A program made the position numbers and the translations under genes. DNA of 64,000 nt from Thermodesulfobacteriota bacterium (GTDB lineage: Bacteria > Desulfobacterota > GWC2-55-46). Position 1 is the stretch's first letter, and each line of letters begins with the position of its first letter. The notes under the pieces were generated by a model, which saw only the letters and a program-made list of their open reading frames with translations, ran no database searches and had not been told where the DNA came from. The stretch covers positions 756,744-820,743 of the forward strand of contig CP129479.1 of NCBI GenBank assembly GCA_030583865.1. The letters are read 5' to 3'. Shown here one piece after another: positions 1 through 64,000 of this stretch.

Positions 1-194
1 ACGTGCCGGGAGTGGAGGGGCTCGGGAGCGTAAAGGCCCACTATGTCGGCCCCTTTATCCATGTCGAGATACAGATACGGGTGGACAAGGGCCTGCCGAC
101 CGAGGAGTCCCACGCCATAGGCGAGGAGGTCTCGAACAGGGTCGAGAGCATAAGCACCATAGAGAAGTCCTTTGTCCACATAGACCCGGTCTGA
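1..194 (+). CDS. Cation diffusion facilitator family transporter, C-terminal fragment
   Basis: This is the 3' end of a gene that begins before the window. The readable ~63 residues resemble the cytoplasmic dimerisation domain (ZT_dimer) that closes CDF-family divalent-metal/proton antiporters: an opening V-x-x-L-G-S-V-K-A-H-Y-V-G strand, a basic/acidic second strand, an S-H-A-I-G-E-E-V helix and a final S-F-V-H-I-D-P strand, the usual vHveP-type end. The membrane part with the metal site is outside the window, so the metal cannot be named. A family A repeat follows directly after the stop. The family call rests on a short domain only. Confidence 0.6.
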   Translation, partial: VPGVEGLGSVKAHYVGPFIHVEIQIRVDKGLPTEESHAIGEEVSNRVESISTIEKSFVHIDPV

Positions 195-196
195 GG

Positions 197-330
197 AAGG
201 TAAAATCGATCTTTTCCCCGGATTCTGCGTAGTTACGGGAATAAAAATGCTCAAATATTGTCATATATGCTCCGCTTTTTATTCCCGGCTTCCTTGATTT
301 CAAAAAATATCAAATTTTTAGAGGTTGCCT
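197..330. repeat. Family A interspersed repeat, copy 1 (MITE-like)
   Basis: It shares the core TTTTCCCCGGA-TCTG, ATGCTCA-ATATT, CATATATGCTCCGC and TTTTTATTCCCGG blocks with the copies at 5948, 10827 and 51361. The right end carries the family terminal sequence TTTTTAGAGGTTGCCT; the left end is degenerate. The internal GGGAATAAAAA / TTTTTATTCCC arms form an inverted repeat. It lies between the CDF gene and the helicase. Confidence 0.75.
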
Positions 331-353
331 GACCCATGGGAGGGCTCGCACCG

Positions 354-1964
354 ATGAAGCTCGACAGCTCGCAGGAGAAGGCGGCCAGGTCTACGGCGAG
401 GCGGATACTCGTTGTCGCCGGGCCTGGGAGCGGAAAGACCCGAGTTCTGGCCGCAAGGTTTTCGCACCTCGTCCAAAACGGGGCAAGGCCCGAAAGGGTA
501 CTGGCCGTCACCTTCACGAACAGGGCCGCCCGCGAGATGAGGGCGCGGGTCTTATCCACGCTCCCGGGCGCGAGGCCTGAAAACATCTCCACCTTCCATT
601 CGCTCGGCCTTAGGCTCCTCAGGGAAGAGACGCCGTCCTTGAGGCTCCTTGCAAGGGACGAGTCAAGGGCCCTCTTGAAGGAGCTTGGCGCTCATGACCC
701 GGATAAGGCCCTTGAAGGCATTTCCGCCCGTAAAAACGGCATGGCGGCGGACGGCGCCGGTGAGGGGCTTGCCTCCGCGTATGCCGACAGGCTTGCCTCG
801 CTCAACGCGATAGACTTCGACGATATAATGCCCGCCTCGCTCAGGCTCGTCCTCTCAAGGGCCGGAAGGCCCTTTGACCACATCATGATAGACGAGTACC
901 AGGACATCAACCCCGTACAGGCCGATTTATTGAAGGCCCTCGCCGAAGGCGCGGAAAGCCTTTTTGCGATAGGGGACCCTGACCAGGCCATCTATTCATT
1001 CAGGGGCTCGAGCCTCAGGTGCTTTCTCGATTTCGAGCGGGCCGGAGGCGCTGAAATAGTGCGCCTCGGAACTAATTACCGTTCCGGAAGGGCCATAGCC
1101 GAGGCTTCGAAGGCGCTTATCTCGAAAAATACCGAAAGGCTTCCGAACGAGGCGGCGCCCGCAAGGGGAGGGGGAAGCGTCGAGGAGGTCGAGTGCGGCG
1201 ACGAAAGGGAAGAGGCCAGGCATATAGTCGGGGAGATCGAAAAGCTCATGGGCGGGCTCACGAGCCTTTCCGTTTCAGATGATATTGGGCTCAGGTTCTC
1301 GGATTTCGGGGTATTGGTCCGGACGAACCGGCAGGCGGAGCTTATCGCCGAGGAGTTCGCACGCTCTCCGGTCCCCTTCCATATAGTAAAGCCGCCCGGG
1401 CCTGGCCTGGCGGGGTTTGTCAAAATCCTGCGCGGCCTCGAAGCCCCTGGAGACATGGTCCTACGGGAGTTCGTAATGAGGGAGGCCCAAAAGGTCTGCC
1501 TTGATAGCGACGCGCTCGGCGTCGTCGGGGCCGCCCTGAATTGCGTGGCAATCCATGAAGGCAAGAAGGGCCTTGCCCGTTTCCTTGACGAGCTCATGCT
1601 CGATACGCCTTCCGACAACATCGACATAAGCGCGGACAGGGTGAACATAATGACGCTTCATTCAGCCAAGGGGCTTGAATGGAGATGCGTTTTCCTGGCC
1701 GGCGCCGAGGACGGCCTCATACCCATGCGGATAAAAGGCGAGTGCGACATCGAAGAGGAGAGGAGGCTCTTTTACGTGGGGATGACAAGGGCGATGGACA
1801 GGCTCTTTCTCCTTCGCGCCCGGAAGAGAAGGACATGGGGCGAGTCGAAAGAATGCAGGAGGTCGCCCTTCCTTGAGGAGCTTCCTGCTTCCCTCGTAGC
1901 AGTGAAGCGGATGGCCTCCAGGAGCATAAAAAAGAAACCCGTGCAGAAGGGGCTTTTCGAATAG
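354..1964 (+). CDS. UvrD/Rep-family ATP-dependent DNA helicase (short form)
   Basis: Superfamily 1A 3'-5' helicase with all core motifs: Walker A GPGSGKT near residues 23-29, motif II IDEYQD near 179-184 (DEYQ in place of the usual DEFQ), motif III GDPDQAIYSFRG, motif IV NYRSG, motif V TLHSAKGLEW, and motif VI YVGMTRA. At 537 residues it is shorter than UvrD, Rep or PcrA (about 670-730), the missing length falling around the 2B region and the C-terminal tail. I start at 354, where GGGAGGG at 338-344 sits 9 bases upstream; an in-frame ATG at 336 adds six residues without a ribosome site. A role in repair or replication restart is likely; the exact paralogue is not clear. Confidence 0.85.
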   Translation: MKLDSSQEKAARSTARRILVVAGPGSGKTRVLAARFSHLVQNGARPERVLAVTFTNRAAREMRARVLSTLPGARPENISTFHSLGLRLLREETPSLRLLARDESRALLKELGAHDPDKALEGISARKNGMAADGAGEGLASAYADRLASLNAIDFDDIMPASLRLVLSRAGRPFDHIMIDEYQDINPVQADLLKALAEGAESLFAIGDPDQAIYSFRGSSLRCFLDFERAGGAEIVRLGTNYRSGRAIAEASKALISKNTERLPNEAAPARGGGSVEEVECGDEREEARHIVGEIEKLMGGLTSLSVSDDIGLRFSDFGVLVRTNRQAELIAEEFARSPVPFHIVKPPGPGLAGFVKILRGLEAPGDMVLREFVMREAQKVCLDSDALGVVGAALNCVAIHEGKKGLARFLDELMLDTPSDNIDISADRVNIMTLHSAKGLEWRCVFLAGAEDGLIPMRIKGECDIEEERRLFYVGMTRAMDRLFLLRARKRRTWGESKECRRSPFLEELPASLVAVKRMASRSIKKKPVQKGLFE

Positions 1965-1977
1965 AGGCTCCCTGGAG

Positions 1978-2529
1978 CTAAAGTCTTGCCAGCACCCCCT
2001 TGTTTACTTCCTCGCCTTTCTCTTTTCCGAAAAGGGCCTCCACAAGCCTGAACGCGAACTCCATCGCCGTGCCCGGCCCCTGGCTGGTCATGATGTTTCC
2101 GTCCGTTACGACCCGCTCATTTGAAACGGCCTCGTTCCTTGAGAGGAGCTCTTCGCGCACCGAAGGGTGGCTCGTTATTCTCTTACCGGCGGTTACGCCG
2201 ATTGCGGATAGCACGGCAGGCGCGGCGCATATGGCCGCTACTTTCCGGCCTTTGTCCATGAGTCCGCTGATTAACCGTCTTACGCGCTCGTCTTTTTTGA
2301 GGTTTTCAGCTCCCAGTGCGCCGCCCGGAAGGACTACCATGTCGAAGTCCGCTCCGATGTCGTCCATCAAGGCGTCGGTGAGGATGCGTATTCCGCTCCT
2401 GCCCTCTATGGGGCCGGGGACCGTTCCCGCCGCAACTACTTCGGCCCCGGCCCTCCGGAGTATGTCGATGATGGTCACCGCCTCTATCTCCTCGAATCCT
2501 GGAGCTATGGGGACGAGCACCCTTGCCAT
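1978..2529 (-). CDS. DJ-1/PfpI family protein (DJ-1 subgroup)
   Basis: 183 residues, a full-length single-domain DJ-1/PfpI protein. It opens with the strand ending P-G-F-E-E-I-E, where a Glu near residue 14 matches the partner of the reactive cysteine in DJ-1. The nucleophile elbow is A-A-I-C-A-A-P with Cys near 101, and there is a conserved T-S-H-P segment and a late S-Q-G-P-G-T motif. Members act as glyoxalases, deglycases or oxidative-stress chaperones; which one applies cannot be read from sequence. AGGAGG precedes the start. It converges on the helicase with a 13-base gap, and a family B repeat begins 16 bases upstream of its start. Confidence 0.85.
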   Translation of the reverse strand: MARVLVPIAPGFEEIEAVTIIDILRRAGAEVVAAGTVPGPIEGRSGIRILTDALMDDIGADFDMVVLPGGALGAENLKKDERVRRLISGLMDKGRKVAAICAAPAVLSAIGVTAGKRITSHPSVREELLSRNEAVSNERVVTDGNIMTSQGPGTAMEFAFRLVEALFGKEKGEEVNKGVLARL

Positions 2530-2545
2530 GTTTTCCTCCTTCTAA

Positions 2546-2706
2546 CAGGCTGCTGGAAAAGTCCGTCTGCTTCGTTATCTTCGTCGCTGGACACTCCGGC
2601 GCATACAAAACATACGCCTCATTCCTCGCTCCCTGCTCCTAATGGGGCCTCGCACCTGGAGCTTTGGGCAGCCTGAATATAAACGAGTTTTTCAGCGAAC
2701 TGCTAA
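2546..2706. repeat. Family B interspersed repeat, copy 1
   Basis: It begins CAGGCTGCTGGAAAAG and later has GGAGCTTTGGGCAGCCTGAAT, then TTTTTCAGCGAACTGCTAA. The same ordered blocks recur at 18005, 52302 and 60771. The two inner blocks are inverted repeats of each other (GGCTGCTgAAAAG and CTTTttgAGCAGCC in the better copies), so a transcript would fold into a long stem. The reading frame across it is not a credible gene. Confidence 0.75.
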
Positions 2707-2925
2707 ACGGGAACGGTTATCGGTCCTTAACCCGAGCTTCAGGGATTATACAACCGTTCAGCCCCGTGTCAAAGCCCGGCGGCTTGCGGTATAATTTAAT
2801 TGGGATAAGCTTTTATCAAGCCGGTCGTAAAACCCTGGCTCAAGCGCAGGAAAAAAAGGTCGTCCGTAACAAGCCGTGGTTCAGTCCAGGTGCTCATTAA
2901 GATTTGCCTTAAAAAGGAGCGCGTA

Positions 2926-4722
2926 ATGGCAAACGCACACCGCCAGGCCAACCACCTGAAAGACCAGAGGAGCCCGTACCTTAAGCAGCACGAGCTGAAC
3001 CCGGTGGACTGGTACCCCTGGGGTAGCGAGGCCCTTCAAAAGGCGAAGAGGGATGATAAGCCCCTGATCATAAGCATCGGCTACGCTTCGTGCCACTGGT
3101 GCCACGTGATGGAGCGCGAGTCCTTCGAGGACGAGGAGACGGCCCGCATAATGAACGAGAACTTCGTCAATATAAAAGTGGACAGGGAGGAAAGGCCGGA
3201 CCTCGACAGCCTGTATATAAAAGCGGTGCAGGCCATGACAGGGCACGCCGGCTGGCCGCTTACGGTCTTCGCAACCCCGGACGGCGTGCCTTTCTACGGG
3301 GGCTCGTATTTCCCTCCCGAGGACATGAGGGGCATGCCTTCCTTCAGGAAGGTGCTCCTGGCCGTGAGCCTCGCATACAGGAAGAACCGCGACAAGATCG
3401 AGACCGTTACGGCCGACGTCGAAAGGACACTCGGAGGCAGGGCCGAGATAGCGCCCATAGAGCTCCGGAGCGAGGTAGCGGACATCGCCTATGACGCCGC
3501 GCGCCTCTATTTCGACCCGATAAACGGCGGCTTCGGCAGGGGGACGAAATTCCCCCATGCGATGTTCCTCGACTTCCTGCTTCGCTACCATAAGAGGACC
3601 GGGAAGGAGGAGGCCATCTCGATGGTGAAGAAGACCCTGTCCTCAATGGCCAGAGGCGGGATATACGACCACCTGGGCGGCGGCTTTCACAGGTACTCGG
3701 TGGCCGAAAACTGGGACATACCTCATTTTGAGAAAATGCTCTACGATAACGCTCTCCTTTCATCCCTTTACACCGCGGCCTACAAGGAGACCGGCCTCGG
3801 GCTCTACCGGGAGACCGCGATTGAAACGCTATCCTGGCTCGTCCGCGAGATGCGGGGCGAGATGGGCGGCTTTTACTCCTCGGTGGACGCGGACGTGGAG
3901 GGCGTGGAAGGGGCCTACTATGTCTGGAGGCCCGAAGACATACGCGAGGCCCTCGGTGACGAGGCAGAAAGGTTCATGGAATTCTTCTCCGTCACGGACG
4001 AGGGGAACTACGAGGGGAGGAACACGCTAAGGGTAAACAGGCGGGAGAGGGATATCGGCGGGCCGGTCCCGGAGGACATTCGGAAGATGAAGGCGCTGAT
4101 GCTCGAAGCGAGGGCGCGGAGGAAGCCGCCACAGTTCGACAGGAAGATAATAACGGCATGGAACGGGCTCGCCATCTCCGCGCTTTCCAGCGCGTCGGGC
4201 GCGTTCAGGAGGCGCGATTTCGAGGACGAGGCGAAGCGCACCGCGAGGTTCGTCCTCTCGTCGCTACGCGGCCGTGACGGACGGATGCTCCGGTACTTCC
4301 TCGACGGGAGCGGGGATGTGAAGGGGATGCTCGAGGACTACGCACTCCTTGCGGAGGGGCTCCTCTCCATCTACGACGAGACAGGCGAGGAGGAGTGGCT
4401 TTCAGAGGGGGAGAGGCTTGCCGGGAGGATGATAGAGCTGTTCCACGACGAATCGAGCGGGCTTTTCTATGATACCGGCGTCGACCAGGAGCGCCTCTTC
4501 GTCCGCGAGCGCGACCTCTACGACAACGACTTGCCGTCGGGGAATTCGGCAGCGTCGTCGCTCCTCCTCCGTCTTTACCGCGCAACCGGAAAGAGGAGGT
4601 ACATGGAACTCTCCGAAAGCATCCTGCAGTCAATGGAGCGGCTCACGGAGGAGCCGATCTCCTACGGAAAATTCCTCACTGTTCTTGAGAGCTTCCTTGC
4701 GGGGGACGAGAGGCCGCACTGA
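2926..4722 (+). CDS. Thioredoxin-domain protein of the YyaL/DUF255 (spermatogenesis-associated protein 20) family
   Basis: 598 residues, with the family layout: an N-terminal thioredoxin-like domain (about 1-165) followed by a six-hairpin glycosidase-like (alpha/alpha)6 barrel. The family signature is plain: N-x-L-x-x-x-x-S-P-Y-L at the start, N-P-V-D-W-Y-P-W-G, then G-Y-A-S-C-H-W-C-H with a CHWC redox pair near residues 56-59, and V-D-R-E-E-R-P-D. Later come K-F-P-H near 200 and [10 protein letters not shown]. The start at 2926 has AAGGAG about 9 bases upstream; 12 extra in-frame codons upstream lack this. The biochemical role of the family is poorly defined. It stands as a single gene, convergent with the next one. 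Confidence 0.9.
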
Positions 4723-5935
4723 ATGCGAGCTTGTTGTCCTCCTCTATCACGGCCTTCAGGCGCTCGAGTATCCCGGGGGTCGCCGATATTACCCTGTTCC
4801 AGTTCGGTATCATGGGGGCCCCGAGCGGGCTTTCGCTTATCGTCTTCGCCGCCTCCATTATCGACCTCGTGAAGGCGTCGACCATCGCCGCCTCCTCGTG
4901 CCTGTCGTAGAAGAGGCCGTTTATCGCCGCGTCGCTCTCGTACTTCACTATGCTGTCCTCGGCCATCTTGAGGTAGGCGGCCATGAGCGACTTGAAGAAC
5001 CCGTCGGAGAAGACGACCCCCTCCGACGCTACGGTCCTGAATATGGACTTCGCTATGTCTATGCTCATCTTCATGAGCCCTGTAGAGGGGTCCTCGGCCG
5101 AGAGTATCTGGTGCTTGTGCTCGTAGTTCTCGGCTATGTCGACCTGGCATACGCGCTTGGTCGTGTAGTTCCTGTAGACCTCGGCGAGCATCCCTACCTC
5201 AAGGCCCCAGTCCCAGGGTATCCTGTTTATCCTGGCCACGTCCACGGTCATGGAGAACTCACCGGCGAGCGGGTACCTGAAGCCGTCGAGAAAATCTATG
5301 AACGGCTGGTTGACGACCATCTTCTGGAGCGCCCTAACGAGCGGCGTGAGGAAGAGCCTCGTGACCCGGCCGTGCATCCTGTCGGTTATGCGCGCGTAGT
5401 AGCCCTTGCAGAAGACGTAGTCGAGGGTAGGGCTCACGACCGGGTAGCAGAGCCTCCCCAGGAGGTCGAGGCTGTAGTTCTGTATGTCGCAGTCGTGGAG
5501 CGCGATTATGCTCGACTTGCCGCTTGCTATGACGTAGCCGTATGCGGTCCATGCGGACCTGCCCTTGCCGTCCTTCCCGGGGCTTACGCCCTTCTCTTCG
5601 AGCGTCGAGTAGAGCTCCTTCATCCTCTTCCCGCTCGTGTGGATTATCGTCACCTCGTGCGGGAGGACCGACATGAACTCCTTCACGTTCCTGTACTCGT
5701 CGTCGGTAGCCGGGCCGAGCACCAGGACGATTTCCCTTATGAAGCGGGCCCCCTTGAGCTCTTCCCTTATCCCCTTCATGGCCTCGCTCATGACGTCAGA
5801 GTAGAGCGCGGGCAGGACCAGCGCTATCGGGCGCACGAGGCTGTAGAGCTCGAGCTCCGCGAGCAGGCGCTCGGTCTTCGGTCTCCCCAGCCTGTGGAGG
5901 GTCGTGATGGTGCCGGCGTGGTAGAAGTCAGCCAT
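4676..5935 (-). CDS. Glucosyl-3-phosphoglycerate synthase-like glycosyltransferase (GpgS type)
   Basis: 419 residues with a GT-A fold pattern: an N-terminal nucleotide-sugar region, a central I-A-L-H-D-C-D-I metal motif (DxD-like) near 140-147, and the late [12 protein letters not shown] acceptor/base region typical of glucosyl- and mannosyl-3-phosphoglycerate synthases (GT81/GT55-like). The reaction inferred is transfer of glucose from an NDP-sugar to 3-phosphoglycerate. Downstream of an MPGP-type phosphatase, a second glycosyltransferase and a mechanosensitive channel on the same strand, it fits compatible-solute synthesis. A family A repeat lies just upstream, separating it from the other three genes, so it may have its own promoter. 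Its 3' end overlaps the end of the YyaL gene by 47 bases. Confidence 0.75.
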
Positions 5936-5947
5936 TGTGCCTCCTTA

Positions 5948-6092
5948 TGGCAACCTCTGAAAATTGATCTTTTCCCCGGACTCTGTGTCAGGCCGGGAAT
6001 AAAAATGCTCACATATTTTCATATATGCTCCGCTTTTTATTCCAGGCCTTCCTTGATTGCGTGGAAAATCTCTAATTTTTAAGAGATTGCCT
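5948..6092. repeat. Family A interspersed repeat, copy 2 (near full length)
   Basis: The left end is GGCAACCTCTGAAAATTGATC and the right end AATTTTTAAGAGATTGCCT, imperfect terminal inverted repeats. Internally, CCGGGAATAAAAA and CTTTTTATTCC form a second pair of arms. It sits immediately upstream of the gpgS-like gene's start. No open frame of its own is convincing, as expected for a non-autonomous element. Confidence 0.8.
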
Positions 6093-6375
6093 TGTGTTGA
6101 GCGGCCCGTGTTCCCCTAAGCCGTTCCCTTCAAAAAGGATTCGCATGCCGCTCCGGATGGAAGGCCGTTATAGAAATCGCGAGTTCGGCTTTTTATTGGA
6201 GCCCGGCCATAACGCGCAAGCCGGGTCCTGGACGATTATCGAGGAAAACGGTGCAGCCGCTTTGAAAGTCCCTTGTGAAAAGTCATGGCTATTGTAGCAC
6301 CATGAGGGCCGTCATGCAACGCGGTTCAGCCCTGCCAGGATGTGAAAGAGTCCTTCATGGGCCCTGCCAGCGGCT
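6093..6375. other. Intergenic stretch without a recognisable gene
   Basis: This 283-base gap separates the family A repeat from the end of the leftward channel gene. A 67-codon frame exists on the plus strand, but its product resembles nothing I know, has no ribosome site and begins in the repeat end, so I do not call it. Confidence 0.5.
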
Positions 6376-7068
6376 TTAAAGCTGGTCAAGGTTGTCCCCC
6401 TCGCGCCTCGAAAGGAGGAAATCCAGCGCCTTCTTCGCGTACGACTTGCCGGCCATGCCGAAGGCCACTGCCACGGCGAGCCCTATGGAGCCGAAGAAAA
6501 TGACGAAAGCGGCAAGGACTATCCTCGGGGCTATCGCGAGCTGCTCAAGGGCCATGGCGAAAGCCAGTACGAGAAGGAGTATGCGGACGAGCTCGCTCAA
6601 GGCCTTCGAGTATTCGATGCCAGAGTTTACGCCCGCGATAAGGACGGCCCTTGCGAGGAAGTTCGCGATGAAGTACCCGAGGAGCACTATGATCACCGCC
6701 GAGAAGAAGCGCGGCAGATACAGGAAAAAGACGGAGACAAGCGCGTCGGTCACGCGGAAGCCCAGGGTCGCGAACCCTGCGACGAAGAAGAGGACCACGA
6801 TGAACCAGTATATGAATGAGCCTATGAAGCGCGACGGAGGGCTCGTTATCCCCGCCTTCCTGAACGCCGTGGTAAGCCCTATCTGGTCGCTCCAGGTGTC
6901 GAACCTTATTGCCCGGAAGCCCTTCTGTAGAAGGCGGCTCACCAGTGCGGCGGCGATAAAACCCGACAGCACTATGATGATTATGACGAGGAGGTCCGGG
7001 ATGAACCGAAGTAGCTGCTCCCCGAATGTCTCAAGGTGTTCCGAAATCCGCTCTATTATCGTCCTCAT
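6376..7068 (-). CDS. Small MscS-related membrane protein (conserved TM-helix family)
   Basis: 230 residues with about four or five hydrophobic segments (roughly 23-45, 83-105, 112-135, 160-178 and 185-210). The last, glycine/alanine-rich one (G-S-I-G-L-A-V-A-V-A-F-G-M) resembles the pore helix of MscS-type channels. The protein ends soon after it and so lacks the cytoplasmic beta and cage domains of MscS proper; this matches the short TM-helix repeat family (PF05552-like). Its start overlaps the end of the upstream glycosyltransferase by 4 bases (ATGA-type), showing translational coupling. With osmolyte synthesis genes on both sides, a role in osmolyte release or turgor sensing is plausible but inferred. 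Confidence 0.75.
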   Translation of the reverse strand: MRTIIERISEHLETFGEQLLRFIPDLLVIIIIVLSGFIAAALVSRLLQKGFRAIRFDTWSDQIGLTTAFRKAGITSPPSRFIGSFIYWFIVVLFFVAGFATLGFRVTDALVSVFFLYLPRFFSAVIIVLLGYFIANFLARAVLIAGVNSGIEYSKALSELVRILLLVLAFAMALEQLAIAPRIVLAAFVIFFGSIGLAVAVAFGMAGKSYAKKALDFLLSRREGDNLDQL

Positions 7069-8339
7069 GTTTTGACCCCCTCTCGCCAGTTACTGACCAG
7101 GTACTCTTTCTGCCGCTCGTACTCGGCTGAGACCTCCTCGACCACGGCCTCGGCCTCCTCGTCGTTCATGTCGACGGTTTCGAGGAAAAAGGACGCGGTC
7201 CTGCCGTAGTAGAGAGGTATGAGCGTTTTTAAAAGCTGCTCGGGCTGGAGCTTCCTCTCGTGGTAGGCCAGTATGTAGTCGTAGACGATCCTGACCCACA
7301 TCTCCTTCGGGAAGCGGAACGAGGCCGCCTCGGCCCTGGCCATCGCGGCAAGCGCGTCCACCGTATCCTTTTCCATGAACCCGGCCCATATCTCTCCGAG
7401 GTTCTCGGCCCCGAGCCTGAAATGCCGGAGCATCCCCTCCACGCTCGCCTTTATGGGCACCACGCCGACCTGGTATTTGAACCCGAAGGTCGGGACATCT
7501 ACCGAATCCGCGGCACTGCGCCACTGGGCGCTGTGCTTCTCCGTAAGCGACATGAGAGAGCCGACCACCTGCACGAACATGTCCCGGAGGTCCGCGCCAG
7601 GGTCCTTCGGGTCGTGTATCTTCGCGCCCAGGTACGCCTGGCATACCTTGAAGCGCCCCGCAAGGGCCTCGGTCGTCATCCATATGTCTATGCCGAAACG
7701 TGCAATGTCGGTGTTCCAGACGTCCTGGCCGACGTAGAACCGCGCCATCTCGCCGGAGAAGCCGAACTCCCCGCCGATGGGCTGGCGTATCTTCCTGCAA
7801 TAGAGCGACCGCGTGAGCGGGTATATTATCGAGTTCGTGATGGTGCCGTCGTACTTGTGCCTGGCGTACAGGGGGGCGACGAAGTCGAAGCCCTCCTTGT
7901 ATACCGGGGAGAGGAGGAGCTCTATCCACTCCGGCGTTATCGAGCGGAGGTCGGCGTCAACGACGCAGCAGGCCTTCGCGCCGAGAGCCGAGGCCATCTT
8001 GAATATGGTCCTGAAGGCGCTGCCCTTCCCCGGTATGCCGTGGTAAGGGGTCGTTATCCTGTTCACCGGGTGTATCCTGTGCGAAAGGAACACGGCCTTG
8101 TGGTCCACGCTCGCGCTTATGACGATCTCTGGCGTTTTGTCGTTCGAGCCGCCGTCCGAGTTTATTATGACCGCCCTTTCGGATGGAAAATATTTCGCGA
8201 GCCCCGCGTCAACGGCCCGCACCACGTGGCCGATGGTGCGCGAGTTGTTGTAGCTCGCTATCCCCACGACTATGTCGGCGCGGTCTGGGAGATTGCTCGC
8301 CTGGATTTCCCCTTCGGCTGTCTCGGTCCGCGTTTTCAT
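7065..8339 (-). CDS. Family 2-like glycosyltransferase, probable mannosylglucosyl-3-phosphoglycerate synthase type
   Basis: 424 residues. The N-terminal GT-A part has V-G-I-A-S-Y-N-N-S near 26-34, I-N-S-D-G-G-S-N-D and a C-V-V-D-A-D-L-R-S DxD motif near 125-133; the C-terminal half is helical. It differs from generic GT2 enzymes and resembles the large retaining enzymes that add a second sugar to glucosyl-3-phosphoglycerate (MggA of Petrotoga). The neighbours support this: an MPGP-type phosphatase ends 2 bases before its start and the channel gene overlaps its end. Mannosylglucosylglycerate synthesis would need GpgS, this enzyme and the phosphatase, all present here. The substrate assignment is inference. 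Confidence 0.65.
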   Translation of the reverse strand: MKTRTETAEGEIQASNLPDRADIVVGIASYNNSRTIGHVVRAVDAGLAKYFPSERAVIINSDGGSNDKTPEIVISASVDHKAVFLSHRIHPVNRITTPYHGIPGKGSAFRTIFKMASALGAKACCVVDADLRSITPEWIELLLSPVYKEGFDFVAPLYARHKYDGTITNSIIYPLTRSLYCRKIRQPIGGEFGFSGEMARFYVGQDVWNTDIARFGIDIWMTTEALAGRFKVCQAYLGAKIHDPKDPGADLRDMFVQVVGSLMSLTEKHSAQWRSAADSVDVPTFGFKYQVGVVPIKASVEGMLRHFRLGAENLGEIWAGFMEKDTVDALAAMARAEAASFRFPKEMWVRIVYDYILAYHERKLQPEQLLKTLIPLYYGRTASFFLETVDMNDEEAEAVVEEVSAEYERQKEYLVSNWREGVKT

Positions 8340-8341
8340 GG

Positions 8342-9163
8342 TCAGCAGGTATACCCTTCGGAAGAGGACCTGATTGAGTCGAGTATGCCGGTCACTGCCC
8401 TGGCCCAGCCGGACGGGCCTACGCCCTCAGCCCTCACGACCCCAGGCATATCCCCTACGTCGCAATAGCCCCCGTCCTCGTTCATGACCAGCACCGGGTA
8501 GTCGACCTTTTTAAGGAACGGCGCGTCGTTCGGCCCGTCTCCCAGCCCGATCGTCGATATCCTGCCGTAAAGGGCCCTGTACATCGGAATGAGCGTCTCG
8601 ACGGCCTTGCCCTTGTCGCTGGGCCCGGTAATGTGGAAGAGCCGCCCCATTGTGAACGAATACCCGGCAGCCTCGACGAGCTTTCTCGCCTCCTCAGGGG
8701 AGGCGCCTTCCATGAGGAAGGGCTCGTCAAATTCCCTCTCCTTCGAGAGCGCGGCATCCTCCGGGCCGAGGCCGGTGAGGACCCCGACCTCCTCAACAGT
8801 CATGTCTCCGAAGCCCTTTACGGCCTTCCCGGAAACGGCCCTTATGGAATCGAGGGCGCGGCGCAGCTCCCCGTAGTCGGAGCCGAGCCTCATTTGCACG
8901 AGCCCGTCCAGTTCCTCCCCATTCACTGGAAAAGGGAAGTACGAGCGCGGTATGTATACCCCCCCGCCGTTCTCGGTTATGAACGGGTGGCGGTTGCCGA
9001 GCTTTTCCCGTATTCGTTCAACCTCGCTCCGGGTCTTGCTCGTAACGAGAACCAGCGGGATCGCCTCTTCCGAAATCCTCTTGAGGGCCGCGGTAGCGGG
9101 CCCGAATGAGTATCCTGAATCAAGGAGCGTGCCGTCGAGGTCGGTGAAGATTACCGGTTTCAT
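8342..9163 (-). CDS. HAD-superfamily mannosyl/glucosyl-3-phosphoglycerate phosphatase
   Basis: 273 residues, HAD subclass IIB. Motif I is F-T-D-L-D-G-T-L-L-D (residues 5-14; first Asp the nucleophile). Motif II is V-T-S-K-T-R-S-E, motif III is the Lys in S-D-K-G-K-A, and motif IV is G-L-G-D-G-P-N-D-A-P-F. The F-I-T-E-N-G-G-G-V-Y-I-P stretch near 60-72 is typical of mannosyl-3-phosphoglycerate phosphatases. It would release the free osmolyte from its phosphorylated precursor. It is the first gene of the leftward cluster. The family fit is strong; the exact sugar is not visible. Confidence 0.85.
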   Translation of the reverse strand: MKPVIFTDLDGTLLDSGYSFGPATAALKRISEEAIPLVLVTSKTRSEVERIREKLGNRHPFITENGGGVYIPRSYFPFPVNGEELDGLVQMRLGSDYGELRRALDSIRAVSGKAVKGFGDMTVEEVGVLTGLGPEDAALSKEREFDEPFLMEGASPEEARKLVEAAGYSFTMGRLFHITGPSDKGKAVETLIPMYRALYGRISTIGLGDGPNDAPFLKKVDYPVLVMNEDGGYCDVGDMPGVVRAEGVGPSGWARAVTGILDSIRSSSEGYTC

Positions 9164-9283
9164 AATGGCTCCGAGGGAAGGTGGATAGGACAGAGTCCCA
9201 TAATCATATCAAATCCCGGCGGTCAGTCAAATATGACTTCCGATATGCAGGCCGACGCGGCCCGGCAAAACTGGCCGGCCCCA

Positions 9284-9312
9284 TTGACTTGGGCCGCCTT
9301 TGAATTTACAAT
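9284..9312 (+). promoter_or_regulatory. Sigma-70 type promoter of the amidase gene
   Basis: TTGACT (9284-9289) and TACAAT (9307-9312) are 17 bases apart, each one mismatch from consensus. The amidase ATG is at 9319, only 6 bases after the -10 box, so the transcript would start at or next to the start codon. Confidence 0.7.
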
Positions 9313-9318
9313 AGGCCA

Positions 9319-10128
9319 ATGGGAAAGTACCTCCTCAGCTTCTGCGTTCTGCTCATATCCATCTCTTTTTCCGCGGCAGCAAACGGCGCGGGGCCGAGGG
9401 AGTCCGGCCACATGGTGGTCGTCATCGACCCGGGGCACGGCGGAGAGGACACCGGCGCAAAGGGGCCTTCCGGCCTCGAGGAGAAGCACGTGACCCTCAG
9501 GCTCGCGCTGGGGCTCGCGGAAGCGCTTAAGAAAAGGGACGACATAAGGGTGCTCCTAACCAGGACCGCCGACGTCTTTATCCCTCTGGAGGAGAGGACG
9601 GCCTTCGCGAACAGGAACGGAGCGGACCTTTTTATAAGCATACACGCCAATGCCGCATTGAACAAGGACGCCGTCGGCATAGAGACCTTTTTCCTTAGCT
9701 TCGAGGCCACGGACGAGGACGCAAGGAGGCTTGCGGCCTTTGAGAACAGCGCCGGGCAGCTTGGCGGCGCCAGGCAGGCGGCAGCGGGCGCGGAGGACGA
9801 CCTCAAGAGCATACTCCTCGACCTCGCGAACACGATGTCGCACCACGAGAGCTCGTCCTTTGCCGAAGTGGTACACACGACGATGGTCGGCGGCACCGGC
9901 AGGGAGAACCGCGGCGTCAAGCAGGCCCCGTTCACGGTGCTCGTGGGCGCGACCATGCCCGCCGTGCTCATAGAGGTCGGCTTCATCTCGAACCCGTCCG
10001 AGGAAAAATGGCTTTCAAGGACCGACGGCCAGGCAAAGCTGGCCGAATCGATAGCCGAAGGCATATTGAGCTTCAAGGACGCGCTCGCAAGGAAAAGGGG
10101 GTATATTGAAGTCAGCGGCAGGGATTGA
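9319..10128 (+). CDS. N-acetylmuramoyl-L-alanine amidase (Amidase_3/AmiC type)
   Basis: 269 residues. A signal peptide (about 1-24) is followed directly by the zinc amidase domain. Metal and catalytic residues are in the expected places: D-P-G-H-G-G near 36-41, a Glu in G-L-E-E-K-H-V, S-I-H-A-N-A near 110-115, and a terminal L-I-E-V-G-F-I-S-N Glu. It cleaves the amide bond between N-acetylmuramic acid and the stem peptide in the periplasm, for cell separation or wall turnover. It lacks the AMIN domain of AmiC, so it is a minimal form. There is no ribosome site before the ATG; with the adjacent promoter a leaderless mRNA is likely. It overlaps rph by 23 bases. Confidence 0.92.
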
Positions 10129-10846
10129 CAGGGCGGACGGGCGAAGGCCCGACGAACTCAGGAAGATAGCGGCAGAGCGCCGGTATCTCAAGTTCGCGGA
10201 GGGCTCGGTCCTCTTCGAGATGGGAGATACGAAGGTAATCTGCGCCGCGACCGTCGAGGAGAGGGTCCCGCCATTCCTCGCCGGCACTGGGAGGGGCTGG
10301 CTCACCGCCGAGTACGCGATGCTCCCGAGGTCTTCGAAGAAACGGATCCAGAGGGAGGCCGTCTCCGGGAAGGTCGGCGGCAGGACGCACGAGATACAGA
10401 GGCTTATCGGGAGGTCGCTCCGGGCAATCGCGGACATGCAGGCGCTCGGAGAGCGGACCGTCTACATAGACTGCGACGTAATACAGGCGGACGGCGGCAC
10501 GAGGACCGCTTCCGTAACGGGCGCCTACATCGCCGTCCACGACACCCTGAGCGAGCTTGTCAAGCAGGGCCTCCTCGACTCCATACCGCTCAGGGACTCT
10601 GTCGCGGCAGTAAGCGTCGGGATAGTGGGCGGCGTGCCTGTCCTCGACCTCAACTACGAGGAGGACTCGAAGGCCGAAGTCGACATGAACGTCATAATGA
10701 CCGGCGACGGCAGGTTCATCGAGGTCCAGGGCACGGCTGAGCTTTCGCCTTTCTCATCCGGCGAGATGGCTGAGCTCATCTCGCTCGCCTCAAAGGGCAT
10801 TAAAGAACTCACCGCCTTCCAGAACAAGGCAATCTCTAAAAATTGA
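10106..10846 (+). CDS. rph: Ribonuclease PH
   Basis: 246 residues, matching RNase PH throughout. The N-terminal R-x-D-G-R-x-P-D-E-L-R is near 9-19, [13 protein letters not shown] is near 52-64, [13 protein letters not shown] is near 113-125, and D-L-N-Y-E-E-D-S-x-A-x-V-D is near 178-190. It is a phosphorolytic 3'-5' exonuclease that trims tRNA 3' ends. The start is TTG with GGAAAAGGGGG upstream, inside the amidase reading frame. The last residues (K-A-I-S-K-N) and the stop are encoded by the left end of a family A repeat, so the natural C-terminus was replaced or extended by a repeat insertion. rdgB follows, a common pairing. Confidence 0.95.
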
Positions 10847-10921
10847 TCCTTTCCCCGGACTCTGTGTCAGGCCGGGATTAAAATGCTCACATATTGTCAT
10901 ATATGCGCCGCTTTTTATTCT
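10827..10921. repeat. Family A interspersed repeat, copy 3 (right end missing)
   Basis: The left terminal sequence AGGCAATCTCTAAAAATTGATC is intact and overlaps the rph stop codon. The element is collinear with the other copies up to CCGCTTTTTATTC and then stops, missing the CCTTCCTTGATT block and the right terminal repeat. Confidence 0.75.
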
Positions 10922-10938
10922 CCAATAGGGAACAAATA

Positions 10939-11547
10939 ATGAAGCTCGTCATCGCCACCAGGAACAGGGGCAAGGCGAAGGAGATCGCGGCCATGCTCGA
11001 AGGCGCCGGGGTCGAGGCCGTATCCCTTAACGAATACCCTTCGCTCGCCCTCCCGCCGGAGACGGGCCGGAGCTTCAGGGAGAACGCGCTCTTAAAGGCC
11101 CGCTTCGTCGCTGAGGCCACGGGGCTTCCCGCGCTTTCCGACGATTCGGGTCTCGAGGTGGACGCGCTCTCCGGTGCGCCAGGCGTTTTTTCCGCAAGGT
11201 ATGCCGGCGAGGGCGCGACCGACGCCGACAATTGCGCCAAGCTCCTGGCCGCGCTCGAAGGCGTGCCGGAAGACAAAAGGACCGCGCGCTTCAGGTGCGC
11301 GGTCGCCTTCGTCGAGCCGGGCAATACGGAAGAGGTCTTCGAGGGCGAGTTCGAGGGGAAGATAGCCGCGGAGCCGAGAGGCAGAGGCGGTTTCGGCTAT
11401 GACCCTGTCTTCATCGTGCCGGGAACCGGGCTCACGGTTGCGGAGCTTAAGCCCGGGGAAAAGGACAGAATAAGCCACAGGGCAATGGCGCTCAGCGCTT
11501 TCCGGGAGTTCCTGTGCGCAAGGCAATCGAGGAGAAAAGAAGAGTAG
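10939..11547 (+). CDS. rdgB: XTP/dITP diphosphatase (RdgB/HAM1)
   Basis: 203 residues, the standard length. The start is clear at K-L-V-I-A-T-R-N-x-G-K (residues 2-12), the nucleotide-binding SHRNxGK-like motif. S-D-D-S-G-L-E-V-D-A-L follows near 70-80 with the catalytic Asp, then G-x-P-G-V-F-S-A-R-Y-A, G-F-G-Y-D-P-V-F, and a terminal I-S-H-R-A-M-A. It hydrolyses non-canonical purine triphosphates, keeping inosine and xanthosine out of DNA. It follows rph across the truncated repeat. In-frame codons upstream of 10939 come from the repeat and are not part of the protein. Confidence 0.95.
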   Translation: MKLVIATRNRGKAKEIAAMLEGAGVEAVSLNEYPSLALPPETGRSFRENALLKARFVAEATGLPALSDDSGLEVDALSGAPGVFSARYAGEGATDADNCAKLLAALEGVPEDKRTARFRCAVAFVEPGNTEEVFEGEFEGKIAAEPRGRGGFGYDPVFIVPGTGLTVAELKPGEKDRISHRAMALSAFREFLCARQSRRKEE

Positions 11548-11568
11548 CGAAAAATCCCGCCCCCTTCC

Positions 11569-11597
11569 TTGACAAGCCGCAGACCCTCAATTAGACT
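11569..11597 (+). promoter_or_regulatory. Promoter of the cold-shock gene
   Basis: A perfect TTGACA (11569-11574) lies 17 bases from TAGACT (11592-11597). It leaves a leader of about 110 bases before the csp start codon, long for a 69-codon gene but usual for cold-shock mRNAs. Confidence 0.7.
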
Positions 11598-11663
11598 TAC
11601 TCAGTAAGTAAGCTAGTAGCAGGGTTTGGAAGCGCGAGGTAATTGCAAAAGGACCTGAAGTGC

Positions 11664-11710
11664 GAAAAACCCCTATTACTTATGAATCCCAAGAGAAAGG
11701 AGGGTTTTTC
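11664..11710 (+). promoter_or_regulatory. Leader hairpin that covers the csp ribosome-binding site
   Basis: GAAAAACCC at 11664-11672 pairs with GGGTTTTTC at 11702-11710, a nine-base perfect stem. The Shine-Dalgarno AGGAGG (11698-11703) runs into the 3' arm, and the start codon is at 11714. The fold would occlude the translation start region, compatible with temperature-dependent control, though this is inferred from pairing alone. Confidence 0.5.
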
Positions 11711-11713
11711 TTT

Positions 11714-11923
11714 ATGCCTTCAGGAAAGGTGAAGTGGTTTAACGAATCCAAGGGTTTCGGGTTTATTGAACAGGACACTGGCGAGGACGTTTTTGTCCAT
11801 TATACGTCCATACAGGGTTCCGGGTTCAGGACCCTGAAAGAGGGGCAGAGGGTTGATTTCGAGATCACCAAGGGCCCCAAGGGGCTCAAGGCTGAAAACG
11901 TCAACCCCAATCCCATGCTATAG
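11714..11923 (+). CDS. Cold-shock protein (CspA family)
   Basis: 69 residues, one cold-shock domain. Both RNA-binding motifs are present: RNP1 K-G-F-G-F-I near 13-18 and RNP2 V-F-V-H-Y near 27-31, with the opening G-K-V-K-W-F-N. It acts as a single-stranded nucleic-acid chaperone in the cytoplasm. It is monocistronic, with its own promoter, a long structured leader and a strong terminator. The in-frame ATG at 11714 follows AAGGAGGG. Several paralogues usually exist per genome, so I give no gene number. Confidence 0.95.
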
Positions 11924-11943
11924 CAGCCCAAAGGGATTACAGG

Positions 11944-11977
11944 AGCCCTCATCCGGCGGGATGGGGGCTTTTTTTAT
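11944..11977 (+). terminator. Rho-independent terminator after csp
   Basis: The stem AGCCCTCATCC / GGATGGGGGCT (11944-11954 with 11959-11969, one G-U pair) has the loop GGCG and is followed by a run of seven to eight T. Confidence 0.85.
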
Positions 11978-12081
11978 GTACAACCCGGCGATAGTGTTAT
12001 AGAATCTGGCTTGCAGGGAAGCAGGGGAATCCTCCTCGAACCCATGTGCGGGCTCTACTCCGCCAAAACCGGGTCACTGGA

Positions 12082-13233
12082 ATGGACGAGAGACTTACAA
12101 TGGACGTGGTCCCCGGGCTCGAAGGCATCCCAGCCGCCGAGTCGGCGATAAGCTTCATAGACGGGGAAAAGGGCATACTCGAGTACCGGGGCATACCGGT
12201 CGAGGCGCTTGCCGAGAAAAGCAACTTCGTCGAAGTCGCCTACTTCCTCCTCTTCGGCCACCTGCCGAAAAGGGCTGAGCTGGAGAAGTTCAGGGCCGAC
12301 ATCACCTTCCACACCCGCTTGAAGCTCAAGATACTCAGGATGATGGAGTACCTCCCGGAGAACGGCCACCCCATGCACTACCTGCAGGCCGTCACGTCCG
12401 CGATGGGCATGTACTATCCCGCAAGGGACACCCTGGACCCGGAGACCCGCTACTGGTCGTGCGTAAGGCTCATAGCCAAGCTCCCCACGATAGTCGCGGC
12501 CGTCCATAGGCTGAAGCACGGGGACGCTCCCATACAGCCGAGGAACGACCTCTCGCTCGCCGCGAGCTTCTATTACATGCTCCTCGAAAAGGAGCCCTCG
12601 CCGGTTATCGAAAAGATACTCGACTCCATGCTCGTACTCCACGCGGACCACACGATGAACGCGTCGACCTTCAGCGCCAGGGTCGTCGGCTCGACGCTCG
12701 CGGACCCATATACGGTCGTATCCTCCGCCATAGGCACGCTCTCGGGCCCGCTCCACGGCGGGGCCAACGAGGCGGTCGTCCGGATGCTCGACGAGATAGG
12801 GCCGAGCGGGAACGCGAGGGCGTACATAGAAGGCAAGCTCAGGCGGAAGGAAAAGGTCATGGGGGTCGGGCACAGGATATACAAGACGACCGACCCGAGG
12901 GGCGAGGTCCTCAAGGGCTATATAGCCCGGCTCGCGGAGCTCGACGAGATAGACAAAAACACGATTGAGGCCTCACGCGAGATAGAGGCTGTGGTCATGG
13001 AGGAGCTTGCGCCGAAAGGCCTATATCCGAACATAGACTTCTACTCCGGCATCCTCTTCCGGAGCATGGGCATACCCACGGAGCTCTTTACACCCATATT
13101 CGCAATGGGCAGGGTCGTCGGATGGCTCGCCCACTGGATGGAGCAGCTCAACTACAACCGCATATACCGGCCCGAGCAGAAGTACACGGGCCTCCGCTCC
13201 CGTCCCTACATCCCGATGGAAGAGAGAGAATGA
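12082..13233 (+). CDS. Citrate synthase (type I)
   Basis: 383 residues from the chosen ATG. It carries the complete catalytic triad in family motifs: His in G-P-L-H-G-G-A-N-E, His in G-V-G-H-R-I-Y-K-T-x-D-P-R, and Asp in N-I-D-F-Y-S-G. The N-terminal G-L-E-G-I-x-A-A-E-S and Y-R-G-I-P elements match the short, dimeric Gram-positive/archaeal-like form rather than the long hexameric GltA. It condenses acetyl-CoA and oxaloacetate. An upstream GTG at 12046 adds 12 residues but has no ribosome site. The stop overlaps the start of the next gene, so the two are cotranscribed. A methylcitrate synthase activity cannot be excluded. Confidence 0.9.
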   Translation: MDERLTMDVVPGLEGIPAAESAISFIDGEKGILEYRGIPVEALAEKSNFVEVAYFLLFGHLPKRAELEKFRADITFHTRLKLKILRMMEYLPENGHPMHYLQAVTSAMGMYYPARDTLDPETRYWSCVRLIAKLPTIVAAVHRLKHGDAPIQPRNDLSLAASFYYMLLEKEPSPVIEKILDSMLVLHADHTMNASTFSARVVGSTLADPYTVVSSAIGTLSGPLHGGANEAVVRMLDEIGPSGNARAYIEGKLRRKEKVMGVGHRIYKTTDPRGEVLKGYIARLAELDEIDKNTIEASREIEAVVMEELAPKGLYPNIDFYSGILFRSMGIPTELFTPIFAMGRVVGWLAHWMEQLNYNRIYRPEQKYTGLRSRPYIPMEERE

Positions 13234-14093
13234 TGGAAAAGACCGTGAGCGCCGTCCCGGGGTGGCTCAAGGCGGCCTGTTTCCTTGCCGTGGTCCTGGT
13301 CTTCGCGGCAGGGTGCCGCGAGCCGAGGATAATCAGGGTCGCCGACCAGCAGGCCGTAAAGCCGGCGGACCTCGTGAAAGAGGCCTCGGAAGCGGACTTC
13401 ATCTTCATCGGCGAGGCGCACAGCATGCGGCTCCACCATGAGGCGCAGCTCCAGGTCATAAAGGCCCTCAGGGGCCAGGGCGCCGACATCTCCATAGGCA
13501 TGGAGATGTTCAAGACCGAGAGCCAGGACGCGCTCGACAAATGGGTGCGGGGCGAGATGTCCGAAGAGGATTTCAGGGCCGTCTACAAGAGCAACTGGAA
13601 CATCCCGTGGCACCTCTATAAGGACATCTTCCTATACTCAAGGGAAGAGGGCATCCCGCTCGTCGCACTCAACATCCAGAAGAAGATAGTGAACCAGGTG
13701 CTAAAGGAGGGCTTCGAGTCGCTTACGCCTGAGGACCTCGAGAAGCTCCCGCCCGGAATCGAATGCAAGGTGGACGAGACCTACGAGAACTTCATGCGCG
13801 AGGCCCTCGACTCTCACGGCAAGCACGGGGTGGATTTCAAGAACTTCTGCGAGGCCCAGCTTGTCTGGGACAACGCGATGGCCCACAACGCCATAGAGTT
13901 CATGGACAGGAACCCCGGGATGAAGATGGTGGTGATGGCAGGGGGAGGGCATTCGTGGAAGAGGGGCATACCGGCCCAGGTAGGCAGGCTTTCCGCGTAT
14001 TCGAGCGTCGTCCTGCTGCCCGACTCGAAGACCCTGGCAGTGGACCACGTGGGTCCCGAGGACGCCGACTATATCATAACCGGGCGGTTCTGA
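13230..14093 (+). CDS. ChaN-like lipoprotein (haem-binding/Tiki superfamily)
   Basis: 287 residues. A hydrophobic leader ends in the lipobox V-F-A-A-G-C near residues 24-29, so the mature protein is lipid-anchored. The rest matches the ChaN-like domain: I-F-I-G-E-A-H near 60-66, G-M-E-M-F near 93-97, and the late V-M-A-G-G-G-H-S-W. Such proteins bind haem or act like Tiki/TraB metalloproteases; the two GxxH-like motifs are retained here. The start ATGATG overlaps the citrate synthase stop. Its 3' end overlaps that of the convergent HD-GYP gene by 25 bases. The physiological role is not known. Confidence 0.85.
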   Translation: MMEKTVSAVPGWLKAACFLAVVLVFAAGCREPRIIRVADQQAVKPADLVKEASEADFIFIGEAHSMRLHHEAQLQVIKALRGQGADISIGMEMFKTESQDALDKWVRGEMSEEDFRAVYKSNWNIPWHLYKDIFLYSREEGIPLVALNIQKKIVNQVLKEGFESLTPEDLEKLPPGIECKVDETYENFMREALDSHGKHGVDFKNFCEAQLVWDNAMAHNAIEFMDRNPGMKMVVMAGGGHSWKRGIPAQVGRLSAYSSVVLLPDSKTLAVDHVGPEDADYIITGRF

Positions 14094-15184
14094 AGGTCGT
14101 CCCTGTTCTCGTCGTAGAGCCTCCGGAACTCCTCCGAGCAGTCCCTGAAAGCCGAGAGGACCCGCGGGTCGAAGCGCTCGGGGTGGCGGAAGATTATGTC
14201 GCAGGAGACCTCGTGGTCAAAGGACTCCTTGTAGGGGCGCACGCTCCTCAAGGCGTCGTATATGTCGACTATATTTACTATCCTCCCTGAAATCGGTATC
14301 TCCTCGCCCTTCAATCCCCTCGGGTATCCTTCGCCGTTCCACCTCTCGTGGTGCGTAAGCGCTATCTCCCTCGCAGTCGCCAGCAGTTCCGAGTCCGAGT
14401 CCTTGAGGAGGTCGGCCCCTATGGCCGAATGCGTCTTCATCACCTTGAACTCCTCGTCGGTGAGCGGGCCGGGCTTGAGGAGTATGGAGTCCGGGATGCC
14501 GATCTTTCCCACGTCGTGCATCGGGCTTCCGAAGAATATGGCCTCGACCGTCTCCTCCGGCAGGCGCATATACCTGGCGAGGAGCTGCGAATAGAGGCTT
14601 ATCCTCCTTATGTGCCAGCCGGTCTCCTTGTCCCGGAGCTCGGCCGCGAGCGTCAACCTGTATACCGTCTCTATGTAGCCGGTCCGTATCTTGGCGAAGG
14701 CCTTTTCGAGCTGGACCGACTTGTCCTCCACCTCGTATTCGAGCCTCCTGCCGTGCTCGACAAGGTAGTCCTCGTACCTCTTTACCTTCAGAAGGTTCCT
14801 GAGCCTGGCCTTGAACTCCGATTCGTCAACGGGCTTCGAGAGGAACTCGTCCGCGCCGCCGAGAAGCCCCTTCATCCTCGAGGCCCTGTCGGAAAGGGAC
14901 GTCATTATGACGACCGGCAGGTGGGTGGTGAGGGGGTCTTCCTTGAGCCTGCGGGTGACCTCGAACCCGTCCATCCCCGGCATCACTACGTCTATTATGA
15001 GGATGTCCGGCATGTGGGTGCGCGCCTTCTCAAGCGCTTCGAGGCCGTTCTGCGCGTGTATGCACTCGTACCCGAGCTCTGAGATGAGGTCCGAGTATAC
15101 CTGCAGGTAGAAGCGGTCGTCGTCGGCCACGAGTATGCGGGCCTTGCCGGGCCGGAACGCTGCCTTGTCCAGATCCACCCTCAT
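14069..15184 (-). CDS. Response regulator with HD-GYP c-di-GMP phosphodiesterase output
   Basis: 371 residues. The REC domain (about 15-135) has acidic D-D-D near 21-23, the phospho-acceptor Asp in I-I-D-V-V-M-P-G near 65, and the Lys in S-K-P-V. A short helical linker leads to an HD-GYP domain (about 175-350), with H-D-V-G-K-I-G-I-P-D as the HD dyad and H-H-E-R-W-N-G-E-G-Y-P as the extended GYP motif. It probably hydrolyses c-di-GMP when phosphorylated; no cognate kinase lies nearby. The C-terminal 20 or so residues after the HD-GYP domain are polar and not recognised. Confidence 0.92.
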   Translation of the reverse strand: MRVDLDKAAFRPGKARILVADDDRFYLQVYSDLISELGYECIHAQNGLEALEKARTHMPDILIIDVVMPGMDGFEVTRRLKEDPLTTHLPVVIMTSLSDRASRMKGLLGGADEFLSKPVDESEFKARLRNLLKVKRYEDYLVEHGRRLEYEVEDKSVQLEKAFAKIRTGYIETVYRLTLAAELRDKETGWHIRRISLYSQLLARYMRLPEETVEAIFFGSPMHDVGKIGIPDSILLKPGPLTDEEFKVMKTHSAIGADLLKDSDSELLATAREIALTHHERWNGEGYPRGLKGEEIPISGRIVNIVDIYDALRSVRPYKESFDHEVSCDIIFRHPERFDPRVLSAFRDCSEEFRRLYDENRDDLQNRPVMI

Positions 15185-15321
15185 GGGGCGTATGTTACAT
15201 CTTTACGCGACCTGTTTTCAAGCGGTCATTGAGCTGCTCTGAAATCACGCATTCCCATCCGCCTCTCCTCCCGCATATCCTCCTTTTTTTACTCACGAAA
15301 AAGCTTTTCGTTACCCACAAC

Positions 15322-15342
15322 TTGTTGAAAAAGGTTCAACAA
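15322..15342. repeat. Short inverted repeat upstream of the M23 promoter
   Basis: TTGTTGAA (15322-15329) and TTCAACAA (15335-15342) are perfect inverted arms separated by five bases. They lie just upstream of the -35 box at 15347, a position suited to an operator or activator site. Confidence 0.5.
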
Positions 15343-15346
15343 AGCC

Positions 15347-15375
15347 TTGACATTGGTCTTCCTCTTCATTATTAT
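15347..15375 (+). promoter_or_regulatory. Promoter of the M23 peptidase gene
   Basis: A perfect TTGACA (15347-15352) and TATTAT (15370-15375) are separated by 17 bases, giving a leader of roughly 75 bases before the TTG start at 15459. Confidence 0.65.
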
Positions 15376-15458
15376 GTCCGGAACCCGCTCGGAAACGCGT
15401 CTCGGCGCACGTCGGAACGCGTCCAAACAGCATACCTGCATTGGGAGAGGACGGAATA

Positions 15459-16748
15459 TTGACGGAATTCTCAAACAGGAATGAGAAGAAGTTCCACCTG
15501 AGGACCGCTCTTATAGTTTCGCTCGCAGGCCTCTCATTCCTCCTTTCATTCCTATTCATAGTAAGCCCGGAGGCATCGCTCAAATGGCAAGCCGTCCCCG
15601 AGCAGGAAGCCGGGGCCGAGGACGCCCCCAAAGGCCCTGAGCTTGTAAGGCATGACTTCAAGCTCGCCGGCAACAACACCTTCTACCAGATAATGTCCGG
15701 CCTGAACGTACCTGGCCCCGAAATACTCGAGATCGCCGAAAAGGCCCGTCCGATCTTCAGCATGAGGCAGCTCAGGAAAGACTCGGTCCTGACCATCTAC
15801 ACCCTCGAGGAAGCGGTCCGCAGGATCGAGTACAAGTTCAGCGACTACGAGTATCTCCTCATAGAGAAGACGCCCGAGGGCGGCATCTTCGCAAGCAAGG
15901 CCGAGCTCCCGAACGAGATACGGGAGGTAGTCGTATCAGGGACGATCGAGAACTCGCTCTACGAGGACGCGATGAAGGCCGGGGCCGACCCGCAGGCCGT
16001 GATGGCCCTCACGGACATATTCGCGTGGGACATAGACTTCACATCCGACATAAGGAAGGGCGATTCCTTCAGGATACTGAAGGAGGTCCTTTACGTCGAG
16101 GGAGTGCCGGTAAGGAGCGGGAAAATAATCGGCGCCGAGATGGTAAACGGCGGGAAGACGTACACGGCCGTATACTACGAGGGGAACGGCGGGACCGGCT
16201 ACTATGACGGCGAAGGCAGGTCCTTGAGGAGGTCGCTCCTCAAAACGCCCCTCAGGTACAGAAGGGTATCGAGCCACTTTACCACCAAGCGGTACCACCC
16301 CATACTGAAGAAGTACAGGCCCCACCACGGGATCGACTACGCGGCGCCCGTAGGCACGCCAGTTGAGGCCGCCGGGAGCGGCATAGTCAAATTCGCCGGC
16401 ACTAACAGGGGATATGGAAACTATGTGGAGATACGGCACAATAACGGCTACTCCACGCTCTATGCCCACCTCTCCAAGATAAGGAAAGGCATAAGGACCG
16501 GCGTCAAGGTGAGCCAGGGAGACATGATAGGCTATGTTGGATGCACCGGCCTCTGCTCCGGGCCGCACCTGCATTACGAGGTGCGCGTAAACGGCAGGCT
16601 CATTAACCCGCTTAGCATAAAACCTGTGCCGGATAAATCCATTCCCAAGAACGAATGGCAGGCCTTTGCCGCCGTAAGGGACGAGATAAGCGCGAAGCTC
16701 CTGACCGACGGAACTGCCATTGCCATGAGCTCGGAAAACCGGCAATAG
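15459..16748 (+). CDS. M23-family murein endopeptidase (MepM-like)
   Basis: About 429 residues. A single N-terminal membrane anchor (about 15-37) precedes a LysM/OapA-like and linker region (80-270). The C-terminal LytM/M23 zinc domain has H-H-G-I-D-Y-A-A-P with the first His/Asp ligand pair, Y-A-H-L-S, and H-L-H-Y-E-V with the last ligand, so it looks active. It would cleave peptidoglycan cross-links in the periplasm. The start is TTG at 15459, behind GGGAGAGG; another TTG at 15441 is in frame but lacks a ribosome site. It has its own promoter and converges on acetate kinase. Confidence 0.88.
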   Translation: MTEFSNRNEKKFHLRTALIVSLAGLSFLLSFLFIVSPEASLKWQAVPEQEAGAEDAPKGPELVRHDFKLAGNNTFYQIMSGLNVPGPEILEIAEKARPIFSMRQLRKDSVLTIYTLEEAVRRIEYKFSDYEYLLIEKTPEGGIFASKAELPNEIREVVVSGTIENSLYEDAMKAGADPQAVMALTDIFAWDIDFTSDIRKGDSFRILKEVLYVEGVPVRSGKIIGAEMVNGGKTYTAVYYEGNGGTGYYDGEGRSLRRSLLKTPLRYRRVSSHFTTKRYHPILKKYRPHHGIDYAAPVGTPVEAAGSGIVKFAGTNRGYGNYVEIRHNNGYSTLYAHLSKIRKGIRTGVKVSQGDMIGYVGCTGLCSGPHLHYEVRVNGRLINPLSIKPVPDKSIPKNEWQAFAAVRDEISAKLLTDGTAIAMSSENRQ

Positions 16749-16822
16749 CCCCTTCAACTCCGTCCGAACCCTTTCTCTTGTCGATGCATGACCGGGCTTC
16801 CACGCCCCCGGTCGTAGCCGGT

Positions 16823-17986
16823 TCAGCCCAGGCCCACTACCCTTCTGGCGTGCCGGGCTATCATAAGCTCCTCGTTAGTCTTCATGACCCGCACCATTAC
16901 CGGCCCTCTTGAGATGACCGGGCCGTTAATCCTGTTCTCCTCCGGGTCGATTTCAATGCCCAGAAAGCCCAGCCCCTCAAGTATGCGCTCCCTTATGACC
17001 GGCGAGTTCTCGCCCATTCCGGCCGTAAAGACGAGCGTGCCTATGCCGCCCAGCACGGCGGCGAACGCGCCCAGGAATTTTTTGGCCTGCCTGCAGAAGA
17101 CCTCCACGGCGAGGGCGGCCTCATTTGAGGAGCCCTCCTTTTCAAGGAGGTCGGACATGTCCGGGCTGATCCCCGAGATGCCGAGGAGGCCGGATTTGCG
17201 GTTCAGCACCTCATTGAGCTCGTCAGCCCCGAGGCCTTTCTTTTTCAGCATATAGACGATGACGCCCGGGTCGAGGTCGCCGGTGCGCGTGCTCATTACG
17301 AGCCCTCCGAGCGGCGTAAATCCCATGGTAGTGTCTATGCACATCCCGCCCTTTACCGCGCTCATGGAGGCGCCGTTACCAAGGTGCGCTATCACGACCC
17401 GGCCTGAAGCCCCCTCCGGGTCGATCCTCTTGAGCTCCTCCATAATGTATTCGTATGAAAGCCCGTGAAAGCCGTACCGCTCGACGCCTTCAGCCCTTAT
17501 CTCGCGAGGTATGGAGAGGGTCCGGGAGGCTGGAGGCATGGATGTGTGGAAGGAGGTATCGAAGCAGGCTGCCTGGGGGAGTCCGGGAAGGTATTTCCCA
17601 ACTGCATCAATGGCCTTTATCTCATGAGGGAGGTGCTCTGCCGCAAATGGCACGAGCGCCCTCAGGGTGTCCATGAGCTCCGGGTCGATCACCCGGGGCG
17701 AGGTAATCCTGCCGCCGTGCACGACCCTGTGCCCGACCGCCCTTATGCCCTCACCTTCGGGCCTTTTTTTAAGCCAGTCGAAGAGGGCCTTTAATGCGGG
17801 GACATGGTCCTGGAATCTCATCCTCTCTTCAAGAAGCGCGGCCCCGTTGCCGTCAAAGGCCAGGAACGCCCCCTCAGGCAGGCCGATCCTCTCGAGCCTT
17901 CCGAAGAGGAGGCGAGAGTTCCCGGGCGCGTACACAGAGAATTTGATGCTCGATGAGCCGCTGTTGATTGTGAGGACATTGCCCAC
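16823..17986 (-). CDS. ackA: Acetate kinase
   Basis: 387 residues from the GTG at 17986, which follows GGGGAG by 7 bases. Family motifs are complete: N-S-G-S-S-S-I-K near 6-13, G-H-R-V-V-H-G-G near 85-92, F-D-T-S-F-H, G-F-H-G-L-S-Y, H-L-G-N-G-A-S and F-T-A-G-M-G-E-N-S. It interconverts acetate + ATP and acetyl phosphate. No phosphotransacetylase gene is adjacent. The frame stays open upstream to 18025, but those codons come from a family B repeat and are unlikely to be translated. A butyrate kinase is excluded by length and motif fit. Confidence 0.92.
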   Translation of the reverse strand: MGNVLTINSGSSSIKFSVYAPGNSRLLFGRLERIGLPEGAFLAFDGNGAALLEERMRFQDHVPALKALFDWLKKRPEGEGIRAVGHRVVHGGRITSPRVIDPELMDTLRALVPFAAEHLPHEIKAIDAVGKYLPGLPQAACFDTSFHTSMPPASRTLSIPREIRAEGVERYGFHGLSYEYIMEELKRIDPEGASGRVVIAHLGNGASMSAVKGGMCIDTTMGFTPLGGLVMSTRTGDLDPGVIVYMLKKKGLGADELNEVLNRKSGLLGISGISPDMSDLLEKEGSSNEAALAVEVFCRQAKKFLGAFAAVLGGIGTLVFTAGMGENSPVIRERILEGLGFLGIEIDPEENRINGPVISRGPVMVRVMKTNEELMIARHARRVVGLG

Positions 17987-18004
17987 TTGCGCACTCCCCG
18001 TGAA

Positions 18005-18078
18005 CAGACTGCTGAAAAAGCCCAATCTGCCGTGTCGTCTTGAGCTTTTTGAGCAGCCTGAATGAGATTTTCAGCAAA
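18005..18078. repeat. Family B interspersed repeat, copy 2 (short version)
   Basis: GACTGCTGAAAAAGCCCAATCTG and TTGAGCTTTTTGAGCAGCCTGAATGAGATTTTCAGCAA match the outer blocks of the longer copies, but the central ~70 bases are missing. It lies between acetate kinase and a membrane-protein gene and overlaps the latter's last codons. Confidence 0.7.
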
Positions 18079-18484
18079 TTTTTAAGATGCAACTCCTTAC
18101 GAGCCATGCGGCAAGGAGCGGCCCGGCTATCTCGGAGGCGAGCACAAGCGACCAGAGCCTCCCCTCCCAGATCCTGTAGTCCGCGAAGAGCCGCTCCCAG
18201 GGAAAGCCGAAGACGTAATGCCCGAAGATGAATTCGAAGACGACGCTGCACGAGAGCCAGAAGAATCCGGTCTTTAAAGCCGTCGATACGAGCGGGGGCC
18301 CGGCGAACCCGGCCATGTAGATGTATGAGCCTATGAAGATGACCGCGATTATGAGGATGGTCTTGTAGAGATGCGAGCCGTAGTCCCCTATGTGGCGTAC
18401 GAGGACCTTCTCGGCGAAAAAACCGTTTCCTATGGCTATCAGCACCATAACGAACCAGAACGCGAATGCGACCTTGAAGCTCAT
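18071..18484 (-). CDS. Four-helix integral membrane protein, unknown function
   Basis: 137 residues with four hydrophobic segments at about 4-20, 40-62, 70-90 and 110-130. I do not recognise a family. The N-terminus M-S-F-K-V-A is preceded by a long GC-rich region; the C-terminal few residues (K-I-C) are encoded within or next to the family B repeat, so the end may have been altered. It is upstream of ackA on the same strand, with the repeat between them. Confidence 0.6.
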   Translation of the reverse strand: MSFKVAFAFWFVMVLIAIGNGFFAEKVLVRHIGDYGSHLYKTILIIAVIFIGSYIYMAGFAGPPLVSTALKTGFFWLSCSVVFEFIFGHYVFGFPWERLFADYRIWEGRLWSLVLASEIAGPLLAAWLVRSCILKIC

Positions 18485-18653
18485 CTTTTATGCCCTGCCC
18501 GGACCGTTACGGCCCTGCCGGGCCCGCGGGACTTCCTTTCTGCTTGTATTGCGCGTGCAAAGCGCATGGGTCTTAAAATAGCAGAAGCGGGGCGTTAAGT
18601 CAAAAGCCCGAATTCGGTTGCCTTTGCGATGCCATCTGTTTTATCCTTTTCGC

Positions 18654-19181
18654 ATGGATAAGCTAAAGAGGATGGATTGGGCGGCCTTTGAGTCGCCGCT
18701 CGGCGTAATACTCGTCGCCTCTGACGCCAGTGGGCTCGCTCACCTCTGCATACGCGGCAGTAGAATTGAGTTCGTCGCTTCCTTGCGCGCGGAAGGGGCC
18801 GAGCCAATGGAGAAGCCCTCGTCATTTGCGGCCCTTTTCAGGACGCTCGATGAATACTTCAAAGGCAAGGACGTCGTGTTCAGTATTCCCTTGAGCCTCT
18901 CGGGCGCTGAATTCGACAGGGCCGTATGGGAAGAGCTCAGGCGTATTCCCCGGGGGAGTGTAAAGACCTACGGCGAGGTCGCGAGGTCTATCGGGAAACC
19001 GGGGGCCGCGAGGGCCGTGGGAGGCGCGTGCGGAAGGAACCCGGTCCCAATCGTCATCCCTTGCCACAGGGTCGTTGCGGCTGACCTGATGCTTGGAGGG
19101 TTCTCCGGCGGAATGGAAATCAAGAAGGCCCTCCTGGAGATCGAGGGCCTTGAGATACGCGGAAGGACTATAAGCCTTTAG
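18654..19181 (+). CDS. Methylated-DNA-protein-cysteine S-methyltransferase (Ogt/MGMT type)
   Basis: 175 residues. It has the N-terminal ribonuclease-like domain and the C-terminal DNA-binding/active-site domain: G-x-V-x-T-Y-G-E-V-A near 101-110, a R-A-V-G-G-A recognition-helix Arg near 120, and P-C-H-R-V with acceptor Cys near 137. It repairs O6-alkylguanine by suicidal transfer. The N-terminal domain lacks the zinc ligands of Ada. Its stop overlaps by 4 bases the end of the convergent CopD-like gene. Confidence 0.9.
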   Translation: MDKLKRMDWAAFESPLGVILVASDASGLAHLCIRGSRIEFVASLRAEGAEPMEKPSSFAALFRTLDEYFKGKDVVFSIPLSLSGAEFDRAVWEELRRIPRGSVKTYGEVARSIGKPGAARAVGGACGRNPVPIVIPCHRVVAADLMLGGFSGGMEIKKALLEIEGLEIRGRTISL

Positions 19182-19651
19182 CCGTGTGCGACGAGCACGC
19201 CTGCCGCCGAAGCTGCCAATGAAATCGCGACCATCACCCAGTGGAGCGTCTTTACCTTCCTGAATATCCCGTCTATGTCCATTGTCGCGCCTTCCCGGGC
19301 CATCCTGTCCAGCATCTTCTTTATAACGATGGGCTCGAGCCCTACGAGCATCACGAACCAGAAGACCCAGACGGCGGTCATGAAGGTGAGAGCCCAGCCG
19401 CCCGGCTGGAAGTAAAGCTCGTACCAGCCCGTCTGCCAGACCATGACGAAGCCGGTTATGCCGACTATTATGTTGTAGGCCTTCGCAAGGGGCGCGAACC
19501 TGTGCTCTATCCTCTGAAAGGTAAGCACCTTCTGGAGCGGGTCGGGCGTCTTTATCGCCATGGGGAGGACTATGCCCGTTACGAAGGCGAGCCCGCCTAT
19601 CCACAGTATGACCGTAAGCACGTGGACCATGTGCATGGTAAGGAAGAGCAT
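19178..19651 (-). CDS. CopD-like four-helix membrane protein
   Basis: 157 residues with four predicted helices (about 5-30, 57-75, 83-107 and 135-155). Conserved-looking features are H-x-x-H at the N-terminus (M-H-M-V-H-V-L), W-I-G-G-L-A-F, and a His in R-I-E-H-R-F. This pattern occurs in CopD/HemJ-like small haem- or copper-associated membrane proteins. Function is not certain. The next rightward transcript begins near 19796, and the space between (19652-19795) probably holds both promoters. Confidence 0.6.
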   Translation of the reverse strand: MLFLTMHMVHVLTVILWIGGLAFVTGIVLPMAIKTPDPLQKVLTFQRIEHRFAPLAKAYNIIVGITGFVMVWQTGWYELYFQPGGWALTFMTAVWVFWFVMLVGLEPIVIKKMLDRMAREGATMDIDGIFRKVKTLHWVMVAISLAASAAGVLVAHG

Positions 19652-19795
19652 ATAAAAACCTCCTTGATTCGGGGCCCTATTTGTTTTAGCTTATTCAAGG
19701 AATCTTAACTCAAAAAGAGACGCGAGGCCAGTCATTCGCGATCGTTCCATTGATAGCACGTCCGGCCCGGCGCGGAACATGACGGAAATCATCAT

Positions 19796-20293
19796 ATGAC
19801 GATAGACAGGGGATTCCTTTCAGACCTCCGGCGTTCGAGCGTGATGGTCGCTGTCTTCGCGGCCCTGTTCGTGTTCATGTACGCGGGGGTCGTGCTGCTC
19901 CTCAAGTATCTGTATATCTACTTCAGGGGCTTCAGCCCAGAGGCAAGCGAGCACCTCCTTAGGGGCATCTTTTACGGATTGAGCGCCGCTGCCATAGGGG
20001 CCTCTGCCGCCATATCCAACAGGCGCTATTCGAAGGAGGCGCTGAGGGCCTTGGTCGGCGACGCTGACGCGCTCATGAGGCACCTTGTGCTGACGCCAGT
20101 GATATCTATGCTTTTCGCAGAAGCGGTCCTCATCTTCGGCTTCTGCCTTTTCTTCCTTAAAGCCATGTACCTGGACTTCCTGATACTGGCCTCCATCTCG
20201 CTTGGCCTCATAATATGGAGCATTCCCACGATGGATTTCCTGCGTGAGACCGTTAATAAGACAGGGGCAGGCGGGCCTTTCCTGCAAGATTAA
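19796..20293 (+). CDS. Four-helix membrane protein, unknown function
   Basis: 165 residues with four hydrophobic helices (about 15-40, 53-72, 95-118 and 125-145). No family is recognised. The ATG at 19796 follows a poor ribosome site. It lies directly upstream of the Fur-family gene, but that gene has its own strong promoter, so the two need not be coexpressed. Confidence 0.55.
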   Translation: MTIDRGFLSDLRRSSVMVAVFAALFVFMYAGVVLLLKYLYIYFRGFSPEASEHLLRGIFYGLSAAAIGASAAISNRRYSKEALRALVGDADALMRHLVLTPVISMLFAEAVLIFGFCLFFLKAMYLDFLILASISLGLIIWSIPTMDFLRETVNKTGAGGPFLQD

Positions 20294-20334
20294 ATCAATA
20301 AAATCAATTAATTATAGATTTCACAATGAAGGCC

Positions 20335-20376
20335 TTGACATATATTTTTTTTGTTCTATAATAGAATTATTCTTAA
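20335..20376 (+). promoter_or_regulatory. Promoter and possible PerR/Fur box of the perR-like/peroxiredoxin operon
   Basis: TTGACA (20335-20340) and TATAAT (20357-20362), both perfect, are 16 bases apart. Overlapping the -10 is the palindrome ATAAT-AGA-ATTAT, followed by more A+T-rich sequence. This resembles Fur-superfamily operators and would let the first gene product repress its own transcription; operator identity is inferred. Confidence 0.65.
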
Positions 20377-20407
20377 GTAGTAATTGTTAGTACAAGAAGG
20401 AGCCGCG

Positions 20408-20830
20408 ATGGAGAGGATAGTAAGGAAATACCGGGGCATGGGTTTCAAGCTCACGCCGCAGAGGCTTGCGATCCTCAAGTTCCTCGAGGGGAACACCAGC
20501 CACCCCACTGCGGAGGACATCTATACAGAGATAAAGAAGAGGTACCCGACGGTCTCCTTTGCCACGGTCTACAACACCATCCAGGCCCTCAAGGAGAGGG
20601 GCGAGATAATGGAGGTGACCATAGACCCGGAGAGGAAGCATTTCGATCCCAACCCGGCCCCGCACCACCATATCATGTGCACCGGGTGCGGGAGGATAGG
20701 CGACGTCTTCGTGGACTATTCGGCTTCGTTGAAGCTGCCGGATGAGGTTACAAAGGAGTTCACCACCACCGGCAACCATATAGACTTTTACGGCCTGTGC
20801 AACAGGTGCCGCATAAAGAACACAAACTAA
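20408..20830 (+). CDS. Fur-family transcriptional regulator, PerR-like
   Basis: 140 residues. A winged-helix domain (about 1-80) with L-T-P-Q-R near 15-19 and V-S-F-A-T-V-Y-N-T near 49-57 is followed by the dimerisation domain. Four cysteines in two pairs (C-T-G-C near 91-94 and C-N-R-C near 131-134) form the structural zinc site. H-F-D-P near 78-81 puts an Asp where PerR proteins have one and Fur usually has Glu. A peroxiredoxin gene lies 15 bases downstream, supporting peroxide sensing. ATG 20408 follows AAGGAG; an upstream TTG is unlikely. Confidence 0.85.
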   Translation: MERIVRKYRGMGFKLTPQRLAILKFLEGNTSHPTAEDIYTEIKKRYPTVSFATVYNTIQALKERGEIMEVTIDPERKHFDPNPAPHHHIMCTGCGRIGDVFVDYSASLKLPDEVTKEFTTTGNHIDFYGLCNRCRIKNTN

Positions 20831-20845
20831 CAAAGAAGGAGAAAA

Positions 20846-21451
20846 ATGAAAATGGCGGAGACAATGGCAGTAGTTCAGAACGAGGCCCCGGACTTCAAGG
20901 CGACAACGGTAATGGAGGACGGCTCGGTAAAGGAAATAAAACTTTCGGATTACAAAGGGAAGTACGTGGTGCTGTTTTTCTACCCGCTCGACTTCACTTT
21001 CGTATGCCCGACCGAAATAATATCGATGAGCGACAGGATAGACGAGTTCCACGCGAGGAACGCGCAGGTGCTGGGGGTTTCGGTAGACAGCCAGTTCTCG
21101 CACATCGCCTGGAGGAGCACCCCCAGGAAAAAGGGCGGCATAGGCGAGATAGAATACCCGCTCGTCTCCGACCTCGACAAATCCATAAGCAGGAGCTACG
21201 GCGTGCTTGTGGAGAAGCCGGGCATAGCCCTGAGGGGCTTGTTCATAATAGACAAGCTCGGCAAGATACGCCACATAACCATAAACGACCTCCCGCTCGG
21301 AAGGAACGTGGACGAGGTCTTGAGGGTGCTGGACGCGATCCAGTTCAACGAAAAATACGGCGAGGTCTGCCCGGCCAACTGGAAACAGGGAGAGAAGGGC
21401 ATGAAGCCCGACCAGGCGGGGCTGGAGAAATACGCAGAGGCTAACTTCTGA
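20846..21451 (+). CDS. Peroxiredoxin (AhpC/2-Cys type)
   Basis: 201 residues. The peroxidatic Cys is in D-F-T-F-V-C-P-T-E (Cys near 54) and the resolving Cys in G-E-V-C-P-A-N-W (Cys near 175), as in typical 2-Cys enzymes; P-x-x-x-T/S-x-x-C is intact. The C-terminal tail carries G-x-K-G-M-K-P-D. It reduces hydrogen peroxide and organic peroxides, usually with an AhpF- or thioredoxin-type donor, which is not in this window. It is second in the operon with the PerR-like regulator, 15 bases after its stop, behind AAGAAGGAG. Confidence 0.93.
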
Positions 21452-21457
21452 GTCTGA

Positions 21458-21485
21458 AGGACCGGGAGCATTGGCTCCCGGTCCT
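21458..21485 (+). terminator. Hairpin after the peroxiredoxin gene
   Basis: AGGACCGGGAGC (21458-21469) pairs perfectly with GCTCCCGGTCCT (21474-21485) around ATTG. The T run is weak (CGTTTC), so termination may be partial. Confidence 0.6.
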
Positions 21486-21574
21486 CGTTTCTGATATGAA
21501 TTGACCCGCTCTTCCCTGGATAAGTTGGCAATCCGCCGTAACGGCAGGCCCCGCCTGGAAAACAGGGGGAGGCC

Positions 21575-22471
21575 ATGAAAGACGAAACATCGAGGCCGGC
21601 CCGGAGGGGCAGGCCGCCGTCCGCCGAGGCCGGAGAGAAAAAGACCTCGGATTCGGTAACGACGTACTTCAGGGAGATAAGGAAGATACGTCTCCTTACG
21701 GCAGCCGAGGAAAAGGCGCTCGCAAGGAGGATAGCAAAGGGCGACGGCGAGGCCAGGAGGACGCTGATAGAGGCTAATCTCCGGCTCGTCGTGAACATCG
21801 CCAAGAGGCACCTGAACAGGGGCCTTCCTCTCCAAGACCTTATCGAGGAGGGGAATATAGGCCTCATAAAATCGGCGGAGCGTTTCAGCGCCTCAAAGGG
21901 CTGCAAGTTCTCGACGTACGCGACCTACTGGATAAAGCAGTCGATTGACAGGGCCGTAGCAAACCAGGCGGACACGGTAAGGCTTCCGATACACGTCTCG
22001 ACCGACCTTGCCAGGGTTTCGAGAGCCGAGAGGGACTTGACGAGCGAACTGGGCCGCGAGCCGGACATAAGGGAGCTCTCGGAGAGGACCGGCCTTTCAG
22101 GAAGGTATGTAAAGAAGCTCAACGGGATAACCCGGAAAAGCTATTCGCTTGAGGGCCCGGTCTCGGAGGACGCCGACCAGTCGCTCATGGAAAAACTGGT
22201 TGACGAGACCTTCCCCCCGCCGATGGAGGCCGTCGACATGGCGGACAGGGCGGCGAAGGTGAGGACGTGGCTCGAATGCCTGGACGAGAACGAGAAGGTG
22301 GTCATAAGGGAGCGATTCGGCCTTGACGGGGAGGAGCCAAAGACGCTCGAGACAGTGGGCAGGGAGTTCGGGCTAACGAGGGAGAGGGTAAGGCAGATAG
22401 AGGCAAAGGCCATCGGGAAGCTTAAGCGGATGGCGGAAGAGACCCATACGGAATACAGGGACGTTGCATAG
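21575..22471 (+). CDS. RpoD/RpoS-type RNA polymerase sigma factor
   Basis: 298 residues, a group 2-like sigma-70. Region 1.2 starts at D-S-V-T-T-Y-F-R-E-I; region 2 contains L-R-L-V-V-N-I-A-K-R, G-L-P-L-Q-D-L-I-E-E-G-N-I-G-L and F-S-T-Y-A-T-Y-W-I-K-Q-S-I; region 3 follows; region 4 ends with L-T-R-E-R-V-R-Q-I-E. Region 1.1 and the non-conserved insert of RpoD are absent, so it is an alternative factor of the RpoS kind. The first ~25 residues are basic, with an A-R-R-G-R-P-P AT-hook-like motif. GGGGGAGG precedes ATG. A stress link is suggested only by the preceding peroxide operon. Confidence 0.88.
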   Translation: MKDETSRPARRGRPPSAEAGEKKTSDSVTTYFREIRKIRLLTAAEEKALARRIAKGDGEARRTLIEANLRLVVNIAKRHLNRGLPLQDLIEEGNIGLIKSAERFSASKGCKFSTYATYWIKQSIDRAVANQADTVRLPIHVSTDLARVSRAERDLTSELGREPDIRELSERTGLSGRYVKKLNGITRKSYSLEGPVSEDADQSLMEKLVDETFPPPMEAVDMADRAAKVRTWLECLDENEKVVIRERFGLDGEEPKTLETVGREFGLTRERVRQIEAKAIGKLKRMAEETHTEYRDVA

Positions 22472-22571
22472 GGGCTTAATACGCGATTGCGATAGAGTAG
22501 AGCTTATTCCCTCCTGACGACAGGACCGCAGCACATAGCCGCTTTGCCCCCCGCCCAATGACCGCAGTGCC

Positions 22572-22614
22572 CTTTAGGGGCGGCGACTTCGAGTCGCCGC
22601 CCCTAAAGTTTTTT
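22572..22614. terminator. Strong terminator between sigma factor and rhomboid genes
   Basis: A perfect 17-base stem (22572-22588 with 22592-22608, loop TCG) is followed on the plus strand by six T. The two genes converge on it; the plus-strand T run serves the sigma gene best. Confidence 0.9.
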
Positions 22615-22644
22615 GGGGCCGCCCAGCCGGTTAATTCGACCGGG

Positions 22645-24087
22645 TCAGGCGCTCTTCAGCTTGGCCTTTATCTTCGGCAGCGCGGGGGAATCAGGAAAGG
22701 ATTCGACATAGCGCTCGTAGTAGCTCGTGGCAGCCTCGCTTAGCCCCATTTCCTCAAGAACGGCCGCGCACTGGTAGATGGCCCTCTCCAGTACGTCGGG
22801 AGGGGTGTCTTTAGAATTCGAGAGCATCTCGAGGCTCCTTGCCGCGATGTCCAGTTCCCCCCTCTTGTAGAGGACGCCAGAGAGCCTTAACTGCAGCACC
22901 GGCTCGACACCGGAGAGGTATTTCGAATAAAACTCCTTGAAGACGGTCGCGGCCTCCTGCGGGTTGGAGGCCGCAAGCGCCTTGACGGCTTTTGCATAGT
23001 AGTCTCTGCCTTCTTCCGTGGACGAAAACCTGGATTTCATGCGGGCCAGGCTCAGGAGCGCCTCGCCGTTAGCGGGGTTTTTCTGCAGGACGATCTTTAG
23101 GGACTCCTCGCCTTCGCCGGATGTCATGCCCTCATCCGTAGCCTTCACCCCTATGTCGAGGTGCCTTTCCTCGACGGCCTGCTCGCCGAGCCCGGTAAAC
23201 CAGGCTATGCATATCCCGGCGATCATGCCGCCGATATGGGCCCAGTGGCCGATATTCGACATGACAGTGCCTGCCAGCTGCCCTATGCCGCCGCTCAGGT
23301 CGAGATAAAAGAATATACCTATTATGACGAGGGAGTTGAGCCGTATCTTGAGGGCCACGGGCAGGATGAGGGAGAAGATGCCGAGTATGGGAAGCGGGAA
23401 TACCATGCTCTTGAAATAGCAGCGCACGGCGAAGAGGCCCATGACCCCGGAAATGGCGCCGGATGCGCCGAGCCCGTGCGAGACCTTTCCGAGGAAGATG
23501 AACGGGACCGATGCGGCAACAATCCCCGCCACTATGCCTGCTATCATGTACGAAAGAAGGAACCTCTCCCATCCCATCCTCTTCTCTACCACGGTGCCGA
23601 CGACCCAGAGGAATATCATGTTGCCCCAGAGGTGGCCGTCATTGGCGTGGAGGAAAACGGCCGTGATCGCGCTTATGGGCACGTTCCAGAAATTCGGCTC
23701 CGGGGGCAGGAAAAGGAGGTTATTATAGACGAACTCCCTGTCTATGAGCGGATTCAACTGGAACATGTAAAAGACGGCCACGTTCATGGCGATAAGCAGA
23801 TAAGTTACAAGCGCGACCCCTTCTTTCTTCCGTTCCCCCTCGGCATAGAAGACCGGCATGAAGGTGATATGCTGCTTCAGGACGCTGGTCGCGCTCTTGT
23901 TGGTGGCGATGGCCTTCAGCCTGATATAAAAGAGGAAAAGCACGGGAAAAATGAACATGATAATGCCCATGAAGGCGTCGATGTAGCCCTTGAGGGTGAT
24001 TATCACGATTATGAGCAGGAAGACTTTCAGGAGAAATGCCTGTTCCTGATGCCTGCGGAAATAATCTGAGACGCCCAAGGCTTTCAT
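22645..24087 (-). CDS. Rhomboid-family intramembrane serine protease with C-terminal TPR-like repeats
   Basis: 480 residues. Two N-terminal helices (20-60) are followed by a rhomboid core of six helices (about 90-310): H-A-N-D-G-H-L-W-G-N-M near 145-155, catalytic Ser in G-L-G-A-S-G-A-I-S-G near 210, and catalytic His in W-A-H-I-G-G-M near 287. The cytoplasmic C-terminal ~150 residues form helical repeat pairs (A-L-L-S-L-A-R, A-A-T-V-F-K-E-F, A-A-T-S-Y-Y-E-R-Y), like tetratricopeptides, probably for partner binding. The protease residues look intact. Substrates are unknown. It is monocistronic. Confidence 0.88.
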   Translation of the reverse strand: MKALGVSDYFRRHQEQAFLLKVFLLIIVIITLKGYIDAFMGIIMFIFPVLFLFYIRLKAIATNKSATSVLKQHITFMPVFYAEGERKKEGVALVTYLLIAMNVAVFYMFQLNPLIDREFVYNNLLFLPPEPNFWNVPISAITAVFLHANDGHLWGNMIFLWVVGTVVEKRMGWERFLLSYMIAGIVAGIVAASVPFIFLGKVSHGLGASGAISGVMGLFAVRCYFKSMVFPLPILGIFSLILPVALKIRLNSLVIIGIFFYLDLSGGIGQLAGTVMSNIGHWAHIGGMIAGICIAWFTGLGEQAVEERHLDIGVKATDEGMTSGEGEESLKIVLQKNPANGEALLSLARMKSRFSSTEEGRDYYAKAVKALAASNPQEAATVFKEFYSKYLSGVEPVLQLRLSGVLYKRGELDIAARSLEMLSNSKDTPPDVLERAIYQCAAVLEEMGLSEAATSYYERYVESFPDSPALPKIKAKLKSA

Positions 24088-24331
24088 CTTTCCCCCGTAC
24101 TGGCCTGACAGGTTGTTAAAACGGAAGCTTTCCAGAATATCGTCTCTTCGGTGAATATTCTTAAGATGTTATTTAAGGCGAGCCGTAAAATTACAGTGCC
24201 TCCCGACGCCTCGGGGCGGGCCGTGTAATATTTAATGCGCGGTTTGACCCCGCCACGGACTCCGGCAAGCTAAAGATTCAGGGAAAGATTCCGATTAGTG
24301 AAGATGAATACTGACACGAAGGAGGCCTCTC

Positions 24332-25114
24332 TTGTCTGAAAGATTCTACAGGACCGCCGGCAGCGCGCTCATCTTTTTTCTGCTCATCATTCTAACGGGG
24401 TGCGACAAGCCCCCGAAAGCGGTCGGAAGCCAGACTGAGGCGGGCTACGGAAGCGGCGGGCTCTCGGTTTACCTTACCGGCCCTGCCAGGCTCGAAGGCG
24501 ATATTAAGCAGCCGGGGGGCATGCAGTTCCCGATAAGGCTCAAGATAAACGGCCCTCCGGATGGCGCGGCGCGCATTGCCGCGGTCCATCCGCCGCTGGT
24601 CGACGGCTGCGACCTCGTAAAGAGCCTGCCCATGTATGTCGAGTTCGATGGCGCAGGCATTGCCGAGGCGGAAGGCACGGTGCTTTTCGCCTCGGACTTC
24701 GCTTGCACCTTTGGATTCGTCGTTCTGGCGGCGGCCGAGTTCGAGCCGGACGAGCGGCATTACGAGCTTTACGACCCGGTCGACGAGGCCGAGGTATCCA
24801 TGACATTCACGCGCTTGGTCGAGCCCGGAAGCCCCCAGGCCATGAGATACACGGCAAGAGAGGAGTGCGAGGGGTTCGTGCGGGCCGAGCTCGAAGAGGA
24901 CGGCCATGTGGAGTCCTTCCGGTGGAGCCCAGCCTCGGTAAGGAATATCGAGGGCAGCAGGTACCAGGCCGAAGGCTCGTTCTCGATCAATAACATGACA
25001 TTCAATCACAGGTGCACAATGGACTACGCGAAGGGCTCCGGATGGAAGCTCGTGGAGCTTGAGGTGCCGGGGCTTAAGCAGTACAGGTCAGAGAGGGCGT
25101 CTCATGGGTTTTAA
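24332..25114 (+). CDS. Lipoprotein of unknown function
   Basis: 260 residues. A TTG start has GGAGG 7 bases upstream. The leader ends in lipobox I-I-L-T-G-C near residues 19-24. The mature part is acidic and beta-rich, with several Cys (near 93, 124 and 179); I recognise no domain. The next lipoprotein gene overlaps its 3' end by 11 bases, so the two form an operon and may act together at the envelope. Confidence 0.65.
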   Translation: MSERFYRTAGSALIFFLLIILTGCDKPPKAVGSQTEAGYGSGGLSVYLTGPARLEGDIKQPGGMQFPIRLKINGPPDGAARIAAVHPPLVDGCDLVKSLPMYVEFDGAGIAEAEGTVLFASDFACTFGFVVLAAAEFEPDERHYELYDPVDEAEVSMTFTRLVEPGSPQAMRYTAREECEGFVRAELEEDGHVESFRWSPASVRNIEGSRYQAEGSFSINNMTFNHRCTMDYAKGSGWKLVELEVPGLKQYRSERASHGF

Positions 25115-25796
25115 GATGAGCACGAACGCCTGTTCCCGTCATGTGTTTTTTGCGTTCCTCGCCGCAGTTGCCCTGCTCGCGGCCTCGGGGTGCACGCGCT
25201 CCTGCGGGTCTACGCCGGAGAAGGCTGCGGAAAATTACCTTAACGCATTTTTTGAGAACGACCTCGACACCACCTGGAACTGCGCCTCTGGGCGCGACAG
25301 GGCGGTAAAGGAGCGGAAGTCATACGACATGATTCACGAGGTGGAATCCGGCACAATAGCGGCCAAGCTCGCGAAGCAGGCGAAAGTATCGATAGTGAGC
25401 GCCGAGACCGAGGGCATGAGGTCCGTTGTGGCGGCCTCGGTGGTCATGCCGAGGCTCGACGTCGTCATGGGAGACATGCTCGGCTTCGCCTTCGGCGCGG
25501 CAACGAGCGGCATGGAATATGGCGAGTTTGACAGGGCCTTGAAAAAACGCTACTTGAAGGGTAGCGTACCCAGGGGGGCGAGCCCGGTAATCCTTTTCCT
25601 CGTCCGCGAGGAGGGCGACTGGAAGATATACCACGGCTGGGAGATGGACAAGGCCCTTGAGCTTGAGCGCTGGGAGAAATACGACGAGGCGCTTGAGCAC
25701 TGGCGCGCCGTGGACAGGATAGTGCCCGGGCACCCGGTGGCTAAGGAGAGGATAGAGGAGATATACAGGAAGACAGGCAGGGCGGGCCCGTATTGA
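25104..25796 (+). CDS. Lipoprotein of unknown function with a TPR-like C-terminus
   Basis: 230 residues from ATG 25104, which follows GAGAGGG. The leader ends in lipobox L-A-A-S-G-C near 22-27. After it, T-P-E-K-A-A-E-N-Y-L-N-A-F-F-E-N-D resembles the opening helix of NTF2-like/DUF4878 lipoproteins, and the last ~50 residues (W-E-K-Y-D-E-A-L-E-H-W-R-A-V) resemble one TPR. It is translationally coupled to the preceding lipoprotein and followed by a terminator. Confidence 0.65.
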   Translation: MGFKMSTNACSRHVFFAFLAAVALLAASGCTRSCGSTPEKAAENYLNAFFENDLDTTWNCASGRDRAVKERKSYDMIHEVESGTIAAKLAKQAKVSIVSAETEGMRSVVAASVVMPRLDVVMGDMLGFAFGAATSGMEYGEFDRALKKRYLKGSVPRGASPVILFLVREEGDWKIYHGWEMDKALELERWEKYDEALEHWRAVDRIVPGHPVAKERIEEIYRKTGRAGPY

Positions 25797-25823
25797 AGCG
25801 CGCAGCAATGGAATAAAGTTACC

Positions 25824-25853
25824 GGGCCGCCCAATTTGGGCTGGCCCTTTTTT
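25824..25853 (+). terminator. Terminator of the lipoprotein operon
   Basis: GGGCCGCCCA / TGGGCTGGCCC pair with a single bulge around a short T/A loop (25824-25847), followed by six T (25848-25853). Confidence 0.75.
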
Positions 25854-25937
25854 ATTCATCGTGCTTGTGAATTGCATCGGAATGCGAATGTGGAGTTAGA
25901 AGGCGTAGAAATAATTACCCTGCCGCAAGCCGCGGCA

Positions 25938-26010
25938 ATTCAGACCTCCCCTCCCTTGATGGGAGGGGATAAGAGGGGAGGGTGAAATAACTTCACCCCT
26001 TCCCAGCCTT
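25938..26010. repeat. Purine/pyrimidine-rich palindromic remnant
   Basis: CCTCCCCTCCC-TTGAT-GGGAGGGG followed by GAGGGGAGGGTGAA-ATAAC-TTCACCCCTTCCC gives two nested hairpins. This type of CCCCTC/GAGGGG hairpin sequence recurs in a different arrangement at 54986-55090. No gene lies within it. Confidence 0.5.
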
Positions 26011-26075
26011 TCCCGTCAAGGAGGAGGCGCGAGCGACAGGAATTCAGCTTTGACATTTATAAGGCGGTTGCCCGG

Positions 26076-26318
26076 ATGATAAAAGGCGTCTTTTGGGTCG
26101 TATTGCTTCTTAACGCGCTGGCTCTATTCCTGGCCTTCAATCCCTGGCTCCGGGAATGGGCGGCCCAGGCCATAGTATTGCTTGTGCTGGAAGCGGCCTT
26201 CCTCGTTATCATCGGAGTGCCGGTATTCATATATCATCTGCGGAAGGGACTGCGGCCAAAAGAGGCGCTGGCCGCAAGCCTGGATTCGGTGGTGAGTTTT
26301 CTTTCGGGATGGGTATAA
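26076..26318 (+). CDS. Small two-helix membrane protein, hypothetical
   Basis: 80 residues with two hydrophobic helices (about 4-22 and 30-54) and a short basic tail. The ATG follows a weak purine stretch. It is followed by a bidirectional terminator shared with the tRNA gene. No family is recognised; it could be a chance frame, but composition and codon use are like the backbone genes. Confidence 0.45.
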
Positions 26319-26342
26319 CTTAGGGTGGGCACTGCCCACCAC

Positions 26343-26379
26343 AAAAAAGGGACCAGCCGTTTCCGGCTGGTCCCTTTTT
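26343..26379. terminator. Bidirectional terminator between the small membrane gene and tRNA-Pro
   Basis: GGGACCAGCCG (26349-26359) and CGGCTGGTCCC (26364-26374) form a perfect 11-base stem with a TTTC loop. Six A precede and five T follow, so it can stop transcripts from both sides, including the leftward tRNA transcript. Confidence 0.9.
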
Positions 26380-26382
26380 AAA

Positions 26383-26459
26383 TGGTCGGGGCGAGAGGAT
26401 TCGAACCTCCGGCCCCCGCGTCCCGAACGCGGTGCTCTACCAGGCTGAGCCACGCCCCG
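26383..26459 (-). tRNA. tRNA-Pro (anticodon CGG), island attachment gene
   Basis: 77 bases including an encoded CCA. On the minus strand, the acceptor arms CGGGGCG/CGCCCCG pair fully, discriminator A. The D arm GCTC-AGCCTGGTA-GAGC, anticodon arm CCGCG-TTCGGGA-CGCGG and T arm GGAGG-TTCGAAT-CCTCT are complete. The loop places CGG at 34-36, reading CCG codons. The 5' 39 bases are part of the 43-bp repeat marking the island. The gene's native 5' flank now lies 25 kb away, and the leftward integrase gene ends 21 bases upstream of it. Confidence 0.97.
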
Positions 26460-26463
26460 ATTT
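26421..26463. repeat. Left island attachment site (43-bp direct repeat)
   Basis: Identical over 43 bases, in the same orientation, to 51317-51359. It covers the tRNA-Pro sequence from the anticodon loop to the 5' end plus four flanking bases. Together with the adjacent integrase this marks the left end of an integrated element. Confidence 0.93.
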
Positions 26464-26480
26464 TCAACAAATTCAAGTAC

Positions 26481-27572
26481 TTACGGCCTCGAAAAACGCC
26501 CCTGAATCACATTTTCGGAAGTTGTACCGCAATTTTGCCGCAATTCCGAAAAGCCCAATCCAAAATCCAGCTTGTCTACCGACTCCCTCAGGTCTTCCTT
26601 AACCAGATTAACATAAATCATTGTCGTCTCGATGTCAAGATGACCAGCGAGCTTCATGATCTTCTGGACAGGCACGTTTTTCCGGGCGAGCTGGGTACAA
26701 AAGGTATGCCGGAGGGAATGTATGTCCGCATCCGTGATTCCGGCCCTCTTATAGCATACCTTGAGGTTCCGAAGCAAATTATTTTTCCTCGGTTTCCCCA
26801 TCTCGTTCGGGAAGACGTACCCGCTCGTGCCGGCCACCCTGTCCCTCTGGATCAGCAGGGCATTATAGGCGTCCTCGTTCAGCGGAACCGTCCGGGGCTG
26901 ATAGTTCTTCGTGTGATAGTTATACTCAGGCTTGTTCCTGACGTAAACCATCTTGTCCTCGAAATCTATATCGACCCATTCCAGCATCACGAGCTCCATC
27001 TTCCTCAGCCCCAAATTGATCCCCGCGACGATAAACGCCCACATGGAGTCAGTGGCCAGGGCCAGAAGCGTCCTTATCTCGTGATCCCGGAGCCAGCGGG
27101 GAAGCCTTTTGGTCTTAACCTTGTAGAACTTGACCTCTTTTACAGGGTTCTCGACCAGGTACTTCTTTGAGACCGCGTACTTGAGCATGCTCCGTATATC
27201 CGAGAGCTCCCGGTTTACCGTATTCTCAGAGACCCTGGCCTTCCTGGATCGCTTATAGGCTTCGATCACCGACGGGGTGATCTTTTCCAGGAATTCAATT
27301 CTGGATATATGCTGCCGGAAGTGGTCCATCGACAGCAGCATCCGGACATAGCCATTATGCGAAGCGTGGTCTTTGAAATACGGCAGGAACTCGCGCATGA
27401 ATTCCGAGATACTTATCTTGCTCGCGAACCCCAGACCATGGCGTTCCTTGCGGAGCTTCATATCCGCAATCCATGATTCCGCGTGACGCTTAGAGCTGAA
27501 CCGCCTGGTTCTGCGGACCCTATTAATCATTACGCTTGCTTCATATGAGCCCTTTTTGAACCTCACGCCCAT
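26481..27572 (-). CDS. Tyrosine recombinase (island integrase)
   Basis: 363 residues. A SAM-like core-binding domain (about 55-160) precedes the catalytic domain (170-340). Catalytic residues: Arg in N-L-G-L-R-K-M-E-L, Lys in the beta hairpin around T-K-N-Y-Q-P-R-T, H-S-L-R-H-T-F (HxxR), G-H-L-D-I-E-T-T, and nucleophile Tyr in M-I-Y-V-N. A short N-terminal R-R-T-R-R-F-S-S-K arm-binding-like segment is present. Its 3' end is 21 bases from the tRNA-Pro gene and 17 bases from the repeat, the normal place for the integrase acting on this site. Its start overlaps the stop of the small HTH gene upstream (ATG at 27572), implying an operon. Confidence 0.92.
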   Translation of the reverse strand: MGVRFKKGSYEASVMINRVRRTRRFSSKRHAESWIADMKLRKERHGLGFASKISISEFMREFLPYFKDHASHNGYVRMLLSMDHFRQHISRIEFLEKITPSVIEAYKRSRKARVSENTVNRELSDIRSMLKYAVSKKYLVENPVKEVKFYKVKTKRLPRWLRDHEIRTLLALATDSMWAFIVAGINLGLRKMELVMLEWVDIDFEDKMVYVRNKPEYNYHTKNYQPRTVPLNEDAYNALLIQRDRVAGTSGYVFPNEMGKPRKNNLLRNLKVCYKRAGITDADIHSLRHTFCTQLARKNVPVQKIMKLAGHLDIETTMIYVNLVKEDLRESVDKLDFGLGFSELRQNCGTTSENVIQGRFSRP

Positions 27573-27847
27573 TATGGGTCAACCTCCTTCCCTGGACGCG
27601 GCTCATTCGGCAAGTTATCCAAAAAGATGATAACACTTTCGATTGGCAAATCAAGGGCCTTAAGGATTCGTACAATGGTCCGGGTCTTGGTTTTGCGCCC
27701 TCTGAATTTCATCAATGTCTGCCAAGCCTCAAAGGAAACTCCGGCCTTTTTGCAGATATCTTTGATGTCATACATTTTTTTGAGCCGTTGTAGCTCAATC
27801 TGTCTTACATCAAATTCCCTTGTGATCATTTGCAACCCCGCTGACAA
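27572..27847 (-). CDS. Small HTH-type protein upstream of the integrase
   Basis: 91 residues. The middle (about 26-70) reads like a short Cro/CI-type helix-turn-helix: D-I-K-D-I-C-K-K-A-G-V-S near 27-38, a recognition-helix-like segment, then I-V-R-I-L-K-A-L-D-L. It overlaps the integrase start by one base, so it may regulate or assist the integrase (excisionase or repressor). An earlier ATG at 27847 and a later one near 27829 are both possible. TATAAT is at 27877-27882 on the minus strand. Confidence 0.6.
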   Translation of the reverse strand: MSAGLQMITREFDVRQIELQRLKKMYDIKDICKKAGVSFEAWQTLMKFRGRKTKTRTIVRILKALDLPIESVIIFLDNLPNEPRPGKEVDP

Positions 27848-28067
27848 GAACTCGCCATTTCTCCATGGCAGGAGTAATTATACGAGAGGGGCTGAAATAA
27901 AAATGGTCGGAAAAAGGGGAGTTTTGGAGGTATTTAATTTAAGATCCGCGGTGAGGTTTTCTCTTTGGCCTAAAAAGCTGAATGGGGGTACATCTGTTCT
28001 GAATTTATAAATGTAGTTAGAATCAAAGTTTGATAACCCCTATAGTTGCAGTAAAACTGAAATCACT

Positions 28068-28385
28068 TTATCGTGTCATAGCTTTAAGAAGTTTTACCGC
28101 GAGCCGAATTTTGCCTTCGTCAAAGTTCTTCAGTATTTTTTCCAATGCTTTTTTCAATTCCTCAGGATTTTCTTCGTGCTCATAAGCAAACAGTTCCCAC
28201 GCATCAATTTCTAATGAATCTGCAAGCCTTATAAGTAGGTCAAAGGTAGGGTTTTCTTTGCCACGCTCGATACTGCTCAAATAATTAGGACTGATATTCA
28301 TTCTTTCTGCCATGAATTCCTGAGTCCAGCCTCGATTTTCTCTTAAACTTTTTACTCTTATCCCGAATAGCTCTTTTTTGGTCAT
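28068..28385 (-). CDS. XRE-family transcriptional regulator
   Basis: 105 residues. An HTH_3 domain occupies about 8-65: R-V-K-S-L-R-E-N-R-G-W-T-Q-E-F-M-A near 10-26, then I-S-P-N-Y-L-S-S-I-E-R-G near 31-42 as the recognition helix. The C-terminal 35 residues are helical and charged. It is transcribed away from the second integrase and its start is preceded by AGGGGG. An inverted repeat overlapping its -10 box suggests autorepression and control of the integrase. Confidence 0.85.
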   Translation of the reverse strand: MTKKELFGIRVKSLRENRGWTQEFMAERMNISPNYLSSIERGKENPTFDLLIRLADSLEIDAWELFAYEHEENPEELKKALEKILKNFDEGKIRLAVKLLKAMTR

Positions 28386-28392
28386 TTGGGCC

Positions 28393-28429
28393 CCCTAAAT
28401 TTATAGGGTAATAATGTATTTTTGTGCAA
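28393..28429 (-). promoter_or_regulatory. Promoter and candidate operator of the XRE gene
   Basis: On the minus strand TTGCAC (28424-28429) and TATAAA (28400-28405) are 18 bases apart. CCCTA-N6-TAGGG (28393-28408) is an inverted repeat over the -10 box, a fitting site for the dimeric XRE protein. Confidence 0.55.
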
Positions 28430-28461
28430 GCTTTTTGAACAAGGCATTGCCTTTAGAAATA

Positions 28462-28491
28462 TTGACAATTCAATGCTAATAGGATTAGAAT
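28462..28491 (+). promoter_or_regulatory. Promoter of the second integrase
   Basis: TTGACA (28462-28467) and TAGAAT (28486-28491) with an 18-base spacer. It diverges from the XRE promoter, the -35 boxes being 32 bases apart. Confidence 0.55.
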
Positions 28492-28550
28492 ATAGGTATT
28501 GGATGGAAAATACCCTTAAAATTGATGCTGATATATGTAATGGGTGCGCC

Positions 28551-29645
28551 ATGGGATTATTTAAGCGCGGGAATATATGGTGGTTCAAATTTATGAGTAA
28601 AGGCCAACTAATACAGAGGTCTACTAAATCGCGGGACAAAAAATTAGCTGAACGAATTTATTGGAAGATACGCTCGGAAATAGTCGAGGCTCATTGGTTT
28701 GGAATGTCGGTTGCTGTTAACAAAACTGTAAGCGAGCTATTGGACAAATTTATTAAAGATTATGCTTCGTATCATAAATCTTCTAATACAGTTAAAAACG
28801 ATTCAAGTATGTCTAAAGAGATAAAGGCATTTTGCGGAAATACTCGCTTGGTTGATGTGACTCCGAGCCTAATATCATCGTATAAAGATGTATGTAGAGA
28901 AAAAAAATTATCTCCGGCTTCCATTAATCAGCGGCTTACCTTTTTAAATAAGGCTTTCAAATTAGCCATTAAGGAATGGGAATGGTGTCATATAAATCCG
29001 ATTGAGAAGGTCTCAAGGGAAAAAATTAGAAACGAAAGGGATAGATGGTTAAGCCTGGATGAGGAGAAGAGATTGATAGAGAAAAGTGTCCTTTATCCGA
29101 CTATTAAGGGAAACAAGACGGAGCCGCGCTATTGGCTTCAGGAGGTGGTTGTTTTTGCCCTCAATACCGGGATGCGTCAGGATGAAATCCTTTCTCTTCA
29201 GTGGACTACTGTTGATCTTTTCAGGAGAACGGTAACAGTGATGAAATCTAAAAACGGTGAAAAGAGAACCATTCCTTTGAATCGGAAAGCATTCGATCTC
29301 CTTAAAAGAAAGTCAATAAGAAATCATATCGGCAGGGATTATGTCTTTACAAGCGAGACCGGAACAAAAATTTCGAGGCGAAATCTTTATAGAGCTTTTT
29401 CAAAAGTTGTTCGGCGAATTAAGATTGATGATTTCAGATTCCATGATCTGCGCCATACATTTGCAACCAGACTTACGCAAGCAGGAATTGACCTTTACAA
29501 AATAAGCAAGCTCCTAGGCCATAAAGATTTAAGGACAACTCAAAGATATAGCCATCATTGGACTGAAAGCTTACGGAGTGGCGTCGAGGTGTTGGATAAG
29601 GTAGATACCGATTTGGATACAACCGACAAAAAAGGTGGGTGCTGA
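28551..29645 (+). CDS. Second tyrosine recombinase/phage-type integrase
   Basis: 364 residues from ATG 28551, where G-L-F-K-R-G-N-I-W-W-F-K-F begins as in many phage integrases; the frame is open further upstream but into the promoter. A core-binding domain (about 55-145) precedes the catalytic domain. Catalytic residues: Arg in N-T-G-M-R-Q-D-E-I, Lys in V-M-K-S-K-N-G-E-K-R, H-D-L-R-H-T-F, G-H-K-D-L-R-T-T, and Tyr in Q-R-Y-S-H. It is distinct from the tRNA-proximal integrase and much more A+T-rich, implying a second, nested integration event or a decayed prophage remnant. Confidence 0.9.
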   Translation: MGLFKRGNIWWFKFMSKGQLIQRSTKSRDKKLAERIYWKIRSEIVEAHWFGMSVAVNKTVSELLDKFIKDYASYHKSSNTVKNDSSMSKEIKAFCGNTRLVDVTPSLISSYKDVCREKKLSPASINQRLTFLNKAFKLAIKEWEWCHINPIEKVSREKIRNERDRWLSLDEEKRLIEKSVLYPTIKGNKTEPRYWLQEVVVFALNTGMRQDEILSLQWTTVDLFRRTVTVMKSKNGEKRTIPLNRKAFDLLKRKSIRNHIGRDYVFTSETGTKISRRNLYRAFSKVVRRIKIDDFRFHDLRHTFATRLTQAGIDLYKISKLLGHKDLRTTQRYSHHWTESLRSGVEVLDKVDTDLDTTDKKGGC

Positions 29646-29692
29646 TATTGGAGTAATGTATTGATTTTTAAATAAAATAACCAATGTGCCTT

Positions 29693-29732
29693 CACCCCCT
29701 GACCTCAAGACTGCCAGTCTTGCGGTCCCCCC
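29693..29732. repeat. Palindrome with tRNA anticodon-arm appearance
   Basis: GACC-t-CAAGACTG-c-CAGTCTTG-c-GGTC is a near-perfect inverted repeat 50-85 bases after the second integrase. Read on the minus strand it resembles a tRNA-Ala(GGC) anticodon arm followed by AGGTCAGGGG (variable loop and start of the T arm), so it might be a decayed attachment remnant. A simple operator or terminator palindrome is equally possible. Confidence 0.35.
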
Positions 29733-29860
29733 TCAGTATCTTATTACTACGGCGCCAGAACGTTTCAGAAAGTTACCCTGAGCTGACTGATATTATATAC
29801 TAGCAAGAGTGAAATTATCAAAATAAATTTTGTTTAAAAACAACAGATGGAGGCAGGATT

Positions 29861-30481
29861 ATGAAGAAGGATACAGATTTGAAATTGGATGTAGACACGA
29901 TTGAACTCGATATATCTTTCAAGAATCGAGCTTCGAAATCTGAGCCGACTAATTTTGTTACTGACTACAGGATCAAGATTTCTGCTTATGATGTTGAAGA
30001 AGACATTGAATTTGAGATAGGTGAGGCAGATGTGAAATTGATTAGAGTTGAGGAAATGAATTGTCGTGATATGGATATTATCTATATGGTGGATGGAATC
30101 AGTCAGAAGATCTATGATATATATATGTCGCTTATTGATAAGAACGGGGAATATGTAAATGCCATAAAGAAAGCGGGCATAACACGTTTTGAAAATATCT
30201 TATATGTTGACGATATATGTTTAAACCCCGAATACGATGAAAAGGGTTTGGAAAAACTCATATTGAGTACAGTCGTTGAGGCTATATGTACTTGCAGGAA
30301 TGGAATGATAATAATATGTTTACCTGATACGGATAAAGATGATCAGGAAGCTTGTTTGGCTGCCAGGGAATATTATAAGTCCTGGGTGTCTTTTGGTTTT
30401 AAACCGGTTTGCAAAAACAGTAGTGTCCTTTTCATGCGCATAGATTCCATAGCTCGGCCTTTTGAGCTGCTAAATGATTAA
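29861..30481 (+). CDS. Hypothetical protein, possibly GNAT-like
   Basis: 206 residues, acidic. The N-terminal half is beta-rich and unassigned. The C-terminal half (about 115-200) has the order of a GNAT acetyltransferase: I-L-Y-V-D-D-I-C-L-N-P-E-Y near 112-124, then E-K-G-L-E-K-L-I-L-S-T-V-V-E-A where family members bind acetyl-CoA, and a final strand. The Gln/Arg-x-x-Gly loop is only partly kept (E-K-G-L), so activity is uncertain. GGAGGCAGG precedes the ATG. It stands alone with its own terminator. Low G+C matches the second integrase, with which it may have arrived. Confidence 0.5.
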   Translation: MKKDTDLKLDVDTIELDISFKNRASKSEPTNFVTDYRIKISAYDVEEDIEFEIGEADVKLIRVEEMNCRDMDIIYMVDGISQKIYDIYMSLIDKNGEYVNAIKKAGITRFENILYVDDICLNPEYDEKGLEKLILSTVVEAICTCRNGMIIICLPDTDKDDQEACLAAREYYKSWVSFGFKPVCKNSSVLFMRIDSIARPFELLND

Positions 30482-30487
30482 TAATGC

Positions 30488-30519
30488 GGGGCGTTCGCTC
30501 GTGAACGCCCCAATTTTTT
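30488..30519 (+). terminator. Terminator after the GNAT-like gene
   Basis: GGGGCGTTC (30488-30496) and GAACGCCCC (30503-30511) pair perfectly; AA and six T follow. Confidence 0.85.
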
Positions 30520-30751
30520 GCTGCCCGTCTGTCCAGTCATTAGGGCACCTGCGCTCGCCTTTCAAACTCATTCTTTATATCTAATCAGCAAACAACTTGA
30601 AAAGCCTTTTTCTTCTCGAAAAAAACGGGGGTATTTGCTAATATAGGGCCATTTCCTAAAGGGTCTGAAATATGTAGTGAATAGCCGTAAGGCTCTAATA
30701 TCTTTTCATTTTAGAGCCTCAGAAATAGTATCGCGAATAGGAAGGCGACCC

Positions 30752-32866
30752 ATGACCCAACTGGAACATATAGAAGCTATCGAAAAGCGTCTCTGGAACG
30801 CGGCGGATACGCTTCGGGCGAACTCCAACTACGCGAGCAATGAATACTTCCTGCCCGTGATGGGCCTGATCTTTCTTCGGCACGCCTACAGCCGGTTTCT
30901 CACTGTCAAGGACGATATTGAAGCAAATCTCCCTCAGCGTGGCGGCAAAACGCGAGCCCTGACCAAGGCAGACTTCTCGCAGAAAAGCGCGATCTTCCTT
31001 CAGCCTAAGGCCCAGTTTGACACCCTCGTCAGTCTTAAGGATAGCGACGATCGCGCAAAGGCCGTCATCGAGGCCATGGAGTCCATCGAAAGCGACTACG
31101 AGAACCTTCGTGGAGTCCTGCCCAAGAGTGAATACCAGGAGCTGGACAATGCCGTGCTCGGTCAGCTCCTGCGCACGCTCAATCCTGACGAACTTAAACG
31201 TGTCTCCGGTGATGTGTTTGGCCGAATCTATGAATACTTCCTTACCCAGTTTGCCGATCAGAAGGCCCACGATGGGGGTGAGTTCTTTACGCCAGTCTCG
31301 CTGGTCTCACTTATCGCCAATGTGCTTGAGCCAGGTGGCGGTACAGTTTTGGATCCTGCCTGCGGCTCAGGTGGTATGTTCGTGCAGAGCGCTCGTTTCG
31401 TCGAGCGGCAGCACGAAAGTCCCACCGACAAGCTCACTTTCCGAGGTCTGGAGAAAAACGCCACGACCATACGTCTGGCCAAGATGAACCTTGCGGTCCA
31501 CGGACTGGAAGGCGACATCCAGAAGGCCATTACCTATTACGAAGACCCGCATGAGCTCCTCGGCAAGGCCGACTTCGTAATGGCAAATCCGCCTTTCAAT
31601 GTCGATGAGATCGACGCCGACAAGGTCAAGAACGACCCCCGCCTGCCCTTTAGCCTGCCCGGAGTGAACAAGAAAGGCAAGGTCTCGAACGGCAATTATA
31701 TCTGGATAAGTTATTTTTATAGTTACCTTGGTGAAACGGGCCGTGCGGGCTTCGTTATGTCGTCTCAGGCGTCAAGCGCCGGCCGCGACGAGGCCAAGGT
31801 GCGCCAGAAGCTCGTTGAAACCGGCGATGTCGACCTCATGATCGCCATCCGGTCCAATTTTTTCTATACCCGCACTGTGCCCTGCGAACTGTGGTTCCTC
31901 AACCGGGCAAAGCCCGAAAAGCACCGTGACAAGGTGCTGATGATAGATGCGCGGAACATTTACCGAAAGGTCACGCGGAAGATTTATGATTTCAGCTCGG
32001 AGCAGGAGCAAAACATCCTCGCTATCGTCTGGCTCTACCGGGGGCAGACAAACAAGTACCTTGACTTGGTGGCGGGCTATTGTCATAGGATGCTCAACGA
32101 GGGAACCGCGTGTTTTTCAGGCAAGGACGACGATGGCGAAACGATCGAGCCGCTACCGGCCTTTACCGCCTCACTTGATACGTTGCGCGACGCCATACAA
32201 CCGTTTCTGAAAACCCTCGCCGAAGATGCCGCCCATGCCGAGGCACTGAAGGAACTGAACGATGCGCTACCTATCTTCAAGGCCGATGTAGAGACATTTA
32301 AAAAGGCGGTGGCCGGGGAACAGGCTGCATGGAAGAAACAGAAGGCCACTAATGGCGAGCTAAAAAAGGCGGTTGACCGCCTCGCGCCCCTTGCCGAGTC
32401 CAGCCGTGATCTCGTCAAACAGACCGATCTGCTCTACAAGCTCGCCTGTAGGTTTATCGAAACCTGTGAGAACAATTGCGACGCTCGCAACAGCGATACA
32501 TGGGCCAATAGAGAGATCACACGCGCCCGTAAGGCTGCTGACGAGGCCCGTCAACTGGCTGTCGAACAACTTAAGCAGGTGAGATATTTCTGGAAACAGG
32601 CCCATTGGCTGACCGAACGCTTTCCCGAGGCGAAGCTTCGTAATGTGGAGGGTCTGGTAAAGCTTGTGGATAGAGCCGAGATCGAGGCCAACGACTGGAG
32701 CCTCACGCCCGGCCGATATGTGGGTGTCGCGCCTGAGGAAGTGGACGAGGACTTCGATTTCGAGGAAGCCCTGCGCGACATTCATATCGAACTCGAAGAC
32801 CTCAACGCCGAGGCCGTCAAACTGGCTGCTACCATCAAGAAGAACTTTGAGGAAATGGGGATATGA
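30752..32866 (+). CDS. hsdM: Type I restriction-modification system, DNA methyltransferase subunit HsdM
   Basis: 704 residues. An N-terminal helical HsdM_N domain (about 5-140) is followed by the N6-adenine methyltransferase domain: motif I L-D-P-A-C-G-S-G-G-M near 199-208 binds AdoMet and catalytic N-P-P-F is near 279-282. After the MTase domain (ending about 450) there is a long helical/coiled-coil extension (about 490-670), making this one of the larger HsdM forms. It methylates adenine in the sequence chosen by HsdS and forms part of the restriction complex. The start at 30752 follows GGAAGGCG. It overlaps hsdS by 4 bases (ATGA). Confidence 0.95.
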   Translation: MTQLEHIEAIEKRLWNAADTLRANSNYASNEYFLPVMGLIFLRHAYSRFLTVKDDIEANLPQRGGKTRALTKADFSQKSAIFLQPKAQFDTLVSLKDSDDRAKAVIEAMESIESDYENLRGVLPKSEYQELDNAVLGQLLRTLNPDELKRVSGDVFGRIYEYFLTQFADQKAHDGGEFFTPVSLVSLIANVLEPGGGTVLDPACGSGGMFVQSARFVERQHESPTDKLTFRGLEKNATTIRLAKMNLAVHGLEGDIQKAITYYEDPHELLGKADFVMANPPFNVDEIDADKVKNDPRLPFSLPGVNKKGKVSNGNYIWISYFYSYLGETGRAGFVMSSQASSAGRDEAKVRQKLVETGDVDLMIAIRSNFFYTRTVPCELWFLNRAKPEKHRDKVLMIDARNIYRKVTRKIYDFSSEQEQNILAIVWLYRGQTNKYLDLVAGYCHRMLNEGTACFSGKDDDGETIEPLPAFTASLDTLRDAIQPFLKTLAEDAAHAEALKELNDALPIFKADVETFKKAVAGEQAAWKKQKATNGELKKAVDRLAPLAESSRDLVKQTDLLYKLACRFIETCENNCDARNSDTWANREITRARKAADEARQLAVEQLKQVRYFWKQAHWLTERFPEAKLRNVEGLVKLVDRAEIEANDWSLTPGRYVGVAPEEVDEDFDFEEALRDIHIELEDLNAEAVKLAATIKKNFEEMGI

Positions 32867-34089
32867 GCTGGCGGGAATTTACGCTAGGAGATGCAATCCA
32901 TATTAAACATGGGTTTGCCTTTAAAAGTCAGTACTTTACTGATGAAGGGCAATATATTGTTCTTACTCCAGGAAACTTCAATGAGAAAGGCGGGTTTCGA
33001 TTAAGGCCCAATAAAGATCGGGCTTATGTTGGAGATATCCCTAAGAATTTTATTTTAACTGAAGGTGACTTGATTGTTGCAATGACCGAACAGGGTCCCG
33101 GCCTTCTTGGTAGTTCTGCTCTCATACCAGAGTCTGACCGTTTTCTCCATAATCAAAGACTCGGATTGATAGACACTCTAGATTCATCTAAAGTTAGCAA
33201 GCGCTTTTTATATTATTTATTCAATACTGAGATCGTCCGCGGACAGATTAACGGGAGCGCATCGGGGACAAAGGTTCGTCACACATCACCAGAAAGAATT
33301 TACAGGGTTAAAGTCACAGTCCCTGATATCAATGAACAGGAACGGATTGCCGAGATTCTCTCAGCCTATGACGAACTAATCGAGAATAACCAGCGGCGGA
33401 TTCGGTTGCTGGAGCAGGCATCGAGGCTGCTCTATAAAGAATGGTTCGTCTACTTTCGCTTTCCAGGTCATGAGCACATCAAAATAAAGGATGGTGTGCC
33501 GGAGTGGTGGGAGAAGAAAATTATAGATGAAGTATGCAAGACTATCGGTGGGGGCACTCCGTCAACACAGAAGCCTGAGTATTGGGATGGAGGCGAAGTA
33601 ACTTGGGTCATTCCCACTGATGTGACAAGAAATGACTGCATAGCTCTAATCTCAACCGAAAAAAAAATCACTGAATCTGGTTTGAAAGCTTCGTCTGCGC
33701 GCCTAGTGCCGCCAGATACAATTTTGATGACCAGCAGAGCCTCTGTTGGGTTTTTCGCAATGATTGATCAAGAGGTTTGTACTAACCAGGGATTTATTAA
33801 TATTATTCCAAATGAAGAATGGATGAGAATGTGCCTCCTTCATAACTTGATGTATCGTGTTGAAGAAATCCGTTCGCACGCGGGCGGATCAACATATCAG
33901 GAAATCAGCAAGGGGCGATTCCGGCAGATGAGTATCCTAATTCCTCCCAAATCTATCGCGCAGGAGTTTAATGATTTTGCTTACCAGATACTTCAGCAAA
34001 TCAGAGTTCTTAAAAAACAACAGATTGGATTGGTAAAGGCCCGCGACTTGCTTTTGCCGCGTCTGATGAATGGGGAGATCGCTGCATGA
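32863..34089 (+). CDS. hsdS: Type I restriction-modification system, specificity subunit HsdS
   Basis: 408 residues with the two-fold layout of HsdS. TRD1 is about 1-155, the conserved central helix about 160-200 (Q-E-R-I-A-E-I-L-S-A-Y-D-E-L-I-E-N), TRD2 about 215-370 (opening P-E-W-W-E-K-K, with G-G-G-T-P-S-T), and the C-terminal helix ends L-L-L-P-R-L-M-N-G-E-I. The two domains read the two halves of a bipartite site, which cannot be predicted here. The TRD-coding parts are more A+T-rich than hsdM, as expected for recombining specificity genes. The next operon gene starts 76 bases later. Confidence 0.93.
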   Translation: MSWREFTLGDAIHIKHGFAFKSQYFTDEGQYIVLTPGNFNEKGGFRLRPNKDRAYVGDIPKNFILTEGDLIVAMTEQGPGLLGSSALIPESDRFLHNQRLGLIDTLDSSKVSKRFLYYLFNTEIVRGQINGSASGTKVRHTSPERIYRVKVTVPDINEQERIAEILSAYDELIENNQRRIRLLEQASRLLYKEWFVYFRFPGHEHIKIKDGVPEWWEKKIIDEVCKTIGGGTPSTQKPEYWDGGEVTWVIPTDVTRNDCIALISTEKKITESGLKASSARLVPPDTILMTSRASVGFFAMIDQEVCTNQGFINIIPNEEWMRMCLLHNLMYRVEEIRSHAGGSTYQEISKGRFRQMSILIPPKSIAQEFNDFAYQILQQIRVLKKQQIGLVKARDLLLPRLMNGEIAA

Positions 34090-34165
34090 AGAATATCGCA
34101 CTCATAAAATCATCTTACAATGAAATACGCTGCATATTTTAACGCGTGAATGAGGGGACATAACA

Positions 34166-35137
34166 ATGGCTACAGCAGAGCAGATTAAAATTCTCATACG
34201 AGCGCACTTCGAAAATGATCTGGAACGATTTGTGACCGTTGCTCTTCAGATCGCTGCGCACGAGGCAAAAGCTGGGCATGCTTCGTTAGCGCATGACATT
34301 CGTAGGTATGTTGATAGGGCGAAACAGCGGTACGGACTATTGCCAGGTGTGAGCGTCAGTCGTGATCTTAGTGACATGCTACTTCAGACCAAACCAAGCG
34401 AGCATCTTTCCGAACTAATCGTCCATGAAGACTTGCGTTATCGAATTGCTCGCATCCTGGATGAGTATCGTCATCGCCAAAAGCTCAAGCAGCATGGCAT
34501 GACCAATCGGCGACGCATACTATTAGCTGGCCCCCCGGGAACGGGTAAGACGATGACAGCTTCGGTATTGGCTGGAGAACTGCATCTTCCATTGCATACG
34601 ATCTTGATGCATAAGCTAGTAACAAAATTCATGGGAGAGACCAGTGCCAAACTACGCCAAATTTTTGATGTTATTCAGGAAGAGCCGGGAATATACCTGT
34701 TTGACGAGTTCGATGCTATTGGCACACAGCGTGGGCGCGAACACGAAGTGGGAGAAATGCGAAGAGTCTTGAATTCATTTCTCCAATTCATCGAGCAGGA
34801 TGCTTCCGAAAGCATGATTATCGCTGCTACCAATACCTTTGACGTTTTGGACACAGCTTTGTTCAGGCGCTTTGATGATGTGCTGTATTACGAATTGCCG
34901 GATAAGAATGAACGTGCTCAGTTGCTTCAAAATCGTCTTAATAGTTACATGTCATCTGCACTAAATATAGAATCCTTGGCCAATGAGGCTGAATCACTGA
35001 GCCATGCCGAAATTTCAAGGGCCTGCGATGACGCGATTAAGCAGGTGCTGTTAACCAGACAAAAAAAGGTCACGAAAAAACTACTTGTGAGCATGTTAGC
35101 TCATCGTAAAGCGATCTATAGCAAAAAACGGGGGTAA
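34166..35137 (+). CDS. AAA ATPase, IetA-like (IetAS defence pair)
   Basis: 323 residues. A helical N-terminal part (1-115) is followed by one AAA module: Walker A G-P-P-G-T-G-K-T near 122-129, Walker B Y-L-F-D-E-F near 177-182, sensor 1 A-A-T-N near 220-223, and Arg fingers in F-R-R-F near 233-236. The subtilisin-like protease starts 6 bases after its stop. This ATPase plus S8 protease pair matches the IetA/IetS system, known as a plasmid stability/incompatibility locus in Agrobacterium and later reported as antiphage. It sits inside the hsd operon, between hsdS and hsdR. The pair assignment rests on domain order and coupling. Confidence 0.82.
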   Translation: MATAEQIKILIRAHFENDLERFVTVALQIAAHEAKAGHASLAHDIRRYVDRAKQRYGLLPGVSVSRDLSDMLLQTKPSEHLSELIVHEDLRYRIARILDEYRHRQKLKQHGMTNRRRILLAGPPGTGKTMTASVLAGELHLPLHTILMHKLVTKFMGETSAKLRQIFDVIQEEPGIYLFDEFDAIGTQRGREHEVGEMRRVLNSFLQFIEQDASESMIIAATNTFDVLDTALFRRFDDVLYYELPDKNERAQLLQNRLNSYMSSALNIESLANEAESLSHAEISRACDDAIKQVLLTRQKKVTKKLLVSMLAHRKAIYSKKRG

Positions 35138-35143
35138 GCAGGA

Positions 35144-37630
35144 ATGCCTGAGGTCGGCTATAAGCATATTTTTTTGAGTGATGATTACTTCGATCGCTTA
35201 AATTATACGCGTCCTCCGAGGCGATATGAAGGCAAGTCTATCCCAGAAAGAGACGTGTCTCTGCACAGTCGATTTCTAAGAAGAAGTCTGAACCAGGCCT
35301 GGGAGCAGGCCCTGAGGACTGCCGAGCAGCGAAAGGCAGTTGCACTTCCGACACGAACCGGGATTTATCTTGAGTTCCGTAGCGATCCAGGCATCGATCT
35401 TGTCACGAAGAGCTTGGAAGATAGGAAACAAGGCATTCGGCTGTTATCAGTAGCAGACCGGCAAATAGAAGGTGAAGACGAACCGGCAACTTTTGCGACC
35501 GTATTTGTGCCCGCGAATAAACAAGGGCATTTTTTGAGGAAAGTTGAGAAGTATCAAAATGAGCAAACCCGTAAAGGTAAGCCTAAGAATCGACCTTTGA
35601 TAGACAGTATTGCTGATATTCGTTTGGCAATACTCTCGTCTTTTTGGCAGGATACTGCCGCTATGCCGGATGAGGAAGCGGCTTGGTGTGAAGCATGGAT
35701 TCGCGTCGAAGCTGGTCAGGCTATGGATGCCGAGGGTCGATTTCGTGGATTACTTAGAGAATTTGATATCGAGGCATCCGAAGGAGCACTGGAGTTTCCA
35801 GAGAGGACTGTCATCCAAATATTCGCAAATGGCGAGCAGTTAGCAAATTTGCTGGAGGCAAGCGACGAAATTGCCGAGTTTAGATTGGCAAAGGAAACAG
35901 CTGCATTCTGGTTAGATCTACCGAATGTGGATCAAGCCCAGGCCGTGCAAGATCTATTGGAACGACTGGATGTGGTGGATACGGGTGTTGTTGTGTGTCT
36001 TCTTGACACAGGTGTTAATAATGGTCATCCGCTTATCCAACCTGTGTTGAACAATGATGATTGCCACTCAGTAGAATCGGCTTGGGGCGTGGATGATCAC
36101 GATCGGCATGGAACGCTTATGGCGGGAGTGTCAGCATTTGGCGATTTGCAGGACATCCTAGCCTCGGGCAGACGTGTGCGTGTAACACATAGATTGGAAT
36201 CGGCCAAGATCCTGCCTCGCTTCGGCCAGAACCCACATGATCTATACGGGTTTGTTACGGCACAGGGCATCAGCCGAGCCGAGATACAGGCTCCAGATCG
36301 TCGCAGAATCATTTGTATGGCGGTTTCGTCCACTGATGACCGTGATCGTGGTCGACCATCATCGTGGTCAGGAGAAATCGATAAATTAGCTTCTGGAGCT
36401 GAAGACGATAATCGCCGCCTTATTATTCTGGCCGCTGGAAATACTATCCACCCTGATGAATGGCAAAACTATCCAAATGCCACTTTGACAAATGAAGTTC
36501 ACGATCCTGGCCAAGCGTGGAATGCTCTGACCGTAGGAGCTTGGACACAAAAGACCGTAATTCAGGACCCAGCATTCGCGGATTACATGCCAGTGGCTCC
36601 AGCTGGCTCCATTTCGCCATTCACAAGCACATCGCTAACATGGGAGCAGAAGTGGCCAGTAAAACCTGACCTTTTGATGGAGGGTGGAAATGCCGCCGCT
36701 GACACAAATGGTGACTGCTCAGACCTCGATGACCTTAGTTTGGTTTCTACGCATTATCAGCCAATAAGCCGTCTTTTCTCGGGCCATAACATGACCAGTG
36801 CAGCAACTGCTCTCGCAGCTCGCATGGCCGCTCGCCTTCAAGCTGCTTATCCTGAAGCCTGGCCTGAAACAATTCGGGCTTTAATGGTTCATTCTGCCGA
36901 ATGGACTCCAGCAATGCGTGAGCGTTTCCTTGATGATGAATCTAAAATTAGTTACGGCAAACTCCTTCGCATCTGTGGTTACGGTGTGCCGAATCTTGAG
37001 CGTGCTCTGCGATGTGCTACGAATAGTCTGACCCTAGTCGCTGAGCGAGAACTACAACCATATGACAAGGAAGGCAATAATTTTAAGACTCGTGATATGC
37101 ATATTCATGAGTTGCCATGGCCGCAAGGTGTGTTACTTGGACTTGGTGAAGCCCAGATAATGATGCGCGTTACGCTCTCGTATTTTATAGAACCCGGTCC
37201 CGGCCAAATTGGCTGGCGTGATAGATACAGGTATGCTTCTCATGGATTAAGATTTGAGGTGAATTCACCTGGTGAGAGCCGTGATGAGTTACTTATTCGT
37301 ATAAACAAGGCTGCCAGGGAAGAAGGTGAATCCCCTGAAACTACGAGCGCGAGTGAACGATGGAAGATCGGCGCGACTGCCAGAGACCATGGGTCTATCC
37401 ATTCGGATATCTGGTTCGGAAACGCTGCAACTATCGCCGGCTCTAACCTCATTGGAGTGTATCCGGTGGGTGGCTGGTGGCGCGAGCGTACACATCTTGG
37501 CCGATGGAATTGGAGGACTCGGTACTCTCTCATAGTGTCACTGCATACAGCTGAACAGAATGTTGACATTTACACGCCAGTCGCTACGCAAGTAGGAATC
37601 GTAACGCCGGTTGAGATCGAAATCGGATAA
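35144..37630 (+). CDS. Subtilisin-like S8 serine protease, IetS-like (IetAS defence pair)
   Basis: 828 residues. An N-terminal domain of about 270 residues without a signal peptide suggests a cytoplasmic protease. The S8 catalytic triad is Asp near 288 (L-L-D-T-G-V), His near 322 (D-R-H-G-T-L-M-A-G) and Ser near 552 (S-G-H-N-M-T-S-A-A-T), all with normal surroundings, so it should be active. The C-terminal ~230 residues are beta-rich and unassigned. The partner AAA ATPase gene is 6 bases upstream and hsdR starts 18 bases downstream, so all five genes read as one operon. How the protease is held inactive before infection is not visible. Confidence 0.82.
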   Translation: MPEVGYKHIFLSDDYFDRLNYTRPPRRYEGKSIPERDVSLHSRFLRRSLNQAWEQALRTAEQRKAVALPTRTGIYLEFRSDPGIDLVTKSLEDRKQGIRLLSVADRQIEGEDEPATFATVFVPANKQGHFLRKVEKYQNEQTRKGKPKNRPLIDSIADIRLAILSSFWQDTAAMPDEEAAWCEAWIRVEAGQAMDAEGRFRGLLREFDIEASEGALEFPERTVIQIFANGEQLANLLEASDEIAEFRLAKETAAFWLDLPNVDQAQAVQDLLERLDVVDTGVVVCLLDTGVNNGHPLIQPVLNNDDCHSVESAWGVDDHDRHGTLMAGVSAFGDLQDILASGRRVRVTHRLESAKILPRFGQNPHDLYGFVTAQGISRAEIQAPDRRRIICMAVSSTDDRDRGRPSSWSGEIDKLASGAEDDNRRLIILAAGNTIHPDEWQNYPNATLTNEVHDPGQAWNALTVGAWTQKTVIQDPAFADYMPVAPAGSISPFTSTSLTWEQKWPVKPDLLMEGGNAAADTNGDCSDLDDLSLVSTHYQPISRLFSGHNMTSAATALAARMAARLQAAYPEAWPETIRALMVHSAEWTPAMRERFLDDESKISYGKLLRICGYGVPNLERALRCATNSLTLVAERELQPYDKEGNNFKTRDMHIHELPWPQGVLLGLGEAQIMMRVTLSYFIEPGPGQIGWRDRYRYASHGLRFEVNSPGESRDELLIRINKAAREEGESPETTSASERWKIGATARDHGSIHSDIWFGNAATIAGSNLIGVYPVGGWWRERTHLGRWNWRTRYSLIVSLHTAEQNVDIYTPVATQVGIVTPVEIEIG

Positions 37631-37648
37631 AAGTGGAGTAGCTATTCA

Positions 37649-40600
37649 ATGTCCGGCGAATATAGCGAAGATACACTCGTCCAGCAAACGGCTGCCGAGT
37701 ACCTTGAGCAGAAGCTCGGCTGGGACTCAGTTTACGCGTACAACACCGAGACGTTCGGTCCAGAAGGTACTCTCGGACGCATATCGGACCGCGAGGTGGT
37801 GCTGACGCGCTATTTGAGGGCTAAACTCATAGAGCTAAATCCGGGACTTCCGGATGATGCTTATGAAGATGCCATACGGCAGGTCGTGGCAGTCATGGCG
37901 ACTCAAACACTGTTGTCGACGAACCGAGAAAAATACGAACTGGTCAAGGATGGCGTACAGGTTACCTTTCATAATGAAAAAGGCGAGCGAGTGCGCCAAC
38001 GGCTTCGAGTGTTCGATTTTAATAATGCAGAGGACAACCACTTTCTCTGCGTTCGCGAGCTTTGGGTGCGCGGTGACCTTTACCGCCGCCGGGCTGACAT
38101 CGTCGGGTTTGTTAATGGCCTGCCGTTGCTTTTTATGGAACTTAAGAATATCAGCAAGGACATCCGGGCTGCTTATGAACGGAATTTCAAGGACTACAAG
38201 GACACAGTCCCGCATTTATTCCACCACAACGCCTTCATCGTGCTGGCCAATGGCGTGGATGCGAAATTAGGGTCGGTGACAAGCCGGTTCGAGCACTTTC
38301 ACGAATGGAAGCGCTTGGCCGAAGACCAGCCGGGCGCGGTGGATATGGAGACACTGCTTAAGGGCATCTGCGATAAGCGCAACTTCCTTGACCTGTTGGA
38401 GAATTTCATTGTCTTCGATGACTCTTCCGGCGAGCCGAGAAAGATACTTGCCCGCAACCACCAGTTCCTGGGCGTCAACCGAGCCATTGAGGCGGTGAGT
38501 GACCGTAAGAGCCGCCAGGGTAAACTGGGCGTATTCTGGCATACACAGGGCGCTGGCAAGAGCTATTCGATGGTGATGTTCACGCGGAAGGTCCACCGCA
38601 AGCTCGGTGGCAACTTCACCTTCCTGATCTTGACCGACCGAGAAGACCTGGACACGCAAATCTATAAGACTTTCGCTGGCTGCGGCGTGGTGGACAATGA
38701 CCGCGACCCATGCCGCGCGAGTAGCGGCGATCACCTGAGCCGACTTCTTGCCCAGCACAAATCCCACATCTTCTCGCTTATTCAGAAATTTAATCAGGGC
38801 GTAACGCCTGACCAGAGCTATACGCAGAGAGACGATGTTATCGTCATTACTGATGAAGCACACAGGACTCAGTATGGAACACTGGCCCTGAATATGCGGA
38901 ATGCTCTGCCGAACGCTAGTTACATCGGATTCACGGGTACGCCTCTATTCAAGGAAGATGAGATCACGCGGCGCGTTTTCGGCGACTATATCTCGACTTA
39001 CGACTTCCAACGGGCAGTCGAGGACAAGGCCACCGTGCCAATCTACTACGATGCCAGGGGAGACAAGCTTGGCGTGGCCATTGGCGATCTAAATGAAAAG
39101 ATCGCTGAAAAGCTCGAAGAACTGGAAACCGATAATATCGATGTTGAGCAGCGGTTGGAAAGAGAACTCAAACGAGATTACCACATCATTACCGCAGATA
39201 AGCGGTTGAACCAGGTTGCAAGAGATTTTGTCAACCATTACTCGACAGCATGGGAAACTGGCAAGGCGATGCTGGTGTGCATCGACAAGATAACTTGCGT
39301 TCGTATGTACAACCTGATTACCAAGTATTGGGATGAGCGTATCGCTGAATTGACTGCCGGGCTGGGTTCGGCCGCTGATGAGCAGGAGGAAGCATACCGT
39401 CGCCGTCAGATCGAATGGATGCGGGAGACACGGACGGCGGTAGTCGTCAGCGAGGAGCAAGGCGAAGTCGAGAAGTTCCGGCGATGGGACCTGGACATAA
39501 CCCCGCACCGACGGTTGATCAAAGAGGGTATGGATCTGCCGGAGTCCATGAGGCAGAAGCCCCAGTTCCGTAACATGCAGCGCATGGCCCTGGATGAGGC
39601 GTTTAAGGAGGATGAGCATCCCTTCAGAATCGCCATTGTCTGCGCCATGTGGCTGACCGGCTTCGATGTGCCGAGTTTATCGACGCTCTACTTGGATAAG
39701 CCGCTTAAGGCCCACACGCTGATGCAGGCAATTGCCCGCGCGAATAGGGTAAACGAGGGGAAGAATAACGGCCTTGTTGTCGACTATTGCGGCATCCTCA
39801 AGAACTTGCGTAAGGCTCTGGCTACATTCGCAGGCCAGCCGGACAGTGGTCATGGCGAGGGCGGTGAAACAGAGCCGGCCAAACCCGAAGAAGAACTCCT
39901 GGCAGATCTGGTGGAGGCCATCTCGTTCGTTCGGAGTTTCCTGACTGAGCGCGGCGCCTCGCTCGATGACATTATCACGAAAACCGGCTTCGAGCGTAAC
40001 GCGGCCATTGTGGCCACAAAGGAAGCGGCTAACGAGACTGACGAGACGCGCAAACGATTTGAGGTGATGTGCCGGGAGGTTTGCAAGAAGTTCAAATCGT
40101 GCATCAATGTCAAGGGGATCAATGCGCATCGTGTGGAGTACGATGCTATTAACGTCGTCTACAAGAGCCTCCAGCAGGACCGGGAGAAGGCTGACATCAC
40201 CGACATCATTCGCCAGTTGCACCGGGTGGTAGACGAGGCCATCGAGACGCAGCCGGAACGAACTGGTGATGAATCCGAGGTCTACGACATCAGCAAGATC
40301 GATTTCGAACGATTGCGGAAGGAATTTGAGCGCAGCCCGGCCAAACGCACGACCGTCCAGAACCTCAAACAGGCCATTGAACGGAGGCTTCAGCGGCTCC
40401 TGGAGCAGAACCCGCTCCGCACGGACTTCCAAAGGCATTACGAAGATATCGTGGTCGAGTATAACCGAGAGAAGGATCGGGTGACGATTGAAAGGACTTT
40501 CGAGGCGCTAATTCGCTTTTTCAACGAACTCGATGAAGAAGAAAGCCGGGCTGTTCGTGAGGGTCTCGATGAGGAATCACTGGCAATCTTCGATCTCCTG

Positions 40601-40918
40601 AAGAAGCGGGACTTGAATTCCTCTGACATCAAGCGAATCAAGGCTGTTGCAGTCGAACTGCTCGCGAGGTTGAAGGCTGAGAAGCTGCGAATAGACCACT
40701 GGCGGGACAAAGAATCTACTCGTGATGCAGTGCGAATTGCCATCCGTGATTTTCTTTGGCGCGATGATACCGGGCTACCTGTGAGTAGTTATACCGAGGA
40801 TGAGGTGAACGCGAAGGCAGAAGAGGTTTTTAGACATATTTATCGAGTTTACCCGACGCTACCGTCTCCATATTACACTGAACAATACGAAATCGACAGT
40901 AATTGCTGTCGTAAGTAG
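37649..40918 (+). CDS. hsdR: Type I restriction-modification system, restriction subunit HsdR
   Basis: 1089 residues, normal for HsdR. The N-terminal PD-(D/E)xK nuclease region (about 60-190) has L-L-F-M-E-L-K-N near 160. The two helicase domains include Walker A T-Q-G-A-G-K-S near 300-305, D-E-A-H near 402-405, T-G-T-P-L, and motif VI-like Q-A-I-A-R-A-N-R-V. The C-terminal part is helical and contacts the methylase core. It cleaves unmodified DNA after ATP-driven translocation. It is separated from hsdM/hsdS by the IetAS-like pair, yet spacing keeps it in the same transcription unit. Confidence 0.95.
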   Translation: MSGEYSEDTLVQQTAAEYLEQKLGWDSVYAYNTETFGPEGTLGRISDREVVLTRYLRAKLIELNPGLPDDAYEDAIRQVVAVMATQTLLSTNREKYELVKDGVQVTFHNEKGERVRQRLRVFDFNNAEDNHFLCVRELWVRGDLYRRRADIVGFVNGLPLLFMELKNISKDIRAAYERNFKDYKDTVPHLFHHNAFIVLANGVDAKLGSVTSRFEHFHEWKRLAEDQPGAVDMETLLKGICDKRNFLDLLENFIVFDDSSGEPRKILARNHQFLGVNRAIEAVSDRKSRQGKLGVFWHTQGAGKSYSMVMFTRKVHRKLGGNFTFLILTDREDLDTQIYKTFAGCGVVDNDRDPCRASSGDHLSRLLAQHKSHIFSLIQKFNQGVTPDQSYTQRDDVIVITDEAHRTQYGTLALNMRNALPNASYIGFTGTPLFKEDEITRRVFGDYISTYDFQRAVEDKATVPIYYDARGDKLGVAIGDLNEKIAEKLEELETDNIDVEQRLERELKRDYHIITADKRLNQVARDFVNHYSTAWETGKAMLVCIDKITCVRMYNLITKYWDERIAELTAGLGSAADEQEEAYRRRQIEWMRETRTAVVVSEEQGEVEKFRRWDLDITPHRRLIKEGMDLPESMRQKPQFRNMQRMALDEAFKEDEHPFRIAIVCAMWLTGFDVPSLSTLYLDKPLKAHTLMQAIARANRVNEGKNNGLVVDYCGILKNLRKALATFAGQPDSGHGEGGETEPAKPEEELLADLVEAISFVRSFLTERGASLDDIITKTGFERNAAIVATKEAANETDETRKRFEVMCREVCKKFKSCINVKGINAHRVEYDAINVVYKSLQQDREKADITDIIRQLHRVVDEAIETQPERTGDESEVYDISKIDFERLRKEFERSPAKRTTVQNLKQAIERRLQRLLEQNPLRTDFQRHYEDIVVEYNREKDRVTIERTFEALIRFFNELDEEESRAVREGLDEESLAIFDLLKKRDLNSSDIKRIKAVAVELLARLKAEKLRIDHWRDKESTRDAVRIAIRDFLWRDDTGLPVSSYTEDEVNAKAEEVFRHIYRVYPTLPSPYYTEQYEIDSNCCRK

Positions 40919-40919
40919 G

Positions 40920-41198
40920 ATGATTTTTAATATGTTAAGTAAAAGAGCATTTGTCTGCGAAGTGATTCGAGTTGCCAGAGAGCTGGGTTATAAGATTGAA
41001 ATAAATGCAAGGAATGGGATGGAACAAATTGACTTCGGAAACAAAAAACTCCACATAGGACACTTGGAAAATTTATATCCGACAATACTTGATCCAGGCG
41101 CCCATATACCGACATTGATAGAAAGGGTGGCGCCCGGACGTCCGTGTTCACACCGACCGATGCGAGAAATAATCGAGCAACTTAGACGAAAAAGGTAA
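40920..41198 (+). CDS. Small hypothetical protein between hsdR and SPARTA
   Basis: 92 residues beginning one base after the hsdR stop; a second ATG at 40932 is equally possible. It is basic at the end (L-R-R-K-R). A short F-V-C-E-V-I-R-V-A-R-E-L-G-Y-K-I-E-I segment looks like one helix followed by a strand, as in small HicA-like or double-stranded-RNA-binding folds, but I cannot place it in a family. The spacing suggests cotranscription with hsdR. It could be a remnant of a longer gene. Confidence 0.45.
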   Translation: MIFNMLSKRAFVCEVIRVARELGYKIEINARNGMEQIDFGNKKLHIGHLENLYPTILDPGAHIPTLIERVAPGRPCSHRPMREIIEQLRRKR

Positions 41199-41291
41199 GT
41201 GCTAAAGCATTGTAGCCTTTCAGAAAATATTCATAAAGGCGCTCTGAAAAAACAATTTTTGCCTGTGGGGTTGATCTCGGAGGGGTTGATT

Positions 41292-42740
41292 ATGGATTTG
41301 AATAGAAAACTTATATTTATTAGTCATGCGAATCCGGAAGATAATGAATTTACATTATGGCTGGTTTCGCGCTTGAGTGCATTGGGTTATCTAGTATGGT
41401 CCGATCTAACAAAGCTTTTGGGTGCAGAAGTTTTTTGGAAGAACATTGAAGATGCCATACGTAATCATGCGGCTAAAGTGATTGTTGTTTTGACGCGCTC
41501 GGCACAGCAAAAAGATGGAGTACTTGATGAGGTTAATCTCGCTGTTTCAATTGAACGAACTATGAGCTATCCGCATTTCGTAGTTCCTATTCGGTTAGAT
41601 GACCTGCCTTTCCACGATATCAGTCCTAATCTGGCGCGAAAAAATATTATCGATTTCAGTAAGGATTGGGCAGAAGGTTTCGGACAGCTTTTGAAGGTAT
41701 TAGAGCGCGACAAGGTTGGAAGAGAACAGGATTTATCTACACAGCAAATTGCTATATGGATCGAAAACATCCGTGCCGGATATCAAAAAGTAGTTGCAGA
41801 GCCGCAGCAATTAATGACGAACTATGTTGAATTTATGCAATTACCTGAGAATCTGAATTTTTATAAAGTGGGCTTGCCTAACGATGTGCTACGACTCAGG
41901 TTTCAATCTTTTACATATCCACTGTATCATTATCAAGGCATGGTGGCAACCTTCGCCAGTAGTGAGGATATGAATGATTTTTTGGCGCAAGATCAATACG
42001 CTGCACTCGCGTATCAAATACCCGTATTATCAATTCTTAATAATGAATCTCATAATCTGTCTGAGCTTAAAAGACCGGAAGCAGTACATATGTTGTCGTT
42101 TTTAATCAGGACTGCTTGGGATAAAACAATGGAGATGAAAGGGCTGCGTGCGTATGAGCTGGCTAGCGGCCGAAAAGCCTGGTTTGCTGAAAATGGATAT
42201 AGGTCTAATAACGTCATAAAATATTTTGATCTGAATGGCATAGAGCGAAGAAAAAGTTTGGTTGGCCGTAGTGAAAAAAGAAAGGCTTTCTGGCATTTTG
42301 CTATAGACGGATGGCCAACCATAGGCAAGGAACCTACGCTTATGCTTAGGCCACATGTCGTATTTACGGAAGATGGAAAAACACAATTTTCTGTTCAGTC
42401 AAGAATGCACCGGCTTCGCCGAGGATTTTGCAGAAATTGGTGGAATCCTCGCTGGCGGGATCTCATATTGGCTTATACAACGATGTTATCTGATGAATAC
42501 CAAACAATTAAATTAAAGGTGGGTTCAGAACAATTCTTTTTTATAAATTCCAGACCCGCTTTGTTCAATTCGCCTGTTTCAGTCAGTGGTTTATCTAAAA
42601 CTTATGTCCCGGTGGATGAGACCGATAGTCAACTTGATGAATTGTCAGAAGGATTCGGATGGGACATTGATGAAGAAAATGACGACCTGACGCTTGATAC
42701 TGATGAGTCAATTGAAGCTGAAAATAGGGACAAGCCATAA
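41292..42740 (+). CDS. TIR-APAZ protein of a SPARTA defence system
   Basis: 482 residues from ATG 41292 (GGAGGGG 7-8 bases upstream). The N-terminal TIR domain (about 5-140) has F-I-S-H-A-N near 9-14, V-W-S-D near 35-38, and a V-V-L-T-R-S strand followed by D-E-V-N-L-A with Glu near 80, the expected NADase glutamate. The rest (about 160-460) fits the APAZ region that replaces the N/PAZ part of Argonaute. Its stop overlaps the start of the short Argonaute gene (TAATG). In known SPARTA systems the heterodimer uses a guide to sense foreign DNA, oligomerises and depletes NAD(P)+, killing the invaded cell. The APAZ identity is inferred from context and length. Confidence 0.88.
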   Translation: MDLNRKLIFISHANPEDNEFTLWLVSRLSALGYLVWSDLTKLLGAEVFWKNIEDAIRNHAAKVIVVLTRSAQQKDGVLDEVNLAVSIERTMSYPHFVVPIRLDDLPFHDISPNLARKNIIDFSKDWAEGFGQLLKVLERDKVGREQDLSTQQIAIWIENIRAGYQKVVAEPQQLMTNYVEFMQLPENLNFYKVGLPNDVLRLRFQSFTYPLYHYQGMVATFASSEDMNDFLAQDQYAALAYQIPVLSILNNESHNLSELKRPEAVHMLSFLIRTAWDKTMEMKGLRAYELASGRKAWFAENGYRSNNVIKYFDLNGIERRKSLVGRSEKRKAFWHFAIDGWPTIGKEPTLMLRPHVVFTEDGKTQFSVQSRMHRLRRGFCRNWWNPRWRDLILAYTTMLSDEYQTIKLKVGSEQFFFINSRPALFNSPVSVSGLSKTYVPVDETDSQLDELSEGFGWDIDEENDDLTLDTDESIEAENRDKP

Positions 42741-44266
42741 TGACTAAAGATTTGAATTTGTATTATATTGAGGAGCCAAGATTGGAATTTGGGCATGGTC
42801 AAGCCATGGAGGATCCCAAAGACGGTTTGATGTTTTTTGGTCCATTAAAAGATGCTCGGAGCCCTGTAGAAATAAGGGTGGGCGTAATAGGTTCTAAAGA
42901 GGGAATCAACAGATATCGTAAGTGGGTTGCTAAAATAAATAGTTATATTCCTGCTCTGAAGACGGAATCGGCACATCATACGGCTTATCCTGGTTTTAAA
43001 ACGATTTTTGGATGTAAATGGTCTGACTCGCCGATCTGTGAATTGACTATTACGGAAGAGGAAATGCTGGGCCATCTGTATTTATCGGATCGGCATGAAG
43101 CAATTTTTAAGACAGTTGGACTTTTCGAGAATCGGATTAGGCGCTACATCAGGGAAGAAGATGCGCATATCGACCTTTGGTTTATAATAATTCCCGAGGA
43201 AATTTACAAATTGGGGCGGCCAAAATCTGTTGTGTCGAAAGACTTGCGTGTTTTATCGGCCATCAATATGACTGCAAAAAAAGCACGACAGATTCAAAAG
43301 CAGCCATCCTTATTGTTTGCCGAGGAAAACGAAGCTGCAGAATATTATAAATACGAACTCAATTTTCATAACCAACTGAAGGCAAGACTACTGGATACTA
43401 AAGCAGTATTGCAGATTGTACGGGAAACCAGTCTTTCACCAGAGGAGTTTGTCGTAGATGAGCGGCCCTTACGTAGAGTTCAAGATCCAGCTACACTAGC
43501 ATGGAATCTTACAACGACGACTTTCTTCAAAGCCTCTGGCCGCCCTTGGAAGCTTGCCAATGTCCGAGAAGGAGTTTGTTATGTTGGCATTGTTTTCAAA
43601 AGAGATATGAAATCGCGTGATGCAAATAATGCGTGTTGCGGAGCTCAGATGTTTTTGGATTCTGGGGATGGATTAGTATTCAAGGGAGCTGTTGGCCCAT
43701 GGTACTCAGATTCCACTAAGGAATTCCATCTCCCAAAGCAAAAAGCATACGAACTCATGAGTATGGTTGTGGATGCTTATACAAGAGAACACGGATTTGA
43801 ACCAAAGGAACTTTTTATTCATGGACGGACACGGTTCAGTGAAGGAGAGTGGAGAGGATTCCAAGAGGCTGTCCCTAAGGTAACCAATCTCGTAGGAGTG
43901 CGCATACGAGATGACAAGAATTTAAAAATGTATGGGCCTGGGCAGGAAGCAGTTCTCCGAGGGACTGCTTTTCTTAAAACAAATAGGATGGGATTTTTAT
44001 GGACCAGAGGATATATACCCCGTTTACAGACATATCCAGGGCGCGAAGTACCTAATCCGTTATCTATCGAGATTTGTAGAGGTAATGCAGAACTGAAGCA
44101 AGTTATGAGAGACATAATAGGGCTTACAAAGGTCAATTTCAATGCGTGTATTTATGCTGATGGATATCCAGTAACACTACGATTTGCAGACCATGTTGGG
44201 GAAATTTTGACTTCAACGCCAATCGCCCATGAGCTCCCGCCTTTGCCGTTTAAGCATTACATATAG
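42740..44266 (+). CDS. Short prokaryotic Argonaute (MID-PIWI) of a SPARTA system
   Basis: 508 residues, the usual length for short pAgo of the TIR-APAZ clade (~500). The N-terminal half corresponds to MID, the C-terminal half (about 270-500) to PIWI. Where active PIWI domains have the first catalytic Asp (G-I-D), this one has G-I-V-F near 283-286, and the later acidic positions are not retained, so it should bind but not cut its target, as in other SPARTA Argonautes. It is coupled by a one-base start/stop overlap to the TIR-APAZ gene. No Cas4, nuclease or helicase partner is inserted between them. A+T-rich compared with the hsd operon. Confidence 0.9.
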   Translation: MTKDLNLYYIEEPRLEFGHGQAMEDPKDGLMFFGPLKDARSPVEIRVGVIGSKEGINRYRKWVAKINSYIPALKTESAHHTAYPGFKTIFGCKWSDSPICELTITEEEMLGHLYLSDRHEAIFKTVGLFENRIRRYIREEDAHIDLWFIIIPEEIYKLGRPKSVVSKDLRVLSAINMTAKKARQIQKQPSLLFAEENEAAEYYKYELNFHNQLKARLLDTKAVLQIVRETSLSPEEFVVDERPLRRVQDPATLAWNLTTTTFFKASGRPWKLANVREGVCYVGIVFKRDMKSRDANNACCGAQMFLDSGDGLVFKGAVGPWYSDSTKEFHLPKQKAYELMSMVVDAYTREHGFEPKELFIHGRTRFSEGEWRGFQEAVPKVTNLVGVRIRDDKNLKMYGPGQEAVLRGTAFLKTNRMGFLWTRGYIPRLQTYPGREVPNPLSIEICRGNAELKQVMRDIIGLTKVNFNACIYADGYPVTLRFADHVGEILTSTPIAHELPPLPFKHYI

Positions 44267-44408
44267 TTCTCTAAAATATAGTATATCTTTCATCACGGAA
44301 TCTATCTTCACCGAGCCTATTAATCGTAGGAGATAATCGTAAGCTTCCCTTAAAAGTAGACATGTGATAAGTAGAGCTTTCTGGCAAAATACAGCCGGGA
44401 GGTTCGAA

Positions 44409-44675
44409 ATGAAGAAGTCGCGTTTTTCTGAATCACAGATTGTAGCGGTGCTCAAGGAGGCAGAATCCGGGGTTCCCGTTCAGGAGGTCTGCCGCAAGCA
44501 CGGCATCTCGGATGCCACCTACTACAACTGGAAGTCGAAGTACGGCGGCATGGAGGTCTCGGACCTCCGGCGCATGAAGGAGCTGGAAGCTGAGAACTCC
44601 AAGCTCAAGCGCATGTACGCCGACATGGCTCTTGAGAACCGGGCATTGAAGGACCTGATTGAAAAAAAGCTCTGA
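44409..44675 (+). CDS. IS3-family transposase OrfA
   Basis: 88 residues: an HTH of the transposase_8 type (F-S-E-S-Q-I-V-A-V-L-K-E-A near 6-18, then C-R-K-H-G-I-S-D-A-T-Y-Y-N-W) followed by a leucine-zipper-like helix (about 50-88). It binds the element's ends. Its 3' end has the A-rich run GAAAAAAAGC before TGA; a -1 slip there would fuse it to OrfB. Confidence 0.9.
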   Translation: MKKSRFSESQIVAVLKEAESGVPVQEVCRKHGISDATYYNWKSKYGGMEVSDLRRMKELEAENSKLKRMYADMALENRALKDLIEKKL

Positions 44676-45520
44676 GGCCGCCCGAGAAACGCGAAGCTGT
44701 CACTTATCTAGTCGCCGAGTACAAATTGTCGGTACAGAGCAGCTGCCTTTGTATTGGCATATCGCGGGCGGCCTATTACAGAGCGCCGGTCTACGCCGAC
44801 CGGGATGCAGAGGTCATCAAGGCTCTGAACGCCCTGATTGAACGACATCCCAGGTGGGGCTTCTGGAAGTGCCACAAGGCCCTGAGGCGCAAAGGCCACT
44901 CCTGGAATCATAAGCGCGTCTATCGTGTTTACTGCGCCTTGAGGCTCAACCAGAAGCGCAGGAGCAAGAGAAGGCTGCCTAAGCGCTTTAAACAGCCATT
45001 GTCGATACCAAGGCAGCCGAACCAGGTCTGGAGTGCGGATTTCATGTGCGACAACCTCTATACCGGCAGCCGTTTTCGTACCTTTAATGTTATTGACGAC
45101 TTCAACCGGGAGTGCCTTGCGGTTGAGATAGATACATCGATAACAGGCAGGAGGCTCACCCGGGTTTTCGAGCGCCTCAGGTCTGAGAGGGGTTTGCCGG
45201 AAGTACTGCGGGTCGACAACGGCCCTGAGTTTTTAAGCGGCGACTTTGTTGCCTGGGCCGAACAGGCGGGGATGGCTATCCAGTACATCCAGCCTGGGCA
45301 GCCGAATCAGAACGCTTATGTCGAGAGATTCAATAGGACGTACCGCGAGGAGTTTTTGAGCTTGTACCTGTTCCGTAATCTTCATGAGGTGCGGGAAGGA
45401 ACCCACGCATGGAGGATCGACTACAATGAGCGCCGTCCCCATGATGCCTTGGGGGACCTTACGCCAGAGGAGTATCGTCAAAACAACGCCGGAAACTCTA
45501 CTTTAAAACTGTCTACTTGA
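44666..45520 (+). CDS. IS3-family transposase OrfB (DDE catalytic part)
   Basis: The frame that joins OrfA by a -1 shift at the A-run (44662-44669) reads on with A-L-R-P-P-E-K-R-E-A-V-T and includes the 264-codon segment starting at an internal GTG/ATG-like codon at 44726. HTH_21 and rve domains are present: catalytic Asp in S-A-D-F-M, second Asp in V-D-N-G-P-E-F, Glu in Y-V-E-R-F-N-R-T-Y-R-E-E. All three are intact, so the element may still move. The start given is the approximate shift point; in vivo it is probably made as an OrfAB fusion. Confidence 0.88.
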   Translation, partial: KALRPPEKREAVTYLVAEYKLSVQSSCLCIGISRAAYYRAPVYADRDAEVIKALNALIERHPRWGFWKCHKALRRKGHSWNHKRVYRVYCALRLNQKRRSKRRLPKRFKQPLSIPRQPNQVWSADFMCDNLYTGSRFRTFNVIDDFNRECLAVEIDTSITGRRLTRVFERLRSERGLPEVLRVDNGPEFLSGDFVAWAEQAGMAIQYIQPGQPNQNAYVERFNRTYREEFLSLYLFRNLHEVREGTHAWRIDYNERRPHDALGDLTPEEYRQNNAGNSTLKLST

Positions 45521-45642
45521 CGGGGAAGCTTACGTAATGCCTTAACCGGCTTATCTGCTCTCCTAGGCGGAATCACGCTCACTTGGCAGATGCTACTGAA
45601 TTATTTTTTCCAAAATTTGAATCTTTAATTGCGGAGTAGGCA

Positions 45643-46800
45643 ATGTTTATTGTAGCCAAATGCGGAGGTGAGACACAAAGGTCCATTGACATTTTAGGGC
45701 TCGGTGCTGAGTACGAAAGAAACTACCTTTCTAAAATCATGCCTGGCATATCAGTCCTTACAACCCGTTTCGGATATATGGGGTTCATCTGTTGGGCTAT
45801 CGATGGTGGCATCGACCCGAAGTCCGACAGCTTCCACACGCTCGAATATGCCCTCGCTAAGACAGAATATAATCTCAAAAAGGACAGGTACAAGGGTGTC
45901 AGGAATATCAAGCGGGGTATGGAGCCGCCATATTATCAGCAGTCGGTCTTTGGTGATTACAGGAACACCATGATGGGCATGGGAGTGCTGACCAAGAAGA
46001 ACGAACTGACCGATGAAGGAGTACGGCTCGCCAAAGAATTTCAGAAAAGCCGCAATAAACTCTTGCCCCCATCGAAAATCCGTGGGACAACAGCCAGAAA
46101 AGGTTTTGACGTTAAAAAGAGCCTTTTACGACTTTCAGATAGCGAAAAGAAGCTTTACAAGAAAATATTCTTTTCTGGTGTGAATGGCAATAAAGAGACC
46201 GAAGGGAATGCACGGACAAGAAGGGCCCACAGGGCTCTATACGGCAACTTGATTCGTGAGCTAGATAATCTTTCATCTGGCGATGCCGACGGCGTGGCTG
46301 ACGACAAGGCTGATTATGCGGCTATTGAGGGATTGAGAGGATGTAGTGGCGGTAGCAGAAAATACGCCTTGGCGAACGAGATGTCCCATTATCTCCGTGC
46401 AGTCTACTGCAGCATCACGGCGCTACATGATATTGTGAGCTACTTGAAAGATGACAAGGTGAAGTCAGGAGCTAAAAGTCTCAGCCTGACACAGGCTACG
46501 GGCATCAAGAGGGTCAGAAAGCACCTCGAGGAGGCCAGAAAGATAGCTGCTACTTTGAAGAAAAGGCGCGCAGGATCGCGGGCCAATGAGCTTATTGAGC
46601 TGTGCTCGGTGTCGTCGATTGAAGAGCTTCTGCGCAGATTAATCAAAAGAAATATGGATATCAAGGGTGAAAGGGCCTGGGTTGATTTGAAAAACAGCAT
46701 GATCGTACTCAACCCGGCAGATCCATTCGTGCCCAGAAAGGCTGCAGCCTTTGGGTACAGACTATTGCCATATGCAAGCCTCATGAAGGACCTGCATTAA
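45643..46800 (+). CDS. Uncharacterised first protein of a phospholipase-D/helicase operon
   Basis: 385 residues. No catalytic motif is recognisable. The N-terminal 60 residues (Y-L-S-K-I-M-P-G-I-S-V-L-T-T-R-F-G-Y near 29-46, then F-I-C-W-A-I-D) resemble the P-G-x-S-x-x-x-T-R-x-x-Y signature seen in some uncharacterised families (DUF6361-like) found beside DNA-repair or defence helicases; this is a weak resemblance. The middle is strongly basic and the C-terminal half helical, with C-x-S-x-T-A-L-H-D-I-V near 275. It is the first of three tightly packed genes (gap of 2, then a 4-base overlap), so it is probably a sensor, adaptor or DNA-binding part of the same machine. GGAGTAGG precedes ATG. 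Confidence 0.75.
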   Translation: MFIVAKCGGETQRSIDILGLGAEYERNYLSKIMPGISVLTTRFGYMGFICWAIDGGIDPKSDSFHTLEYALAKTEYNLKKDRYKGVRNIKRGMEPPYYQQSVFGDYRNTMMGMGVLTKKNELTDEGVRLAKEFQKSRNKLLPPSKIRGTTARKGFDVKKSLLRLSDSEKKLYKKIFFSGVNGNKETEGNARTRRAHRALYGNLIRELDNLSSGDADGVADDKADYAAIEGLRGCSGGSRKYALANEMSHYLRAVYCSITALHDIVSYLKDDKVKSGAKSLSLTQATGIKRVRKHLEEARKIAATLKKRRAGSRANELIELCSVSSIEELLRRLIKRNMDIKGERAWVDLKNSMIVLNPADPFVPRKAAAFGYRLLPYASLMKDLH

Positions 46801-46802
46801 TT

Positions 46803-48581
46803 ATGCCTTCGAAAGACCTGAAAAGGGTTGCCCTGGCGCACCCCAAAAAAACAGAAAAGGATGCGTTCCCGAGGGAGCGGATTGGACTGCTCAAACATTT
46901 TTTTGAGCTGTCGAAAGATGCCTCGCCAAAGCTTCTTCTGGTCACGACCTTTCAGCTGGATGGAGAGTTTCTTGAAGACGAGGTGTTTGGGCAGGTGCCT
47001 GAGGTATGCAAGACTTTACTAATATATTCACCATTTTCAACAAACAGCAATTTCCAGGTCAAGGCAGAGCGCAGCAATATACGTCTGACTAGAGCCCGCT
47101 CGAGGGTCTTTCATCCGAAGTTCATTCTTGCCATCTCGGGAACCGACCTCCTTGTAGGTGTCGGGAGCGCCAATCTCACAAGAGGCGGCTGGGGCGGCGT
47201 TAACCAGGAGCTATTTCACTTCTTTGTCAATAGCAGGGATTTTTACTTAACAAAACACATGCCGACGCTTGATGGCACGATTCTAAGGTCTTGCCATGAA
47301 TACCTTGACAAGCTGGCCGCTGAACTGCACCCCAGCTCATATCGAGACAGAGAATCAATAGAAGACATGCAGAAAGTACTCGGGAATGTAGACACAAAGA
47401 CTAAAGCGCACGATGAGCGAAAGCTTTTATACAATTATTCCAAGAGCCTTCTCGATGTGCTGAAGGACATCCCCAGAAAACAGCTTATAAGCATACACAT
47501 ATTCTCCCCCATTCACTTCGACCAGACTGATTCAGAAGACCAGGATGAGTTCTGCGAGAACGACTACAAGCTCTTCGACTATTTTCGCGGTCTTTTCATG
47601 GGGAAAAACAAGCCTGACATATCATTCTATTCATCAAACGATGTCGCAATGAACTTTTTAGGTCAACGCGGGGTGAAATTTTTCAAAAATAACGTAAGCA
47701 ACAGGTCTCATCTGAAGCTGGTCGCGCTTCTGACAACAAAGCACGCCTACATACTTTCGGGTTCTGCCAACTTTTCGGTAAATGCCTTTTTGAAAACGCC
47801 CTCCTCCGGCGGCAATTCCGAGTTGATGATTCTCGAGCGAAGGAATTTGAAAGAATGGAATGCCATAAAGCGCTCGCTTGTCGGCGAATCTCCCAAGGAG
47901 CAGATAGGTGCGCCAATAAAATTAAGAGCTAAGCCTGAAGACTCGCCGGAATTCGAGATATGGCAGATCGATATTGAAAAAACCAAAAGCGGCCACCAGG
48001 CACATATCTACTGCAACCCTTTCATCAAGGGTTGTCACTCAGTGCAGTTGCTATATAACTCTGGCCACAAAAAGATTGTCATCTCGGTCTCCAAACCATT
48101 GGAGACATTCAATTGCATAGGAAAGCAATGGCAGGAGCTAATCGAGGACGGACCGTTATTTGTCGTGTCTCGCAAGGGGCATAAAGACTTTGTTATACCA
48201 GTAAACTATGACCGAGGCGACTGTTTTGGGGAACCCATGACCGACATGGACCGGGAATATGCCGACCTTTTTTCCTTCATCGGGCTTAGGTGGAGTAGGC
48301 GTAACGCCATCGACGACCCGAGACAGACTGGACCAGATATCGGCGAGCTAGATGATCGTGAACCAGAGAACGTTTTCCAGTCTCAGAACGACAGATTCTA
48401 TCATGAATGGAAGCATATCGACAGGAAGCTCCGGCAGGTCGACGAGGAGTTGAAAAATGTTTACCGTGAAAAGATCAAAGATTTTGTTGACCTGAACAAG
48501 GCACGCCATAGCGATAGCCGGAAGGACGCGCTCTTGACCGAGGTGCAGATAAAATTCATAGAAAACAGGATGCTCAAGTGA
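46803..48581 (+). CDS. Phospholipase-D-like (HKD) nuclease-type protein
   Basis: 592 residues. Two PLD half-sites are visible: F-H-P-K-F near 103-107 followed by G-S-A-N-L-T near 121-126, and S-H-L-K-L near 301-305 followed by S-G-S-A-N-F-S near 322-328. Each provides the HxK...(G)SxN set of a PLD active site, and both His and Lys are present, so phosphodiesterase activity is plausible. No signal peptide, so it is cytoplasmic; with a helicase next to it the substrate is more likely nucleic acid than lipid. The C-terminal ~200 residues are not assigned; the last 60 form a charged helix. Its end overlaps the helicase start by 4 bases (GTGA). Confidence 0.82.
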   Translation: MPSKDLKRVALAHPKKTEKDAFPRERIGLLKHFFELSKDASPKLLLVTTFQLDGEFLEDEVFGQVPEVCKTLLIYSPFSTNSNFQVKAERSNIRLTRARSRVFHPKFILAISGTDLLVGVGSANLTRGGWGGVNQELFHFFVNSRDFYLTKHMPTLDGTILRSCHEYLDKLAAELHPSSYRDRESIEDMQKVLGNVDTKTKAHDERKLLYNYSKSLLDVLKDIPRKQLISIHIFSPIHFDQTDSEDQDEFCENDYKLFDYFRGLFMGKNKPDISFYSSNDVAMNFLGQRGVKFFKNNVSNRSHLKLVALLTTKHAYILSGSANFSVNAFLKTPSSGGNSELMILERRNLKEWNAIKRSLVGESPKEQIGAPIKLRAKPEDSPEFEIWQIDIEKTKSGHQAHIYCNPFIKGCHSVQLLYNSGHKKIVISVSKPLETFNCIGKQWQELIEDGPLFVVSRKGHKDFVIPVNYDRGDCFGEPMTDMDREYADLFSFIGLRWSRRNAIDDPRQTGPDIGELDDREPENVFQSQNDRFYHEWKHIDRKLRQVDEELKNVYREKIKDFVDLNKARHSDSRKDALLTEVQIKFIENRMLK

Positions 48582-50881
48582 GCAGGAAGTGCATATTTAA
48601 GACTGAGGACTTCGAGTATCAGACCCTCACGGCTAACTACTTGGTCAAAGCGCTGCTCGCGAAGTCAAGGACTAAACGAATTCGGGGCGCTGTTCTCGGT
48701 GACGGCGTAGGCATGGGCAAGACGTATACGAGCCTTTTTACTGCTTTCTCGTACATGTCGAATGCGAAGCCCTACCTTAAAGATAGCAGGTTGAACAGAA
48801 AACACAAGACGTCCCTTTTGATAGTCGCGCCTAATGATATAGTCATGCAAAAATGGATTTCGGAAATAGAGCCTTACGCGAAGCCCGGAAACTTCAGCTC
48901 ATACATAAAGAGGCTCGGCAATGGGCTCAAAATAAAGGACAAGCTCCTGGCAATAACACAGAACATCAATACGACTGAAAATCTCGGAAAAAAGTATTGC
49001 AAGCCCAACTGGTCAGTCATAGTGACGACGCGAGGCAAGCTTAAAAGACTTGACGATAATCGGCTTCAGATACTCAAGACCGTTACGGGCTTCATAATAT
49101 TCGACGAAGCCCATCGCATGAAAGAGCCATCTTTTAAGCAGGCTTTTGAAAATAATAGATACCTGAGTGACCTTGTTTTAGGAAGAAACCATCCAAAGTT
49201 TCTTTTTCTGACAGCGACCCCGTTCCAGAAAAATATTGGACAGATGAAAACACTTTTTTCCGGATATTTCCTCGGCAGGGAGGATTGGGTTTTTAAGGAT
49301 TTGAACGATTATGTTGTGGATGTCGGCAGCTACTTGAGGGGGGCACAGGAAAAAAGTGGCAAGTTGAAGGTTAAAAAAAGGGAGCTTGAAAAGGAGCTCA
49401 GGCAATTTTTTGTCATAAACAAGAGGCTGAAAAAACTCGAAGAGCGAAGGGAAGAGTATGTCAATGGTGCCCTGTGCAGTGACCGTAGCGCGAAATGCTA
49501 CGTGCACCTGTTCAACGAAGACCCAAAGCTTGAGAAAAAATGGTACGAATTCCAGACGAAGTACCTATCGTACCGTTTTGAATCAAGGAATGGGCGAAAG
49601 AGTCGCGTTGAGCAGGACCTGACAAGGTTTACGAGCTTTGTAACCGAAAAGCACAAGAAGATAGTCGGCGATAACTACCCTCTAAAATGCGAAATGCTGG
49701 GGCGTATTATCGCCAGGCGCTTTCTGCAGGACCGCAAAAAATGGAACAGGAAGTTCATTATATTCTGTGACATGCTAAACGACAATGTGAGTCATAGGGA
49801 TGGGAAGCTGCACGAGAGATTGAGGGACGCATGCGTGAGGACCATCGAGGGCTTTTTTGGGAAAACCCGAAAGGGCAAAGTCCCGCCGCCCAACCTAGAG
49901 CGCGTGATCGCAAGTGTCGTATTAAGAACACGAGTCAAAGGGTTCAGGGATGTTTTCTATTCTACGAGAAACGAGCGTCAACTGAGAGCCTCATGGACAA
50001 GTAAGATAGATGAATGGCAAAAGAGATTTAACAACTCTCTCCTGTATTCTTTTTACGGGGAGGATATAAAGGCCTACTATGAGCGCCTCTTCAGGGAAAT
50101 GATCGGGCAGTATGCATGCATCGAGTTCCTGAGGAAAAAGATGCTCTCGGGCAGCATGATCCCCAAAAAAAGAAAAGCCTATATCAAGTCTCTTTTCGGA
50201 AGCGAAGGGATAGGAGATAAGAGCAGGTGGTTACTATATACCGAGGAAGACCTTAATGACCTCTGGGCTCTATATTATGGAAAACATCAGAAATCCGTGG
50301 TGCGCAGAAAAAGCCTTATTGAGAATACGAAGCGAGATATTGAGAGAATCTTTAAAAAAGAGCTAAAAAAAGTGCTCAGGCAATGGGACGAAGCTCTCCC
50401 CGGCAAGGAACTGGTATCTTGCTATAACGGGTCGAGCAAGAATGCGCAGGATCTGAAACGGTTCCAGTGGCCGCTGGAACCGTGCGCCCTGGTCCTGAGC
50501 AAGGCCTGCGAGGAGGGCGTTGATCTTCAGGCGTTTACAAGCGGTGTCATACATTATGATTTTGACTGGAGCCCGGGAAGAATGGTGCAACGGGAGGGTC
50601 GGGTTGACAGGATCGGCAGGGCCATTGATAAGAAGGGGGTGCACAAGATTTTTGCGGAAAAGAAGTTCAAGTCCCATCTCGACGACAGGCACCTACAATT
50701 TCACTATCTTGTCATGCCCAACACATACGATGAGCGCAAGTTCGTAAGAATGACCGAGCGTAGAAAACTGTTCAAGTTGCTTGTCCCTGTCAACTTGGAA
50801 GATGAGTATAAGTCTTTCCACACACAGAAGAATAGTCGAGATATTACAGGCCTGTCATTCGATCTGAGCGTTAGGCCCTAG
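48578..50881 (+). CDS. SNF2/DEAH-type helicase of the phospholipase-D operon
   Basis: 767 residues, superfamily 2 helicase. Walker A G-V-G-M-G-K-T near 44-50, motif Ia L-L-I-V-A-P-N near 84-90, motif II F-D-E-A-H-R near 174-179, motif III L-T-A-T-P-F near 211-216. The second domain has V-L-S-K-A-C-E-E-G-V-D-L-Q near 637-649 (motif V) and Q-R-E-G-R-V-D-R-I-G-R near 668-678 (motif VI). The QREGRVDRIGR form and the layout resemble SNF2/HepA-like translocases. Long charged inserts lie between the domains (about 250-600). GTG start. It is the last gene of the operon and would supply DNA loading or translocation for the PLD-like protein. Confidence 0.85.
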   Translation: MSRKCIFKTEDFEYQTLTANYLVKALLAKSRTKRIRGAVLGDGVGMGKTYTSLFTAFSYMSNAKPYLKDSRLNRKHKTSLLIVAPNDIVMQKWISEIEPYAKPGNFSSYIKRLGNGLKIKDKLLAITQNINTTENLGKKYCKPNWSVIVTTRGKLKRLDDNRLQILKTVTGFIIFDEAHRMKEPSFKQAFENNRYLSDLVLGRNHPKFLFLTATPFQKNIGQMKTLFSGYFLGREDWVFKDLNDYVVDVGSYLRGAQEKSGKLKVKKRELEKELRQFFVINKRLKKLEERREEYVNGALCSDRSAKCYVHLFNEDPKLEKKWYEFQTKYLSYRFESRNGRKSRVEQDLTRFTSFVTEKHKKIVGDNYPLKCEMLGRIIARRFLQDRKKWNRKFIIFCDMLNDNVSHRDGKLHERLRDACVRTIEGFFGKTRKGKVPPPNLERVIASVVLRTRVKGFRDVFYSTRNERQLRASWTSKIDEWQKRFNNSLLYSFYGEDIKAYYERLFREMIGQYACIEFLRKKMLSGSMIPKKRKAYIKSLFGSEGIGDKSRWLLYTEEDLNDLWALYYGKHQKSVVRRKSLIENTKRDIERIFKKELKKVLRQWDEALPGKELVSCYNGSSKNAQDLKRFQWPLEPCALVLSKACEEGVDLQAFTSGVIHYDFDWSPGRMVQREGRVDRIGRAIDKKGVHKIFAEKKFKSHLDDRHLQFHYLVMPNTYDERKFVRMTERRKLFKLLVPVNLEDEYKSFHTQKNSRDITGLSFDLSVRP

Positions 50882-51316
50882 TATTTCCTGAGCTGGTAAA
50901 TGGGAGGAGATGTGTGCTCTACCTTCCATTCCATATGCCGATGAGGCCCAAAGATATTACAGGAAACGAAAACACGAATAAAATTATTAGCTATTTGAAT
51001 TTGAAGGGTAATTTATTTGCTCTAGTCAGTATTTGCGTTTACAGTCAGTCTTTCGGTTAAGGCACTTCTGAGTCTACGTCATTACCCCTTTTCCTCCCGT
51101 CGTGTATAGACGTCCTTAAATATAAAACAGGGGGCCTTTCGAGCCCCCTGTGGATAACCGCCGCAATTTTGCCGCAATCCGGTCTTGATTTGTGCTTGTT
51201 TTCGATTCAGGCCGCTTAAGGTTGCCTCGGCCCGATTCAAGTTAATTGGCTGGAATGCTTATGGAATTGGGTTTGCTGAAGCCGGGTCGTTTTTCGATTC
51301 GGGCTTTCAGGTATCT
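50882..51316. other. Right end of the island, no gene
   Basis: 435 bases without a credible gene. It holds a GC-rich hairpin (51127-51151) and an 18-base sequence, CCGCAATTTTGCCGCAAT, at 51161-51178 that also occurs inside the integrase gene at 26527-26544, in the same orientation. Such repeats near both ends could be integrase arm-binding sites. The rest shows no clear structure. Confidence 0.6.
51127..51151 (-). terminator. GC-rich hairpin near the island's right end
   Basis: ACAGGGGGC and GCCCCCTGT pair perfectly around CTTTCGA. The T-rich tail is on the minus strand (TTTTATA), so it would stop leftward transcripts entering the island; on the plus strand it lacks a T run. Confidence 0.5.
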
Positions 51317-51359
51317 TCCCGAACGCGGTGCTCTACCAGGCTGAGCCACGCCCCGATTT
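51317..51359. repeat. Right island attachment site (43-bp direct repeat, partial tRNA-Pro)
   Basis: A perfect copy of 26421-26463. It contains only the 5' 39 bases of tRNA-Pro(CGG), as read on the minus strand, and stops in the anticodon arm, so it is not a functional tRNA. A family A repeat starts two bases beyond it. Confidence 0.93.
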
Positions 51360-51360
51360 A

Positions 51361-51504
51361 AGGCAACCACTAAAAGTTGATCTTTTCCCCGGACTCTTTG
51401 TCAGGCCGGGAATAAAAATGCTCACATATTAACATATATGCTCCGCTTTTTATTCCCGACCTTCCTTGATTGCGGGAAAAATCTCTGATTTTTAGAGGTT
51501 GCCT
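51361..51504. repeat. Family A interspersed repeat, copy 4 (full length)
   Basis: The left end AGGCAACCACTAAAAGTTGATC and right end GATTTTTAGAGGTTGCCT are terminal inverted repeats. The inner arms GGCCGGGAATAAAAA and TTTTTATTCCCG are also inverted. It adjoins the right attachment site, so before the island entered it lay two bases from the 5' end of the tRNA-Pro repeat, i.e. within that tRNA gene's promoter region. Confidence 0.82.
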
Positions 51505-51632
51505 TATTATTGTACCTGCAGAAACAAAAACGAGCTTCGCTTACGCAAAGCCCTCCAGAACTTCAACATGAAGAAATTAACACTTCTTTCAGGCTGAATC
51601 CAGCATTTTTTTTAAGGCTTCGCGCCAATGCG

Positions 51633-52217
51633 TCAGCCGGGGCCGTCCCCTTCGCCTTTTGTCCTTTCGATCTCCCTCATCGCAATGGCATGGCAGTCGG
51701 GGCAAATGCCGTGAGTAAGGCGGGGGAGCTTCTCCGCCCCGAAAAGGTCGAGCCTCTTTACGGCCTCCTCGGTTTCCACCCATTCCCCGTCCAGATTGAT
51801 CCGCTTGCACCAGCCGCATATCTGGAGAAATTCGCTTGAGCGGTCGACAGCCGGGTCAAGAAGGGCGACGGGGAGCCTCCTCTCGGCCTTTAAGAGCTTG
51901 CACCTGAACTCGACGGCCCCCTCGGCGAGCGGGGCTATCTCCATCTCCATGAACCTCCTTAGCCCCGGTGAATCGCACCTGAAAGGGATGCGGACCTCTT
52001 TCCCGGACGACCTTACTCTCGTCAGTATCATCCGGTAGACCTGGCGGGTCTCCCCGTCTGCTATGAAGTCCCAGAGCGGCCTATTAAGGACAGCCTCCGG
52101 GGTCAGGGCCTCGGATTCGTTCCGGGCGGCAAAGGAAAGCCATGCCCGGTTCACATGGACTATCCTGTCAAGCGGGTCGAGCCTGTATATGTAAAGGCCT
52201 TTGGAGCTCCCTTCCAT
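51633..52217 (-). CDS. PAS-like protein with C-terminal Cys motif (paralogue 1)
   Basis: 194 residues. The N-terminal ~110 residues form a PAS-like domain (Y-R-L-D-P-L-D-R-I-V-H-V-N near 11-23, L-W-D-F-I-A-D near 48-54). The C-terminal part has C-G-W-C-K-R-I near 134-140 and T-H-G-I-C-P-D-C near 172-179, a paired-Cys motif often found after PAS or GAF domains in sensor kinases. No kinase or output domain follows, so it may be a stand-alone redox or metal sensor. The paralogue at 52844 has the same layout on the same strand. A role in signalling is inferred. Confidence 0.7.
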   Translation of the reverse strand: MEGSSKGLYIYRLDPLDRIVHVNRAWLSFAARNESEALTPEAVLNRPLWDFIADGETRQVYRMILTRVRSSGKEVRIPFRCDSPGLRRFMEMEIAPLAEGAVEFRCKLLKAERRLPVALLDPAVDRSSEFLQICGWCKRINLDGEWVETEEAVKRLDLFGAEKLPRLTHGICPDCHAIAMREIERTKGEGDGPG

Positions 52218-52301
52218 GCATATATTCTACCCGCTAATGGCCGCCTGTAAATATGCGGGAGAGGCCTGCACGCGGCCCGGCCTTGTGCTATATTCCTTAT
52301 T

Positions 52302-52450
52302 AGCAGGCTGCTGAAAAAGCCCGATCTGCGTCGTCGTCTTCTAAAATTCGTCATTGCAGCGTACCGTAAAAGTACACCTCATTCCTCATTTTTCGACCTT
52401 GCATCTTGAGCTTTTTGAGCAGCCTGAATGAGATTTGGGGCAAGCTGTTA
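52302..52450. repeat. Family B interspersed repeat, copy 3
   Basis: AGCAGGCTGCTGAAAAAGCCCGATCTG at the left; CTTGAGCTTTTTGAGCAGCCTGAATGAGATTT at the right, with GTAAAAGTACACCTCATTCCTC in the middle corresponding to the middle of copies 1 and 4. It lies between the two PAS-like genes. Confidence 0.75.
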
Positions 52451-52582
52451 GCCGACGCCAGGCGTCCGGACGCGCAGGGCCTTTGAAATGAAAAGGAAAT
52501 CAGGATAAATTCGACGTCTTGGCTGTGATGCCCGGGGGGAGCGCCCGGGGCAGGCGTAAAAAAATGACCAGGGGTGGGGTAA

Positions 52583-52831
52583 ATGAACGAAGAAAACGTG
52601 GAGCTCTTCGACGCGCTTACGGAGTACAAGGACCGCCTTGAAGATATCGACCATCCGGACGAAGTCGAAAGCGTGCTTGAGAACATACTGAACGCGATAT
52701 CCCATGACGAGACCATAGACCCCGACGAGCTTGAAGTGGTGGCTGATTTCGTGAGGGATTTCGACCTTGCGTATCCTGAAAGCGACGAGCTCCTGGACAT
52801 AATAAAAGTGCATCAGGAAAGGCTCCACTGA
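52583..52831 (+). CDS. Small acidic hypothetical protein
   Basis: 82 residues, about a third Asp/Glu, predicted all-helical (N-E-E-N-V-E-L-F-D-A-L near 2-12). A G-rich stretch (AGGGGTGGGG) precedes the ATG. It lies between the two PAS-like genes but on the opposite strand. No family is recognised. Confidence 0.55.
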   Translation: MNEENVELFDALTEYKDRLEDIDHPDEVESVLENILNAISHDETIDPDELEVVADFVRDFDLAYPESDELLDIIKVHQERLH

Positions 52832-52843
52832 CAGGGGGCGGGC

Positions 52844-53422
52844 CTACGCCGCCTTCTTTTTCGCTTTTCCCGCGGACTCCATCTCCCTGTAGGCCCTTTC
52901 CAGGTCTTCGGGGCATATGCCGTGGCTCATCCTGGGTGGCCTTTTTGAGCCGAAAAGGTCGAGCCTCCTTATGCCGTCCTCAAGCGCCACCCACTCGCCG
53001 CCGGGCATCCTTATCCTCTTGCACCAGCTGCATATGGTCCGCCATTCGTTCGAGCGGTCCACGTCCGGGTCGATGAAGGCGACCGGCGTGCGGGCTTCGG
53101 TTTTGAGCGTCGTGCATACGAAATCAATCGAGCCGTCCGGGTGCGGGCTTATTTCCATCTCCATGAAGCGTTTGATTTCGGGAGAGTCGCACCTGAAGGG
53201 TATCCTCATGGTTGAGAGCGAGGCCCTCGCCTTCGAGAGCATGAGCCTGAAAAGGTGCCGGGTGTCGCTCCCCTCGATGAAATCCCAGAGGAACCTGCCT
53301 GCCACCCCTTTCCTCGTGAGCCGGGGCGCCTTGTTCTCCACCGCGAAAACGTCCCACGAGTCGCTCGCCTCCACTATCCTGTCCGCTGCGTCTATCCTGT
53401 AGGAAACGACGTTTTTGTCCAT
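52844..53422 (-). CDS. PAS-like protein with degenerate C-terminal Cys motif (paralogue 2)
   Basis: 192 residues from the ATG at 53422, chosen because it aligns with the start of paralogue 1 and gives the same length; the frame is open to 53524. The PAS-like part has V-S-Y-R-I-D-A-A-D-R-I-V-E near 5-17 and F-L-W-D-F-I-E-G, then R-I-P-F-R-C-D-S-P exactly as in paralogue 1. The C-terminal motif keeps C-S-W-C-K-R-I but ends H-G-I-C-P-E-D, so the last Cys of the C-P-x-C pair is lost. If the motif binds metal in paralogue 1, this copy should not, or does so differently. Confidence 0.7.
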   Translation of the reverse strand: MDKNVVSYRIDAADRIVEASDSWDVFAVENKAPRLTRKGVAGRFLWDFIEGSDTRHLFRLMLSKARASLSTMRIPFRCDSPEIKRFMEMEISPHPDGSIDFVCTTLKTEARTPVAFIDPDVDRSNEWRTICSWCKRIRMPGGEWVALEDGIRRLDLFGSKRPPRMSHGICPEDLERAYREMESAGKAKKKAA

Positions 53423-53608
53423 AAATCCGATTATAGCAGCCGCGGCCCGGTCCTTCATCAAAGCCGCTTGAATTCCGCGCCTGAAGCGCATGCCTTCCGG
53501 CCCTGAGCCGGGTTGACAGCCCATGAAACCCGATTATAGTTACTCCTTAACGGCATCGAACGGATTAATACCGGCGTACGCCCGAGAAACGGCCAGGGGG
53601 GTCTATGG

Positions 53609-54868
53609 ATGAGCTTATTGAAAAACGGGAGCGTCCTCTTTGTAACCTCCATGGCCGGGAACTTCTGCAACTACCTCTTCCAGTTCTTCATGAGCCGGAA
53701 CCTTGAGCTGACTGACTACGGCGCGCTCAATGCCGCGCTCTCAATCACCTCCATACTGGGAATACCGGCGGGGACGATCATGGTCGTGGTCGCAAGGTAC
53801 GCATCCACATTCAACGCCCTTGGCGAGGGGGCGCGGGTTGCGCGCCTCTACAGGAACTCGTTTCTCTTTACGCTCGGCGCGGGCCTCCTCGTTTTTTTTC
53901 TGCTTGCCGCCGCGTCCGGGCCGCTCGCGGCCTATCTCCAGCTCCAGAGCGGAATTCCCATAGTCATAACCGGCTTCGGGCTCTTCCTCTCCTTCACCAT
54001 GACCGTCAACATGGGCATGCTCCAGGGCCTTCAGAAATTCTGGCATTTCGGGGCCGGCATATGGGTGGGCGCGGCATCGAAGCTCGCGATGGGAGTCGCC
54101 TTCGTCTTCCTCGGCTTCGGCCTTAACGGCGCGGTCGCCGCCGCGGCCCTCCCCGGGCTTTTCGTTATCGCCATGACCTTGCTGCCGCTTGCCTCCGTCA
54201 TCCGCCAGAGGCCCGGGGGGGAGAGGGTGACGCTCGATATCGCCTCCTACAGCGTCCCTGTCATACTGTCCTCGCTGGCCTTCACCGCCATGCTCAATAT
54301 CGACATCCTCACCGTCAAGCACTGGGCGAGCCCGGAGGAGGCCGGGCTCTACTCGGCGGCCGCGGTGCTCGGAAAGACCATACTCTATCTCCCGGCAGCT
54401 TTCGTCATGGCGCTCTTCCCAATGCTTACGGACTCGCACGCCCGTAAGAGGGACATGCGCAAGGTGCTCGACAGGGGGCTCCTCGTGACCTTCGCGGTAT
54501 CGCTTGCCGGGGTGCTCGTGCTCGCCGTTTTCCCCGAGCTCTCTATGACGATTCTTTTCGGGGCCAAATTCTCCGGGGCCGCGCCGCTCCTTAAATATTA
54601 CGGGATAGCCATGATGTCGCTCGCAATTGTCAGCGTCCTCGTAAGCTACAACCTCGCGAGAGGGAAAAGCTCTTTCATCTATTCCCTGCTGGCAGGCGGC
54701 GCCGCGCACGCCCTCCTTTTGAATATCTTCCAGGGGAGCCTCGCCGCGACCGTAGTAATCCTTGCGGCCGTGAATATGCTTGTGGCCGCGTACAACCTGA
54801 TAATGGTCCTGAGGGAGAGGCGGGCCGACTCCGGCCTGAGGACGACTGCCGAGGGAGTTATCCCATGA
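53609..54868 (+). CDS. Wzx-like polysaccharide/lipid-linked oligosaccharide flippase (copy 1)
   Basis: 419 residues with about 12 hydrophobic helices across the whole length, of the polysaccharide-synthesis/MOP flippase family. The start L-L-K-N-G-S-V-L-F-V-T-S-M-A-G-N matches the usual opening, and Y-G-A-L-N-A near 38-43 is a family motif. It would flip undecaprenyl-linked glycans across the inner membrane. The ATG at 53609 follows a GGGGGG stretch. The gene at 62807 is a paralogue with the same opening pattern. It heads a rightward surface-glycan locus. Confidence 0.85.
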   Translation: MSLLKNGSVLFVTSMAGNFCNYLFQFFMSRNLELTDYGALNAALSITSILGIPAGTIMVVVARYASTFNALGEGARVARLYRNSFLFTLGAGLLVFFLLAAASGPLAAYLQLQSGIPIVITGFGLFLSFTMTVNMGMLQGLQKFWHFGAGIWVGAASKLAMGVAFVFLGFGLNGAVAAAALPGLFVIAMTLLPLASVIRQRPGGERVTLDIASYSVPVILSSLAFTAMLNIDILTVKHWASPEEAGLYSAAAVLGKTILYLPAAFVMALFPMLTDSHARKRDMRKVLDRGLLVTFAVSLAGVLVLAVFPELSMTILFGAKFSGAAPLLKYYGIAMMSLAIVSVLVSYNLARGKSSFIYSLLAGGAAHALLLNIFQGSLAATVVILAAVNMLVAAYNLIMVLRERRADSGLRTTAEGVIP

Positions 54869-54985
54869 GGCGGTCGTTCTAAGGTCTCACAATGGGATCT
54901 GAAATCCCTGGCCTTCCAGGCGAAAACTTCCAGTACGTCATGGGAGGCTGATAATTTCAAGCCAGCGCTCAATAAAGATTTTTAG

Positions 54986-55090
54986 TCCCCCCTCTTTTCT
55001 AAAGAGGGGTCAGGGGAGATTATGTCGCAGGGTGCGCTATGCGCACCATTGCGAATCCCCCTTTCTCCCCTTTTAGAAAAGGGGGGAATT
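54986..55090. repeat. CCCCTC/GAGGGG hairpin repeat
   Basis: CCCCCTCTTTTCTAAAGAGGGG near 54988-55009 pairs in inverted fashion with CCCCTTTTAGAAAAGGGGGG near 55067-55086, enclosing the perfect hairpin GGTGCGC-TAT-GCGCACC. This is an intergenic palindromic repeat; a related but shorter sequence is at 25938. Confidence 0.6.
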
Positions 55091-55117
55091 CAGTCGGGCT
55101 TTCAGCCGACCAAAACT

Positions 55118-55152
55118 CTGAACCTGCCGCCTTTCAGGCGGTAGTGGTTCAG
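55118..55152 (+). promoter_or_regulatory. Hairpin directly before the start codon of the next gene
   Basis: CTGAAC-CTGCCGCCT-TTC-AGGCGGTAG-TG-GTTCAG forms a long stem ending two bases before the ATG at 55155. No Shine-Dalgarno is visible outside it, so translation may be controlled by this fold or may start further in. Confidence 0.45.
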
Positions 55153-55154
55153 TC

Positions 55155-57680
55155 ATGGTGACCGCATTGAACGCTCAGGCGCTGACATTTATGCTCAGTA
55201 AGGATGCGGCGGCCTCCGCGGCGCTCATCCCGGCCGCGCTCGTGCTGGGCTGGCTGTCGTTCCGTCCCGGGCTCGCCGCTTTTGCCGTGGGAGCCGCCGG
55301 GACCGTGGCGCTTTTGCGCTTTGCATGCAGAACAGGCGTCCGGCCCGGGCCGGGCACGGCGCTTTCGCTCATAATCTACTCTGCGCTCCTGGCCGTGGCG
55401 ACGGCTACGGTGAGGGAGGCCATCGGCCTCAACGCGCCGCCGGCTCTTCCCGGAAGCACCGAGCTCGCCGGGAATGAAATGAGGCGCATGGCATGGGAGT
55501 TCGCGCTCTTTTTCGTCCTCTATTCGGCAACCGTCCTGGAATGGGCCAGGGCATCCGGGGCGCGCCCCGGCCTTGAAAGGCTCAGCCCTGCCACGGCGAT
55601 ATTCGTGTTCGTGCTTTACTTTGCCGTGGTGAAGCTTCCTCCATACGAGCTCGACATGAAAGAGTGGGGAGTTTTTCTGGCATCGGCTTCGGCCGTTGCC
55701 GAAGGCAGATGGCCGTACCTACACCACTATTCGGTACAGCACGGGTTCCTCTATGCAGGCGCGCTTATGCTCTGGCTCAAGGCCTTCGGGCCCGCCACGA
55801 TAGGGCTCGCGTCTTTCGTCTCCGCATTGACCGCGCTCTCAGGGGTCATCGCGTTCCTGCTCGTAAAGGGGCTTACTAACTCGCGCGGGGCGGCGCTCAT
55901 AGCAGCCCTTGCCCTTGTGACGAATTTCCATGACATCGATGCGGCAATCGGGGCTCGGGGGCTCGGGGCCCTTCTCGGCCAGTTCCAGATCATTTCCGGG
56001 CTGTACCTCTTGTGGGCCGCGCTCAGGGCAGGCGCCTCGGCCAGGGGGTATGTCCATGCCTTTCTCTTTGGGGCGCTCTCCTTATGGGAGCCGGTCTTCG
56101 GTTTTTTCATGGCGCTTTCGTTTCTGTCGGTCACGGTCTACAGGGGCGTATCCAGGAAGGACCAGAGGCTGTTCTACCCGGTCGCCGCGCTCATAGCCGG
56201 TGTTCTCCTCCCTGTTGCGGCCCTGGCGGCACTCAGGCCCCCGGAGGTGAATATGTTTTCCGGGACTTCGATAGGCGTTTTCCTCTCAATACAGCAGGTT
56301 TTCACCCAGGGGCAGGGCGCGGCCCCGCGCAGTTTTTTCATCTGGGAAGCCTTTATCCTCTTTTTTTTCGCCGGGCTCATCATGACGGCGTACAGGCAGG
56401 TCTCCTCGGGCCGGAGCTTTACCAGAAGGCATCTCTTCCTCTTCGGGACGGCCCTCATGCTCCCGCCCTGGCTCGCATACAGGCTCGGGAGTCCCGTGCC
56501 CCTGGAGTCAAGCCCCATAGCATGGGTCCTTGCGCCAGCCCTTGCGCTCATTTTCCACGCCGCGTACAGGCATGCGGCCATGCACAGAAGCAGGCCGAGG
56601 CTGTACGCGGCGGCCGTGATCACTGCCGCTCCGTTGCTTACAGTGGACCTGGCCCGCCCTGTCGGGGAGGACATAAAAAGTTATCTCTTAAAATATGAGG
56701 ACGAACGCGCCCGATGGATGGCCTCATGCGCGGACGGGCCGAAGCGCGGCGGCTGGTGCGGCCCTGAGGGCAGGCCCGGGCTTTCGTTTCATATGAAGGC
56801 CGCGCTAGAGACGGGGCTCGGCCTCGGGGCATACGGGCCGGCCGGGTTCAGCTATCATCCTCCGAACTTTTTTCTGGCAAGGGCCTGCCAGGAAGGCGTG
56901 CCGGTCATCTCGGACATGGCCGGGGCGATTTCGGCCTTGAACAAATGTCCTCAGCCGCACAGGTTCCCTGCAATGCGGAGTGCTGATTACAGCACAGTGC
57001 TCCCCGGGTACTTGAGCGAGATAAAGAAGTCCCGGAGAGTGGTCTTCGACGAAAGGCTCGCGGAGGGGCGTTCTTTTCCCGGGCTCCTGAGGAGGGTCAA
57101 AAGGGAACTGCTCGACGCCGGATACCACGTAAGCGAGCGGCACGGAGTGGTATCCGTCTTTTCGAAAGAGGGCGCGGCAGACGTCGCGAGCTGCATCATA
57201 TGCTCCCCCCCCGCCGAATCGGTGAGGCTCGCCCCGGACGGCGGCTGGCTGGCGGAGAGGCCTTCCGGGGTAAAAAGGAAGCCGCTTGGCGCGCCGTCCT
57301 GGGACTCGTTCGTGTTCAGCGCCCTGGTCTGGGCCGACGGGCCCGCGGGCCTGGTCGTGGGGGAAACGGAAAGCGGATACGCCGCATTCTACATAGACCC
57401 CGCGAGCGGGACGGCAAGGCTTTCCGAGCTCCGGGGCGCGGACTTCATAAGAGAGCTTTCGATTGCCGAGCTCCGGGAAAAGAGCAAGGGAAAGGGCTCC
57501 TGGCACGACATGGAGGTCTTCGGCGGCAGAGGCGGGCATTACCAGTTCTTTGTCGACGGGGAGTTCGTGCTTGAAAGCGACGGACTGAAAGGGGCCGCCA
57601 TCGGACTACTCGACCTTGCCGGGACAGCGCGGTTCAGGGAGGTCGAGATCTCAAGGGGGCCGGAGACCGGCGGCGCATAG
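55155..57680 (+). CDS. Large polytopic membrane protein with C-terminal lectin/LamG-like domain
   Basis: 841 residues. The first ~510 have about 12 hydrophobic helices, and the loop after the fifth or sixth helix holds E-L-D-M-K-E-W-G near 168-175, an acidic loop as in GT-C glycosyltransferases (ArnT/PMT-like). The last ~300 residues are soluble; about 700-835 are beta-rich with W-H-D-M-E-V near 780 and V-D-G-E-F-V near 800, a concanavalin A/DUF1080-like fold. A sugar transferase acting in the periplasm with a glycan-binding tail is plausible; no definite substrate. It lies in the glycan locus between the flippase and gmhB-like gene. An alternative start is near 55191. Confidence 0.6.
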   Translation: MVTALNAQALTFMLSKDAAASAALIPAALVLGWLSFRPGLAAFAVGAAGTVALLRFACRTGVRPGPGTALSLIIYSALLAVATATVREAIGLNAPPALPGSTELAGNEMRRMAWEFALFFVLYSATVLEWARASGARPGLERLSPATAIFVFVLYFAVVKLPPYELDMKEWGVFLASASAVAEGRWPYLHHYSVQHGFLYAGALMLWLKAFGPATIGLASFVSALTALSGVIAFLLVKGLTNSRGAALIAALALVTNFHDIDAAIGARGLGALLGQFQIISGLYLLWAALRAGASARGYVHAFLFGALSLWEPVFGFFMALSFLSVTVYRGVSRKDQRLFYPVAALIAGVLLPVAALAALRPPEVNMFSGTSIGVFLSIQQVFTQGQGAAPRSFFIWEAFILFFFAGLIMTAYRQVSSGRSFTRRHLFLFGTALMLPPWLAYRLGSPVPLESSPIAWVLAPALALIFHAAYRHAAMHRSRPRLYAAAVITAAPLLTVDLARPVGEDIKSYLLKYEDERARWMASCADGPKRGGWCGPEGRPGLSFHMKAALETGLGLGAYGPAGFSYHPPNFFLARACQEGVPVISDMAGAISALNKCPQPHRFPAMRSADYSTVLPGYLSEIKKSRRVVFDERLAEGRSFPGLLRRVKRELLDAGYHVSERHGVVSVFSKEGAADVASCIICSPPAESVRLAPDGGWLAERPSGVKRKPLGAPSWDSFVFSALVWADGPAGLVVGETESGYAAFYIDPASGTARLSELRGADFIRELSIAELREKSKGKGSWHDMEVFGGRGGHYQFFVDGEFVLESDGLKGAAIGLLDLAGTARFREVEISRGPETGGA

Positions 57681-57714
57681 GATTCGATACTCAAAGCAAC
57701 TCGGGAGGCGTGGA

Positions 57715-58251
57715 ATGAAGAGAGCAAGGGCGGTTTTTCTGGACAGGGACGGCGTGATAAACAGCAAGCTCAAGAAAGACTTCGTCAAGGACTGGCGCGA
57801 GTTCAAGTTCATACGGGGCGCGAGGAAAGGGGTGCGGCTCCTGAAGGAAACCGGGTTCCTCGTCATCGTCCTCACGAACCAGCGGTGCATCTCGAAAGGT
57901 TCCGGGACGCTCGACAAGCTCGCGGAGATACACGCCAGGATGGCCGGCGAGATCATCCGGGGCGGGGGGTGCATAGACGCCCTCTATTTCTGCCCCCACG
58001 GGGCGGACGAGGGGTGCGCGTGCAGGAAGCCCAGGCCCGGCATGGTCTTCAAGGCCTTGAGGGACTTCGAATCAAGAGGGCTCTCCATAGACCTTGAGAG
58101 GAGCTTCCTTGTCGGCGACGAGGAAAAGGACATGGTCGCCGGGCGACGGGCAGGCCTCAAGACCGTCAAGATAGGCGAGGCGCATCGCCTGGCCGACGGG
58201 CATGCCCGGAACCTCCTGGAGGCGGCAAGGCTCATCGCCGGTGCGCATTAA
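57715..58251 (+). CDS. D,D-heptose 1,7-bisphosphate phosphatase-like HAD protein (GmhB type)
   Basis: 179 residues from ATG 57715, which follows GGGAGG. HAD motif I is F-L-D-R-D-G-V-I-N near 8-16 (nucleophile Asp 10, acid/base Asp 12), motif II L-T-N-Q, motif III K-P-R-P-G-M, motif IV V-G-D-E-E-K-D. The zinc loop C-P-H-G-A-D-E-G-C-A-C near 97-107 is the GmhB signature. It removes the C7 phosphate from heptose bisphosphate in lipopolysaccharide inner-core or nucleotide-heptose synthesis. Other heptose genes are not in the window. Confidence 0.85.
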   Translation: MKRARAVFLDRDGVINSKLKKDFVKDWREFKFIRGARKGVRLLKETGFLVIVLTNQRCISKGSGTLDKLAEIHARMAGEIIRGGGCIDALYFCPHGADEGCACRKPRPGMVFKALRDFESRGLSIDLERSFLVGDEEKDMVAGRRAGLKTVKIGEAHRLADGHARNLLEAARLIAGAH

Positions 58252-58279
58252 GGGAAGCGTTAAAGCGCCTGGGGCTGCT

Positions 58280-59671
58280 GTGAGCGGACATAGCCTCCTG
58301 TCCTCTGGCGGAGGAGGACTGCGGTTCGCGCTCGCGTACTTCCTCCTGGCAACCGTTCTCGCGCTCATATACGCCTGGCCGCTCGCGGCAGACCTTTCGG
58401 GCGCATTTTTTGGGTTCCCGGTGGATGCCCTGCCGGAAATCCGCGGCCCCGGAGCGGCACTGCCCCGTCCGTCAGCTATCATTCACCATGCGCTTTACAC
58501 GGCGCTCGGCGGCGTGGCCGCGTTCAATGCAATGCAGCTGCTGAACATCCCGTTCCTGGCCCTTGCCACGTTCTCACTCCTCTTCTACATCACAAGGGAC
58601 AGGGGCACGAGCGCCCTCTTCGGGCTGGCCGCGGCCTTTTCGCCTTTTCACGCGAGCCACATCATGGCCCATTCATCCGGCATCTACTGGCTTCCGCTCT
58701 CCATCCTGTTCATTTTAAAAGCCGTGAGAGAGGGCGGTTACGCGAACCCGGCAATCCTCGGGCTTGTTTCAGGTTTCCTTGCGGTCGAAAACCCGAGCTT
58801 CGGCCTTTTTTTCATTCTGCTCGTCCCGCTTTTCATCCTCTTCCATCTCCCGGCCAGTGCCGCGCTGCCATATGCCGTCAAGGCTTTCGCGATCTCCGGG
58901 GCCCTTTTCCTTGTAATCGTAGTCGTTATGGCCTGGCCCGTTCTATTTGGCCTTTTCCTTCCCGATTCAGTGGGCGAAGGGCTTGACCCGAGGAGGCTAT
59001 CCGACCTGTTCATCTCTTCTGCCAAGCCTCTCGATTACATCCTTCCGTCGGTCCATAACCCGTTTATCGGCAGGTTCGCGCCTGAACCGGGCATCAACCC
59101 GCTCAAGGGGCACAGGTACGCTGAGCACACGCTTTTTCTCGGCTACACGGTCCTTTTTTTCTCCGGCTGCGCGCTTTACGATGCGCTACGGGCCGGAAAA
59201 CGGGAGGCGAGGCGTACGGCGTTTCTTTTCCTTGCGGCCGCGCTCTTTATGGTGCTCATCTCATCCCCGCCTTTCCTGCCGCTCGGAGGGTTTACAATGG
59301 ATATCGAGGAGAGGATGGTATCGTCTGACAGCAGGATATTCCTCCCCCAATATTTCCTTTTTAAAACGTTCCCATTCATAAAGGGCTATGCGAGCGCGGG
59401 CGGGGCGGCCATGCTGGCCTTTGTGGTCCTGGCTGCAATGGGCTTCTCTGCCATGTTCGGCCGTTCGCGGCGCAAAAGGACGGCCCTCTTGTGTGCGGCG
59501 CTCCTCCTTGCGTTCGAGTTTGCCGAATATCCCTCATTCCGCATATCGAGTCATGCCCCTGAGGAAAACGGAACAGCCGAAACCCGTTCCGGGGCGCGGG
59601 GGCCGGCTGCTCCCTTGCCTGAATCCGGGCCGGGTTTGACACTGGACGAATTCCGCTTAAGCTTGGAATAG
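58280..59671 (+). CDS. Polytopic membrane protein, GT-C-like
   Basis: About 463 residues from a GTG at 58280; another GTG at 58241 is in frame and overlaps the gmhB-like end, so the start is open. Roughly ten hydrophobic helices (about 15-35 to 425-445). The P-L-A-A-D-L-S-G loop after the first helix and the A-F-S-P-F-H-A-S-H near 125-133 resemble undescribed GT-C family members. The C-terminal tail is short and ends abruptly in E-F-R-L-S-L-E, suggesting it lacks the soluble domain found in relatives and may be truncated. It fits the surrounding glycan locus. Confidence 0.55.
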   Translation: MSGHSLLSSGGGGLRFALAYFLLATVLALIYAWPLAADLSGAFFGFPVDALPEIRGPGAALPRPSAIIHHALYTALGGVAAFNAMQLLNIPFLALATFSLLFYITRDRGTSALFGLAAAFSPFHASHIMAHSSGIYWLPLSILFILKAVREGGYANPAILGLVSGFLAVENPSFGLFFILLVPLFILFHLPASAALPYAVKAFAISGALFLVIVVVMAWPVLFGLFLPDSVGEGLDPRRLSDLFISSAKPLDYILPSVHNPFIGRFAPEPGINPLKGHRYAEHTLFLGYTVLFFSGCALYDALRAGKREARRTAFLFLAAALFMVLISSPPFLPLGGFTMDIEERMVSSDSRIFLPQYFLFKTFPFIKGYASAGGAAMLAFVVLAAMGFSAMFGRSRRKRTALLCAALLLAFEFAEYPSFRISSHAPEENGTAETRSGARGPAAPLPESGPGLTLDEFRLSLE

Positions 59672-59692
59672 CAGGTGTTGAAAAACACCTGC
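59671..59692. terminator. Hairpin at the end of the GT-C-like gene
   Basis: GCAGGTGTT-GAAA-AACACCTGC is a perfect 9-base stem starting at the last base of the stop codon. It has no strong T run on the plus strand. The rest of the gap to 59878 shows no gene. Confidence 0.4.
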
Positions 59693-59878
59693 CAGGCAAT
59701 CCACGGATGGGTTGCAAAATCGCGAAGACTATCCAGGCCGGGCAGTTTGTAAGGCTTGGACGGATTCATTCCGGCAAAGCCGTGGTCGAAAAGTCCAGGA
59801 ATGCTTTGGCATCCTGATAGGGCTCCGGACAAAGAAGGCCGGGGACTCGGCAATCCAACCTGAGCGGAGGGCCATGCC

Positions 59879-60772
59879 ATGACCGGGAGCGGGCCGTTGC
59901 ATGACGGCTACGATGAGGCGAGCCTGCGGGCGGTCCTCGACGGCGGCCCCTCCACAAGGGTGCTCGTCATAGCCGCGCACCCTGACGACGAAGTCATCGG
60001 CATGGGCGGGCTCTTGAAGTACCTTACGAACGCCGCTTTCGTCCACATAACCGACGGCGCGGCAAGGGACACGCGGGCGGCCGCGGCAAGGGGCTTCCGG
60101 ACGAGGGAGGGGTATGCGGACGCACGGAGAAATGAGCTTCAAAAAGCTCTCTCCCGCATGAGGGCCGCGCCTCTTGAGCTAATAGACCTCGGCACGCCTG
60201 ACCTCGAATCTTCATATAACCTGGTCACTACCTCCGTTGCCGTCGCCGGGATAATGAAGCGCCTCAGCCCGGACCTCGTCTTCACGCACCCATATGAAGG
60301 CGGCCATCCCGACCATGACTCGGCGGCCTTTTCAGCGCGCGCCGCTCTTTCTCTTATAGAGTCCGCCGGCATGGCGTTGCCGCGCCTTATGGAATTCACC
60401 TCGTATCACGCCGACGGGAAAAAGCTTGCGGCCTCGCGCTTCCTGCCGGGCACCCCCCAGGGCCTCGGCATCGCGCTTACGGAGGAAGAGAAGGGATTCA
60501 AGGCAGGGATGTACGCCTGTTACGAGACCCAAAAGGGCGCGCTCAGGCACTTCCCGATAGGGGTAGAGAGGTTCAGGCCCGCGCCCGACTATGACTTCAC
60601 GAGGCCGCCCCATCCGGGGAGGCTCTTTTACCAGAACTTCGACTGGGGCCTTAAGGGTGCTAAATGGTGCCGCCTTGCCGCAAGGGCGATGGAGGCGCTC
60701 GGGCTGCCTGGCCGGGAAGCCTTGCAAGCCCGGGGGCTCCTGGGGCGCCTTCTCTCAAGGCTCACTCCTTAG
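59879..60772 (+). CDS. PIG-L family deacetylase
   Basis: 297 residues. The zinc-binding A-A-H-P-D-D-E near 32-38 and the third ligand region H-P-Y-E-G-G-H-P-D-H-D near 138-148 are both intact. The family removes N-acetyl groups from GlcNAc-type sugars in glycolipids, mycothiol/bacillithiol or antibiotics. Its place in a locus of flippases and membrane glycosyltransferases suggests a polysaccharide or glycolipid substrate. The stop overlaps the beginning of a family B repeat. Confidence 0.85.
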   Translation: MTGSGPLHDGYDEASLRAVLDGGPSTRVLVIAAHPDDEVIGMGGLLKYLTNAAFVHITDGAARDTRAAAARGFRTREGYADARRNELQKALSRMRAAPLELIDLGTPDLESSYNLVTTSVAVAGIMKRLSPDLVFTHPYEGGHPDHDSAAFSARAALSLIESAGMALPRLMEFTSYHADGKKLAASRFLPGTPQGLGIALTEEEKGFKAGMYACYETQKGALRHFPIGVERFRPAPDYDFTRPPHPGRLFYQNFDWGLKGAKWCRLAARAMEALGLPGREALQARGLLGRLLSRLTP

Positions 60773-60932
60773 CAGGCTGCTGAAAAGTCCATCTGCTTCG
60801 AAGGCTGCGTCGCTGGCTACGAAGGCGTACGCGAAAAGTACGCCTCATCCCTCGCCCCACTGCTCCAGCGGGGCCTCGCATCTGGAGCTTTTTGAGCAGC
60901 CTGAATAAAAACTGAGTTTTTCAGCAAGCTGA
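60771..60932. repeat. Family B interspersed repeat, copy 4 (full length)
   Basis: AGCAGGCTGCTGAAAAGTCC at the left and GAGCTTTTTGAGCAGCCTGAAT then TTTTTCAGCAAGCTGATC at the right; the middle contains AAGTACGCCTCATCCCTCGC matching copies 1 and 3. It starts at the stop codon of the PIG-L gene and ends at the stop codon of the leftward channel gene, filling the whole gap. Confidence 0.78.
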
Positions 60933-61709
60933 TCAGGGTTGCTTCCCGTCCTTGCCCCTGCCGAGGGCGGCCCTTACCTCCTCCAGCAATTTCCGGAGCT
61001 CCGCCTCCTCGACGCCCCTTTCCCTGAACCTGTCCAGGCCTATGAAGAGGCTTGCGAGTACGGCTGTCACGTACCCGAATACGGTGAACGCGTAAACCGC
61101 AAGCAGAAAGCAGAGCACCCTCCCTTCAGGTGTCTGGGGCCAGTATTGAGAGCCCATCGTGGTTACGATCATAGCAGACCACCAGAGAGACGAACCGAAG
61201 GTACTGAATCCCTCGCTCTCTTGTTCGAGCACGTTCATTCCAGCCGCCCCGGCCACGACGACAATGGCGGTGAGCGCGAGGACGTAGCCGAACTTCCTCC
61301 TCTCAAGCACCTCGGCGAGTATGCCCATGCTCCTGTTCACCGAGCCTATGACCTGGACGAGCCTTGCGCCCCTCACGACGCGCACCGCCCGGAGCGCGTG
61401 GAAAGCCTTTAAGGCCCGCAATATCCTGAGTGCCGGGACTGTAAGGGACACAATCGTAAGGAGGTTCCCCCGTACGTACGCCTTCTTGTCCGGGGCAAGG
61501 GCGAACTGAATGAAAAAATCCGCTATGAATATGACCCATATGGCGGTGCTCGCCGCGACGACCGCCCCGCCCGGCCCGCGCGTGAACTCTATGACGATGA
61601 GGACGAGCCAGACGAACCCCAGCACCATCATGGGGGTCTCAAGGATCTTCTGGTACCTCCTGAGCTCGGTCCATTTCTCTTCCTCTTCGCGCCTGTCTTC
61701 CGGAGCCAT
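60933..61709 (-). CDS. Voltage-gated-type cation channel with unusual selectivity filter
   Basis: 258 residues, ion_trans (PF00520) layout: S1-S3 about 25-70, an S4-like helix about 93-120 with Arg/Lys at every third position (R95, R98, K101, R107, R110, R113, R116), then S5 (140-160), pore loop (168-192) and S6 (197-225). The filter is T-T-M-G-S-Q near 183-188, where potassium channels have T-V-G-Y-G. The pore helix W-W-S-A-M-I-V-T-T is otherwise as in K+ channels. Ion selectivity may therefore differ. The C-terminal 30 residues form a charged helix. Confidence 0.8.
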   Translation of the reverse strand: MAPEDRREEEEKWTELRRYQKILETPMMVLGFVWLVLIVIEFTRGPGGAVVAASTAIWVIFIADFFIQFALAPDKKAYVRGNLLTIVSLTVPALRILRALKAFHALRAVRVVRGARLVQVIGSVNRSMGILAEVLERRKFGYVLALTAIVVVAGAAGMNVLEQESEGFSTFGSSLWWSAMIVTTMGSQYWPQTPEGRVLCFLLAVYAFTVFGYVTAVLASLFIGLDRFRERGVEEAELRKLLEEVRAALGRGKDGKQP

Positions 61710-62024
61710 ATGACATGACCTCCCGGTTTAAGAGCATGCCACCTCCGGCGCGCTTTGCAATAGCGGGGTGTTGAAAAACGCCTCAAAAAGATGCTGCCGC
61801 GAGGGTTGACAACTGGGAAAGTTGGATTAGAGTTATCACTATCGCTTCAGTGAAAAAACCCGTTTTTGACGCTTTTCTTCTTTCCTGGCCTGCCGCCCCC
61901 TCCGGGGTCCGCGGCGACTCTGCAAAAGGCGTTTGTCGATTTTTAGGTGCATTTCCGCGCATCGCGGCAGCGGTCTGCATTTGGAGGCGCGGCTATCAGG
62001 ATGCATTTTCTCGCGCGGGGGGAC

Positions 62025-62807
62025 ATGCGGGTATTCAAGGGAAAGATATCCGTAATAATGCCTGCCTACAACGAGGGGCATCACATATACGAAAACCTCA
62101 GGGAGACCCATTCGGTCTTCAAAAGGTCGGGACGGAGGTTCGAGATAATACTCGTCGACGACGGGAGCCCGGACGCGACCTATGACCAGGCCCAGAAGGC
62201 CGCGCGGGAGCTGGGGAGCATCATCCCCGTTAGATTATGCGAGAACGGCGGAAAGGGCAATGCCCTTCGCGAGGGCTTCAAGCGCTCCGAGGGCGACCTC
62301 GTGATTTTCCTCGACGCCGACCTGGACCTCCATCCCGGACAGGTAATAAGCCTTTTCAGGGCCATGCTGGACACAGGGGCCGACGTGGTCATCGGCTCCA
62401 AGCACCACCCCGGCTCCAGGATAAGCTATCCTTCGTCAAGGAAGGCCCTGAGCCGGGCATACGCCCTGGCGCTCAAGGCGCTCTTCGGGATGCCCCTCAT
62501 GGACACGCAGACGGGGCTTAAGGTCTTCACCCGCAGGGCTCTTGAAGAGGCCTTTCCCAGGGTGGTCTGCGGGAGATACGCGTTCGACGTCGAGCTGCTT
62601 GCCCACGCGCAGGAGGCTGGCTTCAGTGTCACCGAGGCCCCTGTCATCATGACCTTCAGAAGATCTGCCGCGTGGGGGAGGATACGGACAACGGACGTCG
62701 CAAGGATGGGGTTAGACACGCTCGCGATATTCCTGCGGCTCCATATAATACGGCATTACGGGACCGCCTTCGAATCCGGCACCTTCGCAATGGAGGGCGT
62801 CGTGTGA
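62025..62807 (+). CDS. Family 2 glycosyltransferase, dolichol-phosphate mannosyltransferase-like
   Basis: 260 residues from ATG 62025 (GGGGGG 3-8 bases upstream; an ATG at 62001 is also possible). Cytoplasmic GT-A domain: I-S-V-I-M-P-A-Y-N-E-G near 8-18, V-D-D-G-S-P-D near 44-50, D-A-D-L-D-L-H-P near 105-112 as DxD, and G-S-K-H-H-P-G-S near 132-139. No C-terminal transmembrane helices, so it is the soluble DPM1-like form. It would load a sugar onto a polyprenyl phosphate for the membrane GT-C enzymes of this locus. It overlaps the flippase start by one base. Confidence 0.85.
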   Translation: MRVFKGKISVIMPAYNEGHHIYENLRETHSVFKRSGRRFEIILVDDGSPDATYDQAQKAARELGSIIPVRLCENGGKGNALREGFKRSEGDLVIFLDADLDLHPGQVISLFRAMLDTGADVVIGSKHHPGSRISYPSSRKALSRAYALALKALFGMPLMDTQTGLKVFTRRALEEAFPRVVCGRYAFDVELLAHAQEAGFSVTEAPVIMTFRRSAAWGRIRTTDVARMGLDTLAIFLRLHIIRHYGTAFESGTFAMEGVV

Positions 62808-64000
62808 TGGACGCCTTGAAGAGCGGCACCGTGCTCTTTTTCGCCACCCTCTCCGGCGGGGCCTTCAATTTTCTCTTTCAGGTCTTCATGGGCAGGGCGC
62901 TAACCGTAGAGGACTTCGGCTCGATGAACGCGTTTTTTTCGGTAATCCTCATAACAGGCATCCCGGCTGCCGCGATGGTGACGGCGCTCTCAAAAAAGAT
63001 TTCGTCTTTGAACGCAGGCGGGCGGACAGGGGAGGCAGGGCGCCTTTACAGGGCCTCGTTCATCAGGATGGCCGTTTGCGGCGGCGTAGTCCTCAGCGTA
63101 TCTGCGCTCCTGAGAGGGCCCATATCCAGGGCATTCGGGCTCGGGAGCGAATGGGTCCCGGTCATCGCTGGGGCCGGGCTCTTGTTTGCCTTCGTCCTTG
63201 CCGCCAATCTCGGGGTATTGCAGGGCCTGAGGAGATACCGTTACTTCGGGGCCGGGATCGGCCTTTTAAGCCCCCTTAAGCTCCTTATAGGCGGGTTCCT
63301 GGCTGCCGCCGGCTTCGGAGTAGGGGGCGCTGTCGCCGGGTTTTCATGCGCCATCCTGGCCGTTTTTTTCCTCACCATCATGCCGGTCCTTCGGCTCATT
63401 TCCTCCAGCAGCTGCATAGGAAGACCGGCAGCCCAAGCCCCGTGGCTAAGCTTTCAACAACTCGCATATGCTGCCGCCTTCGCGTTCGTAACGAACATCG
63501 ACATGATAATGGTAAAGCTCTATTTCCCGGCAAGGGAGGCAGGGCTCTATGCAGCCGCGTCGGTCCTGGGCAAGGCCGTCCTCTACGCGTCCTCGTTCTC
63601 AACGGGGTCTTTCTTCGGGGGGTCATTCCATAAAAAGGTGCACGCGTTTAAGCTCCTGGACAGGGGCCTTTTCCGCACGTTCGCTGTATTCCTTCTTGTC
63701 GCTCCGGTCTTCGTGCTATTCCCGGGTCACTTGCTGGGCATGCTATTCGGCCCGGCCTTTTATGAAGCCGCCCCTGTGCTCAGGTATTATGCGGTCGCCG
63801 CCGGGTTTATGTCCATGGCAGGGCTCTTTATGGCCTACGGCGCATCGCGTCGGAACGCGGGCTTTCTCTTCAGGCTGATTGTCGTCTCAGCGCTTTTGCC
63901 GTTTGCGATAGCCGCGCTGCCGCAATCCCTGACCGCCGTCGTCCTGGCAGCCGGGACGGCGGCGTTTGCCCTCTCGGCCGCGGGCCTTGCGGCGGCAATA
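62807..64000 (+). CDS. Wzx-like flippase (copy 2), cut by the window end
   Basis: 398 codons are present and the frame is still open at the edge. The opening D-A-L-K-S-G-T-V-L-F-F-A-T-L-S-G-G-A-F near 2-20 and F-G-S-M-N-A-F-F near 40-47 parallel the flippase at 53609, so the two are paralogues of the MOP/polysaccharide-synthesis family. About 11 hydrophobic helices can be followed. The ATG at 62807 shares its first base with the stop of the glycosyltransferase, so the genes are translationally coupled, and this transferase may feed the substrate it flips. Confidence 0.8.
   Translation, partial: MDALKSGTVLFFATLSGGAFNFLFQVFMGRALTVEDFGSMNAFFSVILITGIPAAAMVTALSKKISSLNAGGRTGEAGRLYRASFIRMAVCGGVVLSVSALLRGPISRAFGLGSEWVPVIAGAGLLFAFVLAANLGVLQGLRRYRYFGAGIGLLSPLKLLIGGFLAAAGFGVGGAVAGFSCAILAVFFLTIMPVLRLISSSSCIGRPAAQAPWLSFQQLAYAAAFAFVTNIDMIMVKLYFPAREAGLYAAASVLGKAVLYASSFSTGSFFGGSFHKKVHAFKLLDRGLFRTFAVFLLVAPVFVLFPGHLLGMLFGPAFYEAAPVLRYYAVAAGFMSMAGLFMAYGASRRNAGFLFRLIVVSALLPFAIAALPQSLTAVVLAAGTAAFALSAAGLAAAI

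What the first reader, a model, noticed from the sequence alone, without database searches (positions are those of the whole stretch)
45643..50881. Three-gene operon: unknown protein + PLD-like nuclease + SNF2-like helicase, candidate undescribed defence system
The three genes are separated by 2 bases and then overlap by 4, so they form one translational unit. The second has two intact HxK...SxN phospholipase-D half-sites, the third a complete SF2 helicase motif set, and the first no recognisable catalytic motif. All are cytoplasmic and sit in an island otherwise full of defence systems. DISARM also couples a helicase with a PLD-like protein, but I see no methyltransferase or DUF1998 partner here, so this is not DISARM as usually defined. 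I infer a DNA-targeting system in which the first protein is the sensor or adaptor.
Basis: partly seen in the sequence, partly recalled or inferred. Interest (0 to 1): 0.8.

Follow-up and report, generated by a model that had tools for sequence, protein, structure and literature searches.

The report
Divergent Azaca-like three-gene phage-defence operon
Three adjacent bacterial genes (a small unknown protein, a DNA-cutting enzyme of the phospholipase-D fold and a DNA motor) turn out to be a very distant relative of an already named phage-defence system, Azaca, carried on a mobile island packed with other defence genes.

Summary
In detail: three same-strand ORFs (385, 592, 767 aa), 2-base gap then 4-base overlap, two intact HxK...SxN half-sites, complete SF2 motifs. 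The interpretation "candidate undescribed system" is only partly right. In PADLOC each gene hits the same two systems in the same order: ZacA/B/C (Azaca, a named system of unknown mechanism) and PDC-M27A/B/C (unvalidated candidate). In all 13 intact relative loci measured, A (~400 aa), PLD and SNF2 helicase recur in this order with overlaps or near-zero gaps. The "unknown" first protein carries the conserved N-terminal ZacA motif (D-x-LG...PG-x-S-x-L-x-TR-x-x-Y). A helicase tree places gene C in the Azaca/M27 clade (97/98), nearest M27 (85/87); grouping with DISARM DrmD is rejected (p=0.016). Yet it is far from both families (at most ~25% helicase identity, no DUF6361 match, no close homologue in 395 phylum genomes): a divergent lineage of a known kind, with a compact helicase. 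It is the last cargo of a 24.9-kb tRNA-Pro integrative island bounded by 43-bp repeats, absent at the same site in a sister species. Most likely mechanism (inferred): a helicase-gated PLD nuclease attacking phage DNA.

The parts
45643..46800 (+). Gene A: 385-aa ZacA/PDC-M27A-like protein; conserved N-terminal module residues 12-55 (RSIDILGLG...MPGISVLTTRFGYMGFICW); possible winged-helix stretch 109-139 (weak)
   Evidence: PADLOC ZacA 6e-4 (residues 12-55), PDC-M27A 0.007 (residues 285-354); profile of 13 relatives 15.3 bits, best of 3000 shuffles 5.2, E 9e-4 among 1890 ORFs; Pfam wHTH-PRTase_assc 0.0075, below cut-off
46803..48581 (+). Gene B: 592-aa PLD-superfamily nuclease with two HxK...SxN half-sites, ZacB/PDC-M27B-like
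   Evidence: PADLOC PDC-M27B 2e-8, ZacB 3e-8; profile E 5.6e-10 among 1890 ORFs; invariant H104, K106, N124, H303, K305, G320, S321, N323
48578..50881 (+). Gene C: 767-aa SNF2-like SF2 helicase, ZacC/PDC-M27C-like but about 260-430 aa shorter than its relatives
   Evidence: PADLOC best hit PDC-M27C 3e-15, ZacC 1e-12, ahead of BrxH/DrmD/HmaA; tree: with M27 85/87, with Zac+M27 97/98
26421..26463 (.). attL: 43-bp repeat in the 5' half of tRNA-Pro
   Evidence: exact 43-bp direct repeat; tRNA-Pro 26383-26459
51317..51359 (.). attR: second copy of the 43-bp repeat, 435 bp downstream of gene C
   Evidence: joined flanks match one continuous stretch in a sister species, i.e. an empty site
26481..27572 (-). 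tyrosine integrase next to attL (a second one at 28422-29645, + strand)
   Evidence: Pfam Phage_integrase 6e-28 and 5e-39

Best explanation
The trio is a divergent member of a three-gene defence superfamily that also holds Azaca (ZacABC) and the PADLOC candidate PDC-M27, and lies nearer to PDC-M27. Shown here: gene content, order, junctions, catalytic motifs, homology of all three proteins, carriage on a tRNA-integrated defence island. Inferred: protein C, an ATP-driven dsDNA translocase/helicase, patrols or loads on invading DNA; protein A, through its conserved N-terminal module and a possible DNA-binding central part, couples C to B or recognises the target; protein B, a tandem PLD nuclease that uses two HKD half-sites and a covalent phosphohistidine, cleaves the DNA once licensed. 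There is no dedicated methyltransferase, so self/non-self discrimination would rest on DNA state (ends, replication forks, damage), as in Hachiman, rather than on a host mark.
For: All three proteins pick out the same two PADLOC systems in the order A-B-C. A: a profile built without the window scores it above unrelated ORFs and all 3000 shuffles, and the motif alignment is plain to see. B: E 5.6e-10, invariant catalytic residues. C: clade with Zac+M27 97/98; grouping with DrmD (p 0.016) or fused HKD+Snf2 (p 0.020) rejected. Architecture: A-B-C, same strand, -106 to +3 base junctions in 13 of 13 intact loci of the two families; a canonical Azaca locus is annotated DUF6361 / phospholipase D family / helicase-related. 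No gene family other than A, B, C recurs in more than 4 of 19 neighbourhoods. Island with integrases, att repeats and an empty site in a sister species. Azaca is listed as a defence system with helicase ZacC (PMC12278908) and a PLD domain (PMC10952713). Helicase-as-sensor with nuclease-as-effector is shown for Hachiman (PMC12278908).
Against: Helicase identity to any relative is at most about 25%; DUF6361 does not match A; in A only the N-terminal 45-70 residues align significantly, the rest rests on position and motifs. C has a very long branch (2.33), and a sister position outside Zac+M27 is not rejected (p 0.18). No nuclease, helicase or antiphage activity tested. The mechanism of Azaca itself is listed as unknown (PMC10482375, PMC12926258).
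Confidence: 0.8

Rival explanations
1. A distinct, undescribed defence system that merely converged on the unknown + PLD + SNF2 layout.
For: No close homologue in 395 phylum genomes, plasmids or viral contigs; helicase identity at most 25%; DUF6361 not matched.
Against: All three genes independently hit the same systems in the same order; shared N-terminal motif in A; C inside the Zac/M27 clade.
Confidence: 0.12
2. A DISARM, Dpd or BREX fragment: a DrmD/DpdE/BrxH-type helicase with a DrmC-like PLD protein left from a larger locus.
For: C also hits DrmD, BrxHI and DpdE profiles at 3e-12 to 7e-12; DISARM and Dpd have PLD proteins (PMC12458937).
Against: M27C and ZacC score better; DrmD grouping rejected p 0.016; no DrmA, DrmB/DUF1998 or deazaguanine genes beside it; DrmC does not hit B.
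Confidence: 0.04
3. A DNA-repair or housekeeping helicase-nuclease operon without a defence role.
For: PLD and SNF2 proteins also act in repair; B weakly hits Tyr-DNA phosphodiesterase (0.0015, below cut-off).
Against: Absent from the five other genomes of the genus and patchy in the phylum; lies on a mobile island full of defence genes.
Confidence: 0.04

Closest known systems
PDC-M27 (PADLOC-DB putative defence candidate, genes A, B, C)
   Same: Same order and gene kinds; helicase groups with it 85/87; B keeps the S-x-N-[LI]-T-R-[AG]-G-W sequence of M27B-type proteins; C best hit 3e-15.
   Different: M27C-type relatives here have 1177-1198 aa against 767; A matches M27A only at E 0.007 over 70 residues; M27 itself is an unvalidated candidate.
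Azaca (ZacABC; Millman et al. 2022 as cited in PMC10952713)
   Same: Three-gene order, ZacA-type protein / PLD / SNF2-like helicase, short junctions; shared N-terminal motif in A.
   Different: Window A does not match DUF6361 (PF19888); C lacks about 260-330 aa, chiefly between the two helicase lobes; identity about 20%.
DISARM (DrmD helicase, DrmC PLD)
   Same: SNF2-like helicase and PLD nuclease in one locus.
   Different: No own methyltransferase, DrmA or DrmB/DUF1998; helicase grouping rejected p 0.016.
Fused HKD+Snf2 antiphage proteins (PADLOC PLD_Helicase, C3a139; NCBIfam NF042964)
   Same: PLD and SNF2 activities coupled.
   Different: Fused in one protein, no A component; grouping of C with the L033 example rejected p 0.020.
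Hachiman (HamAB)
   Same: Proposed working principle: a helicase senses DNA state and licenses a nuclease (PMC12278908).
   Different: Different nuclease; analogy of mechanism only, no membership claimed.

Membership tests
Azaca (ZacABC) | First gene is a DUF6361 (PF19888) protein, ZacA model over full length | tested here: not met
   No PF19888 match at E<=0.1, while ZacA relatives score 6e-14 to 8e-71; ZacA model matches residues 12-55 only, 6e-4
Azaca (ZacABC) | Second gene is a ZacB-type tandem PLD protein | tested here: inconclusive
   ZacB 3e-8, catalytic residues intact, but PDC-M27B scores equally
Azaca (ZacABC) | Third gene is a ZacC-type SNF2-like helicase | tested here: inconclusive
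   ZacC 1e-12; in the Zac+M27 clade 97/98 but outside the Zac branch itself (100/100)
Azaca (ZacABC) | Order A-B-C, same strand, overlapping or touching junctions | tested here: met
   Window +2 and -4; 13 of 13 intact relatives -106 to +3
PDC-M27 | M27A, M27B, M27C models matched in order | tested here: inconclusive
   M27A 0.007, M27B 2e-8, M27C 3e-15; tree 85/87 with M27C, below the starred level
DISARM | DrmA helicase, DrmB DUF1998, DNA methyltransferase, DrmC | tested here: not met
   None adjacent; DrmD grouping rejected
Azaca or PDC-M27 | Protection against phage | not testable with these tools
   needs plaque assays

The most novel reading that the evidence does not exclude
A third, compact lineage of an Azaca/PDC-M27 superfamily, hardly visible to present detection models, with a minimal helicase and a reduced adaptor, whose target recognition differs from that of Azaca; the superfamily link also makes the unvalidated PDC-M27 a predicted Azaca-like defence system.
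Probability: 0.5. Interest if true: 0.45.

Novelty: new variant of a known kind. Interest (0 to 1): 0.35.

Why it matters
It turns an apparently orphan operon into a remote member of a named but mechanistically unsolved defence system, and ties Azaca to PDC-M27 by architecture, sequence and a helicase tree. The residues that survive this divergence (the A motif D-x-LG...PG-x-S-x-L-x-TR-x-x-Y, two HKD half-sites, the helicase core) mark what the mechanism probably cannot do without, and the 767-aa helicase suggests that the large insertions of ZacC and M27C are dispensable.

Tried and rejected
Single-protein scans for close relatives: genome contigs, viral contigs and plasmids gave nothing for the window proteins. 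hhalign of A against only two M27A rows was not significant, and in global mode it did not align A. PDB sequence search: nothing for A or B beyond chance. Papers on BREX relatives and YprA helicases were searched for a matching trio: none seen in the passages read. DefenseFinder models and the primary Azaca paper are not available here.

Full report
OBSERVATION. B has two intact HxK...SxN half-sites, C the full SF2 motif set, A no Pfam family above cut-off.

WHAT IT IS. PADLOC gave the key: A hits ZacA (6e-4, residues 12-55) and PDC-M27A (0.007, residues 285-354); B hits PDC-M27B (2e-8) and ZacB (3e-8) and nothing else; C hits PDC-M27C first (3e-15) and ZacC second (1e-12), ahead of BrxH, DrmD, DpdE and HmaA. 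Weak singly for A, these hits agree on two systems and on the order A-B-C. ZacABC is the Azaca system (ZacC named in PMC12278908; PLD domain of Azaca, after Millman et al. 2022, in PMC10952713). PDC entries are putative candidates, mostly without experimental validation (PMC12988326).

RELATIVES. With the ZacA and PDC-M27A models and then an alignment I found relatives in the window's phylum and read their surroundings. In 13 of 13 intact loci measured, A (398-484 aa), B (600-707 aa) and C (1026-1198 aa) follow each other on one strand with junctions from -106 to +3 bases (start codons are mechanical, so the longest overlaps may be overcalled). A Cronobacter plasmid copy is annotated DUF6361 family protein / phospholipase D family protein / helicase-related protein. 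Outside A, B and C no gene family recurs in more than 4 of 19 neighbourhoods, so the core is three genes.

TESTS WITH THE WINDOW LEFT OUT OF THE PROFILE. A: 15.3 bits against 5.2 for the best of 3000 shuffles; E 9e-4 among 1890 ORFs, while the next ORF without the motif has 0.6. An hhalign test against length-matched ORFs also ranks it first among non-members. The alignment shows why: window RSIDILGLGAEYERNYLSKIMPGISVLTTRFGYMGFICW against L085 GVRDEIGFLLLHQ-GYANRFFPGTSVLQTRLRYILFIPW. B: E 5.6e-10 (with a Zac-rich profile the two half-sites give 18.9 bits, best of 3000 shuffles 4.3). C: E 4.5e-21, but other SNF2 helicases score alike, so a tree was made: window C lies with M27C (85/87) inside a Zac+M27 clade (97/98); grouping with DrmD (p 0.016) or with a fused HKD+Snf2 protein (p 0.020) is rejected; a position just outside Zac+M27 is not (p 0.18). 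Window C has a long branch, so its exact place is unsure.

HOW IT DIFFERS. A does not match DUF6361 (nor do the two M27A-type relatives), and beyond its N-terminal module it is aligned only by position and motifs. C is 260-430 aa shorter than its relatives, chiefly in the stretch between the two helicase lobes and, against M27C, at the C-terminus. No close homologue was found in 395 genomes of the phylum. I therefore do not file it as Azaca proper: a defining feature was tested and not met. It is an Azaca/PDC-M27-type system in a wider sense.

SETTING. The operon is the last cargo of a 24.9-kb integrative island: exact 43-bp repeats in tRNA-Pro (26421-26463) and at 51317-51359, two tyrosine integrases by the first, GC 0.36-0.55 inside against about 0.58-0.62 outside, and a sister-species contig that matches the joined flanks continuously (85%). 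Other cargo: HsdM, HsdS, HsdR with IetA/IetS between S and R, and a TIR-APAZ + short pAgo pair, then an IS3-type element.

MECHANISM. Shown: motifs and homology only. Inferred: C translocates on DNA and senses its state, A couples or targets, B cuts. The parallel is Hachiman, where a helicase senses DNA integrity and frees a nuclease (PMC12278908). Azaca's mechanism is listed as unknown (PMC10482375, PMC12926258). I put about 0.8 on the family assignment and about 0.6 on helicase-gated DNA cleavage.

VERDICT. A real and coherent operon; a new divergent variant of a known kind rather than a new system.

Noticed in passing
26421-26463 and 51317-51359: 43-bp att repeats of a 24.9-kb tRNA-Pro integrative island that carries several defence modules; empty site seen in a sister species (G005:C8:173817-174732).
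   Followed up: yes
34166-37630: IetA/IetS-like ATPase and subtilase pair lies between hsdS (32863-34089) and hsdR (37649-40918) of a type I RM operon.
   Followed up: partly
41199-44266: TIR-APAZ plus short pAgo pair directly upstream; in L086 an Azaca-type locus likewise lies directly downstream of a SIR2-APAZ + short pAgo pair.
   Followed up: partly
about 51360-51506: A ~145-bp dispersed repeat with inverted ends (AAGGCAACC...GGTTGCCTT) that occurs in many copies in the genus genomes; MITE-like.
   Followed up: no
L058:9650-13577, L059:2628-6894, L089:7273-11557, L090:5042-9228, L091:7437-11650: Two-gene loci: a 519-586-aa protein with the ZacA N-terminal motif (weak) followed by a 726-911-aa ZacB-like PLD protein, without the helicase; possibly a helicase-free variant of the family.
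   Followed up: partly
44337-45535: IS3-type element with imperfect inverted ends inserted between the pAgo pair and the trio, ending about 107 bp before gene A; it may have replaced the native promoter.
   Followed up: no
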